From Atriophallophorus winterbourni (taxonomy: Eukaryota; Platyhelminthes; Trematoda; Plagiorchiida; Microphallidae), in the NCBI GenBank assembly GCA_013407085.1, contig JACCGJ010010420.1:124001-188000 (forward strand): DNA of 64,000 bases. Reading direction: 5' to 3'. The notes under the pieces were generated by a model. The model worked only from the letters and a program-made list of their open reading frames with translations, had not been told where the DNA came from and did no database searches. A program made the translations under genes and the position numbers. Of this stretch, positions 1 to 64,000 are shown one piece after another (position 1 is the first letter of the stretch; each line of letters starts with the position of its first letter).

Positions 1-1509
1 TTTTGCTTTGAAATCTGTTGTCCTAAAGAAACTATATTTGTGAGTCCTCACCGTTTTTCCTCTGTCCACCTAAAACGCCTAAGGAGATTGAAAGAGAAAG
101 CCTTCAAAACACATGATCGTAAAACTGTTGCGTTGCTTTCCCAGTCAATCAAGCTCGAAATTCGACGTCTTGAAAAGCTGTACACGAACACACTGCTTGG
201 AACGAAAGACAGTCGTCACCTATGGTGTGCGCTTAAACAAATTTGTGGAAAGAACAACAGGAAATCCCCACCTATTTTTGATAATAATTCCTTGAACGAA
301 TCGTTCGTGCATCAAATTACTGATAATGACTGTGAAGATAACTTTATTTTGCCCCCATCTTCTTTTTCCGATTCACCTTTCACCAACGTATCCGAGGTAT
401 TCTGTGCACTTTCGGCTGTCTCACGTTTTAAGGCTGCAGGACCTGATAAACTCTCGCCCACTGTACTAAAAGAATGTGCTGGAGTGCTATCATCCCCCAT
501 TACATCCATTGTTAATCGTTGCATGGAAAGGGCAATTATGCCTGATTGCTGGAAATCTGTCTGCATTAGCCCGATTCCAAAGAAAGATCCTGGTAAATAC
601 CGTCCTATCGCGTGCACGTCGCAGTTGCTCAAGGTACTTGAGAAAATTGTTTTACGGCGACTCGTGTCCAGCTGTCAGGTGCATGATGTTCATCAGTTTG
701 CGTACCGGAAAAATCGTTCAACTGTCGATGCTGTCGCTGTACTCACAGATTTTATCTCACGTTCTCTAGATAGCAAATCTAGAGCAGTACAAACTTGTTT
801 CTTGGATTACACAAACGCCTTTAACAGTGTTCTAAGAAACTCCTTACTTCAAAAATTATCTGATCATGGCGTCACTGCAAATATTCTTCATTGGCTGGCA
901 TCCTATTTTGAGGGTCGTATCCAATACACAGTCGCGAACGGCCAAACCTCCCGTGAAATAGCTATTCCCCGTGGTGTCCTTCAAGGTGCAATATTGTCCC
1001 CATTTCTATTTTCCCTTTATATTTCTGATCTTCCCTCTGACCTATCTGCACTTACCCTCAAATACGCTGATGATGTTGCCATTGCAGTAAATCAAAATCG
1101 TCGGATCGAGCAACATGCCTTAGGATCAATGGTAACGAACATTGGTCAATGGTCCTCCACGATTGGTTTATCGCTGAATCCTCCTAAGTGCAGCGAAATT
1201 GTATTTTCCAACATGATTGGACAGCGTCGTTTAGCCCTTCATCAAGAAATTCCTCGCGTTTCTCTTAACGGCATGGTGTTCGACAGATGTTGCAGCTTTA
1301 AGTATCTTGGTGTTACAATATCTGAAAATCTTAGCTGGACTGAACATGTTACGAGGGTATTCACAAAAGTTCGCCAACTTTCGTTCTACGCACTACGTCC
1401 CATACTTGGCCCGAAACATGGTACTGCAATCAAAAGCTGTTACAGAGTTGAAAGAACGCTTGACAATTTTCTAATGATGCCACGATGTCCCAGTTATTTT
1501 TCGAGTTAA
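1..1509 (+). pseudogene. CR1-like reverse transcriptase (C-terminal part of ORF2)
   Basis: The reading frame is already open at base 1 and runs to a stop at 1507-1509, so there is no start codon here; the endonuclease half is outside the window. The RT fingers motif GPDKLSP is near 424-460, the catalytic Asp block FLDYTNAFNSV near 800-830, the GVLQGAILSP block near 970-1000 and the YADD catalytic box near 1062-1073. The usual thumb motif YLGVTI follows near 1300. The last 30 or so residues (from about 1420) do not resemble the other family copies, which suggests a frameshift or truncation there. The catalytic residues are present but the protein end is probably defective. It would perform target-primed reverse transcription of its own RNA. 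Confidence 0.8.
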
Positions 1510-1531
1510 TTTTTCAAATTCCCCTAGCATC

Positions 1532-1761
1532 TGTCTAGCCCATGGTAACCTGACACTTTTTTAGCCCAAGTATTACTTTATTGTGTGGCACTCCATATAT
1601 TTTATTTTATTTGCATTATATAACGAACCTAATTTATTGATGCTATGAAGTTGGAGAAACGCTCACCTATTTTTAATTCACGCTGAGATGTCCTATTTTT
1701 TAATTCGTTTTTAAACCCGTCACATTTGTCTAGCCCGAGGTAACCTGACACTTCATTGGCC
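1532..1761 (+). repeat. Direct duplication inside the CR1 3' UTR
   Basis: Two imperfect copies of a 36-base segment reading TGTCTAGCCC then GGTAACCTGACACTT lie at 1532-1567 and 1726-1761, about 195 bases apart. The intervening DNA is AT rich. It looks like a tandem duplication within the LINE 3' UTR. Confidence 0.6.
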
Positions 1762-1876
1762 TATGAATTATTTCATTGTGCACACGCTATACATATTTTG
1801 CATTGGTATTATGTGGAGAAATTAATCTATTGCTGAAAATTCGTGTGCACGAATAAAGTCATTCTTCTTCTTCTTC

Positions 1877-2480
1877 TAAAATTGCACGCAGATGACACTG
1901 CAATCTTCAACATCAAAATGTTTTCGAGTGAATACAAAGTGCAGAAATGGTGCAACATCTCGACAGAAACAGACATTTATCGGTTGCTAAAACACGGCTT
2001 CCTCAAAAATCGATCTTACTTAAAAATTACGGTAACACGTTTGAGATTTGACAAGTGTTGAATATGCACTCGGTTGTTTTATACATCTTACCTTTATATA
2101 TTTGCAGCCATTTGAATCATCAATAATTATTTATTATTGGTCAGGCTAGAAAAACATTGTATTGTTCGAAAACAGTATGAATGGGTAGGTTAGTCTCATA
2201 GCAACTGATAAATCTGAGTTCATGTACATTTCCAATTTTTGGAGCAAATCGAATGCACTAGCGTTGTCAGAAAAGGATCAATGCTTGAGCCAATACTATT
2301 AATGAACGATGTTTTAAAACAAACGGACAACAAGATGGTTTTCTTTGCTGATGATATTAAAATATTGAGGCACATCGGCAACGTCGATGATAGATTTTTG
2401 CTACAAAATGTATTGAATGTATTTCAAGAATGGTAATCAGAAAAAAATCTCACCGTGAATATGCGAAAGTCCAAGATTTC
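1877..2480 (+). pseudogene. Decayed LINE reverse transcriptase relic inside the inverted-repeat arm
   Basis: Two short open stretches carry RT-like signatures. The frame at 1877-2061 begins LHADDTAIF. The frame at 2239-2436 shows a degraded VPQGSVLGPIL-like block followed by VFFADDIKILRHIG, which resembles the FADD box and flanks of LINE reverse transcriptases. Stops and frameshifts separate them, so this is a non-functional fossil. The copy in the right arm (40191-40440 region, opposite strand) carries the same remains. Family assignment beyond LINE RT is uncertain. Confidence 0.5.
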
Positions 2481-3443
2481 GCTAGCGAATAATTTATTTC
2501 CTTTTTATAAATTACCAATAAAAATTGGTTAAGAGGCGCTGAGCAGATTAAGATAAGCATCTTTTCGCGAATATTAATCGCTGAAAGCTGGTGTATGCTT
2601 ATGGATAAAAATATACCTGCAGACCTGTGTACAACCAGTGGAGTTTACATAAGACAGTAGTTGTATCCATGCGTTTTTCTTAGACGAAAGATTTTAACTT
2701 TCCATCTACTTTCGTTGCTTAACCGATGATTTTGATGTATTCACACGAGGTTTGAACTGTATGGCAAATGTCTGCTTGCCGTTGTTCTTATTCTCTGTTT
2801 GGAAATCTGTTATGTATTTTCTCATGACTTACACACTTGGTCTAGTCAGAAGCTGAACGTTCCCATTTACTTATATAGCCATTCGTATTCTAATTTGATC
2901 CTATAATAAAAGCTAATTTAATTTTAACATTACGTCAAAACCTAGTTGAAAGCTATTCTTTAAAAATCATATATTAGAAAATCAAGTTGATAAAAAGTTA
3001 AAAAATAATTTTAATAATGTTGCAATGCTTCTTAGACTCTATTTCACCGAGGTACTTAACAGGTTTATCAATTAGAACGCGAGATTTTACAAACAAATTA
3101 ACTCATCTGCCGGTATCCATCGTGATATCGGATGGCAGACTTGCTTTATCATGCAAAAATTTGGCTTGCTGCAGTTTTGAAAGGTGAAACGTTTGTAGAG
3201 ATCGATTTGGCGAACATTGTGCACTCGGCTAATGTTAGTTTGTGAATTGTGTGCAGTTGTTCATCGCTCTAGGTCATATGTAAAGCAAACGTGTGTACCG
3301 TTAACAAAGTGTGTTCGTCACATCATGTATACCTCACGTGCACCACATTGATCGATAATCGTGAATCGATTATTGACACTGAACGAACTATCGATTAATC
3401 ATCAATCAAGATCGATAGTTCGTGCATATTTTGATTATCATTC
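1877..3443 (+). repeat. Left arm of a 1.6 kb inverted repeat (partner 39123-40727)
   Basis: This stretch is found again in reverse complement at 39123-40727 with only scattered differences. For example, bases 1880-1920 match 40687-40727 inverted, and 2160-2240 match 40370-40450 inverted. It begins directly after the CR1 tail and contains a decayed RT relic. It ends inside the LTR of the gypsy element that starts near 3326. The right arm keeps about 31 bases inside the LTR (ending in the GCTGCGGAGC region) that are missing here near 3331. Confidence 0.8.
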
Positions 3444-3541
3444 ACTGTACAGCTTTGCGTTATTCTTTCATTCGGCCAATACACGAGTTCAAGCTCGGTT
3501 GTGTTTTCTGACTGACGGCTGGGCCAGTGTAACACTCCACA
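3326..3541 (+). repeat. 5' LTR of the old gypsy element
   Basis: Bases 3343-3541 match 11580-11784 closely. Both contain an 11-bp inverted repeat CGAACTATCGA / TCGATAGTTCG separated by 17 bases (here 3384-3422). The segment starts TGTATACC and ends CCACA just before the primer-binding-like site. About 31 bases near the start, present in the 3' LTR and in the arm at 39.2 kb, are deleted. Confidence 0.7.
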
Positions 3542-3551
3542 GTTATAACAA

Positions 3552-3775
3552 TTGGCGACGGGGATAATCTTTCAAAACAGTGGCGGGATGAGCCTGTATG
3601 ACGAAATCGTTCGTTTCATCATAAAATTGGAGCAACGTCAAATAAAACTGTTTGATGCTTTATTGTCGAAACTAAATTTGAATACTGAAGAACATGCAGA
3701 ACCGTGTTTGAAAGCAACATATGGCAAATATTGACACAGAGAAATCATTTGCTATACCAATTCCCGGAGAAACCT
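3552..3775 (+). pseudogene. Gag start of the old gypsy element, truncated
   Basis: A short frame begins next to the primer-binding-like site. It includes MSLYDEIVRF followed by a charged stretch typical of the N-terminus of gypsy Gag proteins. It stops at 3734, after which a few codons remain before the younger element is inserted at 3776. The sequence resumes at 8894 already at the protease, so most of gag is missing. This deletion is separate from the nested insertion, because the 4-bp target duplication restores the flanks without a gap. Confidence 0.45.
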
Positions 3776-4258
3776 TGTAGTGGACCAGTCAAGACAGTAT
3801 GAAAATCACGCAGCACAAAAATAAGCAATCTGACTCACGAACAGTTCTTTCGATCCACGAACATATAATCCGCAATCCTCCTTTGGTAATTCCTTGCTCT
3901 TGTAATGACTTCAATATTTCTACTCGAAATGTTACGTTCCCGAGACGGAATTCCCAAAACCTAGATCGACCGAGAACGCGGGTAACGCACACAACAGAAG
4001 TATATTGTGATTAAGTGATGAGTTGATTATGTACAAAATCGTATTCGACAGATGAATTATGTTCACTGAGTTATCGAACAAAAAATCGATGAAACGTGAG
4101 TGATAACGTTAACGGGAAATCGAAAAATCAATAGTACTATCGATCGTCTGAGTGAACCGATTTTGTCAGAACAAATTGAACTGAAGATATCAAAAACTGT
4201 ACAATAGATTTTTACCAGAAAAATTGTTAAGTAAAAATAGGTTTGTACAAACTCGACA
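3776..4258 (-). repeat. 3' LTR of the CsRn1-type element
   Basis: This is a 483-base direct repeat of 8410-8893. Plus-strand ends are TGTAGTGG and CTCGACA. Most differences from its partner cluster at the two ends (near 3788-3800 and 4135-4157). No coding capacity of note. Confidence 0.92.
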
Positions 4259-4717
4259 CATCTCTCTCATTAGAGCGTTGGAAGAAAAATGGAAACGCTC
4301 GAAACATTTTGAGTGAAGTAAGTCTCAAGTTTCTTTGCCGAGAAACAATACGGCCAGATCGTGTGTGGCGGGTTCTTTTCAAGCAATAACGTAAAGTCTG
4401 TGAGGAAGGACTGGGTATACCCATTGGTTGAGTGGGAGGGGTGGATTGGATGTCGGAAGCATTTTGTGGGATACAAGTGGGTATATTGACAACATTGCGA
4501 TTTGGGCTTTCAGTGTTTCGTAGCTTCGCTGTGAGCTCGACGGCGAGGGTTGCACTTAGGCGACCTCTAGGCGATCAATGCTAATGTTGTCAGAAGTTCC
4601 GTTTTTATCTATCTTGAAGCATTTGAGTTGACGTTCAAGTAGTCGGTACGGACCGCTGTAAGGTAGGATCGAGGGCTTTTTAACACTGTCGACTCTCACA
4701 AAGACAAACACACATGA

Positions 4718-6186
4718 TTAGAGGTCTTCATGCATTTGCTCATCGCGGTACGATTTCCTTGGCTGTTGATAACGCAATGTCCGCATATAGCGCTCAAGAT
4801 CTTCGATATACTGACTTGTTGGTGTGAAGTCGTGTTCACGAGAGTCACTGGCCATTTCACCTGGTAAGCGCAGTGTTGTGCCATGAACTAGTTCAGCTGT
4901 TGAACACTTGAGATTTTCTTTCAATGCCGTTTGTAATCCTAACATGACAAGCGGTAATGAGACTGACCAATTTTGTGTATTCCGTGAGCAATAAGGGCAG
5001 CTTTCAGTTGTCGGTGAAAGCGCTCTACTAGACCATTCGCGCAAGGATGATAGGCTGTGGTGCGAATGTGGTGGGTGCCCAGCAGTTGGTTTAAATCTCG
5101 AAAGAGTGCTGATTGGAATTGAGAACCACGGTCAGTTGTAATGACTGAAGCAACGCCGAATTGTGATATCCAAGATTCGATTAATGCTTCGGCAACCGTC
5201 TTTGCTTCAATGTCTTTCAAGGCCGTTGCGACATGCCATCGCGTAAATCTGTCAACACATGGTAATATGTAGGAATGATTACGTGAGGGTGGCAGTGGTC
5301 CAACTAAATCGAGATGAATATGGCTGAATCTTTCAGCTGGTGCTGTAGAAGTACCATAAGGTGAGATAGTGTGACGGTGAACGTATGCACGTTGACAATG
5401 AATGCATGAACGCGACCAAATTGAAATGTCGTGATTCATTTTTGGGCACACAAAACGGTCAGAAATCAACTTTCTAGTAGCGCGAATACTCAGATGTGAG
5501 AGATCGTGCATTTGGTGGAATATTTCACGACGTAATGTTGCTGGTACAGATGGTCTAGAAGTGTCTGTACATAGATCGCAAGTGAAAGACATAGAGGAGT
5601 CAGGAATTGGGATCTCGGTTAACCTCAACGATGAAGATTCTCGGATTTGTGGTAGCTCTTGGTCGGTAAGCTGAGCTTCTGCAATCTTTAGTGATTGGAC
5701 GTCGCTGGTAATAGAATTAAGGTGACCACGGGATAGGGCGTCGGCGACAACGTTATCTTGGCCTGAGACGTATCGGATGTCGGTGGTAAACTGTGCAATG
5801 AAGTCCAGTTGTCGAATATTTCGAGCCGAATAGCGGTCAGTGTTTGAAAGCAGTGCGTAACAGAGCGGATTATGATCAGTTAAAACCGTGAATTCTCGCC
5901 CTTCAAGTAAATGGCCAAAATGACGGATGGCATAAGAGATTGCAAGCAATTCTCCGCCAAACGTACTGTAGCGAACCTGAGCTGGTTGCAGTTTCTTTGA
6001 GAGAAACGCTATTGGGCACAGTTCTCCATTGCCACTATATTGCAAAGTTGCATCAATCGCGTCGTTAGACGCATCCCTGGATACAAATAGTTTGATATTA
6101 GGATCGGGCGGTAAGTGGTTCAGCAACGTTGCCTGGCTAAGCGCATTTTTAATGCGTTCAAAAGCAGTTTTAGCTGAGTCTGTCAT
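4718..6186 (-). pseudogene. RNase H and integrase part of CsRn1-type Pol
   Basis: The frame reading down from 6186 has the RNase H segment first. FVSRDASNDAIDATL contains the first Asp, GELLAISYAIRHF the Glu, LTDHNPLCY the second Asp and VVADALSRG the third. It continues into integrase: the zinc-binding HHCC region with HDLSHLSIRATRKLI and CIHCQRAY, then the D,D,E core in HLDLVGPLPP, TTDRGSQFQS and NGLVERFHRQ. At about 4940 the frame shifts to a second one (5044-4718) that supplies the integrase C-terminal part with ELVHGTTLRLPGE. The catalytic triads are intact, but the frameshift makes it a pseudogene as sequenced. Confidence 0.8.
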
Positions 6187-6227
6187 ATTTAAGGAGCGTT
6201 TGTTTTGCGGAGTGAATCTGTCAATGG

Positions 6228-7771
6228 TTAAATTAGCTCGCCACAGTGAGGAATGAATCCAAGGTAGTAATTCACAAGACCAAGGAAACGACGGAATTGC
6301 CGTATTAATTCAGGTAATGGATAGTCTTCCATTGCGAAAACCTTTTGCTCTAATGGCCTGTTACCTATAGAATCAACCTGATGTCCAAGAATTTCCAGTG
6401 ATTCAACGCCGAATACGCATTTATCGGGATTCACGACTATGCCGTAATTCGGAAGTTGTGAAAAGACGCTATGTAAATGTTCAGCGTGTTTAGTGGGCGA
6501 TTTACTAGCGATGAGTACGTCATCGATGTAAACGCAGACGAAATCGAGGCTCAAAAAACTTGATCCATGAACCGTTGAAATGTCTGTGCTGCGTTGCGCA
6601 GACCAAATGGCATTCGAACGAATTCGAAAAGTCCGACTGATGTTTTTTTGGCTGTTTTCGGCACGTCTTCTGGTTCAACTGGTATCTGGTTGTAGGCACG
6701 CACCAAGTCAAGTTTGGAAAAGATGGTCTCTCCTTCAAGTGCCAAGGCAAAGTCGTGGATGTGTGGTATAGGATACCTATCTGGAACAGTAATTATTTTC
6801 AGTGCTCTATAATCACCACAGGGGCGCCATGCACCATGTTGCTTCTTCTCGACCATGTGGAGAGGTGAGGCCCATGATGATTTTGATGGACAAATGATGC
6901 CCAATTCCATCATATGCTCAAACTCTCGTTTAGCAATGGCCAATTTGTCTGGTGCTAACCGTCTTGGTCGAGTAAAGACTGGGGGACCGCGTGTTTCGAC
7001 ATGGTGTCTAACGTCGTGTTTAATCGCGTTATTCGGTGAGTTTGGGCGGAAAACTTCTGGGAAATCAAACATTAAGCTGCTATATTGCTTTGGAATATTC
7101 GGTGGTAATACGCAAATAGACTTTAACGCAGAACAGCATGGTTTTTCTACGGTTTTCAACTCTGTCAGGTTGTCGATAAGTTCACGGGACTTCAAATCGA
7201 CGAACAAGTTAAAGTGGGTAAGGACATCTGCACCTAATATAGCGCTTCGTACGTCTGCAACGGTAAAGATCCAACGGAAGTCACTTTTGAGGCCTAGGTT
7301 TGAAGTTAGTGAACGTTGGCCGAACGTTTTGATCTGTGCACTGATTGCCGCCCGTAGTGTCGATGAGGTTTTGTTCTTGGGTCCCTTTGGTGTAGGTGGG
7401 ATTAAACTTATCTCAGCACCCTTGTCAATGAGAGAACGCAATTTATTTGAACAATCAGTGACATAAAATAGGCGACTAATGTTGTTGCCACGTGAAGTCG
7501 TCGCCGTTACTGCCCGGCGTTGAAGTTTCCCTGGTTTGTAAAGTTTACAGAATGGCAAGCACTTTTTAGCCTTTGAGCCGAATCGGCGGTGATGATGACA
7601 TAGACGGTGCTCGCGTTTGTAGCGGTCTCGGGATGAACTTCTGTTTGAAGTGCGCGTTCGACTGCGGCTAAGTCTTGATGGCCGATCGTTGAACATCTTT
7701 GTTGAGGCTGAAATCTGTGAGGTCAATTCAACGACTTGTTGCTTAAGCTCTTGTACTTTAGTTCCCACCAC
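6228..7771 (-). pseudogene. Nucleocapsid, protease and reverse transcriptase part of CsRn1-type Gag-Pol
   Basis: Reading from 7771, an arginine/serine-rich segment is followed by [18 protein letters not shown]. This is the Cys-His-Cys-Cys Gag zinc motif diagnostic of the CsRn1 clade. The protease active site reads DKGAEIS where DTG or DSG is expected. Reverse transcriptase then shows [21 protein letters not shown] (first catalytic Asp), [24 protein letters not shown] and, in the next frame from 6554, the YIDDVLIAS box. The two frames overlap near 6551. Fusion of the nucleocapsid to the protease frame suggests a Gag-Pol fusion layout, or a frame correction by decay. Confidence 0.8.
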
Positions 7772-7956
7772 GGCTTTAGTGTGACTTCTTGCAGGTTAGA
7801 TGGTGGCTTGGTTCTGTACACTGAATGAACTTGGTCTGCAGTTTCTGCTAGCTTCTGTAAAGGTATATCTTCCACGAGAACCGAATGAGATTTTCTCAAA
7901 TCTACAGGTAAGTTCTGAAACCATAGTTCACATGAAACAGACTCATTCAGGGGTTG

Positions 7957-8331
7957 TTACCATTTACGGTGCATCATATGTCGTAAGAGCTGGGAAGGTG
8001 TTTTGTCGCCAATCCCTACTCCTGCTAACAATGTACGAAACTTTTGCTCATCTGATGCGGCTGTTCTGTTGATTAACGCATTTTTCAGGGTGTTATACGG
8101 GTGAGATTTTGGTTTATCATAAATAATATCGGCGACCTCTGTAGCGGCTTCAGTGCATAATGGAGCAACAACACGTTTGTACATACTCTCCTGTTTAGTA
8201 ATGCGTCCAAATTCAAAAATTGCTTCAGCTTGAGCGAACCATAGACGAGGATTATGCGTACCGAAAGGTGGAAGGGTAAAATTGGAAATATCAGAGCGGT
8301 TGGCTGTGTCGCTGGAGTTATTAGAAGTCAT
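7957..8331 (-). pseudogene. Gag N-terminal part of the CsRn1-type element
   Basis: A 124-codon frame starts with ATG at 8331, just inside the 5' LTR. It contains the conserved stretch FTLPPFGTHNPRLWFAQAEAIFEF and further on GDKTPSQLLRHM. The gypsy element at 21.2-25.5 kb has the same blocks (FPNFDGTNPRAWF and DRTPSQLLRHM), so this is the capsid-like half of Gag. The frame is lost before the nucleocapsid segment at 7771. Confidence 0.75.
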
Positions 8332-8409
8332 TGCAGAGAATTACAGAAGGAAAATATCAAAATATGGGGAGAATGTGCGGAAAAAGTAAACTCGGGCTCA
8401 CCAAAATTA

Positions 8410-8893
8410 TGTAGTGGACCAATCAAGATAGTAGGAAAATCACGCAGCACAAAAATAAGCAATCTGACTCACGAACAGTTCTTTCGATCCACGAACATAT
8501 AATCCGCAATCCTCCTTTGGTAATTCCTTGCTCTTGTAATGACTTCAATATTTCTACTCGAAATGGTACGTTCCCGAGACGGAATTCCCAAAACCTAGAT
8601 CGACCGAGAACGCGGGTAACGCACACAACAGAAGTACATTGTGATTAAGTGATGAGTTGATTATGTACAAAATCGTATTCGACAGATGAATTATGTTCAC
8701 TGAGTTATCGAACAAAAAATCGATGAAACGTGAGTGATAACGTTAACGGGAAATCGAAAAATCAATAGTACCATTGATCGTCTGAGCGAACCGATTTTGT
8801 CAGAACAAATTGAACTGAAGATATCAAAAACTGTACAATAGATTTTTTACCAGAAAAATTGTTAAGTAAAAATAGGTTTGTACAAACTCGACA
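8410..8893 (-). repeat. 5' LTR of the CsRn1-type element
   Basis: This is a 484-base direct repeat of 3776-4258, with the promoter end at 8893 on the minus strand. Followed on the plus side by the ACCT duplication at 8894-8897, after which the older element resumes. Confidence 0.92.
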
Positions 8894-8897
8894 ACCT

Positions 8898-9779
8898 TAA
8901 CGGAAGACAGTCAAATGTTGTATTCTCTACAAATAGTGAATCGTTCTGCAGTCTTCGAAAATATATTCTCATCGAGATAAACGACCAAATGGTAACATTA
9001 CAACTCCACACGGCTTCGGATATCACAATCACCTCACGAAAAACTTGGAAATTTATTGGTGACCCTCTGCTGCAGTCTACATCCCGCATTGCTAAGAACG
9101 CCTCAAGAGATAATCTCGCGTTTCTCGGTGAGTCAACATGTATTTTCAAGTTTTGAGTACAGCCATGTTCTGGTGTGTGCTATGTGGCAGCTTACGACCA
9201 CCTAAATATTTTGGGAATAGACTGTATAGAATTGATGAAGTTATGGGATGTACCGTTTGGTACCATTTGCAATCAAACTGAGAGTACACTGATAGATGAA
9301 ATTTATTGTGTGTTTACGACAACCGAGTTATTTAACACAACGAATTTGCTGAAACACTTCGCCTCCAAATATCCCCGTGTATTTGCTGATGGTCTGGGTC
9401 GCTGCACTCAAATGGAATCTGAGCTACATTTGAAACCGGGATCACGCCATGTGTCCGCTTAAAAAGGCCGGTGCCTTACGCAAGTCTTATTGCAGTCAAA
9501 GAAGAGTTGAATCGCTTAGAAAGTAAAGGAGTCATCAGCCCAATTAGTTATTCATCCTGGGCTGCACCAATAGTTGTGGTTAAAAAAGCAAACGGTAAAC
9601 TAAGACTATGTCTCGATTTCTCTACTGGACTAAACGATTGTCTCAAGACTCAGCAGTATCCGTTGCCTGTCCCAGAAGACATGTTCGCACAACTTAATGG
9701 AGGCAGAATTGTTTCGAAGAAAGATTTCTCAGACGCATATCTTCAGGTCGTAGTCAGCGAAAAGTCAAAAAACTTCTAA
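8898..9779 (+). pseudogene. Protease and first half of reverse transcriptase of the old gypsy element
   Basis: The frame beginning at 8898 is a retroviral-type aspartic protease domain (QLHTASDITITSRKTW). The catalytic Asp of the usual DTASD motif is replaced by His here. It is followed near 9180-9240 by the NILGIDCIELM block that closes such proteases. Stops and shifts separate this from the RT frame at 9471-9779, which carries VVVKKANGKLRLCLDF and SKKDFSDAYLQV. The second corresponds to the first catalytic Asp block. These are plus-strand remains of the host element, interrupted upstream by the younger insertion. Confidence 0.7.
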
Positions 9780-10480
9780 CAATCAACACGCATCGAGGCC
9801 TCTATTGTTATAGTCGTCTACCATTTGGTGTCGAGTGCGCACCGGCAATCTTGCAACAAATCGTGGACACTATGCTTTCAGCATTGCCTTTTGCAATGGG
9901 ATATATGGATGACGTGATTGTTGTCAGTTCGAACCCCGAAGAACATTACATCCATCTTTGCCAGTTGTTTACACGTATTGAGGAATACGGATTTTAGGTG
10001 CGTTTGGAGAAATGTTCCCTAATGTTGTACACTGTGTCTTACCTTGGATCAATAATAGGCAGTAATGGTAGAAGACCTGACCCGAACAAAACGGCAGCGG
10101 TAAAATCTATGCCTCCACCCCACGATTTTGCTTCCTCACAGTCATTATTGTGACTTGTAAATTACTATCATAATTTTGTTCCTCAGATGCACGAGCTCGA
10201 GGCTCTCTTAAACAAGCTTTTGACTAAAGGCACATAATGGATTTGGTCTAAGGAGTGCCAAAAGGAATTTGAAAATATCGAAAAGATTTTATCTTCAGAT
10301 CTGCTACTGACAAATTACGATCCGAGACTAGTAATCATTGTTGCCGCTAAAGCATCTCAAAATGGACTGAGACGCGGTGTTATTACACGAGTTCAGCGAT
10401 GGTCGTCAAAAGGCCGTTATGCATACCTCGCGTTCACTGTTGCCAGCAGAGAAACTTTATAGTCAAATCGAAAAGGAAGG
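9780..10480 (+). pseudogene. RT catalytic box and truncated RNase H of the old gypsy element
   Basis: In shifted frames this interval keeps RLPFGVECAPAI-like sequence, then GYMDDVIVVSSN (the YxDD box) near 9900-9935. YLGSIIG follows, then the connection segment LVNYYHNFVPQMHEL near 10150-10200. RNase H begins with a degraded ASQNGLRRGV, but the reading jumps to the integrase zinc domain near 10480, so most of RNase H is deleted. Several in-frame stops (for example near 9996 and 10151) show it is dead. Confidence 0.65.
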
Positions 10481-11412
10481 GCGCAACTGGTTACCCTGGA
10501 ATCAATCAAATAAAAGCACTAGCTCGCTCGTACGCGTATTGGCCGTTCATGGATCGTGATATTGAGCAAACGGTTCGATCGTGCCAAAATTGTGCCGCTG
10601 CAGCCAAATTACTGCGTAAAGTTGATCTTGTCTCATGGCCAGAGCCAAAAGGTCCAAGGAGTCGCATACATATTGATTTTACTGGACCGATTAACCGCGT
10701 CAGTTATCTGGTCGTTGTAGACGCATACTCGAAATTGCCGGAAATTTTCACAATGACTGCCACCACTGCGTCAGCTACCATAGCACGCTTGGAAGAACTC
10801 TTCTCAAGATTTGGTAATCCAGAGACCTTGATCAGCGACAACGAACGACAATTTAGATGCGATCATTTTAAGGAATTTTGCCCAGTCTATTATCCCCAAT
10901 CTAATGGACCAGCGGAAAGATTTGTCGAAACATTTAAACGAGCAATGATTGAATTGAAAGCAGAGGGACAGCGTTAGTAGAATCTGAAATTTTTTTTACT
11001 TACTTACCGCTCTACCCCAAACCCAGCAACACCGAATAAACTGTCACCAGCAGAATGTATTTTGAGACGACCCATGCGAACAGCAAATGAGGCCATGCTA
11101 CTGAATACTTATCCACGATCGGACACTCAATCAAACCTCGACGCACCCACTAGACAAAAAAGAGTCTACAAGTCTGGAGATACGGTTTATTTTTGCATGT
11201 TCCGAAGAAACGGCTCATACTGGAAGCATGCCGTTATTATACAACCTATCATAACCGTTCTTTATAAGGTCCTTTCTGGGGGAGTGATACAAACAAGACA
11301 TATCAATCATATCAGAAGCCGCCAGACGAAGTCTACTGAGATCCAGACTGAAAATTGTGAAACGCCATTACACTTATTCCTAGAAACGTTTGGCCTGCGA
11401 CAGTCCGCATAA
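10481..11412 (+). pseudogene. Integrase of the old gypsy element
   Basis: The frame to 10977 contains the zinc-binding remnant HPGINQIKALARSYAYWP with CQNCAAA. The catalytic core follows, with Asp in IHIDFTGPI, Asp in LISDNERQF and Glu in NGPAERFVETFKRAM. After stops at 10975-10980 a second frame (11062-11412) has YKSGDTVYFCMF and RHINHIRSR, which is the GPY/F-like C-terminal domain that binds DNA. The triad residues are kept but the protein is broken by stops. Confidence 0.7.
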
Positions 11413-11546
11413 CAAGACAAGGAGCCGATAACGGAGCCGAACGCCAACACGAGCGAACCATTGAGAAATTCTCAACGCATACGAATGAATCGGCTGAACA
11501 TCGACTTTTACAGGAAAAACTACGTGAACAGACTTCGGAAAAGGGA

Positions 11547-11784
11547 TGTGCTGCGGAGCAGCGAACGTGCCATGCCTCGCGTGCACCACATTGATCGGTA
11601 ATCGTGAATCGATTATTGACACTGAACGAACTATCGATTAATCATCAATCAAGATCGATAGTTCGTGTATATTTTGATTACCATTCACTGTACAGCTTTG
11701 TGTTATTCATTTATTCGGCCAATACACGAGTTCAAGCTCAGTTGTGTTTTCTGACTGACGGCTGGGTCAGTGCAACTCTCCATA
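11547..11784 (+). repeat. 3' LTR of the old gypsy element
   Basis: This repeats 3326-3541, with the extra GCTGCGGAGC segment near its start. It carries the same 11-bp inverted repeat near 11625-11663 and ends CTCCATA. The boundary at 11547 is inferred from the TGTG start and comparison with 39.2 kb. Confidence 0.65.
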
Positions 11785-13149
11785 TTTAAAACACAAACTT
11801 TTGATATCAAAAACGTTTACAGAGAATAAATTATATGTAATAGGGCACATCAACTGTCGTTGAATATTTCAATATTAATCTCGATTTTCTCCGTGATTAC
11901 TTCACATATCCAAGTTAGAGGTAAATGTATATAGCGTTGCTCACAAACACGAACTCACGCAATACAACCGAATTTTGTATGTTTGCAGTCATCAGGTAAA
12001 ATTAGTTTAGCTGACGTTTAAGATCACCGTCACATTCAGAGCAAGTGAATGTTTGCTGATTCGGATTAACCTTGTCATTCAACTGAACAAATAAATTTCA
12101 TCATCATAATTAAAACAGGTTTCAAATAAAAATCCGTATTTGCATGCCTTTCCATCACAGACTCTAGCTTTCAAATCAGTCATATTTTATTCGTGATGTA
12201 TACGGAAAGCAAGAATATATTTTAAATAGTCTTAGCTCATTACGTCTCCTTTTTTGTTCAGCGCACTAAGCTAAATAACTATGTGAAAAAGCTAGTTTGC
12301 AGAAAGCCATACCAAGAATAAAATGAAAGCACTGTCAGTTATATAAATGCAAGGAGATAAATGTATTGGAACTCTGCCTATAATTATTTCAAGAAAGTCA
12401 CATACATTCTTCTGAAAACTGATCAACTAGGTTTGCGGGAGTTTTAATTACAGCGTAAACAATTGGACGGCATTAAATTAAATTGATAAATCCGATCCAT
12501 TCATAAATACAAAACATATTCAGGTGTAATGTGCTCTATCAATAGATTAATGTATTGGCTACACTCCATTCGAACAGGTACCATTTCCATAAATATATAT
12601 GTGCAATATTTGCGGTTTTCTTTGTTGATTTGGCTGTGTTAAGAGGTAAATGGTCAACGTGGAAAGCGATAACTAGCAACTGTTTATATTTTAGTGTTCA
12701 CTGCTTAGCAGAATGATGGAGAACGAATCCGAAAATAACACTATCACAGCAATGTGATGTGATGATTGAGTCACTACGTTTGCATGATCTCTCTGTGGGC
12801 GATATTCTGTAACACGAATCAGAATGTGCCTTTCAACTACATCAATATTACTGCATTCTTAAAGCCGATCATTAGGTATGCAAGAGTAACATTACTCATC
12901 ATACGGATGTCGGGTTCAAGGTTGTTACGGTCGTCTGTGGTGATGGACGGTGTACCAAAATTGGCAATCCAGTTTTAGACGAAGGCGTGTGCTACAGTCT
13001 CAATACATATGTCTTTGATCGGAAAAGCAATTAGTTATCGAGTACAAAATAAAAGTATTCCACTACACGTTAAAGGAAGTCAAACATTGATCAATTTCAG
13101 TGTGAAGCCAGGACTTTTGAAACACGAACACCCAATTTAGTGAATAATC
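11785..13149. other. AT-rich intergenic DNA, no gene recognised
   Basis: I see no supported gene, RNA or repeat boundary here. The open frames are short and lack protein-like composition. Confidence 0.5.
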
Positions 13150-13797
13150 TGAGCTATTCAATGACGAATAAACGTCAGCATGGTTAGTAGGTTCAGGATC
13201 GGTATGCGCACGAAACAGTGGAGAAATGTTAAACAATTATCGTTAGTATGTCACTGGTAAATAAGGATGGTACGAGTAACCTCTTCAATTACATGTGTCC
13301 AAACACATGGTAAATGGGGTTGAACCAATAACCATGAGACAAAATCTACGTTTGCCTGCATTTCCTGCACACACCCCACGACGGGACCGTGCTAGGTGCA
13401 TTCATCAGGTAGGGATAGTATAGAACGAATCCGGATGCGATTGAAACAGTGGAGGAATGGTAAACATTCAGCGCTAGTTTGCCACTGTTAAATAAGGAAG
13501 CAAGTCCAAACTTTTCTGTTACATCTGTCCAAACACATGTTTAATGTGGGTAATCCGTAACCATGAAACAAAATATAGATTTGCATGCATCTTAATCACA
13601 CACACTACACGACTGGTTTCGTTCTGATGGCACTATTCACATAGGGACAGTAGGATCAGGAACCGCGTGAGATTAAAACATTGAAGAAAGTGTAAACAAG
13701 TAGACCTTGTATGCCACTTTTTGATAATTCTGGCACGACCAACGTGTTCAATTTCATGGGTCTTAACATACGTTTAATGGGGTTAAACCCCTAACAA
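13150..13797 (-). repeat. 233-bp hammerhead satellite array, left part
   Basis: Three diverged units have GGATCCGCATGCGC-like landmarks near 13196, 13428 and 13657, a spacing of about 230 bases. Each unit reads in minus orientation for the ribozyme motif. The array is interrupted at about 13798 by an RTE fragment and resumes in the same phase and orientation at about 16187. Confidence 0.85.
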
Positions 13798-16077
13798 TGA
13801 TGATAATTTTGATGATTATTCCCTTGAGTTCCTGGTGGAACATAGGGCCTTGGCAACTTGTCTCTAGTTTGGTCTGTCCATAGCAGCCAGTTTGATGTCG
13901 TTCCAGTTAAGTGCGCACTTGCGGATTTCCTCTTCAGACGAGCGCTTCCAAGATAGCCTTGTGCGTCCGACCTGTCTCTTCCCGATTGTGTTACATACCA
14001 GAGCGTGATGCGTGATGTCATCATAAGGTTTCTGCAAGGTGTTCCCTATCCATCTCCACTTTTTTCTACTGATCTGATGGGCGATCGGGTCATCAGCAGC
14101 AATCTGCTACAGGTCTTGATTCTTTATCTTTTCTGGCCATTTACCCCAATAATTCGAAAAAGTCATTATTGTGAAATGATTGCAAGCGGCCAGAAAACTT
14201 TGCTGTCACTCGCCAGCTTTCCGATCCATAAAGTAGCACGGATTTCACGTTGCTTCTAAATATACGGAGTTTCGTGCGTTTTGATAGAACCTTCGACTTC
14301 CAAATGGGTTTCGAAGCTATGAACGCGTATCTTGCTTTGCCGATTCTGGCGACTATGTCTTCGTCTGTGCCACCACCTATTGAAACAATGCTGCCGAGAT
14401 AGAGGAATTGCGTGACGTCTTTGACTGCTTTACCATTGATGGTGATTGATGGGTGCTCATCAGTTTGCACACCAAGGACTTCTGTTTTTTCGGTATTCAC
14501 GCGTATTTTTGCATATGAAGCAAAGTGTGCTAGTCTATCGCTCTTTCTCTGAAGACGTTGGGGGTCACGTGATATGAAGCAGACATCATCAGCGTATTCC
14601 AGATCCTCCAAATGCTCGTATTCCCTCTAATCAATAAAGTTCCTCTCACCTTTTACTGTTTGTTTCATTATCCAGTATATTACCAACAGGCATTGATGGC
14701 GGACGCCAGTCTTAACTGCAAATGGATCGGTAAGTCTTCCGTTGTGAATTACCTGACAGAACGCACCTTCACACAGCTGCTTTATGAGGTCCATTTACAG
14801 CGGTGGGACCCCATAATGTGGCAAAAGCTTTCATATGAATTCGCGGTCCACATGTGCGATTGTCATTCAATGCTTGGTTCAATTATGATGCGGAGGGTCG
14901 CTCTTTAGTCGATAACAGACTTTTGTTTTCTGAAGCCCTATTGCTCTGGCCGTAACACTTGATCAATAGCGTCGCGCAAGCGCAGAAGGATGATGCGTGT
15001 AAGCACTTTACTAGGGACTGGGAGCAGCATGATAGCTCGCCAGTTTTTGCATGGCCTCAGATCCTCTTTCCTCGGAAGTTTGACCAAAAGACCTCTCTTC
15101 CAATCATTTGGGAATCGTCTTTCTGACCAGCTTTTCTGCAGCAGAACAACTGACATATCAGCTAACGTGACCAAATCAGCCTTCAGAGCTTCTGGTGGGA
15201 TCCCATCTGGGCCTGGTGCTTTGCCATTCTTCAGCGATTCTAAGGCAAAAAGGATCTCATTTCGACCGGGGGGATCGGTGTTTACGTCTAGCAAATTTGC
15301 TGTCGGTGGGATGTCAGTGACTGTAGTAGGTGCTGGTCGATCTAGGAGTTCCTTAAAGTGCTCCATCCATTGCCTTCTTTGCACCGATTCCTGACTGCTA
15401 AGGTTACATTCACCTTCCTTTATTATTTTGCCGTAAGGTATTTTTCTTCCTGATAAGGTTCTAGTAATGTTGTTGACGGTGTTCAGGTCTCTTTTCTCTG
15501 CTGCATTTTCAGCCTCCGTTGCCAGCATTTCATAGAACCGCCCCTTGTCAATTCTGGCACTTTGTTTCACGTTTTTATTCAGGGAGCCCTATTGTTCGAT
15601 CAGTTGGATTTTCTGTGTGGTGTCCTTACATCGGAGGATCTGTTGTTTCGGCTGCCTTCTCGAGTTGATCAGTGTCCGAGTCTCACTCCAGATCCACTCT
15701 TTGTCTTTCTTTACCCGTCTGCCAATTACGTGCTTACAAGTGTCTTGACAACAGTCTTTCAGAGCGGTCCAGTGTTCATTTATTGGGAGTTCAGGGATTA
15801 AGTTGTTGAGCGATTCGAATCTGTGTTTCAGTGAGATTGGGAAAATCTCTCTTGTACGCTCTTCCCTTAGTTTCTGCGTTTGATACTTTACACTAGGCCG
15901 ACTGCCGATTTCGTAGAAAGCTCTCAACTTGATTTCAATTTTGGCCATTAGAAGGTAGTGATCTGAAGCAACATCCGCACCTCGCATTACGTGTGTATCC
16001 AGGAGACTATGTCTCCATTTCCGTGAAATCGATAGGTGATCGATGGGATTGGCAGTAACACCATCAGGTGATATCAA
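13791..16077 (-). pseudogene. Endonuclease-reverse transcriptase of the truncated RTE, broken into four frames
   Basis: From 16077 the frame gives the end of the apurinic-type endonuclease (IDHLSISRKW and GADVASDHYLLMAKI, the SDH catalytic block) and the linker. The frame 15570-14938 has LSGRKIP and LKNGKAPGPDGIPPEALKAD, the RT fingers. The frame 14611-14141 has EYADDVCFISR, where the YADD box sits, then YLGSIVSIGGGT and LLYGSESW. The frame 14024-13791 holds the C-terminal end near the SARLKRKSAS segment. The RT active-site region between about 14700 and 14938 is partly lost. It cannot make a working protein. Confidence 0.8.
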
Positions 16078-16186
16078 GGTGGCCTTGTGGATGTTTCGGT
16101 GTTAAAAGATGCTGCCTCCGATGACCAGATCGTTTAGCGCGCAAAAATCTGCGAAAATTTCACCGTTCTCATTCATTTCACCTAGG
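13798..16186 (-). mobile_element. 5'-truncated RTE-clade LINE inserted in the satellite
   Basis: On the minus strand this runs from the endonuclease domain (5' truncated at about 16186) to a 3' end with ATGATGATAA-like repeats near 13790-13815. The satellite unit is cut after its AACCCATAACCATGA part and resumes at GCATGCATTTC, so the insertion sits inside one unit. Protein similarity to the intact RTE at 52.9-56.1 kb runs end to end, but with an internal deletion near 14700-14938. A sister copy of the same subfamily is at 40738-41787. Confidence 0.85.
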
Positions 16187-18471
16187 GCATGCATTTCAAT
16201 CACACACACACACCAGCGACTTGTTTTGTGGTGTTTCCACTCATTATGTATGGATATTAAGTTTAGGATCCGCATGTGCTTGAAACTGTGGAGGATTTTC
16301 AAACAATTAGCGCTAGTATGTCACTGTTAAATAAGGCGGGTACGACCAACATGTTCAGTTACATGTGTCCAAACACATGTTTTTTGGGGGTTAAACCCAT
16401 AACCATGAACCAAAATATTCATTTGCATGCTTTTCTGTCACACACACCCCACGACCGGTTTCGAGCTGTTTGCACTCATCAGGTAGGGATAGTAAGATCA
16501 GCATCCGCATGCGCTTGAAAAAGTGGAGGAATGGTAAACAAGTAGCGTTTGTATGCCACTGTTGGATAAGGCTCGTACGACTAACCTGTTCAAAGCATGT
16601 GTCGAAACACATGTTAAATGGGGTTAAACACATAACCATGAAACAAAATATACATTTTCATGCAAGTCTATCACACACCCACACCGCGACTTGTTTTGTG
16701 GTGTTTCCACTCATCATGTATGGATATTAGGTTCAGGATCCGCATGCGCTTGGAACTGTGGAGGATTTTCAAACAATTAGCGCTAGTATGTCACTGTTAA
16801 ATAAGGCTGCTACGACTAACATGTTCCAATACATGTGTCCGAAAAGATATTTAATTGGGCTAAAGCCATAAACATGAACCAGAATATTCATTTTCTTGCA
16901 TTTTTTATCATACACCCTACAACCGGTTCGTTTTGGATTGCACTAATCAGGTAGGGACAGTAGGATCAGGATCCGCATGCGCTTGAAACATTAAAGGAAT
17001 GATAAGCAACTGGCGCTTGAATGCCCGAGTTAGATGAGGATTGTTCGACAAACCTGTTCAATAACATGTGTCCAAACACATCTACGATGGGGTTTAACGA
17101 ATAATCATGTACCAAAATATTAATTTCCATGCATTTTTTATCATACACCCCACAACCGGTTCGGTGCAGTGTGCACTTATCAGGAAAGGGACAGTAGGAT
17201 CATGATCTAAATGCGCTTGAAATAGTGTATTATGTTTAAACTAGTAGATATTGCATGTTTCTGCTTGATAAGGCTGGCACTACCAACCTGTTCAATGTCA
17301 TGTGTACAAACACAAGTTTAATGGGGATAAACCCATAGTGATGAAAAAATGTTGATTTGCATGCATCTGCATCACGCACGTGCAACGATCGGTTTCCTCC
17401 TGTATGCACTTATCAGATAAATAGAGTAGGTAACGGATCCGCGTGCGTTTGAAACAGTAGAGCAAGCGTAAATAAGTTGGGGATGTATGCCGCTATTGGA
17501 TAAGGTTGGCACGACTAACCTGTTGCATTTCATGTGTCGAAACACACGTTTAATGGGTTCAAACCCTTAACCATGAAGATAAACATTCATGGGCATGCAT
17601 TTTTATCATACACATGACAACCGGTTCCGTAAATTGTGCACTTAACAGGTAGTGACAGTAGGATCAGGATCCGTATGCGCTTGAAACAGTGGATTAAGTG
17701 TAAACAAATATCCCTCGTATGCCACAGTTGGATAAGGTGAGCCCGACCATCCTGTTCAATTTCATGGGTCTCAACACATTTTTAATGAGGATAAACCCAT
17801 AACCATGAACCAAAATATTTATTTGCATGCATTTCTATCACACACGCTACCCGATCGGTTTCGTGCTGTTTGTAATCATAAGTTAGGTAGAGTTAAATAA
17901 GGATCCGCCTGCGTTTGAAGCAGTAAAGTAAGTGTAAATAAGTTGTGGTTATATACCATTGTTGGATAAGGCTGGCACGACCAAACAGTTCAATAACATC
18001 GTTCCAAACCGATGTTTAATGGGGATAAACCCAGAACCATGAAAACAACATATTTAATTGCATGCATTTTCTTCACAAAAACCTTACGACGTGTCCGTGC
18101 TGTGTGCAATCATCAAGTAACGACAGGATCCGCATGCGCTTGAAACAGTGGAGGAATGATAAACAAGCAGCGATTGTATGCCACTATTGAATAAGTCTGG
18201 TACAGTCAACCTGTTCTATTAAATGTGTCCAAACACATGTTTAATGGGATTGAAGCAATAAACATGAATCAAAATATAGATTTGCATGCATTTCGATCAC
18301 ACATATCCCACGAAAGGTTTTAGGATGTTTGGACTCATTATGTAGGGACAGTACGATCAGGATCCGCATGCGCTTGAAACAGTGGCAGATTGGTAAACAT
18401 TTAGCGCTTGAATGCCACTGTTGGAAAAGGCTGGTACGACTAGCCTGTTCAATTCCATGTGTCTAAACACA
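16187..18471 (-). repeat. 233-bp hammerhead satellite array, right part (about ten units)
   Basis: Landmarks of the GGATCCGCATGCGCTTGAAAC type recur at about 16267, 16501, 16737, 16969, 17204, 17434, 17669, 17900, 18125 and 18359, a spacing of 225-236 bases. Each unit also carries ACATGTGTCC/ACACATGT, a perfect 8-bp hairpin in the best copies (16361-16380). Read on the minus strand, each unit carries a hammerhead-like segment in varying states of decay. Identity between units looks like 70-85%. The array ends at about 18471, where the word ATGTT is shared with a truncated CR1 copy. Confidence 0.9.
16447..16490 (-). ncRNA. Type I hammerhead ribozyme, best preserved copy in the satellite
   Basis: Read on the minus strand, from 16482 down, the order is CTGATGA (16482-16476), GTGC, a five-base loop AAACA, GCTC, GAAA (16462-16459), the palindromic ACCGGT as a minimal stem III, and GTC (16455-16453). 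Self-cleavage is predicted between 16453 and 16452. Stem I pairs the bases before CTGATGA (CCCTAC) with GTGGGG after the cleavage site: six pairs, one a G-U wobble. Stem II has one U-U mismatch here; the satellite consensus GCAC repairs it. All invariant core bases of the hammerhead family are present. Activity is inferred, not shown. Confidence 0.75.
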
Positions 18472-18479
18472 TGTTCGTT

Positions 18480-19536
18480 ACCATTGATTCTGGGGCATGT
18501 TGCTCGATCCGACTATTTTGATTTACTGCAATGGCAACATCATCAGCGTATTTGAGGGTAAATGCAGATGGGTCAGATTAAAGATAAGAAATATAAAGGG
18601 AAAATAGAAATGGTGACAATATTGCACTTTGAATGACACCACGGGGGATAGCTATTTCACACGAGGTTTGGTCGTTCGCGACTGTGTATTGGATTCGACC
18701 CTCAAAATAGGATGCCAGCCAATGAAGAATATTTGTCGTGACCCATAATCAGATAATTTTTGAAGTAAGGAGTTTCTTAGAAGACTGTTAAAGTCATTTG
18801 TGTAATCCAAAAAAAGTTTGTACTGCTCTAGATTTGCTATCTAGAGAACGTGAGATGAAATCTGTGAGTACAGCGACAGCATCAACAGTTGAACGATTTT
18901 TCCGGTACGCGAACTGATGAGCATCATGCACCTGACAGCTGGACACCAGTCACCGTAAAACAATTTTCTCAAGTACCTTGAGCAACTGCGACGTGCACGC
19001 GAAAGGACGGTATTTACCGGGATCTTTCTTGGGAATCTGGCTAATACAGACAGATTTCCAGCAATCAGGCATGATTGCTCTTTCCATGCAACGAATAAAA
19101 ATGGATGTAATGGGGGATGATAGCACTCCAGCACATTCTTTTAGTACAGTGGGCGAGAGTTTATCAGGTCCTGCAGCCTTGAAACATGAGACAGCCGAGA
19201 GTGCACAAAAGACCTCGGGTATGTTGGTGAAATGTGAATCGGAAAAAGAGGATATGGGCAAATTAAAGTTCTCTTCACAGTCATATCAGTAGTTTGGTGC
19301 ACGAACGATTCGTTGAAGGAATTAATATCAAAAATTTGTTCAAACGCACGCCATAGGTGACGACTGTCTTTCGTTCCAAGAAGTGTGTTCGTGTACAGCA
19401 TTTCAAGACGTCTAATTTCGAGCTTGATTGACTGGGAAAGCAACACAACAGTTATACGATCATGTATTTTAAAGGCTTTCTCTTTCAATCTCCTTAGGCG
19501 TTTTAGGTGCACAGAAGAAAAACGGTGAGGACTCAC
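18480..19536 (-). pseudogene. Reverse transcriptase part of the 3'-truncated CR1 copy
   Basis: The frame from 19536 begins with SPHRFSSVHLKRLRRLKEKAFK, the same linker as at the left edge of the window. It shifts near 19261 to a frame with SRFKAAGPDKLSP-like and KSVCISQIPKKDPGKYRP. It shifts again toward the LDYTN and VQYT segments near 18800-18660. At 18530-18490 the YADDVAIA region is still readable. Multiple frameshifts and loss of the 3' end make it non-functional. Confidence 0.75.
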
Positions 19537-19602
19537 AATTATAGTTTCTTTAGGACAACAGATTTCAAAGCGAAAGTTGAGATAGGATGTTACAACTTTG
19601 AA

Positions 19603-20458
19603 TCACATTGAATCACTTTGAACATCACATTCTACGGAGACATCATCTTCATGAAAAATGTTGAAATCAGTGGTAGAAAGCACGTCCCTGAGGGTTGAAA
19701 TATTGTTAAGCTGACAAGATCTGGAAGCCACTTTTTTGACATTACTGCGAGTGAGATATCTGTGTCCAGTGCTTCCATAAATTTTGGGGAGAAGTTCGAT
19801 AATGCAATGGTCAGAATTACCAATTGGAGCTAACTTGCGGGCGAGGAACAGATGAGGTGCATTTTTTGAGCGACAATAGGTTAAACATAGATACATTGCA
19901 GTCATTGAGGTCTACAGCTAAAAGAATCAAAGAATTTAGAAGAGGAACAAGTTTCATTTGGAGTTTATCAATGAATGCATTAAAAACTTTACATTGACAA
20001 TTGGGGATAACATAAGTATTTATCAAAATAAGGGATTGAAAATTAGAAAGATGTCGGGTTTTGCATTCGACTGCCAGGCAGGATATTTCAAGCTTGTCAA
20101 AAGTAAAAATCTGTTTGCAGCATGAGCACCAGTCGTTTCGAATATATGTGATAACACCGCCACCACGATTCCTCAAGGGACAGGTTCGGTCAAGACGAAA
20201 ACAGTTGAATCCTTCAATGGAGAGCAACTCATTTTCTATTGTCGAGTGAAGCCATGTTTCTTGGAACATGGCAATGCCTGTATGCTTTGAAATTTTTGAA
20301 GTGAGCAGTTGAGAAATTTCACCATACTTGGACCACAGCGAACGAACGTTTGATGATAAAATACAAGGTATAGGCATTCTAGATAAGTCATGACGTCGAC
20401 GAAGAGCGACTTGCCAGCCTGCACGATGTTTCCTTTTCTTTTTCAATGCTTGCTTCAA
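19603..20458 (-). pseudogene. Apurinic-type endonuclease part of the CR1 copy
   Basis: The frame starting at 20458 contains the basic leader HRAGWQVALRRRHDLSRM, then SSNVRSLWSKYGEISQL (N block), GIAMFQETWLHS (catalytic Glu), DRTCPLRNRGGGVITYI and VECKTRHLSNFQSLILINTYV. A second frame to 19603 has the SDHCIIELL block, the terminal SDH motif of these endonucleases. The NDCN-like DLNDCN at about 19870 stands for the usual GDFN. The enzyme would nick target DNA; a frameshift near 19850 breaks it. Confidence 0.75.
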
Positions 20459-20697
20459 TATATTATCTAGTTTTTCCGAATAGCATGGCCAAAGTTTTTA
20501 TATCAGAAGTCTCACTAGAAAACACAATATCACGTAATTGTTTTAAACTGTGCGCGTTAAAAATCGTCCTTTGTTGATATGAAAACATGACAAATTAAGA
20601 AAAATGACGAAAAATAATGTGGAGAAAATTGATGGTTTGTGCACCGCCCATTTGAAGGCCCTGCGTACCAAGGTAAGCATCAAACCGGGTTTTTGTT

Positions 20698-21193
20698 GAT
20701 CAAATTTGGGGAATCAGAGCCTTCAAATCGGCTGTGTACAATCATTTTCTTTCAACATTTTTTTGTCATTTCTGATACGTTCAATCGCTAACGTTTTCTT
20801 AATTTGTCTTGTTTTCACATCAACAAAAAGGTCGATTTATAACGCGCACAGTTTAGAACAATTACGCGATGCCGTGTTTTATAGTGAGAATTCTGACATA
20901 AAAAACTTTGTCTTTAGTATTCGGCGAAAATTGTATAATATATTAAAGCAAACATTTAAAAAGAATGAGAAACATCGTGCAGGTTATCAAGTCACCCTTC
21001 GCCGACGTCAGGCCATTTCTAGAATGCCGTTACCGTGTATACTATCATCGAACGTTTGTTCCTTGTGGTCCAAGTACGGTGAAATTTCACAACTACTCAA
21101 TTCAAAAATTTTAGAGTATAGTGGCGTTGCCATGTTTCAAGATACCCGGCTTCATTCGGCAATTGAAAATGAGTTGTTTTCCATTGAAGGATT
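20698..21193 (+). mobile_element. CR1-like LINE 5' end in plus orientation, cut by a gypsy insertion
   Basis: From about 20698 the plus strand carries the CR1 5' UTR. The N-terminal endonuclease frame (20895-21193) follows, with KHRAGYQVTLRRRQAISRM, SSNVCSLWSKYGEISQL and GVAMFQDTRLHS, where the usual catalytic Glu of QETW is replaced by Asp. It stops at 21193, exactly where the gypsy LTR begins. No continuation of this CR1 copy is visible on the far side of the gypsy element. Confidence 0.75.
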
Positions 21194-21547
21194 TGTAACG
21201 TTTCACATTTTCATACATTTTGTATCGTTGTTTTACTAAACTGCAACCGCATAAAATTTTGAATATACACTTTTCCGTCCAACCGCGCGTCGTTCGTTCT
21301 GCCTCGTTGTGATAGTTGACTGTTCTGTGCTGACTGTTCTGTGTTGACTGTTCTAACGTAGTCGAGCTCCTTTTCAGCTGTCTCCGGACCTTTTCTCATC
21401 ACTCGTTGTCCGTCTTGGATTTATTCGGAGCGAATTATTCTGTGTGTAGTGGAATATACTTCTTCACTGTCCGTGAGTTTTCATTGTCATATTTTGTTTA
21501 TGTTTTATCGTGTTGTTTGTATTCTACATTGGTATTTTTCCGCTACA
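21194..21547 (+). repeat. 5' LTR of the third gypsy element
   Basis: The boundaries are inferred. It starts TGTAACG where the CR1 coding sequence breaks off, and ends CGCTACA just before the primer-binding site. The CTACA terminus is shared with the LTRs at 3.8, 8.4 and 35.4 kb (in element orientation). Internally it carries short repeats of TTGACTGTTCT near 21316-21358. Confidence 0.65.
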
Positions 21548-21604
21548 TTATTGGTGAGCCCGATATTTGTATTTCCTTTCGCTCCTATATCAATTTTTTT
21601 CATC

Positions 21605-22460
21605 ATGGAATCTGACGTCTTTACCAACTCTCTCAACCTTAACGCTGTTGTTGTCCCTTTTCCTAATTTTGACGGTACTAATCCGCGTGCATGGTTTCGT
21701 CTGATGAAAAACACATTTCGGCTCAGAGGAATTACGACACAGGACACGATGTATCTGTATGCTTCGAATTCTCTACCCACTGCGATTGTCGCAGAGGTTT
21801 TTGATGTAATTGATGTCATGCCTCCTGAAAACCCCTTACGATCTACTCAAGGCCGCTGATTTGAAGCGAACCACTATATCGGAAGATGGCAGATTGCGTC
21901 AGCTTCTCTCAAGTGTTCAGCTGGTTGATCGCACTCCCTCGCAGCTTCTTCGCCATATGCGCGCATTGGTTGGGGACTCAAAGGTCGATGACTCTACCAT
22001 TCGTCAATTATGGTTGAAATGTCTACCTGTAAGCATGGCGTCCATCCTAGCAGCCTCTGCCACCCGTTCCACGTTGGATGAGCTTGCTGATATAGCGGAT
22101 AAAATCAACGAATATTACGGACATCATACCGTCCAGCAAGTTGGGACACCCAAGCCATTGATCCACAATGAACCCTTTAAATCCACAGAAAGTCTGTCAG
22201 AACGACTATCCAGAATTGAACTCTCTATAGCAAATCTGACGCGTTATGCTGAAACCCACATTCACTCCAATTCGAGACGACGCAGCAGTGCGCCACAACA
22301 CCGCAGTACGTCACAACACCGCAGTGCGTCGCGACACCGCAATCAGATTTGTTATTTTCATCGACGTTTCGGTGACGATGCGCGTAAATGTCGCCCCGGT
22401 TGCAAATACTCCAAGTCTGGCGCATTATCTAAACAGGGAAACGCGAGCGCCAGCCAGTAG
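21605..22460 (+). pseudogene. Gag of the third gypsy element (CHCC zinc motif)
   Basis: The ATG at 21605 starts MESDVFTNSLNLN, and the capsid-like block FPNFDGTNPRAWFRLMKNTFRL follows. Near 21835 one frameshift moves the reading to a second frame that continues with LLKAADLKRTTISED, DRTPSQLLRHMRALVGD and LWLKCLPVSM. A leucine-rich stretch follows, then an Arg/Ser/His repeat (SAPQHRSTSQHRSASRHR) and CYFHRRFGDDARKCRPGC. The last is the Cys-His-Cys-Cys nucleocapsid motif of the CsRn1 clade. About 285 codons in total. Apart from the frameshift it looks complete. Confidence 0.75.
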
Positions 22461-23430
22461 TGGCGACGACTGTCGCTGGCTAACCCGTTAGTCGCCTCCT
22501 GTATGTCACTGATCGGAATTCTCATCAGAATATTCTAGTCGACATCGGTGCTGAGGTAGGCGTTCTACCTCGATCTGCAGAAAAACGCCACGTTCAAGCT
22601 ACAGGAATTTGTCTCCAGGCAGCTAACCAAACGAAAATTGCCAAGTATGGTCAGAAGTTTCTAAAGCTAGACTTCGGACTCCGCCGGCAGTTCCCTTTTC
22701 TTTTTATTATTGCCGATGTCAAACAACCAATCCTTGGTGTTGATTTTCTTGCGCAGTTTGATTTAGTTGTTGATATTAAGCGACGCCAATTGCAAGATAA
22801 GATTACTTCATTTCACACATCTTTTAACACCGTTCCACTTAATCCTATCAACTTACGTGTGTGCCTTCCCGATTCTGATGAGTTCTCTTCCCTCTTCACG
22901 GATTTCCCTTCGCTGGTGCACCCTAAACTGCAGCGACCAACCCCAAGCACATGGTTCGACATCACATCGTCACCAAAGGAGGACCAGTTTTTGCCAAGCC
23001 CCGTCGGCTCCCGCCAGACAAACTTCACGCAGCTAAAAACGAATTCCAACATATGATAACCCTTGGCAAAATTCGGCCATCCGATAGTCAATGGGCCTCG
23101 CCGCTGCATTTGGTTGCAAAGAAAAATGGCGACTGGAGACCTTGTGGTGACTATCGTGCACTCAACGCCATCACCATACCCGATCGGTACCCTATTCCAC
23201 ATATCCACGATTTTTCCCTGCATCTCCTTGGAAAGCAGTTTTACTCAAAATTGTATTTGGTACGGGCCTACCATTGGATACCAATGGCCGAGGAGGATAT
23301 CGCCAAGAAAGCTGTCATTACCCCATTTGGTCTCTTCGAATTTCTCCGAATGCCATTTGGACTTCGCAATGCAGCTTAGTCCTTCCAGCGATTTATGGAC
23401 CAAATTTTTCGTGGATTAGATTCTGTTTTG
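22461..23430 (+). pseudogene. Protease and reverse transcriptase of the third gypsy element
   Basis: After the Gag stop, a frame reads through the protease active site VDIGAEVGVLPR (DTG changed to DIG) near 22540-22575, then ILGVDFLAQFDLVVDIKRRQL. A shift near 22950 leads to the RT frame with [26 protein letters not shown] and [13 protein letters not shown]. The catalytic Asp of the KLDL block is Tyr there. It continues with [16 protein letters not shown], a stop at 23377-23379 and then a one-base shift before YIDDVLIAS. These lesions mean this copy is inactive. Confidence 0.75.
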
Positions 23431-24794
23431 TATATATCGACGACGTCCTCATAGCCAGTACTACTGCAGAGGAGCACAAAAAACATTTACGCGTTGCTTT
23501 TGAACGTCTCGACAATTACGAAAACACTATTAATCCTGAAAAGTGTGTCTTTGGTCAAACCAGTGTCCAATTCCTTGGTCATCAAATCGACTCCCATGGT
23601 ATTAGCCCGTTACCCGACAAAACTCAATATGTCGTGGAATATCCTTTACTCCTATCCATTAAGAGCCTTCGCCGTTTTCTTGGTGTCGTCGATTATTACG
23701 GTCGGTTTATCCCCAATTGTGCTCAATTGTTACAACCCTTAACTGATTTATTACGAGGAAATCCAAAGAAACTCGTGTTGACAGCTGAAGCGGAGGCCAC
23801 TTTTGACGCCGTGAAGAAGGAATTGTCAACAGTTACGTCCTTAAGCCACTTGGATACCACAAACAGTGCCCGCCTTGTGCTCAAAACAGATGCTTCTTCT
23901 GTTGCAGTGGGTGCAGTTCTACAACAGTTGATCGGCTGCGATGCTCAACCACTTTCCTTCTTCTCGAAGAAGTTGCAACCAACGCAGACGAGGTACAGTA
24001 CATTCGGCAGAGAACTTCTCGCTGTGTACTTGGCGATCAAACACTTCCGGCACTTTTTGGAAGGACGTCAGTTTACCATCTATACTGATCACAAGCCCAT
24101 CGTTTATGCAGCTCGCACCTCTGCGGATCGTCACTCTCCTCGAGAAATCCGTCAGTTGGACTACATATTGCAGTTCACTGACGATATTCGCTTTATCGAT
24201 GGTAGCAGTAATGTTGTTGCTGACGCATTCTCTCGCACGGATTTACACCAAGTCAATCGACCATCTGTGGACCTACAGGATCTTGCCCGGCATCAGGAAG
24301 CTGATCCTGAATTTTCCGTCATCACATACAACCCTTCCCTTCGATTTTCATGTTTACCCCTCCTAAACTGTGACGCTCATATCCATTGTGACATTTCTAC
24401 CGGCAAGCCGCGACCATTTGTTCCACAATCCCACCGCCGGATTATTTTTGATCACTTTCATGGATTATCCCATCCGAGCATACGCTCAACGGTACGTCTT
24501 ATTACCGAACGTTTCGTATGGCACAACGTACGGAAAGATATCCGCCAATGGGCAAAACACTGTTTTACGTGTCAAAAGGGCAAGATTGATAAGCACACCC
24601 GTGCTGCCCTTGCCACATTCCCCCATTCTGACGCGCGTTTCAAACATGAGCACCAGGACATTGTAGGTCCCTTACCGCCATTCAAGGGTTACACCTACAT
24701 TTTGACGTGTGTGTATCGATTCACGCGTTGGCCTGTTGCCACGCCTATGTGTGATATTTCATCAGAGACTGTTGCTCAGACGTTTTTTCATTAA
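23420..24794 (+). pseudogene. RT palm end, RNase H and integrase N-terminal part
   Basis: The long open frame contains CFVYIDDVLIAS, FLGHQIDSHGI and FLGVVDYYGRFIPNCAQ. RNase H residues are visible in LKTDASSVAVGAVL, FGRELLAVYLAIKHF, IYTDHKPIVY and NVVADAFSR. Integrase begins with the HHCC module (HGLSHPSIRSTVRLI and CFTCQKGK) and the first core Asp in HQDIVGPLPP. A conserved CVDRFTRW block reads CVYRFTRW. The frame stops at 24792-24794 within the core. Confidence 0.8.
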
Positions 24795-25565
24795 TGGATA
24801 TCTATCTTTGGTGTTCCGGCTACTATCACCACAGACAGAGGATCTCAATTCACCTCTGCATTGTTTCGGGATGTTAGCCGAATGATCGGATCAACACATA
24901 TGTGTACGACGGCATACCACCCCGCGGCAAATGGATTAGTCGAACGGTTCCACCGTCAATTGGAAGCTTCCATCACCGCTTCCTCGTCCAGTGTGCATTG
25001 GTCTGAACGACTACCCATCATTCTGTTGGCAATCAGGATAACGGTCAAGAAGGATGCCGGATGTTGTCCCTCGGAACTTGTTTTTGGTACCGCATTACGA
25101 CTGCCTGGCGAGATGATTCTTGACTCCCGCCACACCGGTGAGCTCGATGTTTCCTCATAAGCCGCGAGATTGAAGGAGCATTTCAAGTCTGTTCGTCCCG
25201 TCCCAACGCGCCCCAACAACCGTCCCGCCCAAGTTCATCCCGACCTCTCAACCTACCCTTACTTTTTTGTTTGTGTCGACGCCGTGCGGAAGCCCCTACA
25301 GCTGCCCTACGACGGTCCCTTCAAAGTTTTGGTGCGCAAGCCGAAATATTTTGTCCTGGACAAAAACGGAACACGAGACTCCGTCTGCATCGACAGGTTA
25401 AAGCCGGCCTATATCGATTCCCCATACGGTCAACCCTCTTCGAATGACTTTAATGTGTTATTTCCGTCAACCCATCCGACCCAGCCAATGACCGAGGACC
25501 CTGTTTCCCTCAGCCAAAACTACTGTCAGCCTTCATACAAATTATTTAGATTGGTTAAATCCTGA
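24795..25565 (+). pseudogene. Integrase core and C-terminal domain of the third gypsy element
   Basis: Directly after the stop the same protein resumes with WISIFGVPATITTDRGSQFTSALFRD (second Asp). At 24861-25160 follow TAYHPAANGLVERFHRQLEASI (catalytic Glu) and ELVFGTALRLPGEMI. One further stop near 25160 precedes a frame with PYDGPFKVLVRKPKYFVLD and CIDRLKPAYIDSP, the C-terminal chromatin- or DNA-contacting domain of CsRn1-type integrases. It ends in a proline/serine-rich tail at 25565. Confidence 0.75.
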
Positions 25566-26076
25566 TTGGTTGCTTCAGCTCCAATAAATAGCTTTGCAAG
25601 TGGTCCGCCGTCACTTTTAATTATGAGCTGAAGAAAAAGAAGAAAAATGGCTCTATTGAAGTACACGAATTTGCAGCGATACAATTAATTCGACAACACG
25701 CAATAAAATGTACATTTAAAAAAAGACATGTCAAATAAGGATGATTCCACTTCAGTTATTATACTGTCAGTTTCTTCCGCAAATCGAGAATAACTTTTGT
25801 ATGATCAACTAAATATCGAGCCAGGTAAGGAATAATTTTTTTGAATTTCTCAGTTCTTGCCTACGGGACGATATGTTGACTACGCGTAGCTGAGAACAAT
25901 CTGCAAGCCATAATGACCTTATGCAGTGGGTGTGCATTATCAGACGATATGACTCTGACCAATCTGTCACATTCACGAAAGTGGCGTTCGACGATCATAT
26001 CACGAATTAACTCGGTAGAGGAAGAGCTCAATCTTGAAATTAATTTGATTCCTCTTCTGATCATCAAAAAATCCTT

Positions 26077-27288
26077 TTAAAAAACACCAGGAAAAATTAT
26101 AAGGGGCGCGTAGATTAAAATGGAAACAATGCAAGGTAAAACAAAACATCTAACTACATCAGGAGGAACAGCTGAAGAACGCAGACGTAAGGCGTGAAAT
26201 GATAACCTTCTAACATTCAAGTACTGTGCAGTCACATGATCGGCCCATTTGAGACTCTGTGATAAAATGACGCCAAGATACTTGAAACATGCGCCTCTGC
26301 TGAAGTTCCAGCCATTGAAGGAAATCGTGGGAATTCCTTGAAGCAGAGTTTCGCCACGCTGACCAGCCAAGTTTGAAAATATTTCGTATTTGCATTTTTG
26401 AGGTTTTAACAATATGCCGAGCAAAGATGACCACTGGCCAATGTTATTGATAATAAATTCAGATGTAGGAGAGTCAGCAAGTCTTTAGTGGTCAAAAACA
26501 ACAGCAATGTCATCAGCATATTTTAGAATAAGAGTGAAATGGAAGCAAGGGAGCTCAGAAATGTAGATAGAAAATAAGAAGAGGGAAAGTATTGTGCCTA
26601 GCAGAACACCACGAGAAATCGTTACAGAATTGGACACTTTACCATTTACGGCAGTATACTGCACGCGGTCCTTAAAATAGGACGCTATCCAGTGAAGTAG
26701 GTTCAGGGGTATACCACAATCATGAAAATGTTTGAGCAGAGAACTTCTGATTAAACTGTTGAAATCGTTGGTGTAATCAAGAAAACAAACCTGCACCGCT
26801 TTTGATTTCGAATCCAATGACCGGGATAAATGGTCAGTTAGCAACACGAGTGCGTCTACTGTCGAACGATTTTTGCGGTACGCAAACTGACGCAAATCTT
26901 CTACCTGGCAACTCGAAACAAGTCGTCGTAGCACTATACTTCCCAGTACTTTAAGTAGCTGCGACGCACACACAATAGCGCGGTACTTCCCAAGATCATT
27001 CTTGGAGATTAGTGTACTACGTACCGGCTTCCAAAAGTCGGGAAAAATACTATTCTTAATGCATCTGTTAAAGATAGATGAGATCGGCGAAGAAAGTTCA
27101 CGTGCGCATCCTTTCAGCAAAAGAGAGGAAAGATTATCGGGGCCTGCAGCCTTTGAGCGGGATACAGCGAAAAGTGACTGCATAACTTCCACTGAGCTTG
27201 TAAAAGTTGGAGTTGAGAAAGAGGATGGGGGTAAAACAAAATCCGTGATTTCTTGGGTTCCATCAGGAGAAGATGAAAGAAGATTCAT
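26077..27288 (-). pseudogene. Reverse transcriptase of the interrupted CR1 copy
   Basis: The frame from 27288 contains SRSKAAGPDNLSS, LGKYRAIVCASQLLKVLGSIVLRRLVSSCQ (split here) and CFLDYTNDFNSLIRSS. The catalytic Asp is present. ISRGVLLGTILSLFLFSIYI and LKYADDIAVVFDH, the active-site box, follow. A stop and shift near 26485 leads to the thumb frame (26424-26077) with CFKYLGVILSQSLKWADHV and FVLPCIVSILIYA. The latter extends further than the copy at the left edge. Confidence 0.78.
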
Positions 27289-27439
27289 TTAATGAAATAA
27301 TATCACGGATGAAGGGAAGTAGCTTCCTGTCTTTGCCACACAAACCTTTGAGCGCACTGCATAATTGGCGACTGTTATTCGTTCTCAAAATTAATTTCAC
27401 ATAAATATTTCGCATGCGTTGTATCTCAAGCTTGATTAA

Positions 27440-28701
27440 CATTCCTGGACCTGAAATAGGGTCAGAAATGACCCCAGAGTATGTAATTTTGCAATAACTG
27501 CTAAACTAATGGTTAAATTTATCCAAAATTATCATTTCCTTCCTAAAATTATGTGTAAAACATTGACAAGCAGTACCAATTGGATACTTGTTTTATTTTA
27601 CTACTTATGACATTTTTAAGTGTGTGGGGTCATTTTTGACCCCATTTTAGGAGAATGTGTTGATGTCAAATATTGTCCTAAAAATTTATTTATTACAGAA
27701 ATTTTTAATTTTTATAATTTTTTTCAGATAATAATACCCAGTTATGTCTGGTATATATCTTTGTGATGAACAAATAGAAGAAACTTTATATAAATCCGAT
27801 TCGGAGGTTGATAGTGGAAAAGAACTTATTCATGATGAAAATTACATAACTTTTGATAATTTCTTTACTTCTGTAGTGGACCGAAAATATAAGTCTAGCA
27901 CTACACACAAAAATGGCAAAAATGGAAAGAACTCACTAAACGACCAAAGGAGCAAATGTCCAAATAAAGATCCAGAGAAGTCCAACGATAGCAAAATAAT
28001 CCACACAGGAAAGGTCCAAGAGATGATGGAATCCAAGGTGCAGAAAGCGCTAAAATGTTGGAGGATCCGTTAATCACATTTCCGGCACGCGGCGATCCAC
28101 GCAAACTCCGCAATCGCGGAAGAAGACAAAGTCTGTGTTCCAAATTGTATTGACCGCCAAAAAGTGTATTGTACAAGCATTGATTCGAATGAAGTACACA
28201 TGGCCAAAAAATGAATAATCATACAAGGCCAAAAAGTGTATGTACAAAATGCTAAGGTACAATGGAAAGTAGATCATTACACTTCGCTCGAACTTGCTCA
28301 GGAGCTAGCGGAACAAAACAAAACCAAAAACCAGCTAATTTAGGGAAAAGGGAAAAGAAATCGCTGTGCATTCTGCCCAATGACGAATGTTCGTTATGAT
28401 CTGCATTCATTTGCCCTGAACATACAGAATCCAATGTAACAAATTGTGTAAACTGTCATGCTTAATTATTTGTACCCATCAGTTTATCTTTTATTAAATT
28501 TTGTTTTTCTTTTCATAAATATGGATTTTAGTTGATGAATATTTGAAAATAAAGCTTTACAATCTCTAGAATATAGTTTTTGTTCATTTCATTCCATTGC
28601 AGAACTTTAATAACATGTTCAAATACAAAAAAACGATTGGGGTCAAATATGACCCCAATTTAGTACTCCGTGTACTATGAGAGGTTTAAGGTAGAGGAAG
28701 G
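27440..28701 (-). mobile_element. piggyBac-type DNA transposon derivative with TTAA target duplication
   Basis: TTAA at 27436-27439 and 28702-28705 flanks 1262 bases. The ends are imperfect inverted repeats: CATTCCTGGACCTGAAA at the left against CCTTCCTCTACCTTAAA (reverse complement of the right end), 12 of the first 16 matching. Removing the element restores CR1 sequence continuity, which confirms the boundaries. Subterminal palindromes of the form GGGGTCA/TGACCCC sit at 27626-27643 and 28639-28656, with a related one at 27458-27475. TTAA specificity is unique to piggyBac. The internal coding capacity is reduced to the two ends of a transposase. The element's coding strand is plus. Confidence 0.85.
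27744..28465 (+). pseudogene. Internally deleted piggyBac transposase
   Basis: An ATG at 27744 starts MSGIYLCDEQIEETLYKSDSEVD, which resembles the acidic N-terminus of piggyBac transposases; this frame ends at 28073. In a later frame near 28262-28320 the segment VDHYTSLELAQELAEQN resembles the conserved DNYYTS-LA-EL block that holds one catalytic Asp. Near 28353-28465 two frames give RCAFCP and CPEHTESNVTNCVNCHA, matching a C-terminal cysteine-rich zinc finger. Most of the DDD domain is absent. Such a deletion derivative could move only with transposase supplied elsewhere. Confidence 0.6.
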
Positions 28702-28822
28702 TTAATGAAGAAAGCTGAGAGACAGCGTGACGATCAAGATTTTTGAAAGCCTTTTCCTTCAGTCTTCGGAGGCGCTTCAATTTATTGGAGGAAAAACAAT
28801 CAGGTCGAACAAAAATAGTTTC

Positions 28823-29510
28823 CTATGGACAGCAGATATTGAAGCAAATGTTTAGATAGGATGTAAAAACGTCACATTCAAGGGAAACGTCAGGTTCGTA
28901 AAAAATGCGGAAGTCAGTGTCACTTAGCATAGTCCTCAGCGCTGAAATATCGTCAGGTTCGCATGTTCTCCTGGTCACTTTTGTTTCGTTAGGGAGCAAG
29001 TTCATTGAGAATTTCATCAAAAAATGCACGAAAATTGTTAGAAGGACAGTTGAGGACGATATACACATTTGAAAGAATAAATGAATGAATGTTGAATAAA
29101 TGCCATGGTTTGTATTCAACAGCAAGACTGGAAAGTTCTGGTTTATCATATGTAAAAATAATTTTGCTAGAGGCACACCCTCTTTGCAAACAAACGTTAA
29201 AGCTCCACCACCACGATTTGCAATGGGACAGGTCCGATCCAAACGAAAGCACTGAAAACCATCAATGTTAATCAAATCAGTGTCCATTTCAGAATACAGC
29301 CAATTTTCTTGAAACATACCAACACCGTAGAAATAAAATGATTTGAACGAAGTAGAAGAGAAATTTCATCATATTTAGACAAAAAGATCGCACATTATAT
29401 GATAAGATAAGAGGTACTGGCATTTGAGAATTTGTGCGACGTCGACGAAGAGCAACTTGCCAACCTTCACGATGTTTTTTGACTGTTTCCAAGATTCTCT
29501 TAATAAACAA
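28823..29510 (-). pseudogene. Endonuclease part of the interrupted CR1 copy
   Basis: The frame from 29510 has the leader KKHREGWQVALRRRRTNSQM and SYNVRSF. The next one from 29317 has MFQENWLYSEMDTDLINIDGFQCFRLDRTCPIANRGGGALTFV. The glutamate of the QEXW block is present. Tail segments near 28900 (TDFRIFYEPDVSLECDV) correspond to the end of the endonuclease and the inter-domain linker in the other copies. Frames change at least twice, so no full protein is made. Confidence 0.72.
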
Positions 29511-29746
29511 TCAAATGTCACAGCAATCAAATGACACAGCAAAAGGTTTTTAATAGGATGTGGCTATGCAGCAAAGCAGTATCACAAAATTTTTTCATAG
29601 TGTGCGCTCCATAAATGATTCTAGGTTGACCTGAACACATTGCAGAAAAACAAAAAAACGGAATCCAAATTGATGAGGATAAACGTGAAAAAAATGTTTG
29701 TGGAGGAAGTCATAATTTGCATGGCTGATTTGGAAGGCCCCGCGTT

Positions 29747-30780
29747 TTGTATATCACTCAGATTTTTCAAGTAACAATTGGCAACCGCGCGATTGGAAGT
29801 CTCGTGGAATTGAACCACTTGCTGACTGATTTCACTCGAGTTTCTGATACCCACTATGCCATTCGTACATCAAAAAGGAACCAATTGGGCCAGTTGCTGG
29901 AATGCGGGGACTCCTCATTCAACATACAGTATTACGTGAAGACTCGATGTCAGAAATATTTTACCGGATGTGATGTGGTAAACATGCGCCGGCGAGTTCT
30001 GGCTGGCCGAAACAATCCAGGTGTGTTGTTTCATTATAATTAAAATAACCTGATTTTACGGACGATATTTATTATCAATTTTTCACAGCCTATATTCGAC
30101 GAATGCGAGAGGAACTCAACGTTCATGGAAAGGCTCGCGTGCTGCTGGATGAGACGAACAAGATGACGCATTTCATCTATACAACCCAAGAAATGCTTAG
30201 TTTGTTTAACCGTTTTTCTGATTTTATTCTCATCGATGGTACATTCCGTACCAATCGCGAGAAATATTTGTTATATCAATTAATGGTAATGGATGGATCC
30301 CGCAAAAGTCTTACTGTAGCAATAGGATCCTTGTGGAGGGAAACAGCTGAAGATATCCGAACCTTCCTGCTTACCTTTGTCGAATTCGTCGGTGGGTGTG
30401 AAAGCTGTGAAAGCCATCATGTCCGATGGAGCACCTGCGATTGCGAATGCTGTAGAGGACGTATTTCCACACGATTCGCATCTGCTTTGTCGAGTGCACA
30501 TGCTTCGTAATGTTACTCGCCGTAACCCCCGAAAGCAGGCACTAATATGTGTATGCGTTGCGATGAAAACGAGAGGTTTGTGGGAGTACGCGTATGCTTT
30601 ATTCAATATGCAGTGTGCAGACCCTGTATTCTTCAAGTACTTCGAAGGGCAACACTGTTGCAGCTCTCGTAAATAGGCAAATTCCCGCCGACCTAAGGTA
30701 GCCACTTACGGTATTGGGAACACGAACATGGTCGAGGCAATGCACAGATGTTTAATGAGCATCATAAACAACATCACAAC
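29747..30780 (+). pseudogene. MULE-type transposase with an in-frame intron
   Basis: Exon 1 (to 30020) continues across a 68-base GT-AG intron (30021-30088) in the same frame into exon 2: splicing joins NNP to YIRRMREELNV. Exon 2 has FILIDGTFRTN (first Asp) and GSLWRETAEDIRTFL. A one-base shift near 30390-30410 precedes VKAIMSDGAPAIANAVEDVFP (second Asp) and HLLCRVHMLRNVTRR. After another break at 30674, NTNMVEAMHRCLMS near 30722-30765 supplies the Glu. This is the order of the MULE (Mutator-like) DDE domain. The 5' end abuts the CR1 5' end at 29740. An old host-domesticated gene cannot be excluded, but the lesions argue for a dead transposase. Confidence 0.65.
30021..30088 (+). other. Predicted 68-bp GT-AG intron of the MULE-type gene
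   Basis: The sequence begins GTGTGTTG and ends TTTTTCACAG. Removing it joins codon position 1 at 30020 to positions 2 and 3 at 30089-30090 and leaves the frame open. It contains an in-frame stop if retained. Confidence 0.6.
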
Positions 30781-31159
30781 AATCGTTTCAAATAAATTAC
30801 ATCTGCATAGTTTATAGTTGTCTTACAAGGTTACCGTTGATATCCATCACAATACAATTGTATTCATCACGATTCCTCTATAATAAGCTTTGTGCTTCAC
30901 AGTGATTCACAGTGATTGAACTCCGTATTTAGATCAATACTTTCAGTTTGTGAGTAGTCACATCGCAAAATGTTTTTTCACTTAATAAATTCAAATGAGA
31001 GGGTGTACAACTGTTAGCCTTCATACAGGTTGTGTCTGTCAGGTTATTTTGGTTGGTTGAATTCTGATTGGTTGCATCAGCCAAAACTACTGTCAGCCTT
31101 CATACAGAATATTTTGGTTGGTTGAATTCTGATTGGTCAAATTAGAGGGTGTAGAGATA
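30781..31159. repeat. Non-coding DNA with a short tandem duplication
   Basis: Around 31050-31137 a segment with TTTTGGTTGGTTGAATTCTG and CTACTGTCAGCCTTCATACA occurs twice, about 65 bases apart. A related copy lies at 25513-25575 at the broken 3' end of the third gypsy element. No gene is visible. Confidence 0.5.
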
Positions 31160-31370
31160 ATGTCAGCTATAAAACACGGCATGGCGTAATTCTTTTAAAA
31201 TGTGCGCGTTATAAATTGATTCTTGTTAATGCGAAAACAAGAAATATCAAGAAAACGATAGCGATTGAACGTCTCAGAAATGACAAAAAATGTGGAAAAA
31301 ATGATTGTGCACAGCCGATTTGAAGGCCACGATTCCCCGAATTAATTCAACAAACACATGGTTTGATGCT
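31160..31370 (-). mobile_element. Fragment of a CR1-like LINE 5' UTR
   Basis: Reverse complement of the 5' UTR at 20698-20890: the blocks GGAATC, GCCTTCAAATCGGCTGTG and GCGCGTTATAAAT occur in the same order. No coding part follows; the fragment ends near the start of endonuclease. Its upstream end joins the satellite array at about 31370. Confidence 0.7.
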
Positions 31371-33048
31371 TGATAAGTGCACACTGATCGGAACCATCGT
31401 AAAGAGAATGATAGAAATGCATGAAAATGAATATTTTGGTTCATGGTTAAGGGTTTAACCACATTAAAAATGTGTTCACACCAATGAAGTTGAACAAGTT
31501 GGTCCTACCAGCCTTATCCAAAAGTGTCATACAAGGGCTATTTGTTTAAACTTCGTCCACTGTTTCAAGCACATGGGGATCCTGATCCTCCTCTCCCTAA
31601 CTGATGAGTGCAGGAGGACCACCACCGATAATGGGATGTGTGTTATTGAAATGCATGCAAATCTATATTATTGTTCATGGTTATGGGTTTAACGGAATTG
31701 AACATATTTAGAGACACATCTAACATAACTGGTTGATCATACCAGCATTCTTTACAGTGGCATACAAGCGCTACATATTTACCAATCCTCCATTGTTTCA
31801 AGCGCATACGGATCCTAAGGCTAATAGCCATACATGCCGAGTGCAAACAGCACAAAATCGGTCGTGGGATGTGTGTAATGGAAATGCAAGCAGATCGATA
31901 TTTTTTCATAGTTATGGGTTTAACCCCATTAAACATGTGTTCAGACACATGTGATTGAAGAGGTTAGTCGTACAAGCCTTTTCCAACAGTGGCATTGAAG
32001 CAAAAATTGTTCAACATTCCGCCACTTTTCCAAGCGCATGCGGATTGTGATCCTACTCTCCCTACTTAATGAGTCCAAACATCCCAAATACTGTCGTTGG
32101 ATATGTGTGATAGAAATGCATGCAAATCTATGGTTTAGTTCATGGTTTTGGCTTTAACCCAATTAAACATGTTGTCGGACACATGTAATAGAGCAGTTTG
32201 GTCGTACCAGCATTGTCCAACAGTGACATTCGAGCGCTACTTGTTAACCAATCCTCCACTGTTTCAAGCGCATGCGGATCCTGACCCCACAGCCCAAAAC
32301 CGGTCGTGGGATGTGTGTGATGAAAATGCATGCAAATATATATTTTGGTTCATTATTATGCGATCAACCCAATAGAACATGTGTTCGGAGACATGTAAAC
32401 AAATCGCTGCTTGTTTACAATTTCTGCACTGTTTTTAAGCGCATGCGGATCCTGCTTTTCATGCTCATACCTGATGAATGCACACAGCACGGACACGTCG
32501 TGGGTTTTGTGTGCAGGAAATGCATGCAAATCTATATATTGGTTTAGAGTTATTGGTTTAACCCCATTAAACATGTGTTTGGACACATGTAATTTAACAG
32601 GTTGCTAGTACCAACCTTTTCCAACAGCGGCATCCAAGCGCTAAATGTTTAGCATTCCTTCACTGTTTCAAGCGCATGCCCATCCTGATCCTACTGCTTC
32701 TTCCTAATGAGTGCAGGAAGTTCATAACCGGTCGTGAGATGTTTGTAATGGAAATGAAAGCAAATCAATATTCTTTCGTGGTTATGGGTTTAGCCCCATT
32801 AAACATGTGTTTAGACATGTAATTGAACAGGTTAGTCGTACCAGCCTTTTCCAACGATGGCATTCGAGCGCTAAATGTTTACCAATCTGCCACTTATTTA
32901 AGCGCATGCGGATCCTGATCTTACTGTCCCTACATAATGCGTGCAAACAGCCTAAAAGTTCGTGCCTCGTGCGGGGTGGAAATGCATGAAAATCTATATT
33001 TTGGTTCCTGGTTATGGCTTTAACCCCATTAAACATGTTTTTGGACAT
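31371..33048 (+). repeat. 233-bp hammerhead satellite array in plus orientation (about seven units)
   Basis: The same unit as at 13-18 kb appears here as its reverse complement. Landmarks of the TTTCAAGCGCATGCGGATCC type recur at about 31560, 31795, 32025, 32260, 32435, 32670 and 32900. One interval is only about 175 bases, so that unit has a deletion. Ribozyme-like segments appear near 31590, 31836, 32290, 32470 and 32720, but each has lost at least one core block. The array ends in CAT triplets that belong to the neighbouring RTE tail at 33049. Confidence 0.85.
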
Positions 33049-33890
33049 CATCATCATCATCATAAGAGACTGCATTACATCGGTAGCACGTACCAATGCT
33101 TAACTGGCATACAACCACGAGAAAGTCAAATCCTTAAAGATGGGTAAACGTGGGACTTAAATAGCTACGGATTATATAGAAGAGTGAGCACAAGCGATCT
33201 GGGAAGAGGTGCCTACACCTCGAATGAAACATGCATTCAAACAAGTTTCGTGAACAAATAGAGTGACATCAGCATGGTAGCTTCCTTGCGGCTTTCACTG
33301 TCATGCATCATAACATGCTTTTCTCGTCACTCCGCTTGACAACATACAAGGTTAAGCAAACACTCCAAGAAGATGCTTAGTGCACGACCGCCATTTAACA
33401 CGGTTTCGTGACATATCCTGAAGCGTAACTAACCACTGCGATATCTGATCGCGGGGACACCATCCTGGAAGACGCGCTGCGCGTACTTTAGAAAGGTTAC
33501 TAGTAAAGGTTTTTAACTGCCTATGCCATGTGACGGTTTGGCCACCCTGAGATTCACGCCAATCAGGATGTGGCGTCGCAAAAAGAATCCGTTTCGGAAG
33601 TCGGTGGTCCGGCATCCGTAAAACGTGACCCAACCAGCGTAACCTATGCAGGTTGATCTGCTTCTCTATATCAACATTGCTACCAAACAACTTATTTTGG
33701 AGAGCATCGGTGGGCATACGATTGTAACAGCTAACTTTTTGAATGCTGCGGAGACACCGGTTGTCAAAAACTTGGAGACGCTGAATGTGTGCTTAACGTA
33801 AGGTCCAAGTTTCGCACCCATATAGTAACACAGCCCAACTGTCGCTTTATAGAATCTACCCTCGAGTAACAGAGATAGTCCTTTCTAATA
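33049..33890 (-). mobile_element. 5'-truncated RTE-like LINE, second subfamily, with (CAT)n tail
   Basis: On the minus strand this is the last 0.84 kb of an RTE-like LINE ending in triplet repeats at 33047-33064. The C-terminal coding frame (33717-33352) has LRWLGHVLRMPDHRLPKRILF, the zinc-less C-terminal region typical of RTE and related LINEs, and ends at VKWRSCTKHLLGVFA. An inverted copy at 38111-38871 matches over about 750 bases. Both 3' tails abut the 233-bp satellite. Confidence 0.75.
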
Positions 33891-34199
33891 ATAATAATAA
33901 TACTATATTCTTGGTAAACCAAGGCATGCAAAACTTGATCAGGTTATCAATGTGTACAAAATAAATAAATTGTAAAATGACCTTATCAAGCGGAATTTGT
34001 AAACATTTTTCCGTTTAATAAAGGATGGTAAATTTACAAGGGTAAGAAAGTTATTTTTTTGCGCAATGTCACACAGTAATAAAGTTTCATCTAGATTGCA
34101 TCGAAATAATCAAATGAAAAGGTTGCAATTAATTCTGTAGCAGAGATTAAAAAAAGAAAATAACGGCTAAAGAACAAGCCACCTTGGTGGACTCCTGCG
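33891..34199. other. Unclassified AT-rich segment with AAT triplets
   Basis: It begins with (AAT)n at 33889-33901, which may be a LINE 3' tail. On the minus strand near 34195-34160 the frame reads GVHQGGLFFSRYF, which is reminiscent of the GVRQGCLLSP RT block, but nothing else supports it. Function unknown. Confidence 0.3.
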
Positions 34200-35353
34200 G
34201 TGCGACGCAACATTATTAGGCGCGACAGACACTGGCGGAGATACACAGCCTTGCCAACCTATAGAAAATGTTCGTGCTATAAGGCTTCGAGGAACAACAC
34301 AGTAAAGCTACAACGGAAGCTTAAGCGATGCTACGAAACTTACCTGGCGAAGTCTGCTAAAAAGTACCCTAAGAAGTATTATAGTTATGTTCAGTCTAAG
34401 GGTAAGACAAGGGAGCACATAGGTACCCTAATATTAGACAATGGCCAGAAAGCCAATTCTGACCCCGAAAAGGCAGCAGCTTTGCTGGATTATTTTCGAA
34501 GCGTACATAGAATGGATGGCGGGGATGCGATTCACTCAGTCCCAACTCTTAATACGGAAATGGGTGCCTCACTAAGCGAAGTAGTTTTTTGCACGGATGA
34601 TGTCGCACGTGTCCTAAAGAATCTAGACGGAAATAAATCCGCCGGACCTGACGATGTGCATCCTAAAATTGTAAAGGAAATATCTACGGTACTAGCAGGG
34701 CCTCTATGTGAGTTATATAACGAATCGTTCTGCAAAGGCATCCTACCAGATGACTGGAAGAAAGCCATTGTCGTACCCATTCCAAAGGGAGGTTGCGCAA
34801 ACATAGTTAAGAATTTCCGACCGGTAAGCTTGACTAGTGTTTTATGTAAAACCTTGGAGAGACTTATCAGGGATCGATTGTGCAGCCACCTCGTGCACAA
34901 TTCATCATTAAGCACGGTTCAACATGGCTTTCTTAAAGGAAGGTTGTGTCTCTCAAATCTTTTATGCTTTTTAGATCGAGTTTCTAGGACACTGGATGAA
35001 GGCGGACGGGTAGAGGTCTTTTACTTTGACTTTAGTAAGGCGTTCGACTCGGTTAGTCCCAGGTTCCTAGGGATGAAGCTCTCGGCCAAAGGCATATCTG
35101 GTAAGCTTCACGACTGGATAACCAGTTTTCTTCGTGATAGATCCTTCCAGGTCCGTGTAGGCGATACTACCTCTGAATTCGCAACAGTTACCAGTGGGGT
35201 TCCACAAGGTTCAGTATTAGGCCCAATACTTTTTCTGATCTTCATCGATGATCTGGCATCGCAGTTGTCATGTCCCTGCTACATGTTTGCTGATGATGTC
35301 AAATTCAACGGATCCAGTGATCACGGTGATTTGTTGAGAGATATTGAAAAGGT
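34200..35353 (+). pseudogene. CR1/Jockey-like LINE reverse transcriptase, truncated at both ends
   Basis: A 385-codon frame begins in the endonuclease-RT linker (no true start; GTG at 34200). RT motifs are in order: GNKSAGPDDVHPKI, VVPIPKGGCANIVKNFRPVSLTSVLCKTLE, VEVFYFDFSKAFDSVSP (catalytic Asp), VTSGVPQGSVLGPILFLIFIDDL and CYMFADDVKF (FADD box). The frame is uninterrupted, so this is a younger family than the other CR1 copies. It ends at 35353, where the LTR of the fourth gypsy element starts; the last eight codons of the open frame (to 35378) come from that LTR. Confidence 0.8.
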
Positions 35354-35715
35354 TGTAGTGGATAAATACTCAAAATAAGAACGCAGAAATTACAGAAAAT
35401 AGCTGTAACTCACGAAATGTTCAGAGAATACAAATCCGTTACAATATCTTTCTTTTGCTCGAGAAATATTCTTGAAGGAAAATAAATTCCAACGAATGCT
35501 GAAATTGATGTCGAGATTGTTAGTCGCAACAGAATGTTAACATCGAGTCCAATCAACCGAATCCACAAGCACGCGAAATCAGAAGCGCGAGTCAAGTTCG
35601 AAAAAGTGTATGTTGTGTATCCAAACATTAAAACAAAATGCAAGATACGGTACAATAATAACAATGAAAAATATTGTCAGAATTGATTAAGAATAAATAA
35701 TATACAAGTGCTACA
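35354..35715 (-). repeat. 3' LTR of the fourth gypsy element
   Basis: This is a 362-base segment with plus-strand ends TGTAGTGG and GTGCTACA. These are perfect TGTAG/CTACA terminal inverted bases, and TGTAGTGG is also the start of the LTR at 3776. It is bounded by the broken LINE RT frame on one side and the polypurine tract on the other. Confidence 0.8.
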
Positions 35716-38110
35716 GAACTCCCCCCCTAGAGCGTGGATCAGGAAGGAGAAACGCTCGATACTGTCAATGTTTGTAAGTCCCATCAAATAAAATGTACAA
35801 TGTTGCAACCGAAACGGGTTCGTTTGATGCGCTTGGTATCGGGAACGCGTGTGGGTGGTTGTGATGGGATGGATGATGTATCAGTCATTGGTTGGGTGGG
35901 AGGGGTGCAGGATGGGTTTGACATATCGTCAGTCATAGGTTGAGTAGGGGGTGTAGAGGATGGAGGCACACTGGGTAACGATTGTTCGATGTATGCAAGC
36001 TTCAGACGATCAATACTAATCGAATCACTCTTTCCGTTGTACTCGAGGATATAATACTTCGGTTTGCGTTGCAGGACTTTGTACGGACCGGTATAAGGTG
36101 CTTGCAAAGGTTTCTTGAAATTATCAACGCGAACGAAAACATGGGTGCATGTGTGTAGATCAGGGTGTATCTGATCAGTTCGAGTGTTCGTGCGTGTGGG
36201 TATAGGTCGGAGGGATCGAAAATGTTGTTTTAACCGGTTAACATAGGATACTGGGTCAATTTCAACGGTAGTGCGAGCATCGATAAACATTTCACCGGGA
36301 AGACTGATAGTCGAGCCAAAAACAAGCTCAGTGGGACAGCAACCTACATCTTCTTTGATTGTATTACGAATGCCGAGAAGAATGATAGGTAATCGTTCAG
36401 ACCATTGTGTAGTAGAAGAGGCAGTAATTGCAGCCTTTAACTGGCGGTGAAAACGTTCTACCATACCATTGGCAGCGGGATGATAAGCAGTGGTACGGAG
36501 ATGGGAACAACCAAGGATTCGATTCAAGTCCCGGAATAATGTGGAAGTAAACTGTGAACCTCGATCAGTGGTAACAGTTGAGGGAACTCCGAAAATAGAA
36601 ATCCATGATTCGATAAAAAGCACGGGCAACAGTCTCCGAAGAAATATCGGGTATGGGGGTCGCTTGGGGCCAGCGGGTATAACGATCAACGCAAGTCAAA
36701 AGATAGGTGAACTTGTTACTAATTGGTAGGGGACCAACTATGTCAACATGAACGTGTTGAAAACGGGAGTTCGGGAGATCGAATTTGCCAGGGGAGGTCT
36801 TTGTATGACGGTGTATCTTGCTCGTTTGGCAAGCAACACAATGTTTAGCCCAAAGGCGAATGTCAGTACGGATATTAGACCAAATAAAGCGTGCTGTGAT
36901 TAGCTTTACTGTAAAACGTATCCCGGGGTGAGATAAACCATGCAAATGGTCGAAAACCTTCCGCCGATATGATTGAGGAACGAAAGGCCTCGGATTACCG
37001 GTGGAAATGTCACAGTAAATATATTGCTCACAGTTAAGCAATGGCAAACGGACGATCTTTGAGGATTTGTTAGACTGGATTGCGTCGAATTTCGGATCAG
37101 TCTCTTGGTTTCTGGCTATCTCGGGAAGATCGATAGCCGTATTCGAGAGTTCATGAATGTCACCACGGGATAACGCATCAGCTACTACGTTGCTACAACC
37201 ATCGATATGACGGATGTCTGTGGTAAACTGAGAGATGAAATCAAGGTGACGCAGCTCTCGTGGGGAATGCCGATCTGACGGTGATCGTAGGGAATAAATC
37301 AGGGGCTTTTGGTCGGTATATATTGTAATCATTCGACCCTCTAGGTTGTGACGGAAATGTTTAACAGCGAAGTAAATAGCTAAGAGTTCTCGGCTAAATG
37401 TGCTGTATCGAGTCTGAGTGGGTTGAAGCTTCTTGGAAAAGAAAGCGAGTGGTTCAATATTACCATCCACTATCTGTTGCAGAACGGCGCCAACAGCGAT
37501 CTGCGATGCATCGGTAGTCAATAAGAGACGCGTCGAGGGGTCTGTGTTGAAATGCTTTAAGGTTGTAGCCTTAATCAACCGTTCCTTGATAGCAGTGAAC
37601 GCAGACGTGGCTTCGGTACTCAGAACCAGTGTCTTGGCATTTCCTCTCAAAAGATCTGTAAGCGGTTGTAGGGTTTGGGCGCACTGAGGGATAAAACGGC
37701 AGTAGTAATTCACCATACCCAAAAAAACGGCGTAGACTTTTGATAGACTGGGGAAGGGGGTAGTCAGCAATGGCTTGGGCTTTTGCATGGACGGGTTGAA
37801 TACCATCGGCGTCGATCGTCGACGGAATTCTGATTAAAAACGCACTTTTCAAAATTGATCGTGATGCCATAGTCAACGAAACGTTGTAAAACGGTGTGCA
37901 TATGTTGAAAGTGTTCGTCGGTGGATGAGCTTGCTATAAGAACATCGTCGATATAAACGTAAACAAAATCCAGGCCTCTTAAAACTTCATCCATGAAGCG
38001 TTGGAAAGACTGCGCTGCGTTACGTAGACCGAATGGCATGCGTAAGAATTCGAATAAGCCGAATGGAGTAATAACGGCAGTTTTTGCAATATCTTCCGGG
38101 GCCACGGGAT
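35354..38110 (-). mobile_element. CsRn1-type Ty3/gypsy retrotransposon, 5'-truncated
   Basis: The 3' LTR is at 35354-35715, preceded (minus strand) by the polypurine tract CTAGGGGGGGAG at about 35719-35730. Integrase, RNase H and part of RT follow up to about 38110. There an RTE fragment in plus orientation is fused in place of the rest. Gag, protease and the 5' LTR are absent. Proteins are closest to those of the element at 21.2-25.5 kb. Confidence 0.85.
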
Positions 38111-38138
38111 TTGATGACCTGGACCTTACGTAAAGCAC
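35784..38138 (-). pseudogene. RT, RNase H and integrase of the fourth gypsy element
   Basis: From 38110 the RT frame gives [26 protein letters not shown] and FVYVYIDDVLIAS. A shift near 37780 leads to the frame 37806-36565. It has FLGMVNYYCRFIPQ, RNase H (LTTDASQIAVGAVL, SRELLAIYFAVKHF, YTDQKPLIY, NVVADALSRG) and integrase (HGLSHPGIRFTVKLI, CVACQTSK, HVDIVGPLPISN). A second shift near 36640 gives WISIFGVPSTVTTDRGSQF, NGMVERFHRQLKAAI, ELVFGSTISLPGEM and SIDRLKLAYIEQS. A proline-rich tail with a repeated TPPTQPMTD follows. Motif residues are intact, so decay is modest. Confidence 0.8.
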
Positions 38139-38871
38139 ACATTCAGCGTCTCCAAGTATATGGCAATCGATGGTTCCGCAGCATTCTAGGATTTAGCTGT
38201 TACAATCATATGCCCACCGATGCTCTCCGAAATAAGTTGTTGGGTAGTAATGTCGATATAGAGAAGCAGATCAACCTGCTTAGGTTACGCTGGTTGGGTC
38301 ACGTTTTACGGATGCCCGACCACCGACTTCCGAAACGGATTCTTTTTGCAACGCCACATCCTGATTGGCGTTAATCTCGGGGAGGCCAAACCGTCACATT
38401 ACATAGGCAGTCAAAACCCTTACTAGTAACCTTTCTAAAGTAGGCGCAGCGCGTCTTCCAGGATAGTGTCCCCGCGATCAGATATCGCAGTGGTTAGTTA
38501 CGCTTCAGGATATGTCACGAAACCGTGTTCAATGGCGGTCTTGCACTAAGCATATTCTTGGAGTGTTTGCTTAACCTTGTATGTTGTCAAGCGGAGTGAC
38601 GAGAAAAGCATGTTATGATGCATGACAGTCAAGGCCGCCAGGAAGCTGTCGTGCTGATGTCGTTCTACTCGTTCACGAAACTTGTTTGAATGCATGTTCC
38701 ATTCGAGTTGTGGGCACCTCTCCCCAGTTTGTTTGTGCTTAATCTTCTATAGAAGCAGCAGTAATTTCAGTTCCACGCTTCCCGATCTTTTAGGATTTTA
38801 CTTTTTCATGGTTGTATGGCAGTTAAGCATTCGGTACGTGCTACAGGTTTATTGCTGACTTTGATGATGAT
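38111..38871 (+). mobile_element. RTE-like LINE 3' fragment, inverted copy of 33049-33890
   Basis: Plus-strand sequence starting with TGGACCTTACGTAAAGC matches the complement of 33810-33060. It includes the coding frame 38084-38374 with LRLRWLGHVLRMPDHRLPKRILF and a GATGATGATG tail at 38862-38873. It joins the truncated gypsy RT at about 38110 without a visible target duplication. The coding frame stops early at 38372-38374. Confidence 0.75.
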
Positions 38872-39122
38872 GATTGGTTCATGGTTACGGGTATTGCACC
38901 ATTAAACTTCTTTTTGGACACATGTAGTTGAACAGGTTCGTCGTACAAGCCTAATCCAACAGTGCTATTTAAGCGCTAATTGTTTTCCATTCATCCACTG
39001 TTCGAAGCGCATGCGGATACTGATTTTCCTGTCACAACCTGATGAATGCACGCTGCACGGACCCGTCGTGGGGTTTGTGTGAAGGAAATGCATGCAAATC
39101 TATATATTGGTTCAGTGTTATT
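38872..39122 (+). repeat. Single 233-bp hammerhead satellite unit
   Basis: One unit in plus orientation has TTCATGGTTACGGG, TTGGACACATGT, a GCGCATGCGG landmark near 39008 and a ribozyme-like segment near 39038-39070. There CTGATGA and GTC are kept, but GAAA has become GGAC. It ends at the boundary of the inverted-repeat arm. Confidence 0.8.
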
Positions 39123-40727
39123 GATAATCACAATATGCACGAACTATCGATCTTGATTGATGATTAATCGATAGTTCGTTTAGTGTCAATAATCGATTCA
39201 CGAATAACGATCAATGTGGTGCACGCGAGGCATGGCACGTTCGATGCTCCGCAGCAGTTTGTATACATGATGTGACGAACAGACTTTGTTTACGGTACAC
39301 ACGTTTGCTTCACATATGACATAGAACCACGAACAACTGCACACATTTCACAAACTAACTGTAGCCGAGTGCACAAAGTTCGCCAAATCGATTTCTACAA
39401 ACGTTTCACCTTTCAAAACTGCAGGAATATTTAAGATGAAGCCAAATTTTTGCATGATGAAGCAAGTCTGCCATCCGATATCACGATGGATACCGGCAGA
39501 TGAGTTAATTTGTTTGTAAAATCTCGCGTTCTAATTGATAAACCTGTTAAGTACCTCGGTGAAATAGAGTCTAAGAAGCACTGCAACATTAGTAAAATTA
39601 TTTTCATCTTTTCATCAAATTACTTGATTTTCTAATATATGATTTTTGAAGAAAAGCTTTCAACTAGGTTTTGACCTAATGTTAAAATTAAATTAGCTAT
39701 TATTATAGGATTAAATTAGAATACAAATGGCTATATAAATAAACGGGAACGTTCAGCTTCTGACTAGTCCAAGTGTGTAAGTCATGAGAAGTTACATAAC
39801 AGATTTCCAAACAGAGAATAAGAACAACGGCAAGCAGACATTTGCCATACAGTTCAAACCTCGTGTGAATACATCAAAATCTTCGGTTGAGCAACGAAAG
39901 TAGATGGAAAGTTAAAATCTTTCGTCTAAGAAAAACGCATGGATACAACTACTGTCTTATGTAACCTCCACTGGTTGTACACAGGTCTGCAGGTATATTG
40001 CTTGGTCCATTTATCCATAAGATACAACAGCTTTCAGCGATTAATATTAGCGAAAAGATGCTTATCTTAATCTGCTCAGCGCCTCTTAATCAATTGTTAT
40101 TGGTATTTCATAAAAAGGAAATAAATTATTCGCTAGCGAAATCTTAGACTTTCGCATATTCGCGGTGAGATTTTTTTCTGATTAGCATTCTTGAAATACA
40201 TTCAATACATTTTGAAGCAAAAATCTATCATCGACGTTGCCGATGTGCCTCATTATTTCAATATCATCATCTTGTTGTCCGTTTGTTTTAATACATCGTT
40301 CAGTAATAGTATTGGCTCAAGCATTGATCCTTTTCTGGCAACGCTAGTGCATTCGATTTGCTCCGAAAATTGGAAATATACATGAACTCAGATTTATCAG
40401 TTGCTATGAGACTAACCTACCCATTCATACTGTTTCCGAACAATACAATGTTTTTCTAGCCTGACCAATAATAAATAATCATTGATGATTCAAATGGCTG
40501 CAAACATATAAAGGTAAGATGCATAAAACATCCGAGTGCATAATCAATACCTGTTCAATCTCAAACGTGTTAGCGTATTTTTTAAGTAAGATCGATTTTT
40601 GAGGAAGCCGTGTTTTGGCAACCGATAAATGTCTGTTTCTGTCGAGATGTTGCACCATTTCTGCACTTTGTATTCACTCAAAAACATTTTGATGCCGAAG
40701 ATTGCAGTGTCATCTGCGTGCAATTTT
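39123..40727 (-). repeat. Right arm of the 1.6 kb inverted repeat (partner 1877-3443)
   Basis: Reverse complement of the left arm. It contains about 145 bases of the old gypsy LTR (39123-39270, including the 11-bp hairpin near 39137-39175), then the flank and the RT relic. Because LTR and flank are joined at the same base in both arms, the duplication happened after the gypsy insertion. It ends at about 40727, next to the 3' end of an RTE fragment. Confidence 0.8.
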
Positions 40728-40737
40728 TAAATCAACA

Positions 40738-41787
40738 TAACTTACTTTCTTAATCCCTTGAGTTCCTGGAGGAACATAGGGCCTTAGCAACTTGTCTCCA
40801 GTTTGGTCTGTCCATAGCAGACAGTTTGATGTCGTTCCAGTTAAGTCCACACTTGCGGATTTCCTCTTCACACGAGCGCTTCCAAGATAGCCTTGGGCGT
40901 CCGACCCGTCTCTTCCCGATTGTGTTCCATACCAGAACATGACGCGTGATGTCATCATAAAATTTCCGCAATGGGTGCCCAACCCATCTCCACTTTTTTC
41001 TACTGATCTGCTGGGCGATCGGGTCCTCAGCAGCAATCTGCCACAGGTCTTGATTCCTTATCTTTTCTGGCCATTTTACCCCAATAATTCGACGAAAACA
41101 ATTATTGTGGAATGATTGCAAGCGGCCAGAAGACTTTGCTGTCACTCGCCAGGTTTCCGATCCATAGAGTAACACGGATTTGACGTTGCTTCTGAATATA
41201 CGGAGTTTCGTGCGTTTTGATAGAACCTTCGACTCCCAAATGGGTTTCAAAGCTATGAACGCGTATCTTGATTTGCTGATTCTGGCGACTATGTCTTCGC
41301 CTGTACCAACACTTATTGAAACAATGCTGCCGAGGTAGACGAATTGCGTGACGTGTTTGACTGCTTTACCATTAATGGTGATAGATGGGTGCTCATCAGT
41401 TAGCACACGGAGGACTTCTGTTTTTTTCGGTATTCAAGCGTAGTCCTGCATATGAAGAAAAGTGTGCTAGTCTATCGGCCTTGCTCTGAAGACGTTGGGG
41501 TCATGTCATATGAAGCAGACATCATCAGCGTATTCCAGATACTCCAAATGCTCGGATTAGTTCCAATTGATACCATTCCTCTCACCTTTTACAGTCTGTT
41601 TCATCATCCAGTCTACTACCAACAGAAAAATCATTGGGGACAGCAGGCATCCATGGCGGACGCCAGTCTCAACTGCAAATGGATCGGTAAGTCTTCCGTT
41701 GTGAATTACCTGACAGGAGGCACCTTCATACAGCTGCCTTATGAGGTCCATGTGGGACCCCATAGTGTGGCAAATGCTTCCATATAT
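40738..41787 (-). mobile_element. 5'-truncated RTE-clade LINE, same subfamily as 13798-16186
   Basis: The minus-strand frame 41406-40750 gives the RT thumb and C-terminal region: YLGSIVSISVGTGEDIVARI, VLLYGSETWRVTAKSSGR and KKWRWVGHPLRKFYDDITRHVLVW. It ends SSRNSRD, almost as in the intact RTE. Upstream frames near 41700-41560 have QLYEGASCQVIHNGRLTDPF and GVRHGCLLSPMIFLLVVDWMM. The YADD box region near 41500 is frameshifted (EYADDVCFI is readable). 5' truncation is at about 41787. Confidence 0.8.
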
Positions 41788-41940
41788 AAACATATCAGAA
41801 ATTGGTCCAGACAATTGCGTATGACATGGTTTGAGCAGCATTAGCGTTATGGTGTCTGGCCATAGAGATTTATTTACATTTAATTTTCGTAAATGCTGCA
41901 CTATCGCTGTCGGAGAAATTATTACCTCAATCAAAGCGAG
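41788..41940 (-). pseudogene. Fragment of another LINE reverse transcriptase
   Basis: The minus frame VQHLRKLNVNKSLWPDTITLMLLK followed by LSGPISDMF resembles the fingers block of CR1/Jockey-type RTs (LRKLNVNKSPGPD). It is fused to the RTE 5' break at 41787, so the open frame 41934-41557 is chimeric. Only about 50 residues remain. Confidence 0.5.
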
Positions 41941-42856
41941 CGATGTATCTGAATAGTGGATTGCTGAATGGTCTACTTAACGTGGCCGTGAAAACTCAAT
42001 CATAAAACTCCGTTAACGTTCAGCGTCGTGATTAACGCTCTGTTATTGTGAAGCTAAGTGCTTTTGCCACCACAAATTCTTGCTTTTAGCAACGAGTTAT
42101 TTACCCTGTGCCTAATAGGTGGTGATGGTCCTACGAGGCTTGATCTAAAAAAGGTACGTAAACGTTACCGACTAAATTCGCGCATAGAACTACTCCGCAA
42201 ATAAGATACGCAGCAGGTTCGAAATGTGAATTCCGTTTCGTTTCCATAGCACGATTTACTGGTTTGGACAAGTGTTTTTTGAAATACTTACATTGTGTAG
42301 TGATCAGAAAAGATGCGAGCGGTGTGGAAGTTTTGTTTCATTTCGGCCCAGCACGATCTTGCGTGTTTAGTTGCTTTTTGACCACTATATTTAGTGTTTA
42401 ATTATTTCGGGTCAGTTAAGTTAGGACAGCTTTGTTGGCCAAATCAGATTAACGATGCATTGTTTTTCTTCAATTGTGGATTATTGAGCGGATCACTGAA
42501 GGTGTTTCCGATGCCTGCGATTAATGCACCGTCCGTGAGAGCGGTGACTATATTGTGCCATGTTAATACCTGAATATCGATTTAATCCAGATTACTTGTT
42601 TATGACATTGAGCTCCAATTAGCTAAACCAGTTAATAGGTTGAGTGTGCAATCGCTCATAGAGCAGCTTGATTTTTTTATGACTTCTCCGACTACCGGTT
42701 CTCGCAAGTGCTTGATGTTGCAAAATAGCCAATGGGATGATTGGACTCATTGTTGGGATTTCTACATGTGTTATCGATAGGCTATCAAGCCGAGGTTGTT
42801 GAGTACCCTCTGGCTTCGATTGTTCACTTGTTTTTTTAATCATTCCCTCTTAAAAT
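41941..42856. other. No gene recognised
   Basis: This is AT-rich DNA without a supported coding region or repeat family match inside the window. Confidence 0.4.
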
Positions 42857-43225
42857 TCATTCATTCAGTCCTCTCCGTGCCAAGTGGCACATGAGGCGAA
42901 AACAAATTCACGCTAGTGGTTCCGGTCTGTTGCTGCTTCCGTTGCCGTCTGCACCATGAATCCTTGTGCATGTAGTTCGCGTTCCAACGTTCTGCGCCAA
43001 GTTTCCTTGAGCCGTCCCCTTTTTCGTTTACCTTGCGGATGCCAGTGCATGGCCACCTTCGTATGCGAACTGGGATCCATCCTGCAGACATGACCGAACC
43101 ACGGATCTGTTGTCATCGTTTCCGTAGCAATGTAGGTTTTACGGGATAGGGTTGCTAGCCCTAAGCTTAAACCTCCTCCTTCCTCAGACGGGCTTGGGAC
43201 AGTCCTTGGCGGAGTTTCCCTCTTT
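42857..43225 (-). mobile_element. Short internally deleted RTE derivative (SIDE-like)
   Basis: On the minus strand the first 90 bases (43225-43131) match the 5' UTR of the intact RTE. The shared blocks are the GGGCTTGGGAC and GGGTTGCTAGCC words, seen at 56011-56080 as well. The following 260 bases encode the RTE C-terminal region: WFGHVCRMDPSSHTKVAMHWHPQGKRKRGRLKETW. An ATTCATTC tail is near 42857-42868. Everything between is missing. Such elements are moved in trans by full RTE proteins. Confidence 0.65.
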
Positions 43226-46200
43226 AAATAGTCTTTTTATAACTCTCTGTCATTGCAGTTCAACATTTTCACGATTGTCTTTTCTATTCTTCTAAATTTG
43301 TAACTTTGCACAGCATTTTAAAATGGCCTATATATTGAAAGATTCGTTAATAAAATCAACGATTAATCGCTGCACAAGACAACTCTGAACAATTTGAACT
43401 GCGATTATGGACAATTGTTAACAGATTATACCAGGAAGAAATCATCACAATGAAAACGTGTGAGCAGTAGGAACTCAATAACCTCTGCCTTGCTGTCTAC
43501 CGAAAATATGTCTAAATATTCTGTAAAGTTTCATGCCGATTAATTGCGATCTGTCAATCGATATTTTAGGTATTCGATAACGTTTGCATAATACTTACCA
43601 GCTTATTGAATTTTCACTCGTTTGGAAAAAGTGCAACTCAACAAACACACTCGCAATATCCTAGTTAGTCATTGAGCGTGGTATTCATATTTTATTCCGG
43701 TGGGGTTCATCGACGGAATTTTATGTTCTCTGTGAGAAGGCCTCGATACCGAATGGAGATCACGGGAATGTAGCAAATGGCATAGAAAATTATCTATGAG
43801 CGACCGGCAAAGGGTGGATTCTTCGTTTCGTCAATCCATAATGTAAACATAAAATTTTAATCTCAATCTTACAACCTGGTTTCATAAATTTAAACTTCTT
43901 AGAACTAAATACTGGATGCTCTTGTAGGCATTCACTCCACCAAAATCACCGGTGCTTAGTAATATCCTTGTGCTTATATTTAGATCAACGAGCAAAAGTA
44001 CGGACTACGTTGGCCATTCTATTTTACTGTCGTGTCCTGACTGCAATTAATTTGAAGTTGTAGTCAAATAATATGCCGAATTCATATCACAGTTTCTTGA
44101 AAATAAATTTCAAATAAATCGGTCAGAGCAGTTTTGAGTATGTTATGAACTCTAACAGCAAACTTCGCCAGACTAAAGGTATTCGTCATAACAAAAAACG
44201 CGATTAAATCGCACTTCAACCATCACCTCTAATTGCTCCTATCACTAAACAGCCTATTGGAATCCGGGGGGTGTCAAATCGTGCAGACAAAGACACGTTT
44301 CAATTCTTGTTCTGAAACCCCCTCGTGGTTTTACTCGCAAGCACCGTGGCTCGTCGAATTCGAAACAACTAACTGCATTTCTTTTCATTTAAAGTCAGAG
44401 TCTACACATAAGTAGTACATGAACTTCTGAAAGGAGGACGAAAGAACAAATAAATACCGTTCACGTGCTTTAATATTTAGTTTCGCCGGAACAGGGAAAA
44501 AACTTCAAGAGCAATCGGCCCGTCTACTATGAGCCTTTCAACGCTCGAGCCACATTCCTCGAACAGTAGTTGGTTGTTTTAACCACATTTAAACACATTT
44601 TCAATGCAAACTTTCGTTTTCCATCTCTATCCACAGCTTTAGGATTCATTTGAACTGTTCTTACTTTGCCAATATGACTCTAGCAAACAACGTGAAACCG
44701 ATACTAAAGTGTTATTGTAGACATTTGAAAGACAACCGAACTGATTATTTATTAGAGTCTCTTCGGAATCGGGATCCTGTTTTTAAATACCGTTGCTCGT
44801 TGTACTACTCGCAATTAGAAGTAGTTTGATAGCTACACATTGTTTCCTATCTGTTCATTGTGTCAAAGCTCACCGAATTTAAACTCGCTCCCTTCACTTG
44901 ATGGAAGCTAACCGTCAGAAACTATGCTTACGTGCTGAAAATGTCCACTGCTTCTTCGCAAAATTTTTCTGATTCATATACATGTCTGTCAACATGTGGC
45001 AAATTGTTTTTCTATCCAAATTAAAATGTTGGCCTGCGGATATGACACTCTCTTCAACTGACACATTCAATATCAAATGTTATAGATTCTCTGTGTTTTC
45101 TAGGTACTGGTACAAGGTGATATATTCTTGAACACCTCCCTTACTGAGGCTTTTTTGTATCGCGTTGCTTGAGGCTGTTTCTTTAGGATGAGTCGCTGTC
45201 CGATGAACCATAACAAATCCTACTCAATAACGGAGGGGACTGTTGTCTATCAGTTTCTACAACAGCCAATGTCACTGGGGAATTGTTGCGGGGTTGTTAC
45301 TTTAATTTACAGACATAATAGATTCGATGCTGATATTTTCTGATTGATTGATCCCTGAAATCATACTAAATTTCGAATCTGACGTATCATTGAATGACAC
45401 TATTTGTTGAACGTCGACTGTATTTCATTATTCACCAATTGCTCCGAAACTCAAAGTTTAAACCATATCAGTAATGTTTCTTAGCAGCTTGTGTTGCGAC
45501 CCGGGCGTAATGCCGGATTTTTGCCGCCTAATGCATGACCATTGTCTCAGTTGAATGCGGTTCGACGCGGATTTATTTGGCGACATTTTCTGTTTTGTGC
45601 GGACCAACACGATCAACTTCAATATTTTTTGCCAAATTTCCAACTTGGGGTTCTATATGGTTTTTCCTTAGGGTCAATTGTTGAGTTCAATTAGGCTTAT
45701 TTTGAAAAGTTACTGGAAGCGTTAGGTATTGTCCATCTATTATCCATCTATTCTCATCTATTTGTTATATTTGCATTCGATTAACCTCGGTTGCTGACGC
45801 CGAATCACTTGCGCGACGTCCAGCGCTGACGTCTGCCGTAGACCAATTCTAAGTGGAAACGTTATGCGAGGAATGTGAATTATTATTGTTATTATTTATT
45901 GTTTTCATTATTAACTACGACAGTGTAATTTGTCGGGCATCAACTCGCATGCGTTACAAAATTTGTGAACTTGCACCTGCTGTACGGGAGGTTTGAGAAC
46001 TGAAACCCCTCATCCATTTATTCAAAATCGTCAATTCTAAGCTCAAGTTCACGCCCTAAGTGTTCCACCACCTTCACGTTCTTTTTTTATTTATTCGCGT
46101 CATGCCAATAACATTCGATTTTCACAACTACAGTGGAACCCATCTACTACGAACTTGTTTTCAACGTATTCTTGGGTTGAACGAACACACTATGATTTCT

Positions 46201-46639
46201 AAAATAAATTCCTTCTTTGTGAGACTATTTAATACATTCGTACAACAAATCTGTTTGTTACGAATCTCGCCTTTTACGAACACTGTACACATTCCCGACA
46301 GCTAGGTTTGTTCAAAAAAGTTCATACATACAACGAACTCGCTTTGTATTGCATTTAACACAACGCTCCGTCAATAGTAGCCTGCAATGCTCTAAGAATA
46401 GAACTGACACAGCTTTGCGAGACACAGGCAGCCTAGCATACAGGATGGATGGAATAGACGTCAAAAGAGAACTTAATTTGTGAAGAGAGAGAGATTGAGG
46501 CGGTGGCGAAGTCTAAACATAAACAAAAGAGCATCGCCAGCTAATTCATGAAAGCGTGAGATTGGACTGTCAGTGTGTGTAAGATGTTTTTACTACTTCG
46601 TTTTAGAATAAATTTACTATTATTAACATGAACTTGGAT
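43226..46639. other. Low-copy-looking AT-rich DNA, no gene recognised
   Basis: The open frames in this 3.4 kb are short and do not resemble known families. Short GA repeats occur at 46485-46497. It may contain introns of a gene whose PIG-A-like segment lies at 46.9 kb. Confidence 0.4.
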
Positions 46640-46849
46640 TTAATTTTGTGATCTGTGTGCTGTGGCATCATCTATTCATCAAATGGATTAAACGCATGCA
46701 GAAATACAAAAAGGTAAGACATTCTTCATTTCTTTATTGTTTACACCTGTACAGAAAAACGGCGACAAAATTACATGCCTTACAATGCGTTTTACGTGCA
46801 ACGAATTCTGCTTTTAACAAACATTTTACTCTTCCTCCAGAGATTCGTT

Positions 46850-47112
46850 TCTCCCGGTTCCACTGTATTGCACGCTTCCATTTAACAACATGGCACATTT
46901 CTGTGCCATTATTTCCCTCGACTGTTGGTCGTCAGTACTGCGGTGGGGGGGCGTTCCAGAGGTCTTGCCTAGTGAATTTATCCGTATAGCGCCACCAAGT
47001 CCAACTGAATTGGTGAAATGCCTCTCCGGATCAATTCAAGTAGTACTAAAACAACAACGATCATCGTGTTCTCCTGGTTGCGGCAACATTCCAAAAGTTA
47101 CTGAGGCAGTGA
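46850..47112 (+). pseudogene. PIG-A-like (GPI GlcNAc-transferase catalytic subunit) exon or pseudogene
   Basis: In one frame 46930-46955 reads LLVVSTAVGG; one base later the frame continues GVPEVLPSEFIRIAPPSPTELVKCLSGSI. Together this matches the conserved VVSTRVGGIPEVLP block and downstream segment of PIG-A, the GT4-type transferase that starts GPI anchor synthesis at the ER. The break lies in a run of seven G bases (46945-46951), where six would keep the frame. Upstream, AHFCAII near 46892 resembles the EAFCMAI block in another frame. A donor-like GTGAGT follows at 47108. It is either a decayed copy or a real exon with a homopolymer error. Confidence 0.5.
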
Positions 47113-47214
47113 GTTACACGTTTTCAATAATTGTCGTGTTATACATTTCGATTTATATTAAGCAATGATCCAAATTCCATGAATTAAGGAAACAATATAA
47201 AATTAATTATTCGC

Positions 47215-47349
47215 ATGCACACCAAGCTATCAGGCTGTTTAGTCTTCAGGTGGACGCAGTAAGCTCAAGATTTTTATGTCTTGAAACAGTGGAAAAACGG
47301 TAAACTTTGAGGCAAGTTTCGAAAAGGCTCACACGACCACCATGTTTAT
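47215..47349 (-). repeat. Degenerate 233-bp satellite remnant
   Basis: The order GCATGCACACC, ATCAGG, then TTGAAACAGTGG and GGTAAAC follows the satellite in minus orientation, though the ribozyme core is no longer recognisable. About half a unit. Confidence 0.5.
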
Positions 47350-47703
47350 TCACGTAAACATAGTGTCACGCTGTGTGCAAAGGATCAAGTTCTGCATGCC
47401 TTCAAATGGTGAATCGAATGTAAATAAAACTTTGGCTCTGAAGAACGTTGTTGGATGAGATGTTGTCATGCCAACCCAGTTGCATCCCTTGAACACGTAA
47501 TACGCTTGCATATCCGGCAAACCGCTTTTCTCTCTGTTGAGTTTAACCAGGTTCACGGGCGATATTCGAAATTTCATTTCTACTGAGTTCCGTAAACCCT
47601 GCACTAATGTTTGAGCTATTATCCTCGGTGTTCCCTTATCACCAACTGTACAAGTAAAGACAGCTTCTTTACTAACGGTGATGATTTGAGCAGCACATAA
47701 CAT
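47350..47703 (-). CDS. Unidentified 117-codon open frame
   Basis: A minus-strand frame from 47703 to a stop at 47350. It has a mixed, protein-like composition: it starts MLCAAQIITVSKEAVF and includes MKFRISPVNLVKLNREK and YYVFKGCNWVGMTTSH. No family is recognised, no signal peptide or transmembrane segment is obvious, and no paralogue occurs in the window. It could be an exon of a host gene, a transposon remnant or chance. Confidence 0.25.
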   Translation of the reverse strand: MLCAAQIITVSKEAVFTCTVGDKGTPRIIAQTLVQGLRNSVEMKFRISPVNLVKLNREKSGLPDMQAYYVFKGCNWVGMTTSHPTTFFRAKVLFTFDSPFEGMQNLILCTQRDTMFT

Positions 47704-48879
47704 AATCTAATCACTGTTCAAACGCAACGATATTTTATCTACTTAGCCAAAACGCAGACTTCCATACTGGTTTTGTGTTTATTTATCATCATTAGCCACA
47801 TAATTATCATGGTTAACCACAGGTCTGGAGTCATGCTATGCTAACAGAAAACCAATGGTTAATAGTTAGATGGTCTCTCAACCAGATGTGTTGGGCTTCA
47901 GGTTGTTCCGCCAAAGGCTCGATGAGTGGTCCCCTAAGATACCAGTTCCGAACGACTAGACAGCATCGCGTTCATCTTAAAAGGTGGATTGCATGACTAC
48001 CTTGCGATTCACGTACTGTATGTATACAAGAATAATGTGACCATTGCATCTGCCCGTTTCATATACACATTGTACAATCAAGGTTGCCTTCTATCACACA
48101 GTATTGTGGATGGCTTTCAATCCCTTTTTCAATTTCTGGCATTGCCAAATAGCATGTGTTAACTCGTGTACATTTACTAGCCTGGACCCTATACAAAAGC
48201 CGAATCGATCGAAGGAAAATCTTGGCGAGTGCATCAATGGGTTCTACACGCTTATTTCTGGACTGATGTGGCATCGCGAACCGAAGCGGTATACTTCGAG
48301 GCCGTGTCGAACCAATCGTTGACGTTTGATCGACTTTTGCAATGGTAAGCTTCGTCGTTGTTCAACGTTTCGTTATGGTTTTGCTTATGCAATGTTTAAA
48401 CAGTATTTCAATATTCGTAATTGCGGAACCTGATACTAAGCCTCCCATGCCCGTATTCATGAATGCGAGAATTTGCCTTATGCGTGAGACGTACTTGTGC
48501 AAAATGTTTTCACCATAAGAAACTGTGTGGAGCATGAAACCAGCATACGCTTGTGATGTATATCCATGGTGAACATCGATCGAACCAGCTCAACACAACG
48601 CACAATTCAAACATAGATTATACTTGATTACTTTTCGTTGTAGGTCAATCGCTCAAATTCAACGACACATAAAGCGATTGGTATTTTGTATCTGCTGAAC
48701 GTGAGCAAATTGTGCATGAAACGCTTTTAGGAGCGTCTTCTCACATCACCTATCGATCTCTGTAAATGGTTGGCTGCATAATTGATCCAACCGCCATCTA
48801 CAGTTGGAGGTGACTCGCTATAGGGTGTGTTGATGTAAGATTGCAGATTGGTTGTTTACTTTACTTTTAATTTTATGCG
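47704..48879. other. No gene recognised
   Basis: Short open frames exist on both strands around 48044-48322 but none is convincing. A HELTH pentapeptide on the minus strand near 48155-48170 is isolated. Confidence 0.35.
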
Positions 48880-49150
48880 ATTATCTCCTCCTGGAGGATG
48901 AAGCGGCTTTAAAGAATGGTCTTTGGTATTTGGGTATAAAGCGGCGTCCTCAGCACCACTCGGATCTTGTTCGAGTCAGCTTCCCTAGCCTTTGCATAAC
49001 CAAGTGCGACCTGCAAGGCAGCAGAAATTAGTCAGACCCTCCTTCAGATGTTTTCTCAGGGATTTGTCCCGGAGCCACTCGTGCAGTTCAGCAGCTGGAC
49101 TTGGTTGTCAGAGGCTATTTTACACGAGTGCCATATGGGGGCATTTTATA
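48880..49150 (-). repeat. Dispersed repeat also found at 51985-52450
   Basis: Shared words in the same order include GGGTATAAAGC/GGGTACAAAGC, CACCACT, CAACCAAGTGC, ACCTG(C/T)AAGGCAGCAGAAA, GAGCCACTCGTGCAG and GGG(G/A)GCATTTTATA. Strand is assumed from the neighbouring RTE relic, of which this may be a 5' UTR fragment. Confidence 0.55.
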
Positions 49151-49350
49151 CGTTTAAGATTTTAGATTGCATGCTAATATAATGCTAATTTAGTTTTATT
49201 ACTAAAGTGGTTTCCACGTTCGTTCCGCTTACTTACATTTTTGCTTTTGTGGGAATAACTTCTGGGAATGAGTCGGCTTCATCGATGTCACGGATTGCAG
49301 CCGCCCACACGCGACGGTCAGAGGCGAGATTCGCACAGATTCTGAGCCAG

Positions 49351-51640
49351 TTACGGTGAACAATATACCTGATCGTAAACAAAACAGCTCAACATCCGAC
49401 CTCGCGGTATCAACTTAAGTCTGCACTTGTCCTCCATATCGACGATGCCATTCCGCGCATGGTGTCGGTGATAGAGTTGAAACGTCTTATGATATGTCCA
49501 AGACATCTCATTTGGTGTTGGCGAATGATATCTAAACAACGGTGTCGAACCTCGTAATTCCATACTAGCTCACCCCATCGAACATTGAGGATGCGTGGTA
49601 GACACATGTGGTCGAAAACCCCTAGTCTCAGCATATCATTCACCCAAACCGGCCACGTATCGCATTCATAGGTCAGAACTTTGTACGTTGAATTGTATAT
49701 ATACGGCTAAAGAGAATCCAACGCAGTAACGAAAAGTCCGTGTGCACAGCTTGTGTACTGGTCGGTATGTCATTCTTAGCCTAACCTGAATGTATCAATG
49801 ATAATTCAAGGAAGCGGAAGGTGTTCACCACATAGCCATCGATCTTCACCGGTAGCTGAGGTCCGATGACGGTAATGAAATACTTCGTTTTGCCGTATTG
49901 ATTCGCAGCCGCAGCAGATAAGAAAATATATTGAGGCGTTTAATAATCCGAGGAGCGTTTCAGGATAATTTATCAAGATTAGGATGTCTTCAGCATACTC
50001 CAATTCGGAAATCGGGACTCTCGGACTCAGCATCACACCGACGTAGTCTTAAATTGCCTGCTTAATTGTCCAGTTGATCTCTAAGTTGAATAACCCGGAA
50101 CACAAAGGGCACCCTTGCTGAACATCACTCCTAATGATGAAAGACAAGGACACCATTTTATATACACTTACACTGGTCTGCGTGAATGAGTACTACGCTT
50201 GGATCGTGCGCACAAGTTTCTCTGGCATATGATCCCCGGAATAACACTCCACGGCCAATATTGGTCAACGGATTTGAAGGCAGCTTGGAAGTCCATGAAA
50301 TAAGCTGTCGTTACCCGCTAATGTCGTAATCGATTTTTAGGAATCTGACGCAATTTGAGTAGCTGATGCGGCCTCTACCTCGACGAAATCCACCTTGGTT
50401 TGCCTTTGTTCACATATCCCTCTTCTCCTTGAAACGCCGTAAAAAATCACTACAAATACCTTCGCGGCGATGTCGATAAGACTGAGGCCACGGTAGTTGT
50501 CACACAATGAGACATTAACTTTAACATAGAGATCAATGAAACGAAGGAACAGGCCTTGTACAAGTCAAGGGGGATACCGTCTTCGCAAGTTGAGTAATTG
50601 TTTCATAGCAGACCGATGGCTCCGATGAATCTCTTCGCGCGTTGGGCGATCGCAGCAAACATTATATGGTTCGCTTGTTGCAGCTGTTCGTAATACCGTC
50701 AACAGGTCAGTTTTTAGCATTATGCTGAAATCTTCTGCTCAGCGCCCCATTTTTCTGTCCGGTTCGCAAAGCGGTAAAACGCTTTAATTTCAAAGTTGGT
50801 GATCGATGGAATTTCGTCGGACCGATGATATACTGTTCAGTCAAAAGAGCATGTTAAATTTGCCGCACTCGAAGCATTCTACATTTCTTGAGCTAGACTT
50901 TCCTAATACTTGTTGCGATTTTTCCTATCAGAACGCGTGGCTTTTCGCATTAGGCTGCGATGCCCCGACAATACCGCCAGTCGTGCTTCTCAAGCTTTGT
51001 CAGATAACCTCAGGGTTTCCTCTGATAACCAGTTCTTCTGTTTTTGGCAAGTCGTCCAAAACTCCCCTATTAGGCTCGTTGTAATTATGATTTCTGATGA
51101 TACCACTGAGCGTCGACTAAAGCTCCAGATTATTCCGAAACCTCAAAGTTCTTTAGCTCTGAAGCCAGAATGCTAGATAGATCGTGGCGTCTTTTACTGT
51201 TGTTCACATACGTTTTATTAATCCGTTTGGTGTTGCGGAGACTCGGACAAAACTCAGGTGGAGTTTGATTCTCGCGCGCAGCAAGACGTGATCTGTACCG
51301 CTGGCGTTGGCAGTCTCTGCAATAAGGCAAGCTCTTTGTCCTCAACTGAGGCGTTCTAGCGCGAGCGGATGAAATTTGATTTAGCGTCCGTCGTTAGAAT
51401 ACTATATCAATAAGGGCCTTCGGGGATGCTGAATGCACGTGTTCTTCACCGCAAGATGGTCAAACTATCGAGATTAAGCATGCGCCCACCGTTTTCGCAA
51501 CGTGTTCTCAGACTTAACTTACCAATAACCCGCTGAGTGTCAGCGTCCGCTGCGCCTGCACGGGCATTTAAGTCACAAGCAATGATAAGCTTGTCCCGCC
51601 TAGGGATTTGAACGACAGCTGGTTGCAATTCTTCGTAAAA
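49351..51640 (-). mobile_element. Old, heavily decayed RTE-like LINE
   Basis: Minus-strand fragments appear in element order. At 51628-51446 is an endonuclease piece, KLIIACDLNARAGAADADTQ then ENGGRMLNLD. Near 50340-50100 are scattered RT words. At 50036-49806 is a degraded active site, LEYAEDILILI, with YADD changed to YAED. At 49643-49351 are LRLGVFDHMCLPRILNVRWGE and MRCLGHIIRR. Frames are broken throughout. This is the oldest RTE copy in the window and belongs to a different subfamily from the intact one. Confidence 0.65.
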
Positions 51641-51984
51641 TGCTTTCTTGCATCAAGCAAAATCGCAACGCATTTTAGCCAACTTATTTCACTAGGTCCA
51701 CAGTAGTACAACCAGTATGAGATTTGCCGTCCAGTAATCTTGATACTACTGCAATCAGTGCATGGTATTATTCATTCTGACAGACAGCCTACACACACCA
51801 TAGTCGTAAAGAACGCATCGTGGTGCATTGACTACCGGGATCGAGAAGCGTTCTGACGTTTTAGCATAAGACAAACAGGGGGCGGGTATTGAAGAACTAA
51901 GCTTGCTCAACTTTCAACCTAGCCGCTGGGAGAGTATGAGGCGCGTCGCCTACTCTGCATACCGTAGCATTAACGATATCTTGT
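51641..51984. other. No feature recognised
   Basis: This stretch lies between the RTE relic and the dispersed repeat. It may be part of the relic's 5' region. Confidence 0.3.
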
Positions 51985-52450
51985 AGCAATCCGTTAGTGA
52001 TGAAGTGTCTTGGGAATTTGGGTACAAAGCGACTTCCACAGCACCACTTGGCGTTTGTCTGTGTCGGTTTTACCCTTTGCACAACCAAGTGCTACCTGTA
52101 AGGCAGCAGAAAGTTGCTGGAAAGAGGTGGTGTTCACCAACTAACTGCCTAAGGGACTCTGGTGCAGATTTTCCTTAGGGTTTCCACTCTAGAATTTTTC
52201 GTGTTCCAGTATCTTGCAAGAAAACGGTTTAAAATCTGGGTTTTACTTCCCCTAAATGGACTACCCTCTAAAGCTTACGATTTGTATCCACCCGACCCTA
52301 CCTAACTAACTAACTAATTTTCGGCCGCCAGTCGCTCACTCTAGCTCTTTCCCATTTTAACAGAATTAGATCCGCTGGGCTCCTAGAGCCACTCGTGCAG
52401 GCCAGGAGCTGGATTAGATTGTTAGTAGCTATTTGAGACCCACGCCGCGT
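51985..52450 (-). repeat. Dispersed repeat, second copy
   Basis: Same ordered words as 48880-49150, with an insertion of about 200 bases between the CAGCAGAAA and GAGCCACTCGTGCAG blocks. It contains a short TAAC run at 52300-52316. It probably represents the 5' UTR of the RTE relic. Confidence 0.5.
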
Positions 52451-52903
52451 GGGAGCATTTTATAGACATTGGGAGCTTATCCTCACTTCCGCACTTAGCT
52501 ATGACAACCTTTGAAACTTATCGCGTTCCAGAAAACTACGCTATGCGACTCAATAGATGCTTTAGCCTTATCCAAGTGAGGGATTCTATATGCTCACACT
52601 GTGTGGTCAACGTCTCTCTCCGGTGAACCAGGAAGCCTGGTCGCGTTTTGTAAAGTGCTGATTGTCAAGTCCTCCCCGTTCGTCGTAGCGTATAATTTCT
52701 GCAACTAGCTCTGTACAATGTCGAAGTAGACTTAATTCATTTTCTTCTCATCGGCGACATTTATCACTAGAATGGTCCCTATTGCGTTAGTGCGTATGCT
52801 GAAAGATGTATAGATGCCTTTTGGTTTTGACGTTCTGAAACGCTTTTTACCGTATATCGTCTTGTTCCTACGATCATATTTACAATCTATAGCTCAGAGT
52901 GCC
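52451..52903. other. No gene recognised
   Basis: AT-rich DNA without a supported feature, ending at the left target duplication of the intact RTE. Confidence 0.4.
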
Positions 52904-52916
52904 AGATATAATGTAT
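52904..52916. repeat. Left target-site duplication of the intact RTE
   Basis: The 13 bases AGATATAATGTAT here are identical to 56085-56097 on the other side of the element. Confidence 0.9.
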
Positions 52917-55900
52917 GACTTACTTGACTTATTCCTGTGAACTCCTGTTGGAGCATAGGGCTGCAACAACGCCACGCCAGCGAACTCTGTCCTGGGCTGC
53001 TATCCTCAGCTGAGTCCATGTCATTCCGGCATCCTTCGCTTCACTCACGACTGATCTTCTCCACGATTGCTTGGGTCGTCCCACTTTCCTTTTACCTTGT
53101 GGATTCCAGTCTAGTGCTTGCCTAGTGACGTTATCAGCTGGTTTGCGGAGTGTGTGACCTATCCACCCCCATTTTCTTTTCTTGATGTCCTGATCAACGG
53201 GGTTCTGGTTGGTTCTACGCCATAGGTCTGTGTTTGAAATCTTCTCAGGCCACCTGATGTTAAGAATGTGGCGCAAGCACTTGTTGACAAATGTTTGTAT
53301 CTTGTTGGTGATGTTGTGGGTAACCCGCCATGTTTCGGACCCGTAGAGGAGGACTGCTTTTACGTTGGTGTTAAAGATGCGGACTTTGCTGCGCTGGGAC
53401 AAGGCCTTAGATTTCCAGATGGGGCGCAGGGTGTTGAACGCTACCCTTGCTTTGCTGATTCGGCTCTTGACGTCGTCTTCTGTGCCACCATCAATGTTGA
53501 CCACGCTTCCAAGGTAAACAAAGCGGTCAGTCTCCACCACGTCTTTCCCCTGTAGATGCAGTGGCTGCTGTAGTTGGTTGTTCAATCGCATCACCTCGGT
53601 TTTCTTTATGTTGATTTTCAGGCCCGTCTTCTCTGCCTCTTCTGCTAGGCGCGTTAGCTTAGACTGTGCATGCTGTTGCTTGTGAGACAGGAGGCCGATG
53701 TCATCCGCAAAGTCAAGGTCTTCGAGATGTTTGGTGGGGGTCCACTGGATGCCGGTGTTGCTGCCCTCTGTGGTTCTTCTCATAATCCAGTCTATGACGA
53801 TCAAGAAAATTATCGGCGAGAGCATGCAACCTTGCCTCACTCCAGTCTTCACTGGGAAGGGGTCTGTCAGCTTTCCGTTGTGGATGATCTGGCATGATGA
53901 GTCCTCATAGAGCTGTTGGATGATGTTTATCAGCTTTTGCGGGATTCCGTAGTGTTGCATTAGCTTCCATATTGTCTCCCTGTCGACGCTGTCAAACGCT
54001 TTTTCGAAGTCGACGAAGATCGCGTACAAAGGAGACTGCCATTCGATGGATTGCTCGATGATAATACGCAGAGTGGCGATATGATCTATGCATGACCTAT
54101 CTTGTCTAAACCCCGCCTGTTCTGTTCTAAGTTTCTTGTCTAACGCCTCTTTCAATCTCTCCAAGATGATTCTGGTCAGTACTTTGCTGGGGATGGACAG
54201 CAACATGATTCCTCGCCAGTTGCCGCATTGGGAAAGGTCGCCTTTCTTGGGGAGCTTTACCAAATGCCCGAGCTTCCAGTCAGCCGGAACTCTCTCCTGT
54301 TCCCATAACTTCACCAGGAAGGGGTGTAACATCTCCGCTGCCGCTGTCGCGTCTGCCTTTAGAGCTTCTGAGGGGATGCCGTCAGGGCCTGGTGCCTTAC
54401 CATTCTTCAGGGACTTGATGGCATTGATGATTTCTGCAATTGTTGGGGGGTTGATGTTAATGCATAGGGATTCTTTTGCTGGTGATATATCAGGAGATGT
54501 TTGCGGAGGTGGTCTGTTTAGAATTTCTTCAAAATGTTCCACCCATCTTTTCCTTTGCCCCTCCTCGCTTGTCATGGTTCTTCCATTTTTGTCCTTGACT
54601 GGTTTGCTCGGTTTGGAACTCTTCCCTGACAAGGCTCGGGTGATTTCATATACCCTCTTCATGTTATTCTGCTTTGCCGCTAGCTCTGCCTCCTCTGTTA
54701 GGTTGTGTATAAATTTCCTTTTGTCCTGTCTAGCACCCTTCTTCACTTCCCGGTTTGTCTCCCAATATTGTGCTTTGAGGTCTGCCTTCTGTTGCAGGTC
54801 ACCGCATCTGCTAATTTCCATCTTCAGATCCCTCCTCTTCTTAATCTTCTCCCAGGTACCCTTCGTCAGCCATTCCTTCTGTTCCCTCTCTTTCTTCCCC
54901 AGAACTTTAGTGCACGCATCCTGCCAGGTCTTTCGTATTCCTGCCCAGTGATTTTCTATTGTTTCGTCGGCCAACTCCGACAGCGCCTCGAACCTATTCC
55001 TGACTTCACAGCTGAACTCTTCTGATTTCTTTTTGTCCATCAAGTACTGTGTGTTGAACTTGTGGTACGCTCTTCCTGACGGATCGTTGAAGGACTTCAG
55101 CTTGGTCCGCATTGTTGCAACCAGCAGGTGATGGTCGGAGGCTGCATCGGCGCCGCGCCTCACTCTGACGTCCAGCACACTACGCCTCCACTTTCTGTCT
55201 ATGGTGAAGTGATCTATCTGATTTTCCGTCTTCCCATCGGGTGAAGTCCAAGTAGTCTTGTGGATCCTTTTGTGAGGGTAAATGGTGCCACCTATTACTA
55301 AGTCATTGAACGAACAAAAGTCTGTGAACAGCTCTCCGTTCTCGTTGCAGGTACCCACGCCGTGTCTGCCCATGATGAGTTCCCTGCCTGTGTTGTCATC
55401 ACCGACCTTAGCGTTCAAGTCGCCCATGACGATCTTCATGTCTCTGCGCGGAGTCCGGTCTAAAAGGGCCTGTAAAGAGTTGTAGAAATCTTCCTTCTCC
55501 TCTTCTTGGGCTGTGTTTGTTGGCGCATAACACTGGATGATGGTGATCCTCCTTCCCTTGGAGTTGAACCTGGCTGCCATAAGTCTGGGTGAGACAGGTT
55601 CCCATGCCATTAGCGCTCTTGTAGCCTCTGGCGCTAACATTATTGCCACTCCTTGAGTGTGGCCATGATTCATATCTTCATGTCCGGAATAGATGATGGT
55701 TTCCCCTGAAGATAGTCTGTTCTGACCGCTCCCATTCCATCGAGTCTCACATAGGCCCAGAACTTTGATGTTGTAACTTTCCATCTCTTTGGCTACCTGT
55801 GCTAATTTCCCGCTCTCATATAGGGTTCTGATGTTCCAGGTCCCTATCCTGGTCTTTGCCTTGGTCGTGAGAAGACTTATCGGCGAGTTGGCTTCCCGAA

Positions 55901-56084
55901 GGCTTTCACCAGCACGCGTCATGAGCCCCACTGAAGAGGAGTCCTCCCGTCCAGGCAGCTTTTGTGCAGTTTTTGTTGTTGCAGTTTCTGTAGCAGCGTT
56001 GTCTTTTACGGGGTGGGGTTGCTAGCCCCACGCCCAACCCTCCTCCTTTTTCACCCGGGCTTGGGACCGGCAGTTGGCGGAGTT
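52917..56084 (-). mobile_element. Full-length, intact RTE-clade LINE (SR2-like)
   Basis: The 3168-base element is flanked by a perfect 13-bp target duplication. On the minus strand it has a 5' UTR of about 160 bases starting AACTCCGCCAACTGCCGG, one uninterrupted ORF, and a very short 3' UTR ending in CAAGTAAGTC. RTE elements have a single main ORF and short 3' repeats, which fits. Perfect duplications and an intact ORF indicate a recent insertion and possible activity. Related, damaged copies occur at 13.8, 40.7, 42.9 and 49.4 kb. Confidence 0.93.
52929..55922 (-). CDS. RTE endonuclease-reverse transcriptase
   Basis: The ATG at 55922 is the first Met after an in-frame stop (TAG near 56018), giving 997 residues. 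Residues 25-240 form the apurinic-type endonuclease: GTWNIRTL, LGLCETRW (catalytic Glu), IQCYAPT, MGDLNAKVG (Asp/Asn), TENQIDHFTI and AASDHHLLVATM. A charged linker follows to about 450. The RT has LKNGKAPGPDGIPSEALKAD (about 510), IFVDFEKAFDSVDR (about 630), TGVRQGCMLSPIIFLIVIDWIM, LDFADDIGLL (FADD box, about 735) and YLGSVVNIDGG. The C-terminus has WGWIGHTLRK and GKRKVGRPKQSWRR. All catalytic residues are present. It would nick a target and prime cDNA synthesis there. Confidence 0.95.
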   Translation of the reverse strand: MTRAGESLREANSPISLLTTKAKTRIGTWNIRTLYESGKLAQVAKEMESYNIKVLGLCETRWNGSGQNRLSSGETIIYSGHEDMNHGHTQGVAIMLAPEATRALMAWEPVSPRLMAARFNSKGRRITIIQCYAPTNTAQEEEKEDFYNSLQALLDRTPRRDMKIVMGDLNAKVGDDNTGRELIMGRHGVGTCNENGELFTDFCSFNDLVIGGTIYPHKRIHKTTWTSPDGKTENQIDHFTIDRKWRRSVLDVRVRRGADAASDHHLLVATMRTKLKSFNDPSGRAYHKFNTQYLMDKKKSEEFSCEVRNRFEALSELADETIENHWAGIRKTWQDACTKVLGKKEREQKEWLTKGTWEKIKKRRDLKMEISRCGDLQQKADLKAQYWETNREVKKGARQDKRKFIHNLTEEAELAAKQNNMKRVYEITRALSGKSSKPSKPVKDKNGRTMTSEEGQRKRWVEHFEEILNRPPPQTSPDISPAKESLCININPPTIAEIINAIKSLKNGKAPGPDGIPSEALKADATAAAEMLHPFLVKLWEQERVPADWKLGHLVKLPKKGDLSQCGNWRGIMLLSIPSKVLTRIILERLKEALDKKLRTEQAGFRQDRSCIDHIATLRIIIEQSIEWQSPLYAIFVDFEKAFDSVDRETIWKLMQHYGIPQKLINIIQQLYEDSSCQIIHNGKLTDPFPVKTGVRQGCMLSPIIFLIVIDWIMRRTTEGSNTGIQWTPTKHLEDLDFADDIGLLSHKQQHAQSKLTRLAEEAEKTGLKINIKKTEVMRLNNQLQQPLHLQGKDVVETDRFVYLGSVVNIDGGTEDDVKSRISKARVAFNTLRPIWKSKALSQRSKVRIFNTNVKAVLLYGSETWRVTHNITNKIQTFVNKCLRHILNIRWPEKISNTDLWRRTNQNPVDQDIKKRKWGWIGHTLRKPADNVTRQALDWNPQGKRKVGRPKQSWRRSVVSEAKDAGMTWTQLRIAAQDRVRWRGVVAALCSNRSSQE

Positions 56085-56097
56085 AGATATAATGTAT
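56085..56097. repeat. Right target-site duplication of the intact RTE
   Basis: Identical to 52904-52916 over 13 bases. Confidence 0.9.
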
Positions 56098-57110
56098 AGT
56101 GTTTTAAAATCTAAAGACTATGTATCCGTTCTTCATCGATGAAGCATTGCAAGTAAACAATCAGTCTAAGCTGTATTCGTGACCAATCACGTTAATAAAA
56201 AATCACATGATTCTTTACCTACCGACAGCTACTCGATGCGTGGTGGTACGTCTAACCGTGTGCTGGCGGTGCTGGCCTTGATCTGCCGAGTGGTGTTTTG
56301 CTTGATTTATTGGTTCCGCCCTGAAAAGGTACCATTTCTCGCATTAAGTAATGTTTATTCAATTCTCTGATCGCTTCTATTTTACGTTTATCGACAAAGT
56401 GCCTTACTTGAACTACCGGAGTTTCCATCAAAATACACTCTGCCTGTTTGGTTGAATGTTAACTTGTATTTCGACCTGTCTTTTCTTTCTTTTGTGAATA
56501 AAACTGAATGACGCTGTTCCATCGTTTTTTCACTCATCTATTGTTTATTTATCAATAATATTTAGTTTAAGTTTACGGAAATCAAAATGACGTTGAAACG
56601 ATACAATCGGGAGTTTTAACGTTGTACAAGTTGACAGGCTTTTAAAAAAATATTAGAATTATCTGTGGATTTATTTTCCATTGTGTGGAATGAGCTAGGA
56701 TATCAGGCTGTTCGATGAAAGACAATGTTTCTTTCTGGCTGTTGCTTGCAAGATCTGTCGTTCGTTGTACGTGTCCTCATATGTGTTTTCAACGGATTTA
56801 TAGCGGCTGTACTCTAATTTACTTTTAAAGCTATCTGCCAAAATCTAAATTAGATTTCTTAAAAAAACCTAGTGCTTGAACTTTCACTATCCATTGCAAT
56901 CCATCTTTCACTGAAACGATAAAAGTTAAACAACGATCACATTCCTATTTTGAGATTCACACTTAAGCTATATAAGTGTCGGTACACCGAAATTCCCCAT
57001 CAAATCTGCACAGCCAGTATGATTATAACCGATTATTCAGAATTAAGAGTTTGTTCCAGGATACGTTCTGTTAACATTTTCATGAAACAAGAGGTACACC
57101 ATCATGCGAC
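56098..57110. other. No gene recognised
   Basis: About 1 kb of AT-rich DNA. A 63-codon plus frame at 56179-56370 is hydrophobic near its end but unsupported. Confidence 0.35.
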
Positions 57111-57523
57111 TCAGGGAGAGACATTGAACGTTTTCGGGTTAATAAGAAACCGCGCGTTTTGAAACGGTGGTTCTTTCACTCCTTTCAGCAGCACTTTTAA
57201 TTCCACCGGACTGTACCACGTTATATCTGGTTGATTTAAAGTCAGATTGAACACCCGCCTTTGATACACCGTGCAAATCGGTTGGTAATTGGGAAACTTC
57301 GATTGCAGAAACTCCTTGACCTTTTTGAAAAAATTAAAGGAAAATTAGTAATTTTTATATAATTTAAAAGAGATACGTACAGAACCCATAGCGCGCCTCA
57401 CGAGCACTGCTTCTTCAACTTTATAAGGGTGTCTTTCACAGTACCGTTTTCCACTGTCACCCTTTGTAGTGCACGGTATTCGGTATCGAGCATTCGCACA
57501 AGAGGTGCAACATCTTCATCGTT
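57111..57523 (-). CDS. Candidate last two exons of an unidentified host gene
   Basis: On the minus strand an exon from about 57523 (after CCGTAG) to 57381 is followed by a strong donor GTACGT and a 60-base intron (57321-57380, ending TTTTTTCAAAAAG). The final exon (57320-57111) reads VKEFLQSKFPNYQPICTVYQRRVF then LNQPDITWYSPVELKVLLKGV and stops at 57111-57113. In phase with it, exon 1 reads YCERHPYKVEEAVLVRRAMGS. A different frame of exon 1 is also open (DVAPLVRMLDTEYRALQRV, stop at 57398-57400), so exon 1's frame, or a frameshift within it, is unresolved. Composition is protein-like; no family is recognised. Confidence 0.4.
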
Positions 57524-57954
57524 CTACGGATATTCTCACATTTTTATTTACGTTTAATCTGTGGCGAATCGTCTTATATTTGAACATTTTGTATTGCGAT
57601 CTCGTCTCGTTCGAATACAATGTGGAGCTAATATGCGAGATCACAAAATGTTTTCGCGAAACATCTTTGTTAGTTACCTTGTGATCCGTTCTCAGATTTA
57701 ACGACTATTGGCTTCATACGATGAAAGGCGATAATAATTCTACTTATACTAGCCGCAATATTTCCGCATTATGAACGTGCGAGTAATAGGAAAATACGGC
57801 CAACTGATTTGCGTTTTTCTCAAGTAAGTCGACTCATACTCATGTTACAAATGTACAGGATGGAAATTGGTTCCTATTCTGCAAGCACTATGGAAAGTTG
57901 AAATCAAGAAGTCAGCATTTAAGCAGGCGTCACATGAAATAGGTAAACGTTTGC
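57524..57954. other. No gene recognised
   Basis: AT-rich; it may be the intron upstream of the candidate gene at 57.1-57.5 kb. Confidence 0.3.
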
Positions 57955-58041
57955 AAGATATAAAACCTATCAAGTTGCGCTTATATGCCACTGTTGGCTG
58001 AGTTTGTCAAATCACATGTGCCATGTAGATAGGTATTAAAC
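57955..58041 (-). repeat. Part of a satellite unit left of the hAT insertion
   Basis: ATGCCACTGTTGG followed by ACATGTGCCATGT corresponds to the middle of the 233-bp unit in minus orientation. The unit continues after the hAT element at 59598. Confidence 0.6.
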
Positions 58042-58294
58042 CAGTGGTTCTTGACCTTTTTGGTGGTACCGAACCATACAAGTTCCATGCACGCATTCAT
58101 CCAACCCTTCGTAGTTGGAAAAATAAAAAGTGTTTTTTGTTCCAATTCAAAGGATATGTATATAACTATATACTGTATAATTGCACAAACTGTCTCATGC
58201 ATCATTTGCACACAAAATCACTGTGTTGAAAGACAAAAAACCAACACAACGAATTTGGCAAATAAACAAACACGAAATGAATATTTACCGCAAA

Positions 58295-58863
<569 letters not shown>

Positions 58864-59172
58864 TCACAAATCACGTACGACAAGGACAATCACAAGTCGA
58901 CTACCGATTGACCCGAGCTGCCTGCAGCAGTCAGCACTGATATAAATCCAAGCGATGTGGCGTGATCAGCTGCAACCAATAATAGTCAAGCAGAGCGTGA
59001 CGTCACGTCGGTGTAAATATCACAGTTTGCTCACGCGCGCAAACTTTTTCCAATCCTTAACTATTCTACGGTTTTGCTTTCATTGCAAAGATCGCGTTGA
59101 GCTACGCATTTTGATAACTGTTTCTGTATTCTACCTTGTGTAGTTAACAAGCTATACTGGATTATTTGCAAA

Positions 59173-59583
59173 ATGACGAAATCACGAGTTCCGAAGCAAC
59201 CACATCGGCCTGCTGACCAAACGACCACCGCTCAGCCGAACAACCCAACCCAGGCTACTAACACGTTTTTCCGCATCACGAAATCCAACATATAAACAAT
59301 AAAATCGATCGATCCAACTGTGACAGCGACATGTAACCAACTTCACCTCATTGCCAAGCGCCTGGACCCGGCGAACGCAACAATGGTCACGGCCGGCCCA
59401 ACTGATAAAACGAATCTCGACACGCAGACTTGTCCCGAAGTCACGTGCAAATCATGTGAAAAACCTGCGAAACCTATGGCGCGTAAAGTAATAACGTGTT
59501 TTCTGTGTATGGGTAAAATCCATGGTAAACCGTCGCACCCCAGAAAAGGACTCACCGAACCCCTAAGGTTCGATCGAACCCGG
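59173..59583 (+). pseudogene. Foreign plus-strand reading frame inside the hAT element, with a C-rich zinc-finger-like motif
   Basis: The ATG at 59173 opens MTKSRVPKQPHRPADQTTT, with a stop after 40 codons (59293-59295). The same frame stays open to 59619 and includes CKSCEKPAKPMARKVITCFLCMGKIH, a CX2C-X14-CX2C-X4-H pattern. ORF1 proteins of CR1-type LINEs and PHD fingers have such a pattern, so a captured LINE ORF1 piece is one explanation. It runs into the hAT terminal repeat, so its 3' end is lost. The upstream 200 bases hold a TGACGTCA site at 59000-59007. Confidence 0.4.
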
Positions 59584-59597
59584 GTTAAGAACCACTG

Positions 59598-59775
59598 TAT
59601 TAAACCAATGATCATGTAGAAAAATGCTCATTCGCATGCATTTCAATCACACACACCTCACGACTGCATTGGTACTGTTTGCACCCATCAGGTAGGGACA
59701 GTAAGTTCAGGATCCGCACGTGCTTGAAACAGTTAACGAATGGTAAACGATTTGCGTTTGTTGGTCGCACTAACC
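59598..59775 (-). repeat. Satellite unit right of the hAT insertion
   Basis: It continues the interrupted unit: GCATGCATTTC, then a ribozyme-like segment near 59655-59690 (CTGATGG in place of CTGATGA and no GAAA), then GGATCCGCACGTGCTTGAAAC. It ends at about 59775, where the orientation reverses. Confidence 0.75.
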
Positions 59776-60110
59776 CTATCCAGCAGTGGCATACACGGAA
59801 CGTGACCTTATTGTCTCTACCTGATGAGGGCTTACAGCACGAAACCGGTTGTTGTGTGTTGGAACTGCATGCGAATGAGCATTTTTTTCATATTCATGGA
59901 TCTAGTCCTTATCTACATGTACATGCGCATATGTGATTGAACAGGTTTGCTGTACAATGGTGGCATACAAAAGCGACTTGTTTTCCATTCTTCAACTGTT
60001 TCCAACGCACGCGGATCAAATCCTTACAACCCCTACCTGATGAGTATAAACCGTAAGTAACCATTCGTGGGATGTGTGCGATGGAAATGTATTCAAATGA
60101 GCATTTCAGG
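59776..60110 (+). repeat. Inverted satellite units after an orientation switch
   Basis: From 59776 the unit reads in plus orientation (TATCCAGCAGTGGCATAC). At about 59830-59863 there is a nearly complete ribozyme core: CTGATGA, GAAA and ACCGGT are all present, but cleavage-site GTC is GTT and stem II has a mismatch. A second unit with CTGATGAG at about 60040 has lost GAAA. Confidence 0.75.
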
Positions 60111-62430
60111 TATGTAAGCTTTTTACATCGAACCTACGAGTTTGAAAGAACTTGCTCTTGACCGCTCACTTTAGAGGCACTGTGTAAAGCGTCATCTGTA
60201 AGCTGGGGGAAGAACAGGTACTACTTTCGACTGCTGGTCGTATATCACGCCGGCAGCTTGCAACTGCCGTCAATCTACAGAGTACTGCATATCAGTGTGA
60301 GTGGTGCGGGAGAGATTGTTTTCCCTGAACTGGACTGCTTACTCATTCGAACGTCTGTGGGAAAATTTTCCATCGTGCACTTTTGAAACACATTGATTGT
60401 TGATATTAACCGATAGAGTTAAACAACAAAACCTGCTCAACTAGGTGTGCGAGACCATCTCATCTAACCTTTTCGATCATCAATTTTCAGAAATACTATG
60501 CATATTTGTAACAAACGTGGCAATTACTAATTTACTTACCGGGTTACACACTTCGCTTTCCTGCCCGATCGTGTTTGAAATTAAATACTTAGTATCCAAC
60601 AGATACACTGTGAAAGAAGATGCAATATGTATTTGCTCAAAGTACACAATTTTCATGAAAATATTGTGTAACGTACTTGATCTACGATTGATACCGTCGC
60701 ACGTGGTGTAAAATACCTCTGAAATGGAAGGTTGATGTTATATTTCATATCTAATATATCCACGAATCCACAAAACAAGAGGAGGGGTGTGACCTAAACG
60801 AAATCAATAGATGAGAAAGCATGAATGTGGGGTCGTAATGGCATTGATCACATTTCGTCCACGAGTGGTGTGAAATAATGTGGTAGTGATTGAAATAAGC
60901 AATGCAACCATATTTTTCAAGATCTATATTATGTATTTCGTCAGTTTTAATCCACAATAACAATGCAATGTTTAAAGTTCATTGATCAGGTATATCAGAC
61001 TCTTTAAACATGGATTTGTAAATGTTTGTTAATTTTCGCTCTAGCTAGCGTGATTATTATAAAGCTCGAGTTGTGCATTTTCTAATCAGCAGAAACTTGC
61101 TAAACTTGGGTCCACTGTGTTCATTTTCCAATTTTCGACTGAATTAAGCTGTCCCATTAATTTAAAGCTACGTTAGGTTTGCTTTTATTCTCCAGATGAT
61201 CGTTTGGCTCTTGGCAGATCTCCCGTTGCGTAGTACAGAAGTCATTTATTCTGACCTCATCGTTTGTACATCGTACTATCCGAAATGCTTTTGAGAAATT
61301 GATTTGCCTTATTTATGTTGAGTGCGAGAACTATTATCCGGCTAGGTTTAGGTTGAGTTTCTTTTTAGAATGACTGCGTTTTTAGCAGCGATTCACAAAG
61401 TTATTATCACTCAACAGCTCAAAAACTCTTTTAAACGACCATTCTATAGTCTTACTCATTTATCCGCACTTACAATTCGCAAACGGGTTTTCGTTATTGC
61501 TATCCATCTTTTGGATGAAGTGCATATTATTTTTAGCGAGCATCGAATCAGTGAAAATGTTGGGAAACAATGTTTTGACTTTTGATCCACTGGTAATTAG
61601 CGTTCAGGTATAAAATCATACAAAAATCTTGTCAAACAATGTAAATTTACAAAGGTTATCCCGAAGATCGACGTTGGTCTCTCCCCTTCTAATAAATTAT
61701 AGAACTTACCGCAATCATTTCTTCAGATGCAAATACAACATACATATACATACATACATATAAACATAATAAAACTACGCTTAATCACTACATTGGATTT
61801 GTTTTTCTGTCTTCGAAAAACGGAATGCTGACCAAGGATGATAAGCTTTAAATAAACATTGCACCGCTTGTTCAATCCGACTAACATATTATTAAAGATT
61901 AAAAATACCCTGTTGCATTTTGCTGACCATAGATGGACAAATGCAATCTAAGCTCTATCAGCATATTAATAATTATGACACAATAAAACAGAGTTTGCGA
62001 CAAACCGTAATTTGGATACTTCGGCAACACGCTCCATGTAAAGTCGTACAAATTTATTTTTTCAGATATCCTCGGCAGTTTCGCAATCAAAAGTTCCTTC
62101 ATTTCTTTTGTCATTTCGACCTCAAATTTCTGATAGATTCCTGTTCCGGTTTTGGTTTGGTTCACCAGGCTGCAGGACCCAAATTCATTATTCAGCGGCT
62201 TCTTGGTGAACTGCGAAAGCTATAAATTTGCCGCATAAAAATTGTGGATTTTTATGCTACAGCAATGTCGCTTTCATTTCAAAAAGAAACTTAATTTAGC
62301 ATTTAAATCCTTAAATTTCCTTAAATTTTATATTTGAAAGTAATGAATCATTAAGCAAAAGTTTGATATATTCAAGTAGAGCAAACATAATTTGCTTGTA
62401 AATTTGGTATACTGATACATGTATAATTCA
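60111..62430. other. AT-rich intergenic DNA, no gene recognised
   Basis: Open frames are short. The longest reasonable one (plus, about 60157-60387) has no start or family match. A CATA-type microsatellite lies at 61738-61764. Confidence 0.4.
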
Positions 62431-62431
62431 G

Positions 62432-62472
<41 letters not shown>

Positions 62473-62481
62473 TATATATAT
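62432..62481. repeat. (TA)n microsatellite
   Basis: About 50 bases of almost pure TA dinucleotides with two single-base interruptions. Confidence 0.95.
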
Positions 62482-62541
62482 GAAGAAGACATGCAATGGT
62501 CAGCAGCATAATTAATTTCTGAAACTACATTTTTCTTCCGG

Positions 62542-63005
62542 GTGAAATCGTTGTGCCTTGCTAGTCAATACCTTTTATATTACCACTACACTACTCGCTT
62601 GCCATCGTTTATGTCAAAGTTGTATTTTGCACCTCCTCGACAGCGCATTATCCACCAACAGAAATCACCTCATCTAGATACGAGTAATTTTGATTATGCG
62701 CGACGTGACACTGTAAACCACTTCAACCATCCTATCACGGATCACACAGAGTTATTGAGCGTAAACCCACATACTTAGTTTTTGATATGAATGGTTGATG
62801 TGACACGGTTTCTATTGATCGTCTGAAACCAGCTTTCGTTGAGCTTACGCCTTCAACTCCATCAAGCGTCATTACCATTCAATCACAACCGCCATGTAAT
62901 ACTTATTTTCCTACCTCCCCGTGTTTATCCGAATCCTTCAGTCGCTTCCAGCCCGGTTCAAACTCGAACCGGAAGACATTTGAATTAGCTCAAACGTCTT
63001 GCTGA
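62542..63005 (+). pseudogene. Relic of a CsRn1-type integrase C-terminus
   Basis: In two frames this matches the end of Pol in the gypsy elements at 25.2 and 36.0 kb. SPHLDTSNFDYARRDTV (62661-62711) corresponds to their HPDL-THVFVRVD segment. LQPSYHGSHRVIERKPTYLVFDMNG (62722-62796) corresponds to LQAPYTGPYKVLQRKPKYYILEYNG. After a stop, CDTVSIDRLKPAFVE corresponds to DSISIDRLKLAYIE. A serine/proline-rich tail ends at 63003-63005. No LTR or other part of the element is visible nearby. Confidence 0.65.
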
Positions 63006-63637
63006 ATAAGCGACCTCATGAACATTTCGAGGAATGCTATCCTTTATTTAAGCCTAACTAATGCTCTGGTGGTAAAGTATTGTGGTGAACTACTTTCACT
63101 TTGTAACGTAAACGTTTTGACCTTCTATGGATATTCGTTTTTTTGGCATTGAATGCTCATTCGAATTAATGATTGTAATATACACACTTTTGCGGTTTAT
63201 CCAATTTCTAACCTTGAGACTGTCTTCTTCCGTGGTTGCTACGTTTGTGTAGGTCGCTTCGTTGAGCAATCGTGATTTACGGATCCTCGAAAATCAAAAA
63301 TTTTTACCCATACCTAGATTCCTCCTAAATTTTTTTAGTCTACTCACGACATTTTCCCTTTTTTCCTCAGTGAATCCCCTGTTTTTCAATCGTTTTATAT
63401 TTTAAACAATGGTGACTGTAGAACAATCGATTCTTCTTTCCGGAAAAACATATCCCCCACATATATAGTAAACTTTGCAACTAGAGGCGTTGCTCAACTA
63501 AACTACTTCTTCGTGACAGATTTAACGAATAACTATGCGAATGCACATGCACTTATCGTTGGCACTTGGAACTGTGTAATCAAAGTTATGCCAAAACCCT
63601 GTGGAACAATTATGCGCCCGACAATTCCTCTTCAGGT
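63006..63637. other. No gene recognised
   Basis: AT-rich DNA without a supported feature. Confidence 0.35.
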
Positions 63638-63864
63638 TTACAGGGAGCGATAAATTCGGAGCAATATTGAGGCTTTGAAACTGATGATTTCTTCGACCAA
63701 CTTCTCATTGTTCTCGGACAGTGATGTGTCGCGTGAATGATATGCAATCACAGAATATTTAAATTCATGGTACGACATTTGAAGCCCATTTGAATCAACT
63801 TGTATTAGACCTGTGGATATTTCGTCAACTGCACCGGAAAGATTTTGCCGGCAAAATGAGCATG
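63638..63864 (-). CDS. Candidate host exon without start codon
   Basis: On the minus strand an open frame lies between an acceptor-like TTAG/AAG at 63865-63866 and a stop at 63638-63640. It reads CSFCRQNLSGAVDEISTGLIQV, then MSYHEFKYSVIAYHSRDT and EEIISFKASILLRIYRSL, about 75 codons with a normal protein composition. A CX2C pair near its beginning suggests a zinc-binding module. No family is recognised, and the final CTGTAAAC could be a donor instead of a stop. Chance cannot be excluded. Confidence 0.3.
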
Positions 63865-64000
63865 CTTACCGCGTCAGTAACAAGGTACTGACCAGCTGTA
63901 TGTAAATTCACTATAAGGTGAAGCAGACACTAGGCAATTATTGAAGGCTTTAAGAAAACATTGTGGCCAATACAATGTGCGCCGGTAACGAAGTAACTCG
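63865..64000. other. Right edge of the window, no feature recognised
   Basis: If the exon at 63638-63864 is real, this is its upstream intron. Confidence 0.3.

Follow-up and report, generated by a model that had tools for sequence, protein, structure and literature searches.

Probable decaying copies of a retrozyme-like repeat with a hammerhead ribozyme in its consensus in a flatworm genome

The 64-kb stretch of DNA analysed here (the window) contains 30 copies or fragments of a ~233-bp repeat, as recovered by an iterated profile search, whose consensus contains a complete type I hammerhead ribozyme. We propose that the arrays formed by this repeat are probably old, decaying copies of a retrozyme-like repeat of the non-LTR, non-autonomous kind; the host would be a flatworm, probably a digenean fluke. 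The family adds to a known kind; hammerhead-bearing repeats in animals have already been described. An earlier reading made from the letters of the window (the sequence-only reading) is, overall, partly supported.

The repeat family and its consensus hammerhead

The profile was seeded with unit 16452-16684 and extended the main array, array B, to the borders given in Table 1; Tandem Repeats Finder placed this array at 16265-18475, with a period of 234, 9.5 copies and 70% matches. The features by which retrozymes are recognised, namely tandem repeats of 150-450 bp, no LTR and a low GC content, are all found in the family, the GC fraction being 0.407 for positions 16001-20000, and no open reading frame of at least 150 aa was found in arrays B and C. 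Unit positions 131-143 of the family consensus (ATGCATGCAAAT) are among its better conserved parts and include the octamer ATGCAAAT, known as a POU-factor site, which 10 of 23 units carry unchanged.

Table 1. Copies of the 233-bp family and associated features in the window
Feature	Position	Strand	Remark
Array B	16187..18479	-	~9.8 tandem units; iterated profile search and Tandem Repeats Finder
Array A	13178..13813	-	read as array B continued past an inserted RTE copy
Degenerate fragment, unit positions 71-124	11953..12006	-	perhaps array A/B past another insertion
Array C	31367..33047	+	~7 units; intact core in 0 of 8 pieces
Array D	38874..39129	+	~1.1 units; core broken
Lone degenerate partial unit	47204..47307	-	profile search
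Partial unit, 59-kb locus	59598..59768	-	head to head with the two units at 59790..60107
Two partial units, 59-kb locus	59790..60107	+	first unit 59790-59957
Hammerhead with all core bases, unit 16563	16447..16488	-	CUGAUGA 16476-16482; G12-A15.1 16462-16459; ACCGGU 16459-16454
RTE-like LINE, 5'-truncated and broken, between arrays A and B	13814..16186	-	DNA identity

The commonest-base consensus of the 30 pieces reads CCCUAC-CUGAUGA-GUGC-AAACA-GCAC-GAAA-CCGG-UC-GUGGGG. It spells out a complete type I hammerhead. Stem I has 5-6 bp, the final G behind the sixth pair having a plurality of 0.45, and stem II has 4 bp; the CUGAUGA and GAAA segments, a cleavage-site C17 and a stem III that consists of the palindrome ACCGGU without a loop are also present. 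The type I core order, CUGANGA, GAAA, U16.1 and H17 around stems I-III with the open end at stem I, is found in the consensus. As the seed unit itself holds a hammerhead, the consensus was re-made by group. The core order was unchanged without unit 16563 (29 pieces), the 14 other pieces of arrays A and B retained the full hammerhead in their own group consensus, and the consensus of the three units at the 59-kb locus kept the core, with ACCAGU as the palindrome. The consensus of arrays C and D (10 pieces) has A at G12 and has lost one stem II pair. A descriptor written after the consensus had been seen, which combines the core order with a stem II of at least 4 bp and a stem I of at least 5 bp, was matched by 0 of 40,000 strands (both strands of 20,000 dinucleotide shuffles), of which 32 carried the core order alone. 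Repeat and core thus bear out the claim of the sequence-only reading that the window holds a 233-bp satellite with a type I hammerhead consensus. The search with covariance models that it had proposed as a check turned out negative: the Rfam models, which were run on the DNA of the window and not on the bare consensus, gave no gathering-level hammerhead match in the window. The best match was Hammerhead_HH9 (RF02275) at 16432-16497, with 25.1 bits against a gathering threshold of 52 (E = 0.003 over a 2.9-kb stretch, 0.066 over the window), although the alignment to the best single unit spans model positions 1-77 of 77. Within array C (31300-33100) and the 59-kb locus (59500-60200), no hammerhead match was obtained up to an E-value of 10.

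Loss of the core and low conservation of the ribozyme segment

The sequence-only reading had further proposed that every unit bears a segment with the hammerhead as its consensus and that the unit at 16447-16490 (minus strand) retains the whole core. The latter was confirmed, as unit 16563 shows 0 of 11 core mismatches, a stem I of CCCUAC/GUGGGG and a stem II of GUGC/GCUC with one U-U mismatch, and its predicted cleavage site lies between 16453 and 16452, as had been stated. The former is correct for the consensus; beyond what that reading stated, the core is broken in 24 of the 26 segment-bearing units, a count that includes unit 32219, whose 5' half is lost. The only other intact core (again 0 of 11 mismatches) is that of unit 59790 (59790-59957), which has all 11 core bases and a U at the cleavage site, with the 3' strand of stem I mostly gone. 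Because the core is intact in just 1 of 10 units of array B, the array is not now cuttable into 233-nt monomers by its own ribozymes; the processing of tandem transcripts into such monomers, as the sequence-only reading had it, finds no support in these copies, since one intact ribozyme in ten units would allow at most one cut within the array. By rough arithmetic, ~18% divergence through neutral decay alone would leave about 3 of 26 cores intact, and there is accordingly no sign of selection on the copies.

Unit 16563 is 6.5% diverged from the consensus, compared with 13-21% for the rest of array B, and its path from the tree's centre is the shortest (0.052; median end branch 0.15), so that the copy nearest the presumed master is the one that bears the ribozyme. 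Shorter tips (0.03-0.04) belong to the pair 16798/16328, on a stem of 0.12. This tree of 24 units is poorly resolved and near star-like, with support below 80 for 10 of its 21 inner branches; trees, parsimony-step counts and array-identity comparisons all used the 24 of 30 pieces with at least 130 aligned bases.

Compensatory change in the ribozyme stems did not exceed that in shuffles. Of the cells in the hammerhead stems, 69.6% are paired, the same share as the mean of the shuffles (69.6%), with a covariation score of 0.094 compared with 0.096 in shuffles, and three other predicted hairpins likewise showed no covariation beyond shuffles (79.3% paired versus 79.8%). Slid versions pair less, at 27-45% for the hammerhead stems and 33-49% for the three hairpins, as is expected for a structure that came from the consensus. 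Selection on RNA structure is unsupported by pair counts, by RNAalifold, which predicted no pair, and by the independence expectation; with no covariation beyond shuffles and no RNAalifold pairs, the copies look like DNA in decay. Folded as a circle, the consensus reaches -69.0 kcal/mol (z of -2.4 against 200 shuffles), with no covariation alongside. A helix that had been guessed between unit positions 51-58 and 131-138 was rejected for its poor register, since half of its consensus pairs (4 of 8) are non-standard.

Averaged over the 47 columns of the hammerhead segment, the consensus share is 0.769; for the 11 core columns it is 0.790, and elsewhere 0.838. In a count that omits unit 16328, a near-duplicate of 16798, singleton changes per cell amount to 0.030 in the segment versus 0.037 elsewhere, shared changes to 0.197 versus 0.126, and unit positions 98-118, the 3' half of the ribozyme, are the 21-column window with the most change, exceeding the 99th percentile of a simulation at a uniform rate. 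CpG decay was rejected as the cause of the low conservation of the ribozyme, as C/G transitions in the same count stand at 34 of 330 at CpG and 203 of 2045 elsewhere. The excess of parsimony steps in the segment is modest, with permutation P values of 0.042 on the all-column tree and 0.0016 on the outside-column tree, and it was reached by 7 and 6 of 230 rotations on the two trees; the 11 core columns on their own change at a near-average rate (0.116 and 0.162 steps per cell versus 0.136 and 0.134 for the rest).

Relations among the arrays and neighbouring transposons

Mean identity is 0.717 within arrays A and B, 0.731 within arrays C and D and 0.724 between these groups (the 16798/16328 comparison being left out). 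Identity within groups thus about equals that between them, which indicates that arrays A-D are not homogenised. Units 16798 and 16328, which are 93% alike, reflect a two-unit duplication in array B. The units of the 59-kb locus share 0.707 with each other, 0.667 with A/B and 0.653 with C/D and, being closer to each other, are read as a separate lineage of their own. The unit copies at this locus (59598-60107) lie head to head ~21 bp apart, and a transcript across them would form a long hairpin. No clear diagonal and no conserved unit order between arrays were seen in the identity table, and the copying of one whole array was rejected for want of such a diagonal. Variants with a broken core recur across arrays. 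Units 18188 (B), 32402 (C) and 38958 (D) share the form GGAC and group with unit 13489 (A), which has the related GGTC (support 89/86), and a second group, AAAA with an altered 5' core, joins 18422 (B) to 31985, 32219 and 32853 (C) (support 89/80); both groups lie below the starred level in a tree that the ribozyme columns helped to build. A possible third group with a broken core (17030, 17261, 17729 and 31367, CGAA/GGAA with G8 changed) carries no support value. In view of this recurrence, some spread as a plain DNA repeat seems to have continued; its source appears to be spread, or exchange, once the ribozyme had been lost, and parallel loss or an older, mixed array that was copied could also have produced it.

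The copies now sit among LINE sequence. Array B ends at unit position 139 and array A restarts at position 142 beyond the RTE-like LINE, so that A and B are read as a single array of ~12 units with the LINE inside. At the DNA level this LINE is 67-69% identical to parts of the RTE at 52401-56600 and 88% identical to 40750-41785. The upstream end of array B abuts a copy of a CR1-like element (our own label, as Pfam gives RVT_1 only) that matches a copy at the start of the window with 90.5% identity across 1142 bases, and sequences read as LINE 3' ends adjoin arrays C and D. The traceable array borders thus coincide with other transposons, and no target-site duplication was shown there. An inverted pair of ~758 bp, 33053-33810 and 38117-38874, is 90% identical and resembles two LINE 3' ends; each member ends right against a repeat array, in a TGATGA-type run (as the complement on the opposite strand). 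A match to the twister-P1 ribozyme was also observed at 56034-56089 on the minus strand (50 bits, E = 3.7e-8 over the window, gathering threshold 67.2), ~100 nt 5' of a 1000-aa RTE open reading frame at 52929-55931 (minus strand), and a weaker one (24.5 bits) at 43167-43221 on the minus strand, within a piece of this RTE 5' region. One paper (PMC7761336) mentions, as work in preparation, truncated twisters located at the 5' ends of RTEs. Pfam, applied to 10 of the 21 open reading frames listed, found RVT_1, RNase H, integrase or DUF6451 in seven and no domain in three. A flatworm host, probably a fluke, is suggested by the Gypsy protein, whose top named hit is Dicrocoelium dendriticum (61%) and whose other animal names among 120 listed matches are nearly all flatworms; matches of the RTE protein fall in molluscs, fish, lancelet and schistosomes, and those of the CR1-like protein include Trichobilharzia regenti as the sole named flatworm among 73.

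Origin of the repeat and its relation to known elements

These data allow a model for the origin of the family to be proposed, in which a master element is deduced from the copies within the 64-kb window. In a multi-unit transcript of this master, hammerheads from two different units would pair by way of the palindromic ACCGGU of stem III, upon which the paired hammerheads would presumably cut as a dimer. Circularisation would then follow, and a LINE or Penelope-type reverse transcriptase may copy the circle into a tandem cDNA that becomes integrated. After insertion, at least some copies may have spread as a plain DNA repeat. A stem III without its own loop makes efficient cutting by a single unit unlikely, and amphibian hammerheads with a palindromic helix III are described as requiring dimers (PMC7229834). 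Cleavage as a dimer through stem III had also been suggested by the sequence-only reading, and the predicted folds are divided on it. For two short consensus segments, the minimum-energy co-fold is a double hammerhead (-33.7 versus 2 x -14.8 kcal/mol), but in the two-unit consensus transcript the free minimum (-157.3) is a misfold in which ACC and GGU of each unit pair with one another. It is ~6 kcal/mol lower than the double hammerhead (-151.4), and a single cis hammerhead comes to -149.2. The predicted dimer of the real unit 16563 (-30.7) keeps stems I and III, with stem II shifted onto core G8 and A9, and the predicted fold of the native stretch 16333-16798 is also not a double hammerhead. 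As the energy model ignores non-canonical core contacts, these folds are suggestive only.

A retrozyme origin is favoured by the length of the unit, its tandem multi-copy arrays, its dispersal and the complete hammerhead in its consensus, as well as by the low divergence of the unit with the intact ribozyme and by an identity within arrays that is no higher than between A/B and C/D. By analogy, it is consistent with the same architecture in animal retrozymes and with a dimer-type helix III in axolotl and newts (PMC7229834). Against it, the best Rfam score falls under the gathering threshold, covariation is absent, conservation is lower in the ribozyme segment than in the remainder of the unit, the units of arrays A-D are not near-identical, unlike those of a single fresh rolling-circle insertion, the 59-kb locus forms its own lineage, and the traceable array borders coincide with other transposons and showed no target-site duplication. 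It is also conceivable, although we regard it as unlikely, that the family is a plain DNA satellite or the debris of a larger transposon, which captured its hammerhead from a retrozyme or Penelope-like element and was amplified by unequal exchange, conversion or extrachromosomal circular DNA, the ribozyme being irrelevant to the process. Such a satellite accords with the broken cores in 24 of 26 units, the variants common to A/B and C/D, pairing that stays at the level of shuffles, the heavy change at positions 98-118 and the two-unit duplication in array B, but not with an intact core in the least diverged copy, with the agreement of the A+B and 59-kb consensi on that core, or with the lack of homogenisation within arrays A-D. 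A retrozyme that turned into a plain satellite is a reading that we would entertain with doubt, as the possible third variant group lacks a support value and the 11 core columns by themselves change at roughly an average rate: the repeat would have spread on after losing its ribozyme more than once, and the loss of self-cleavage would have been tolerated or even favoured. A bolder form would have the RTE elements, one of them with the twister-P1 match at its 5' end, supply the reverse transcriptase. The units could, very improbably, be pseudo-LTR pieces of an autonomous Penelope-like element with minimal hammerheads; such hammerheads also have a reduced helix III, occur in tandem and may cut as dimers (PMC7761336), but here units repeat up to ~10 times without a 150-aa open reading frame, and no GIY-YIG domain was found in the 10 of 21 open reading frames scanned with Pfam. 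A merely fortuitous resemblance to a hammerhead, to which the Rfam scores below gathering and the lack of matches in array C and at the 59-kb locus would point, has hardly any likelihood, given that no shuffled strand carried the whole descriptor and that the best unit fits HH9 over its full length at 25 bits.

A retrozyme-like origin also fits with what is known of animals. According to Cervera and de la Pena (2020, PMC7229834), animal retrozymes have units of 170-400 nt with a type I hammerhead, and non-LTR retrozymes are stated for platyhelminths; type I hammerheads in tandem repeats are described from newts, schistosomes (PMC8490949, PMC6155905), corals, mussels and axolotl. The family resembles the animal non-LTR retrozymes of the first source in its tandem units of 150-450 bp, type I hammerhead, lack of LTRs and GC below 50%, and differs in that the present copies are old and that no target-site duplication was shown around them. 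According to that source, most invertebrate retrozymes are said to cut well as monomers, whereas helix III here is palindromic and of the dimer type, as in amphibians. In the same paper, the newt and axolotl hammerhead (HHR_Amex1) has a very short helix III of one pair and a palindromic tetraloop, for which the present family has A-CCGG-U; the amphibian satellites are likened to it by architecture and have a unit of ~330 bp compared with ~233 bp. By description, the Sm-alpha and W-elements of Schistosoma are similar, as satellite-like fluke repeats with type I hammerheads, some of which cut in vitro (PMC8490949). Hammerhead_HH9 remains the best model for the intact unit, aligned over the whole model yet well under its threshold. 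The literature searched, to which most subscription journals are external, yielded no paper on such repeats in flukes other than schistosomes. Prokaryote genome contigs gave 0 matches to a 32-base consensus pattern. Viral relatives were rejected: 51 viral contigs match a loose core pattern, and as these loci showed no similarity to the unit by blastn up to an E-value of 1, their matches are taken as chance.

From the window alone, the family is a modest addition to a well-described kind. Its mixed arrays would allow the question of how a self-cutting circular-RNA element decays to a satellite to be asked. Should the master persist in the genome, an invertebrate retrozyme would be at hand whose hammerhead is of the dimer type seen in amphibians, and one more fluke would join those besides schistosomes that carry such repeats.
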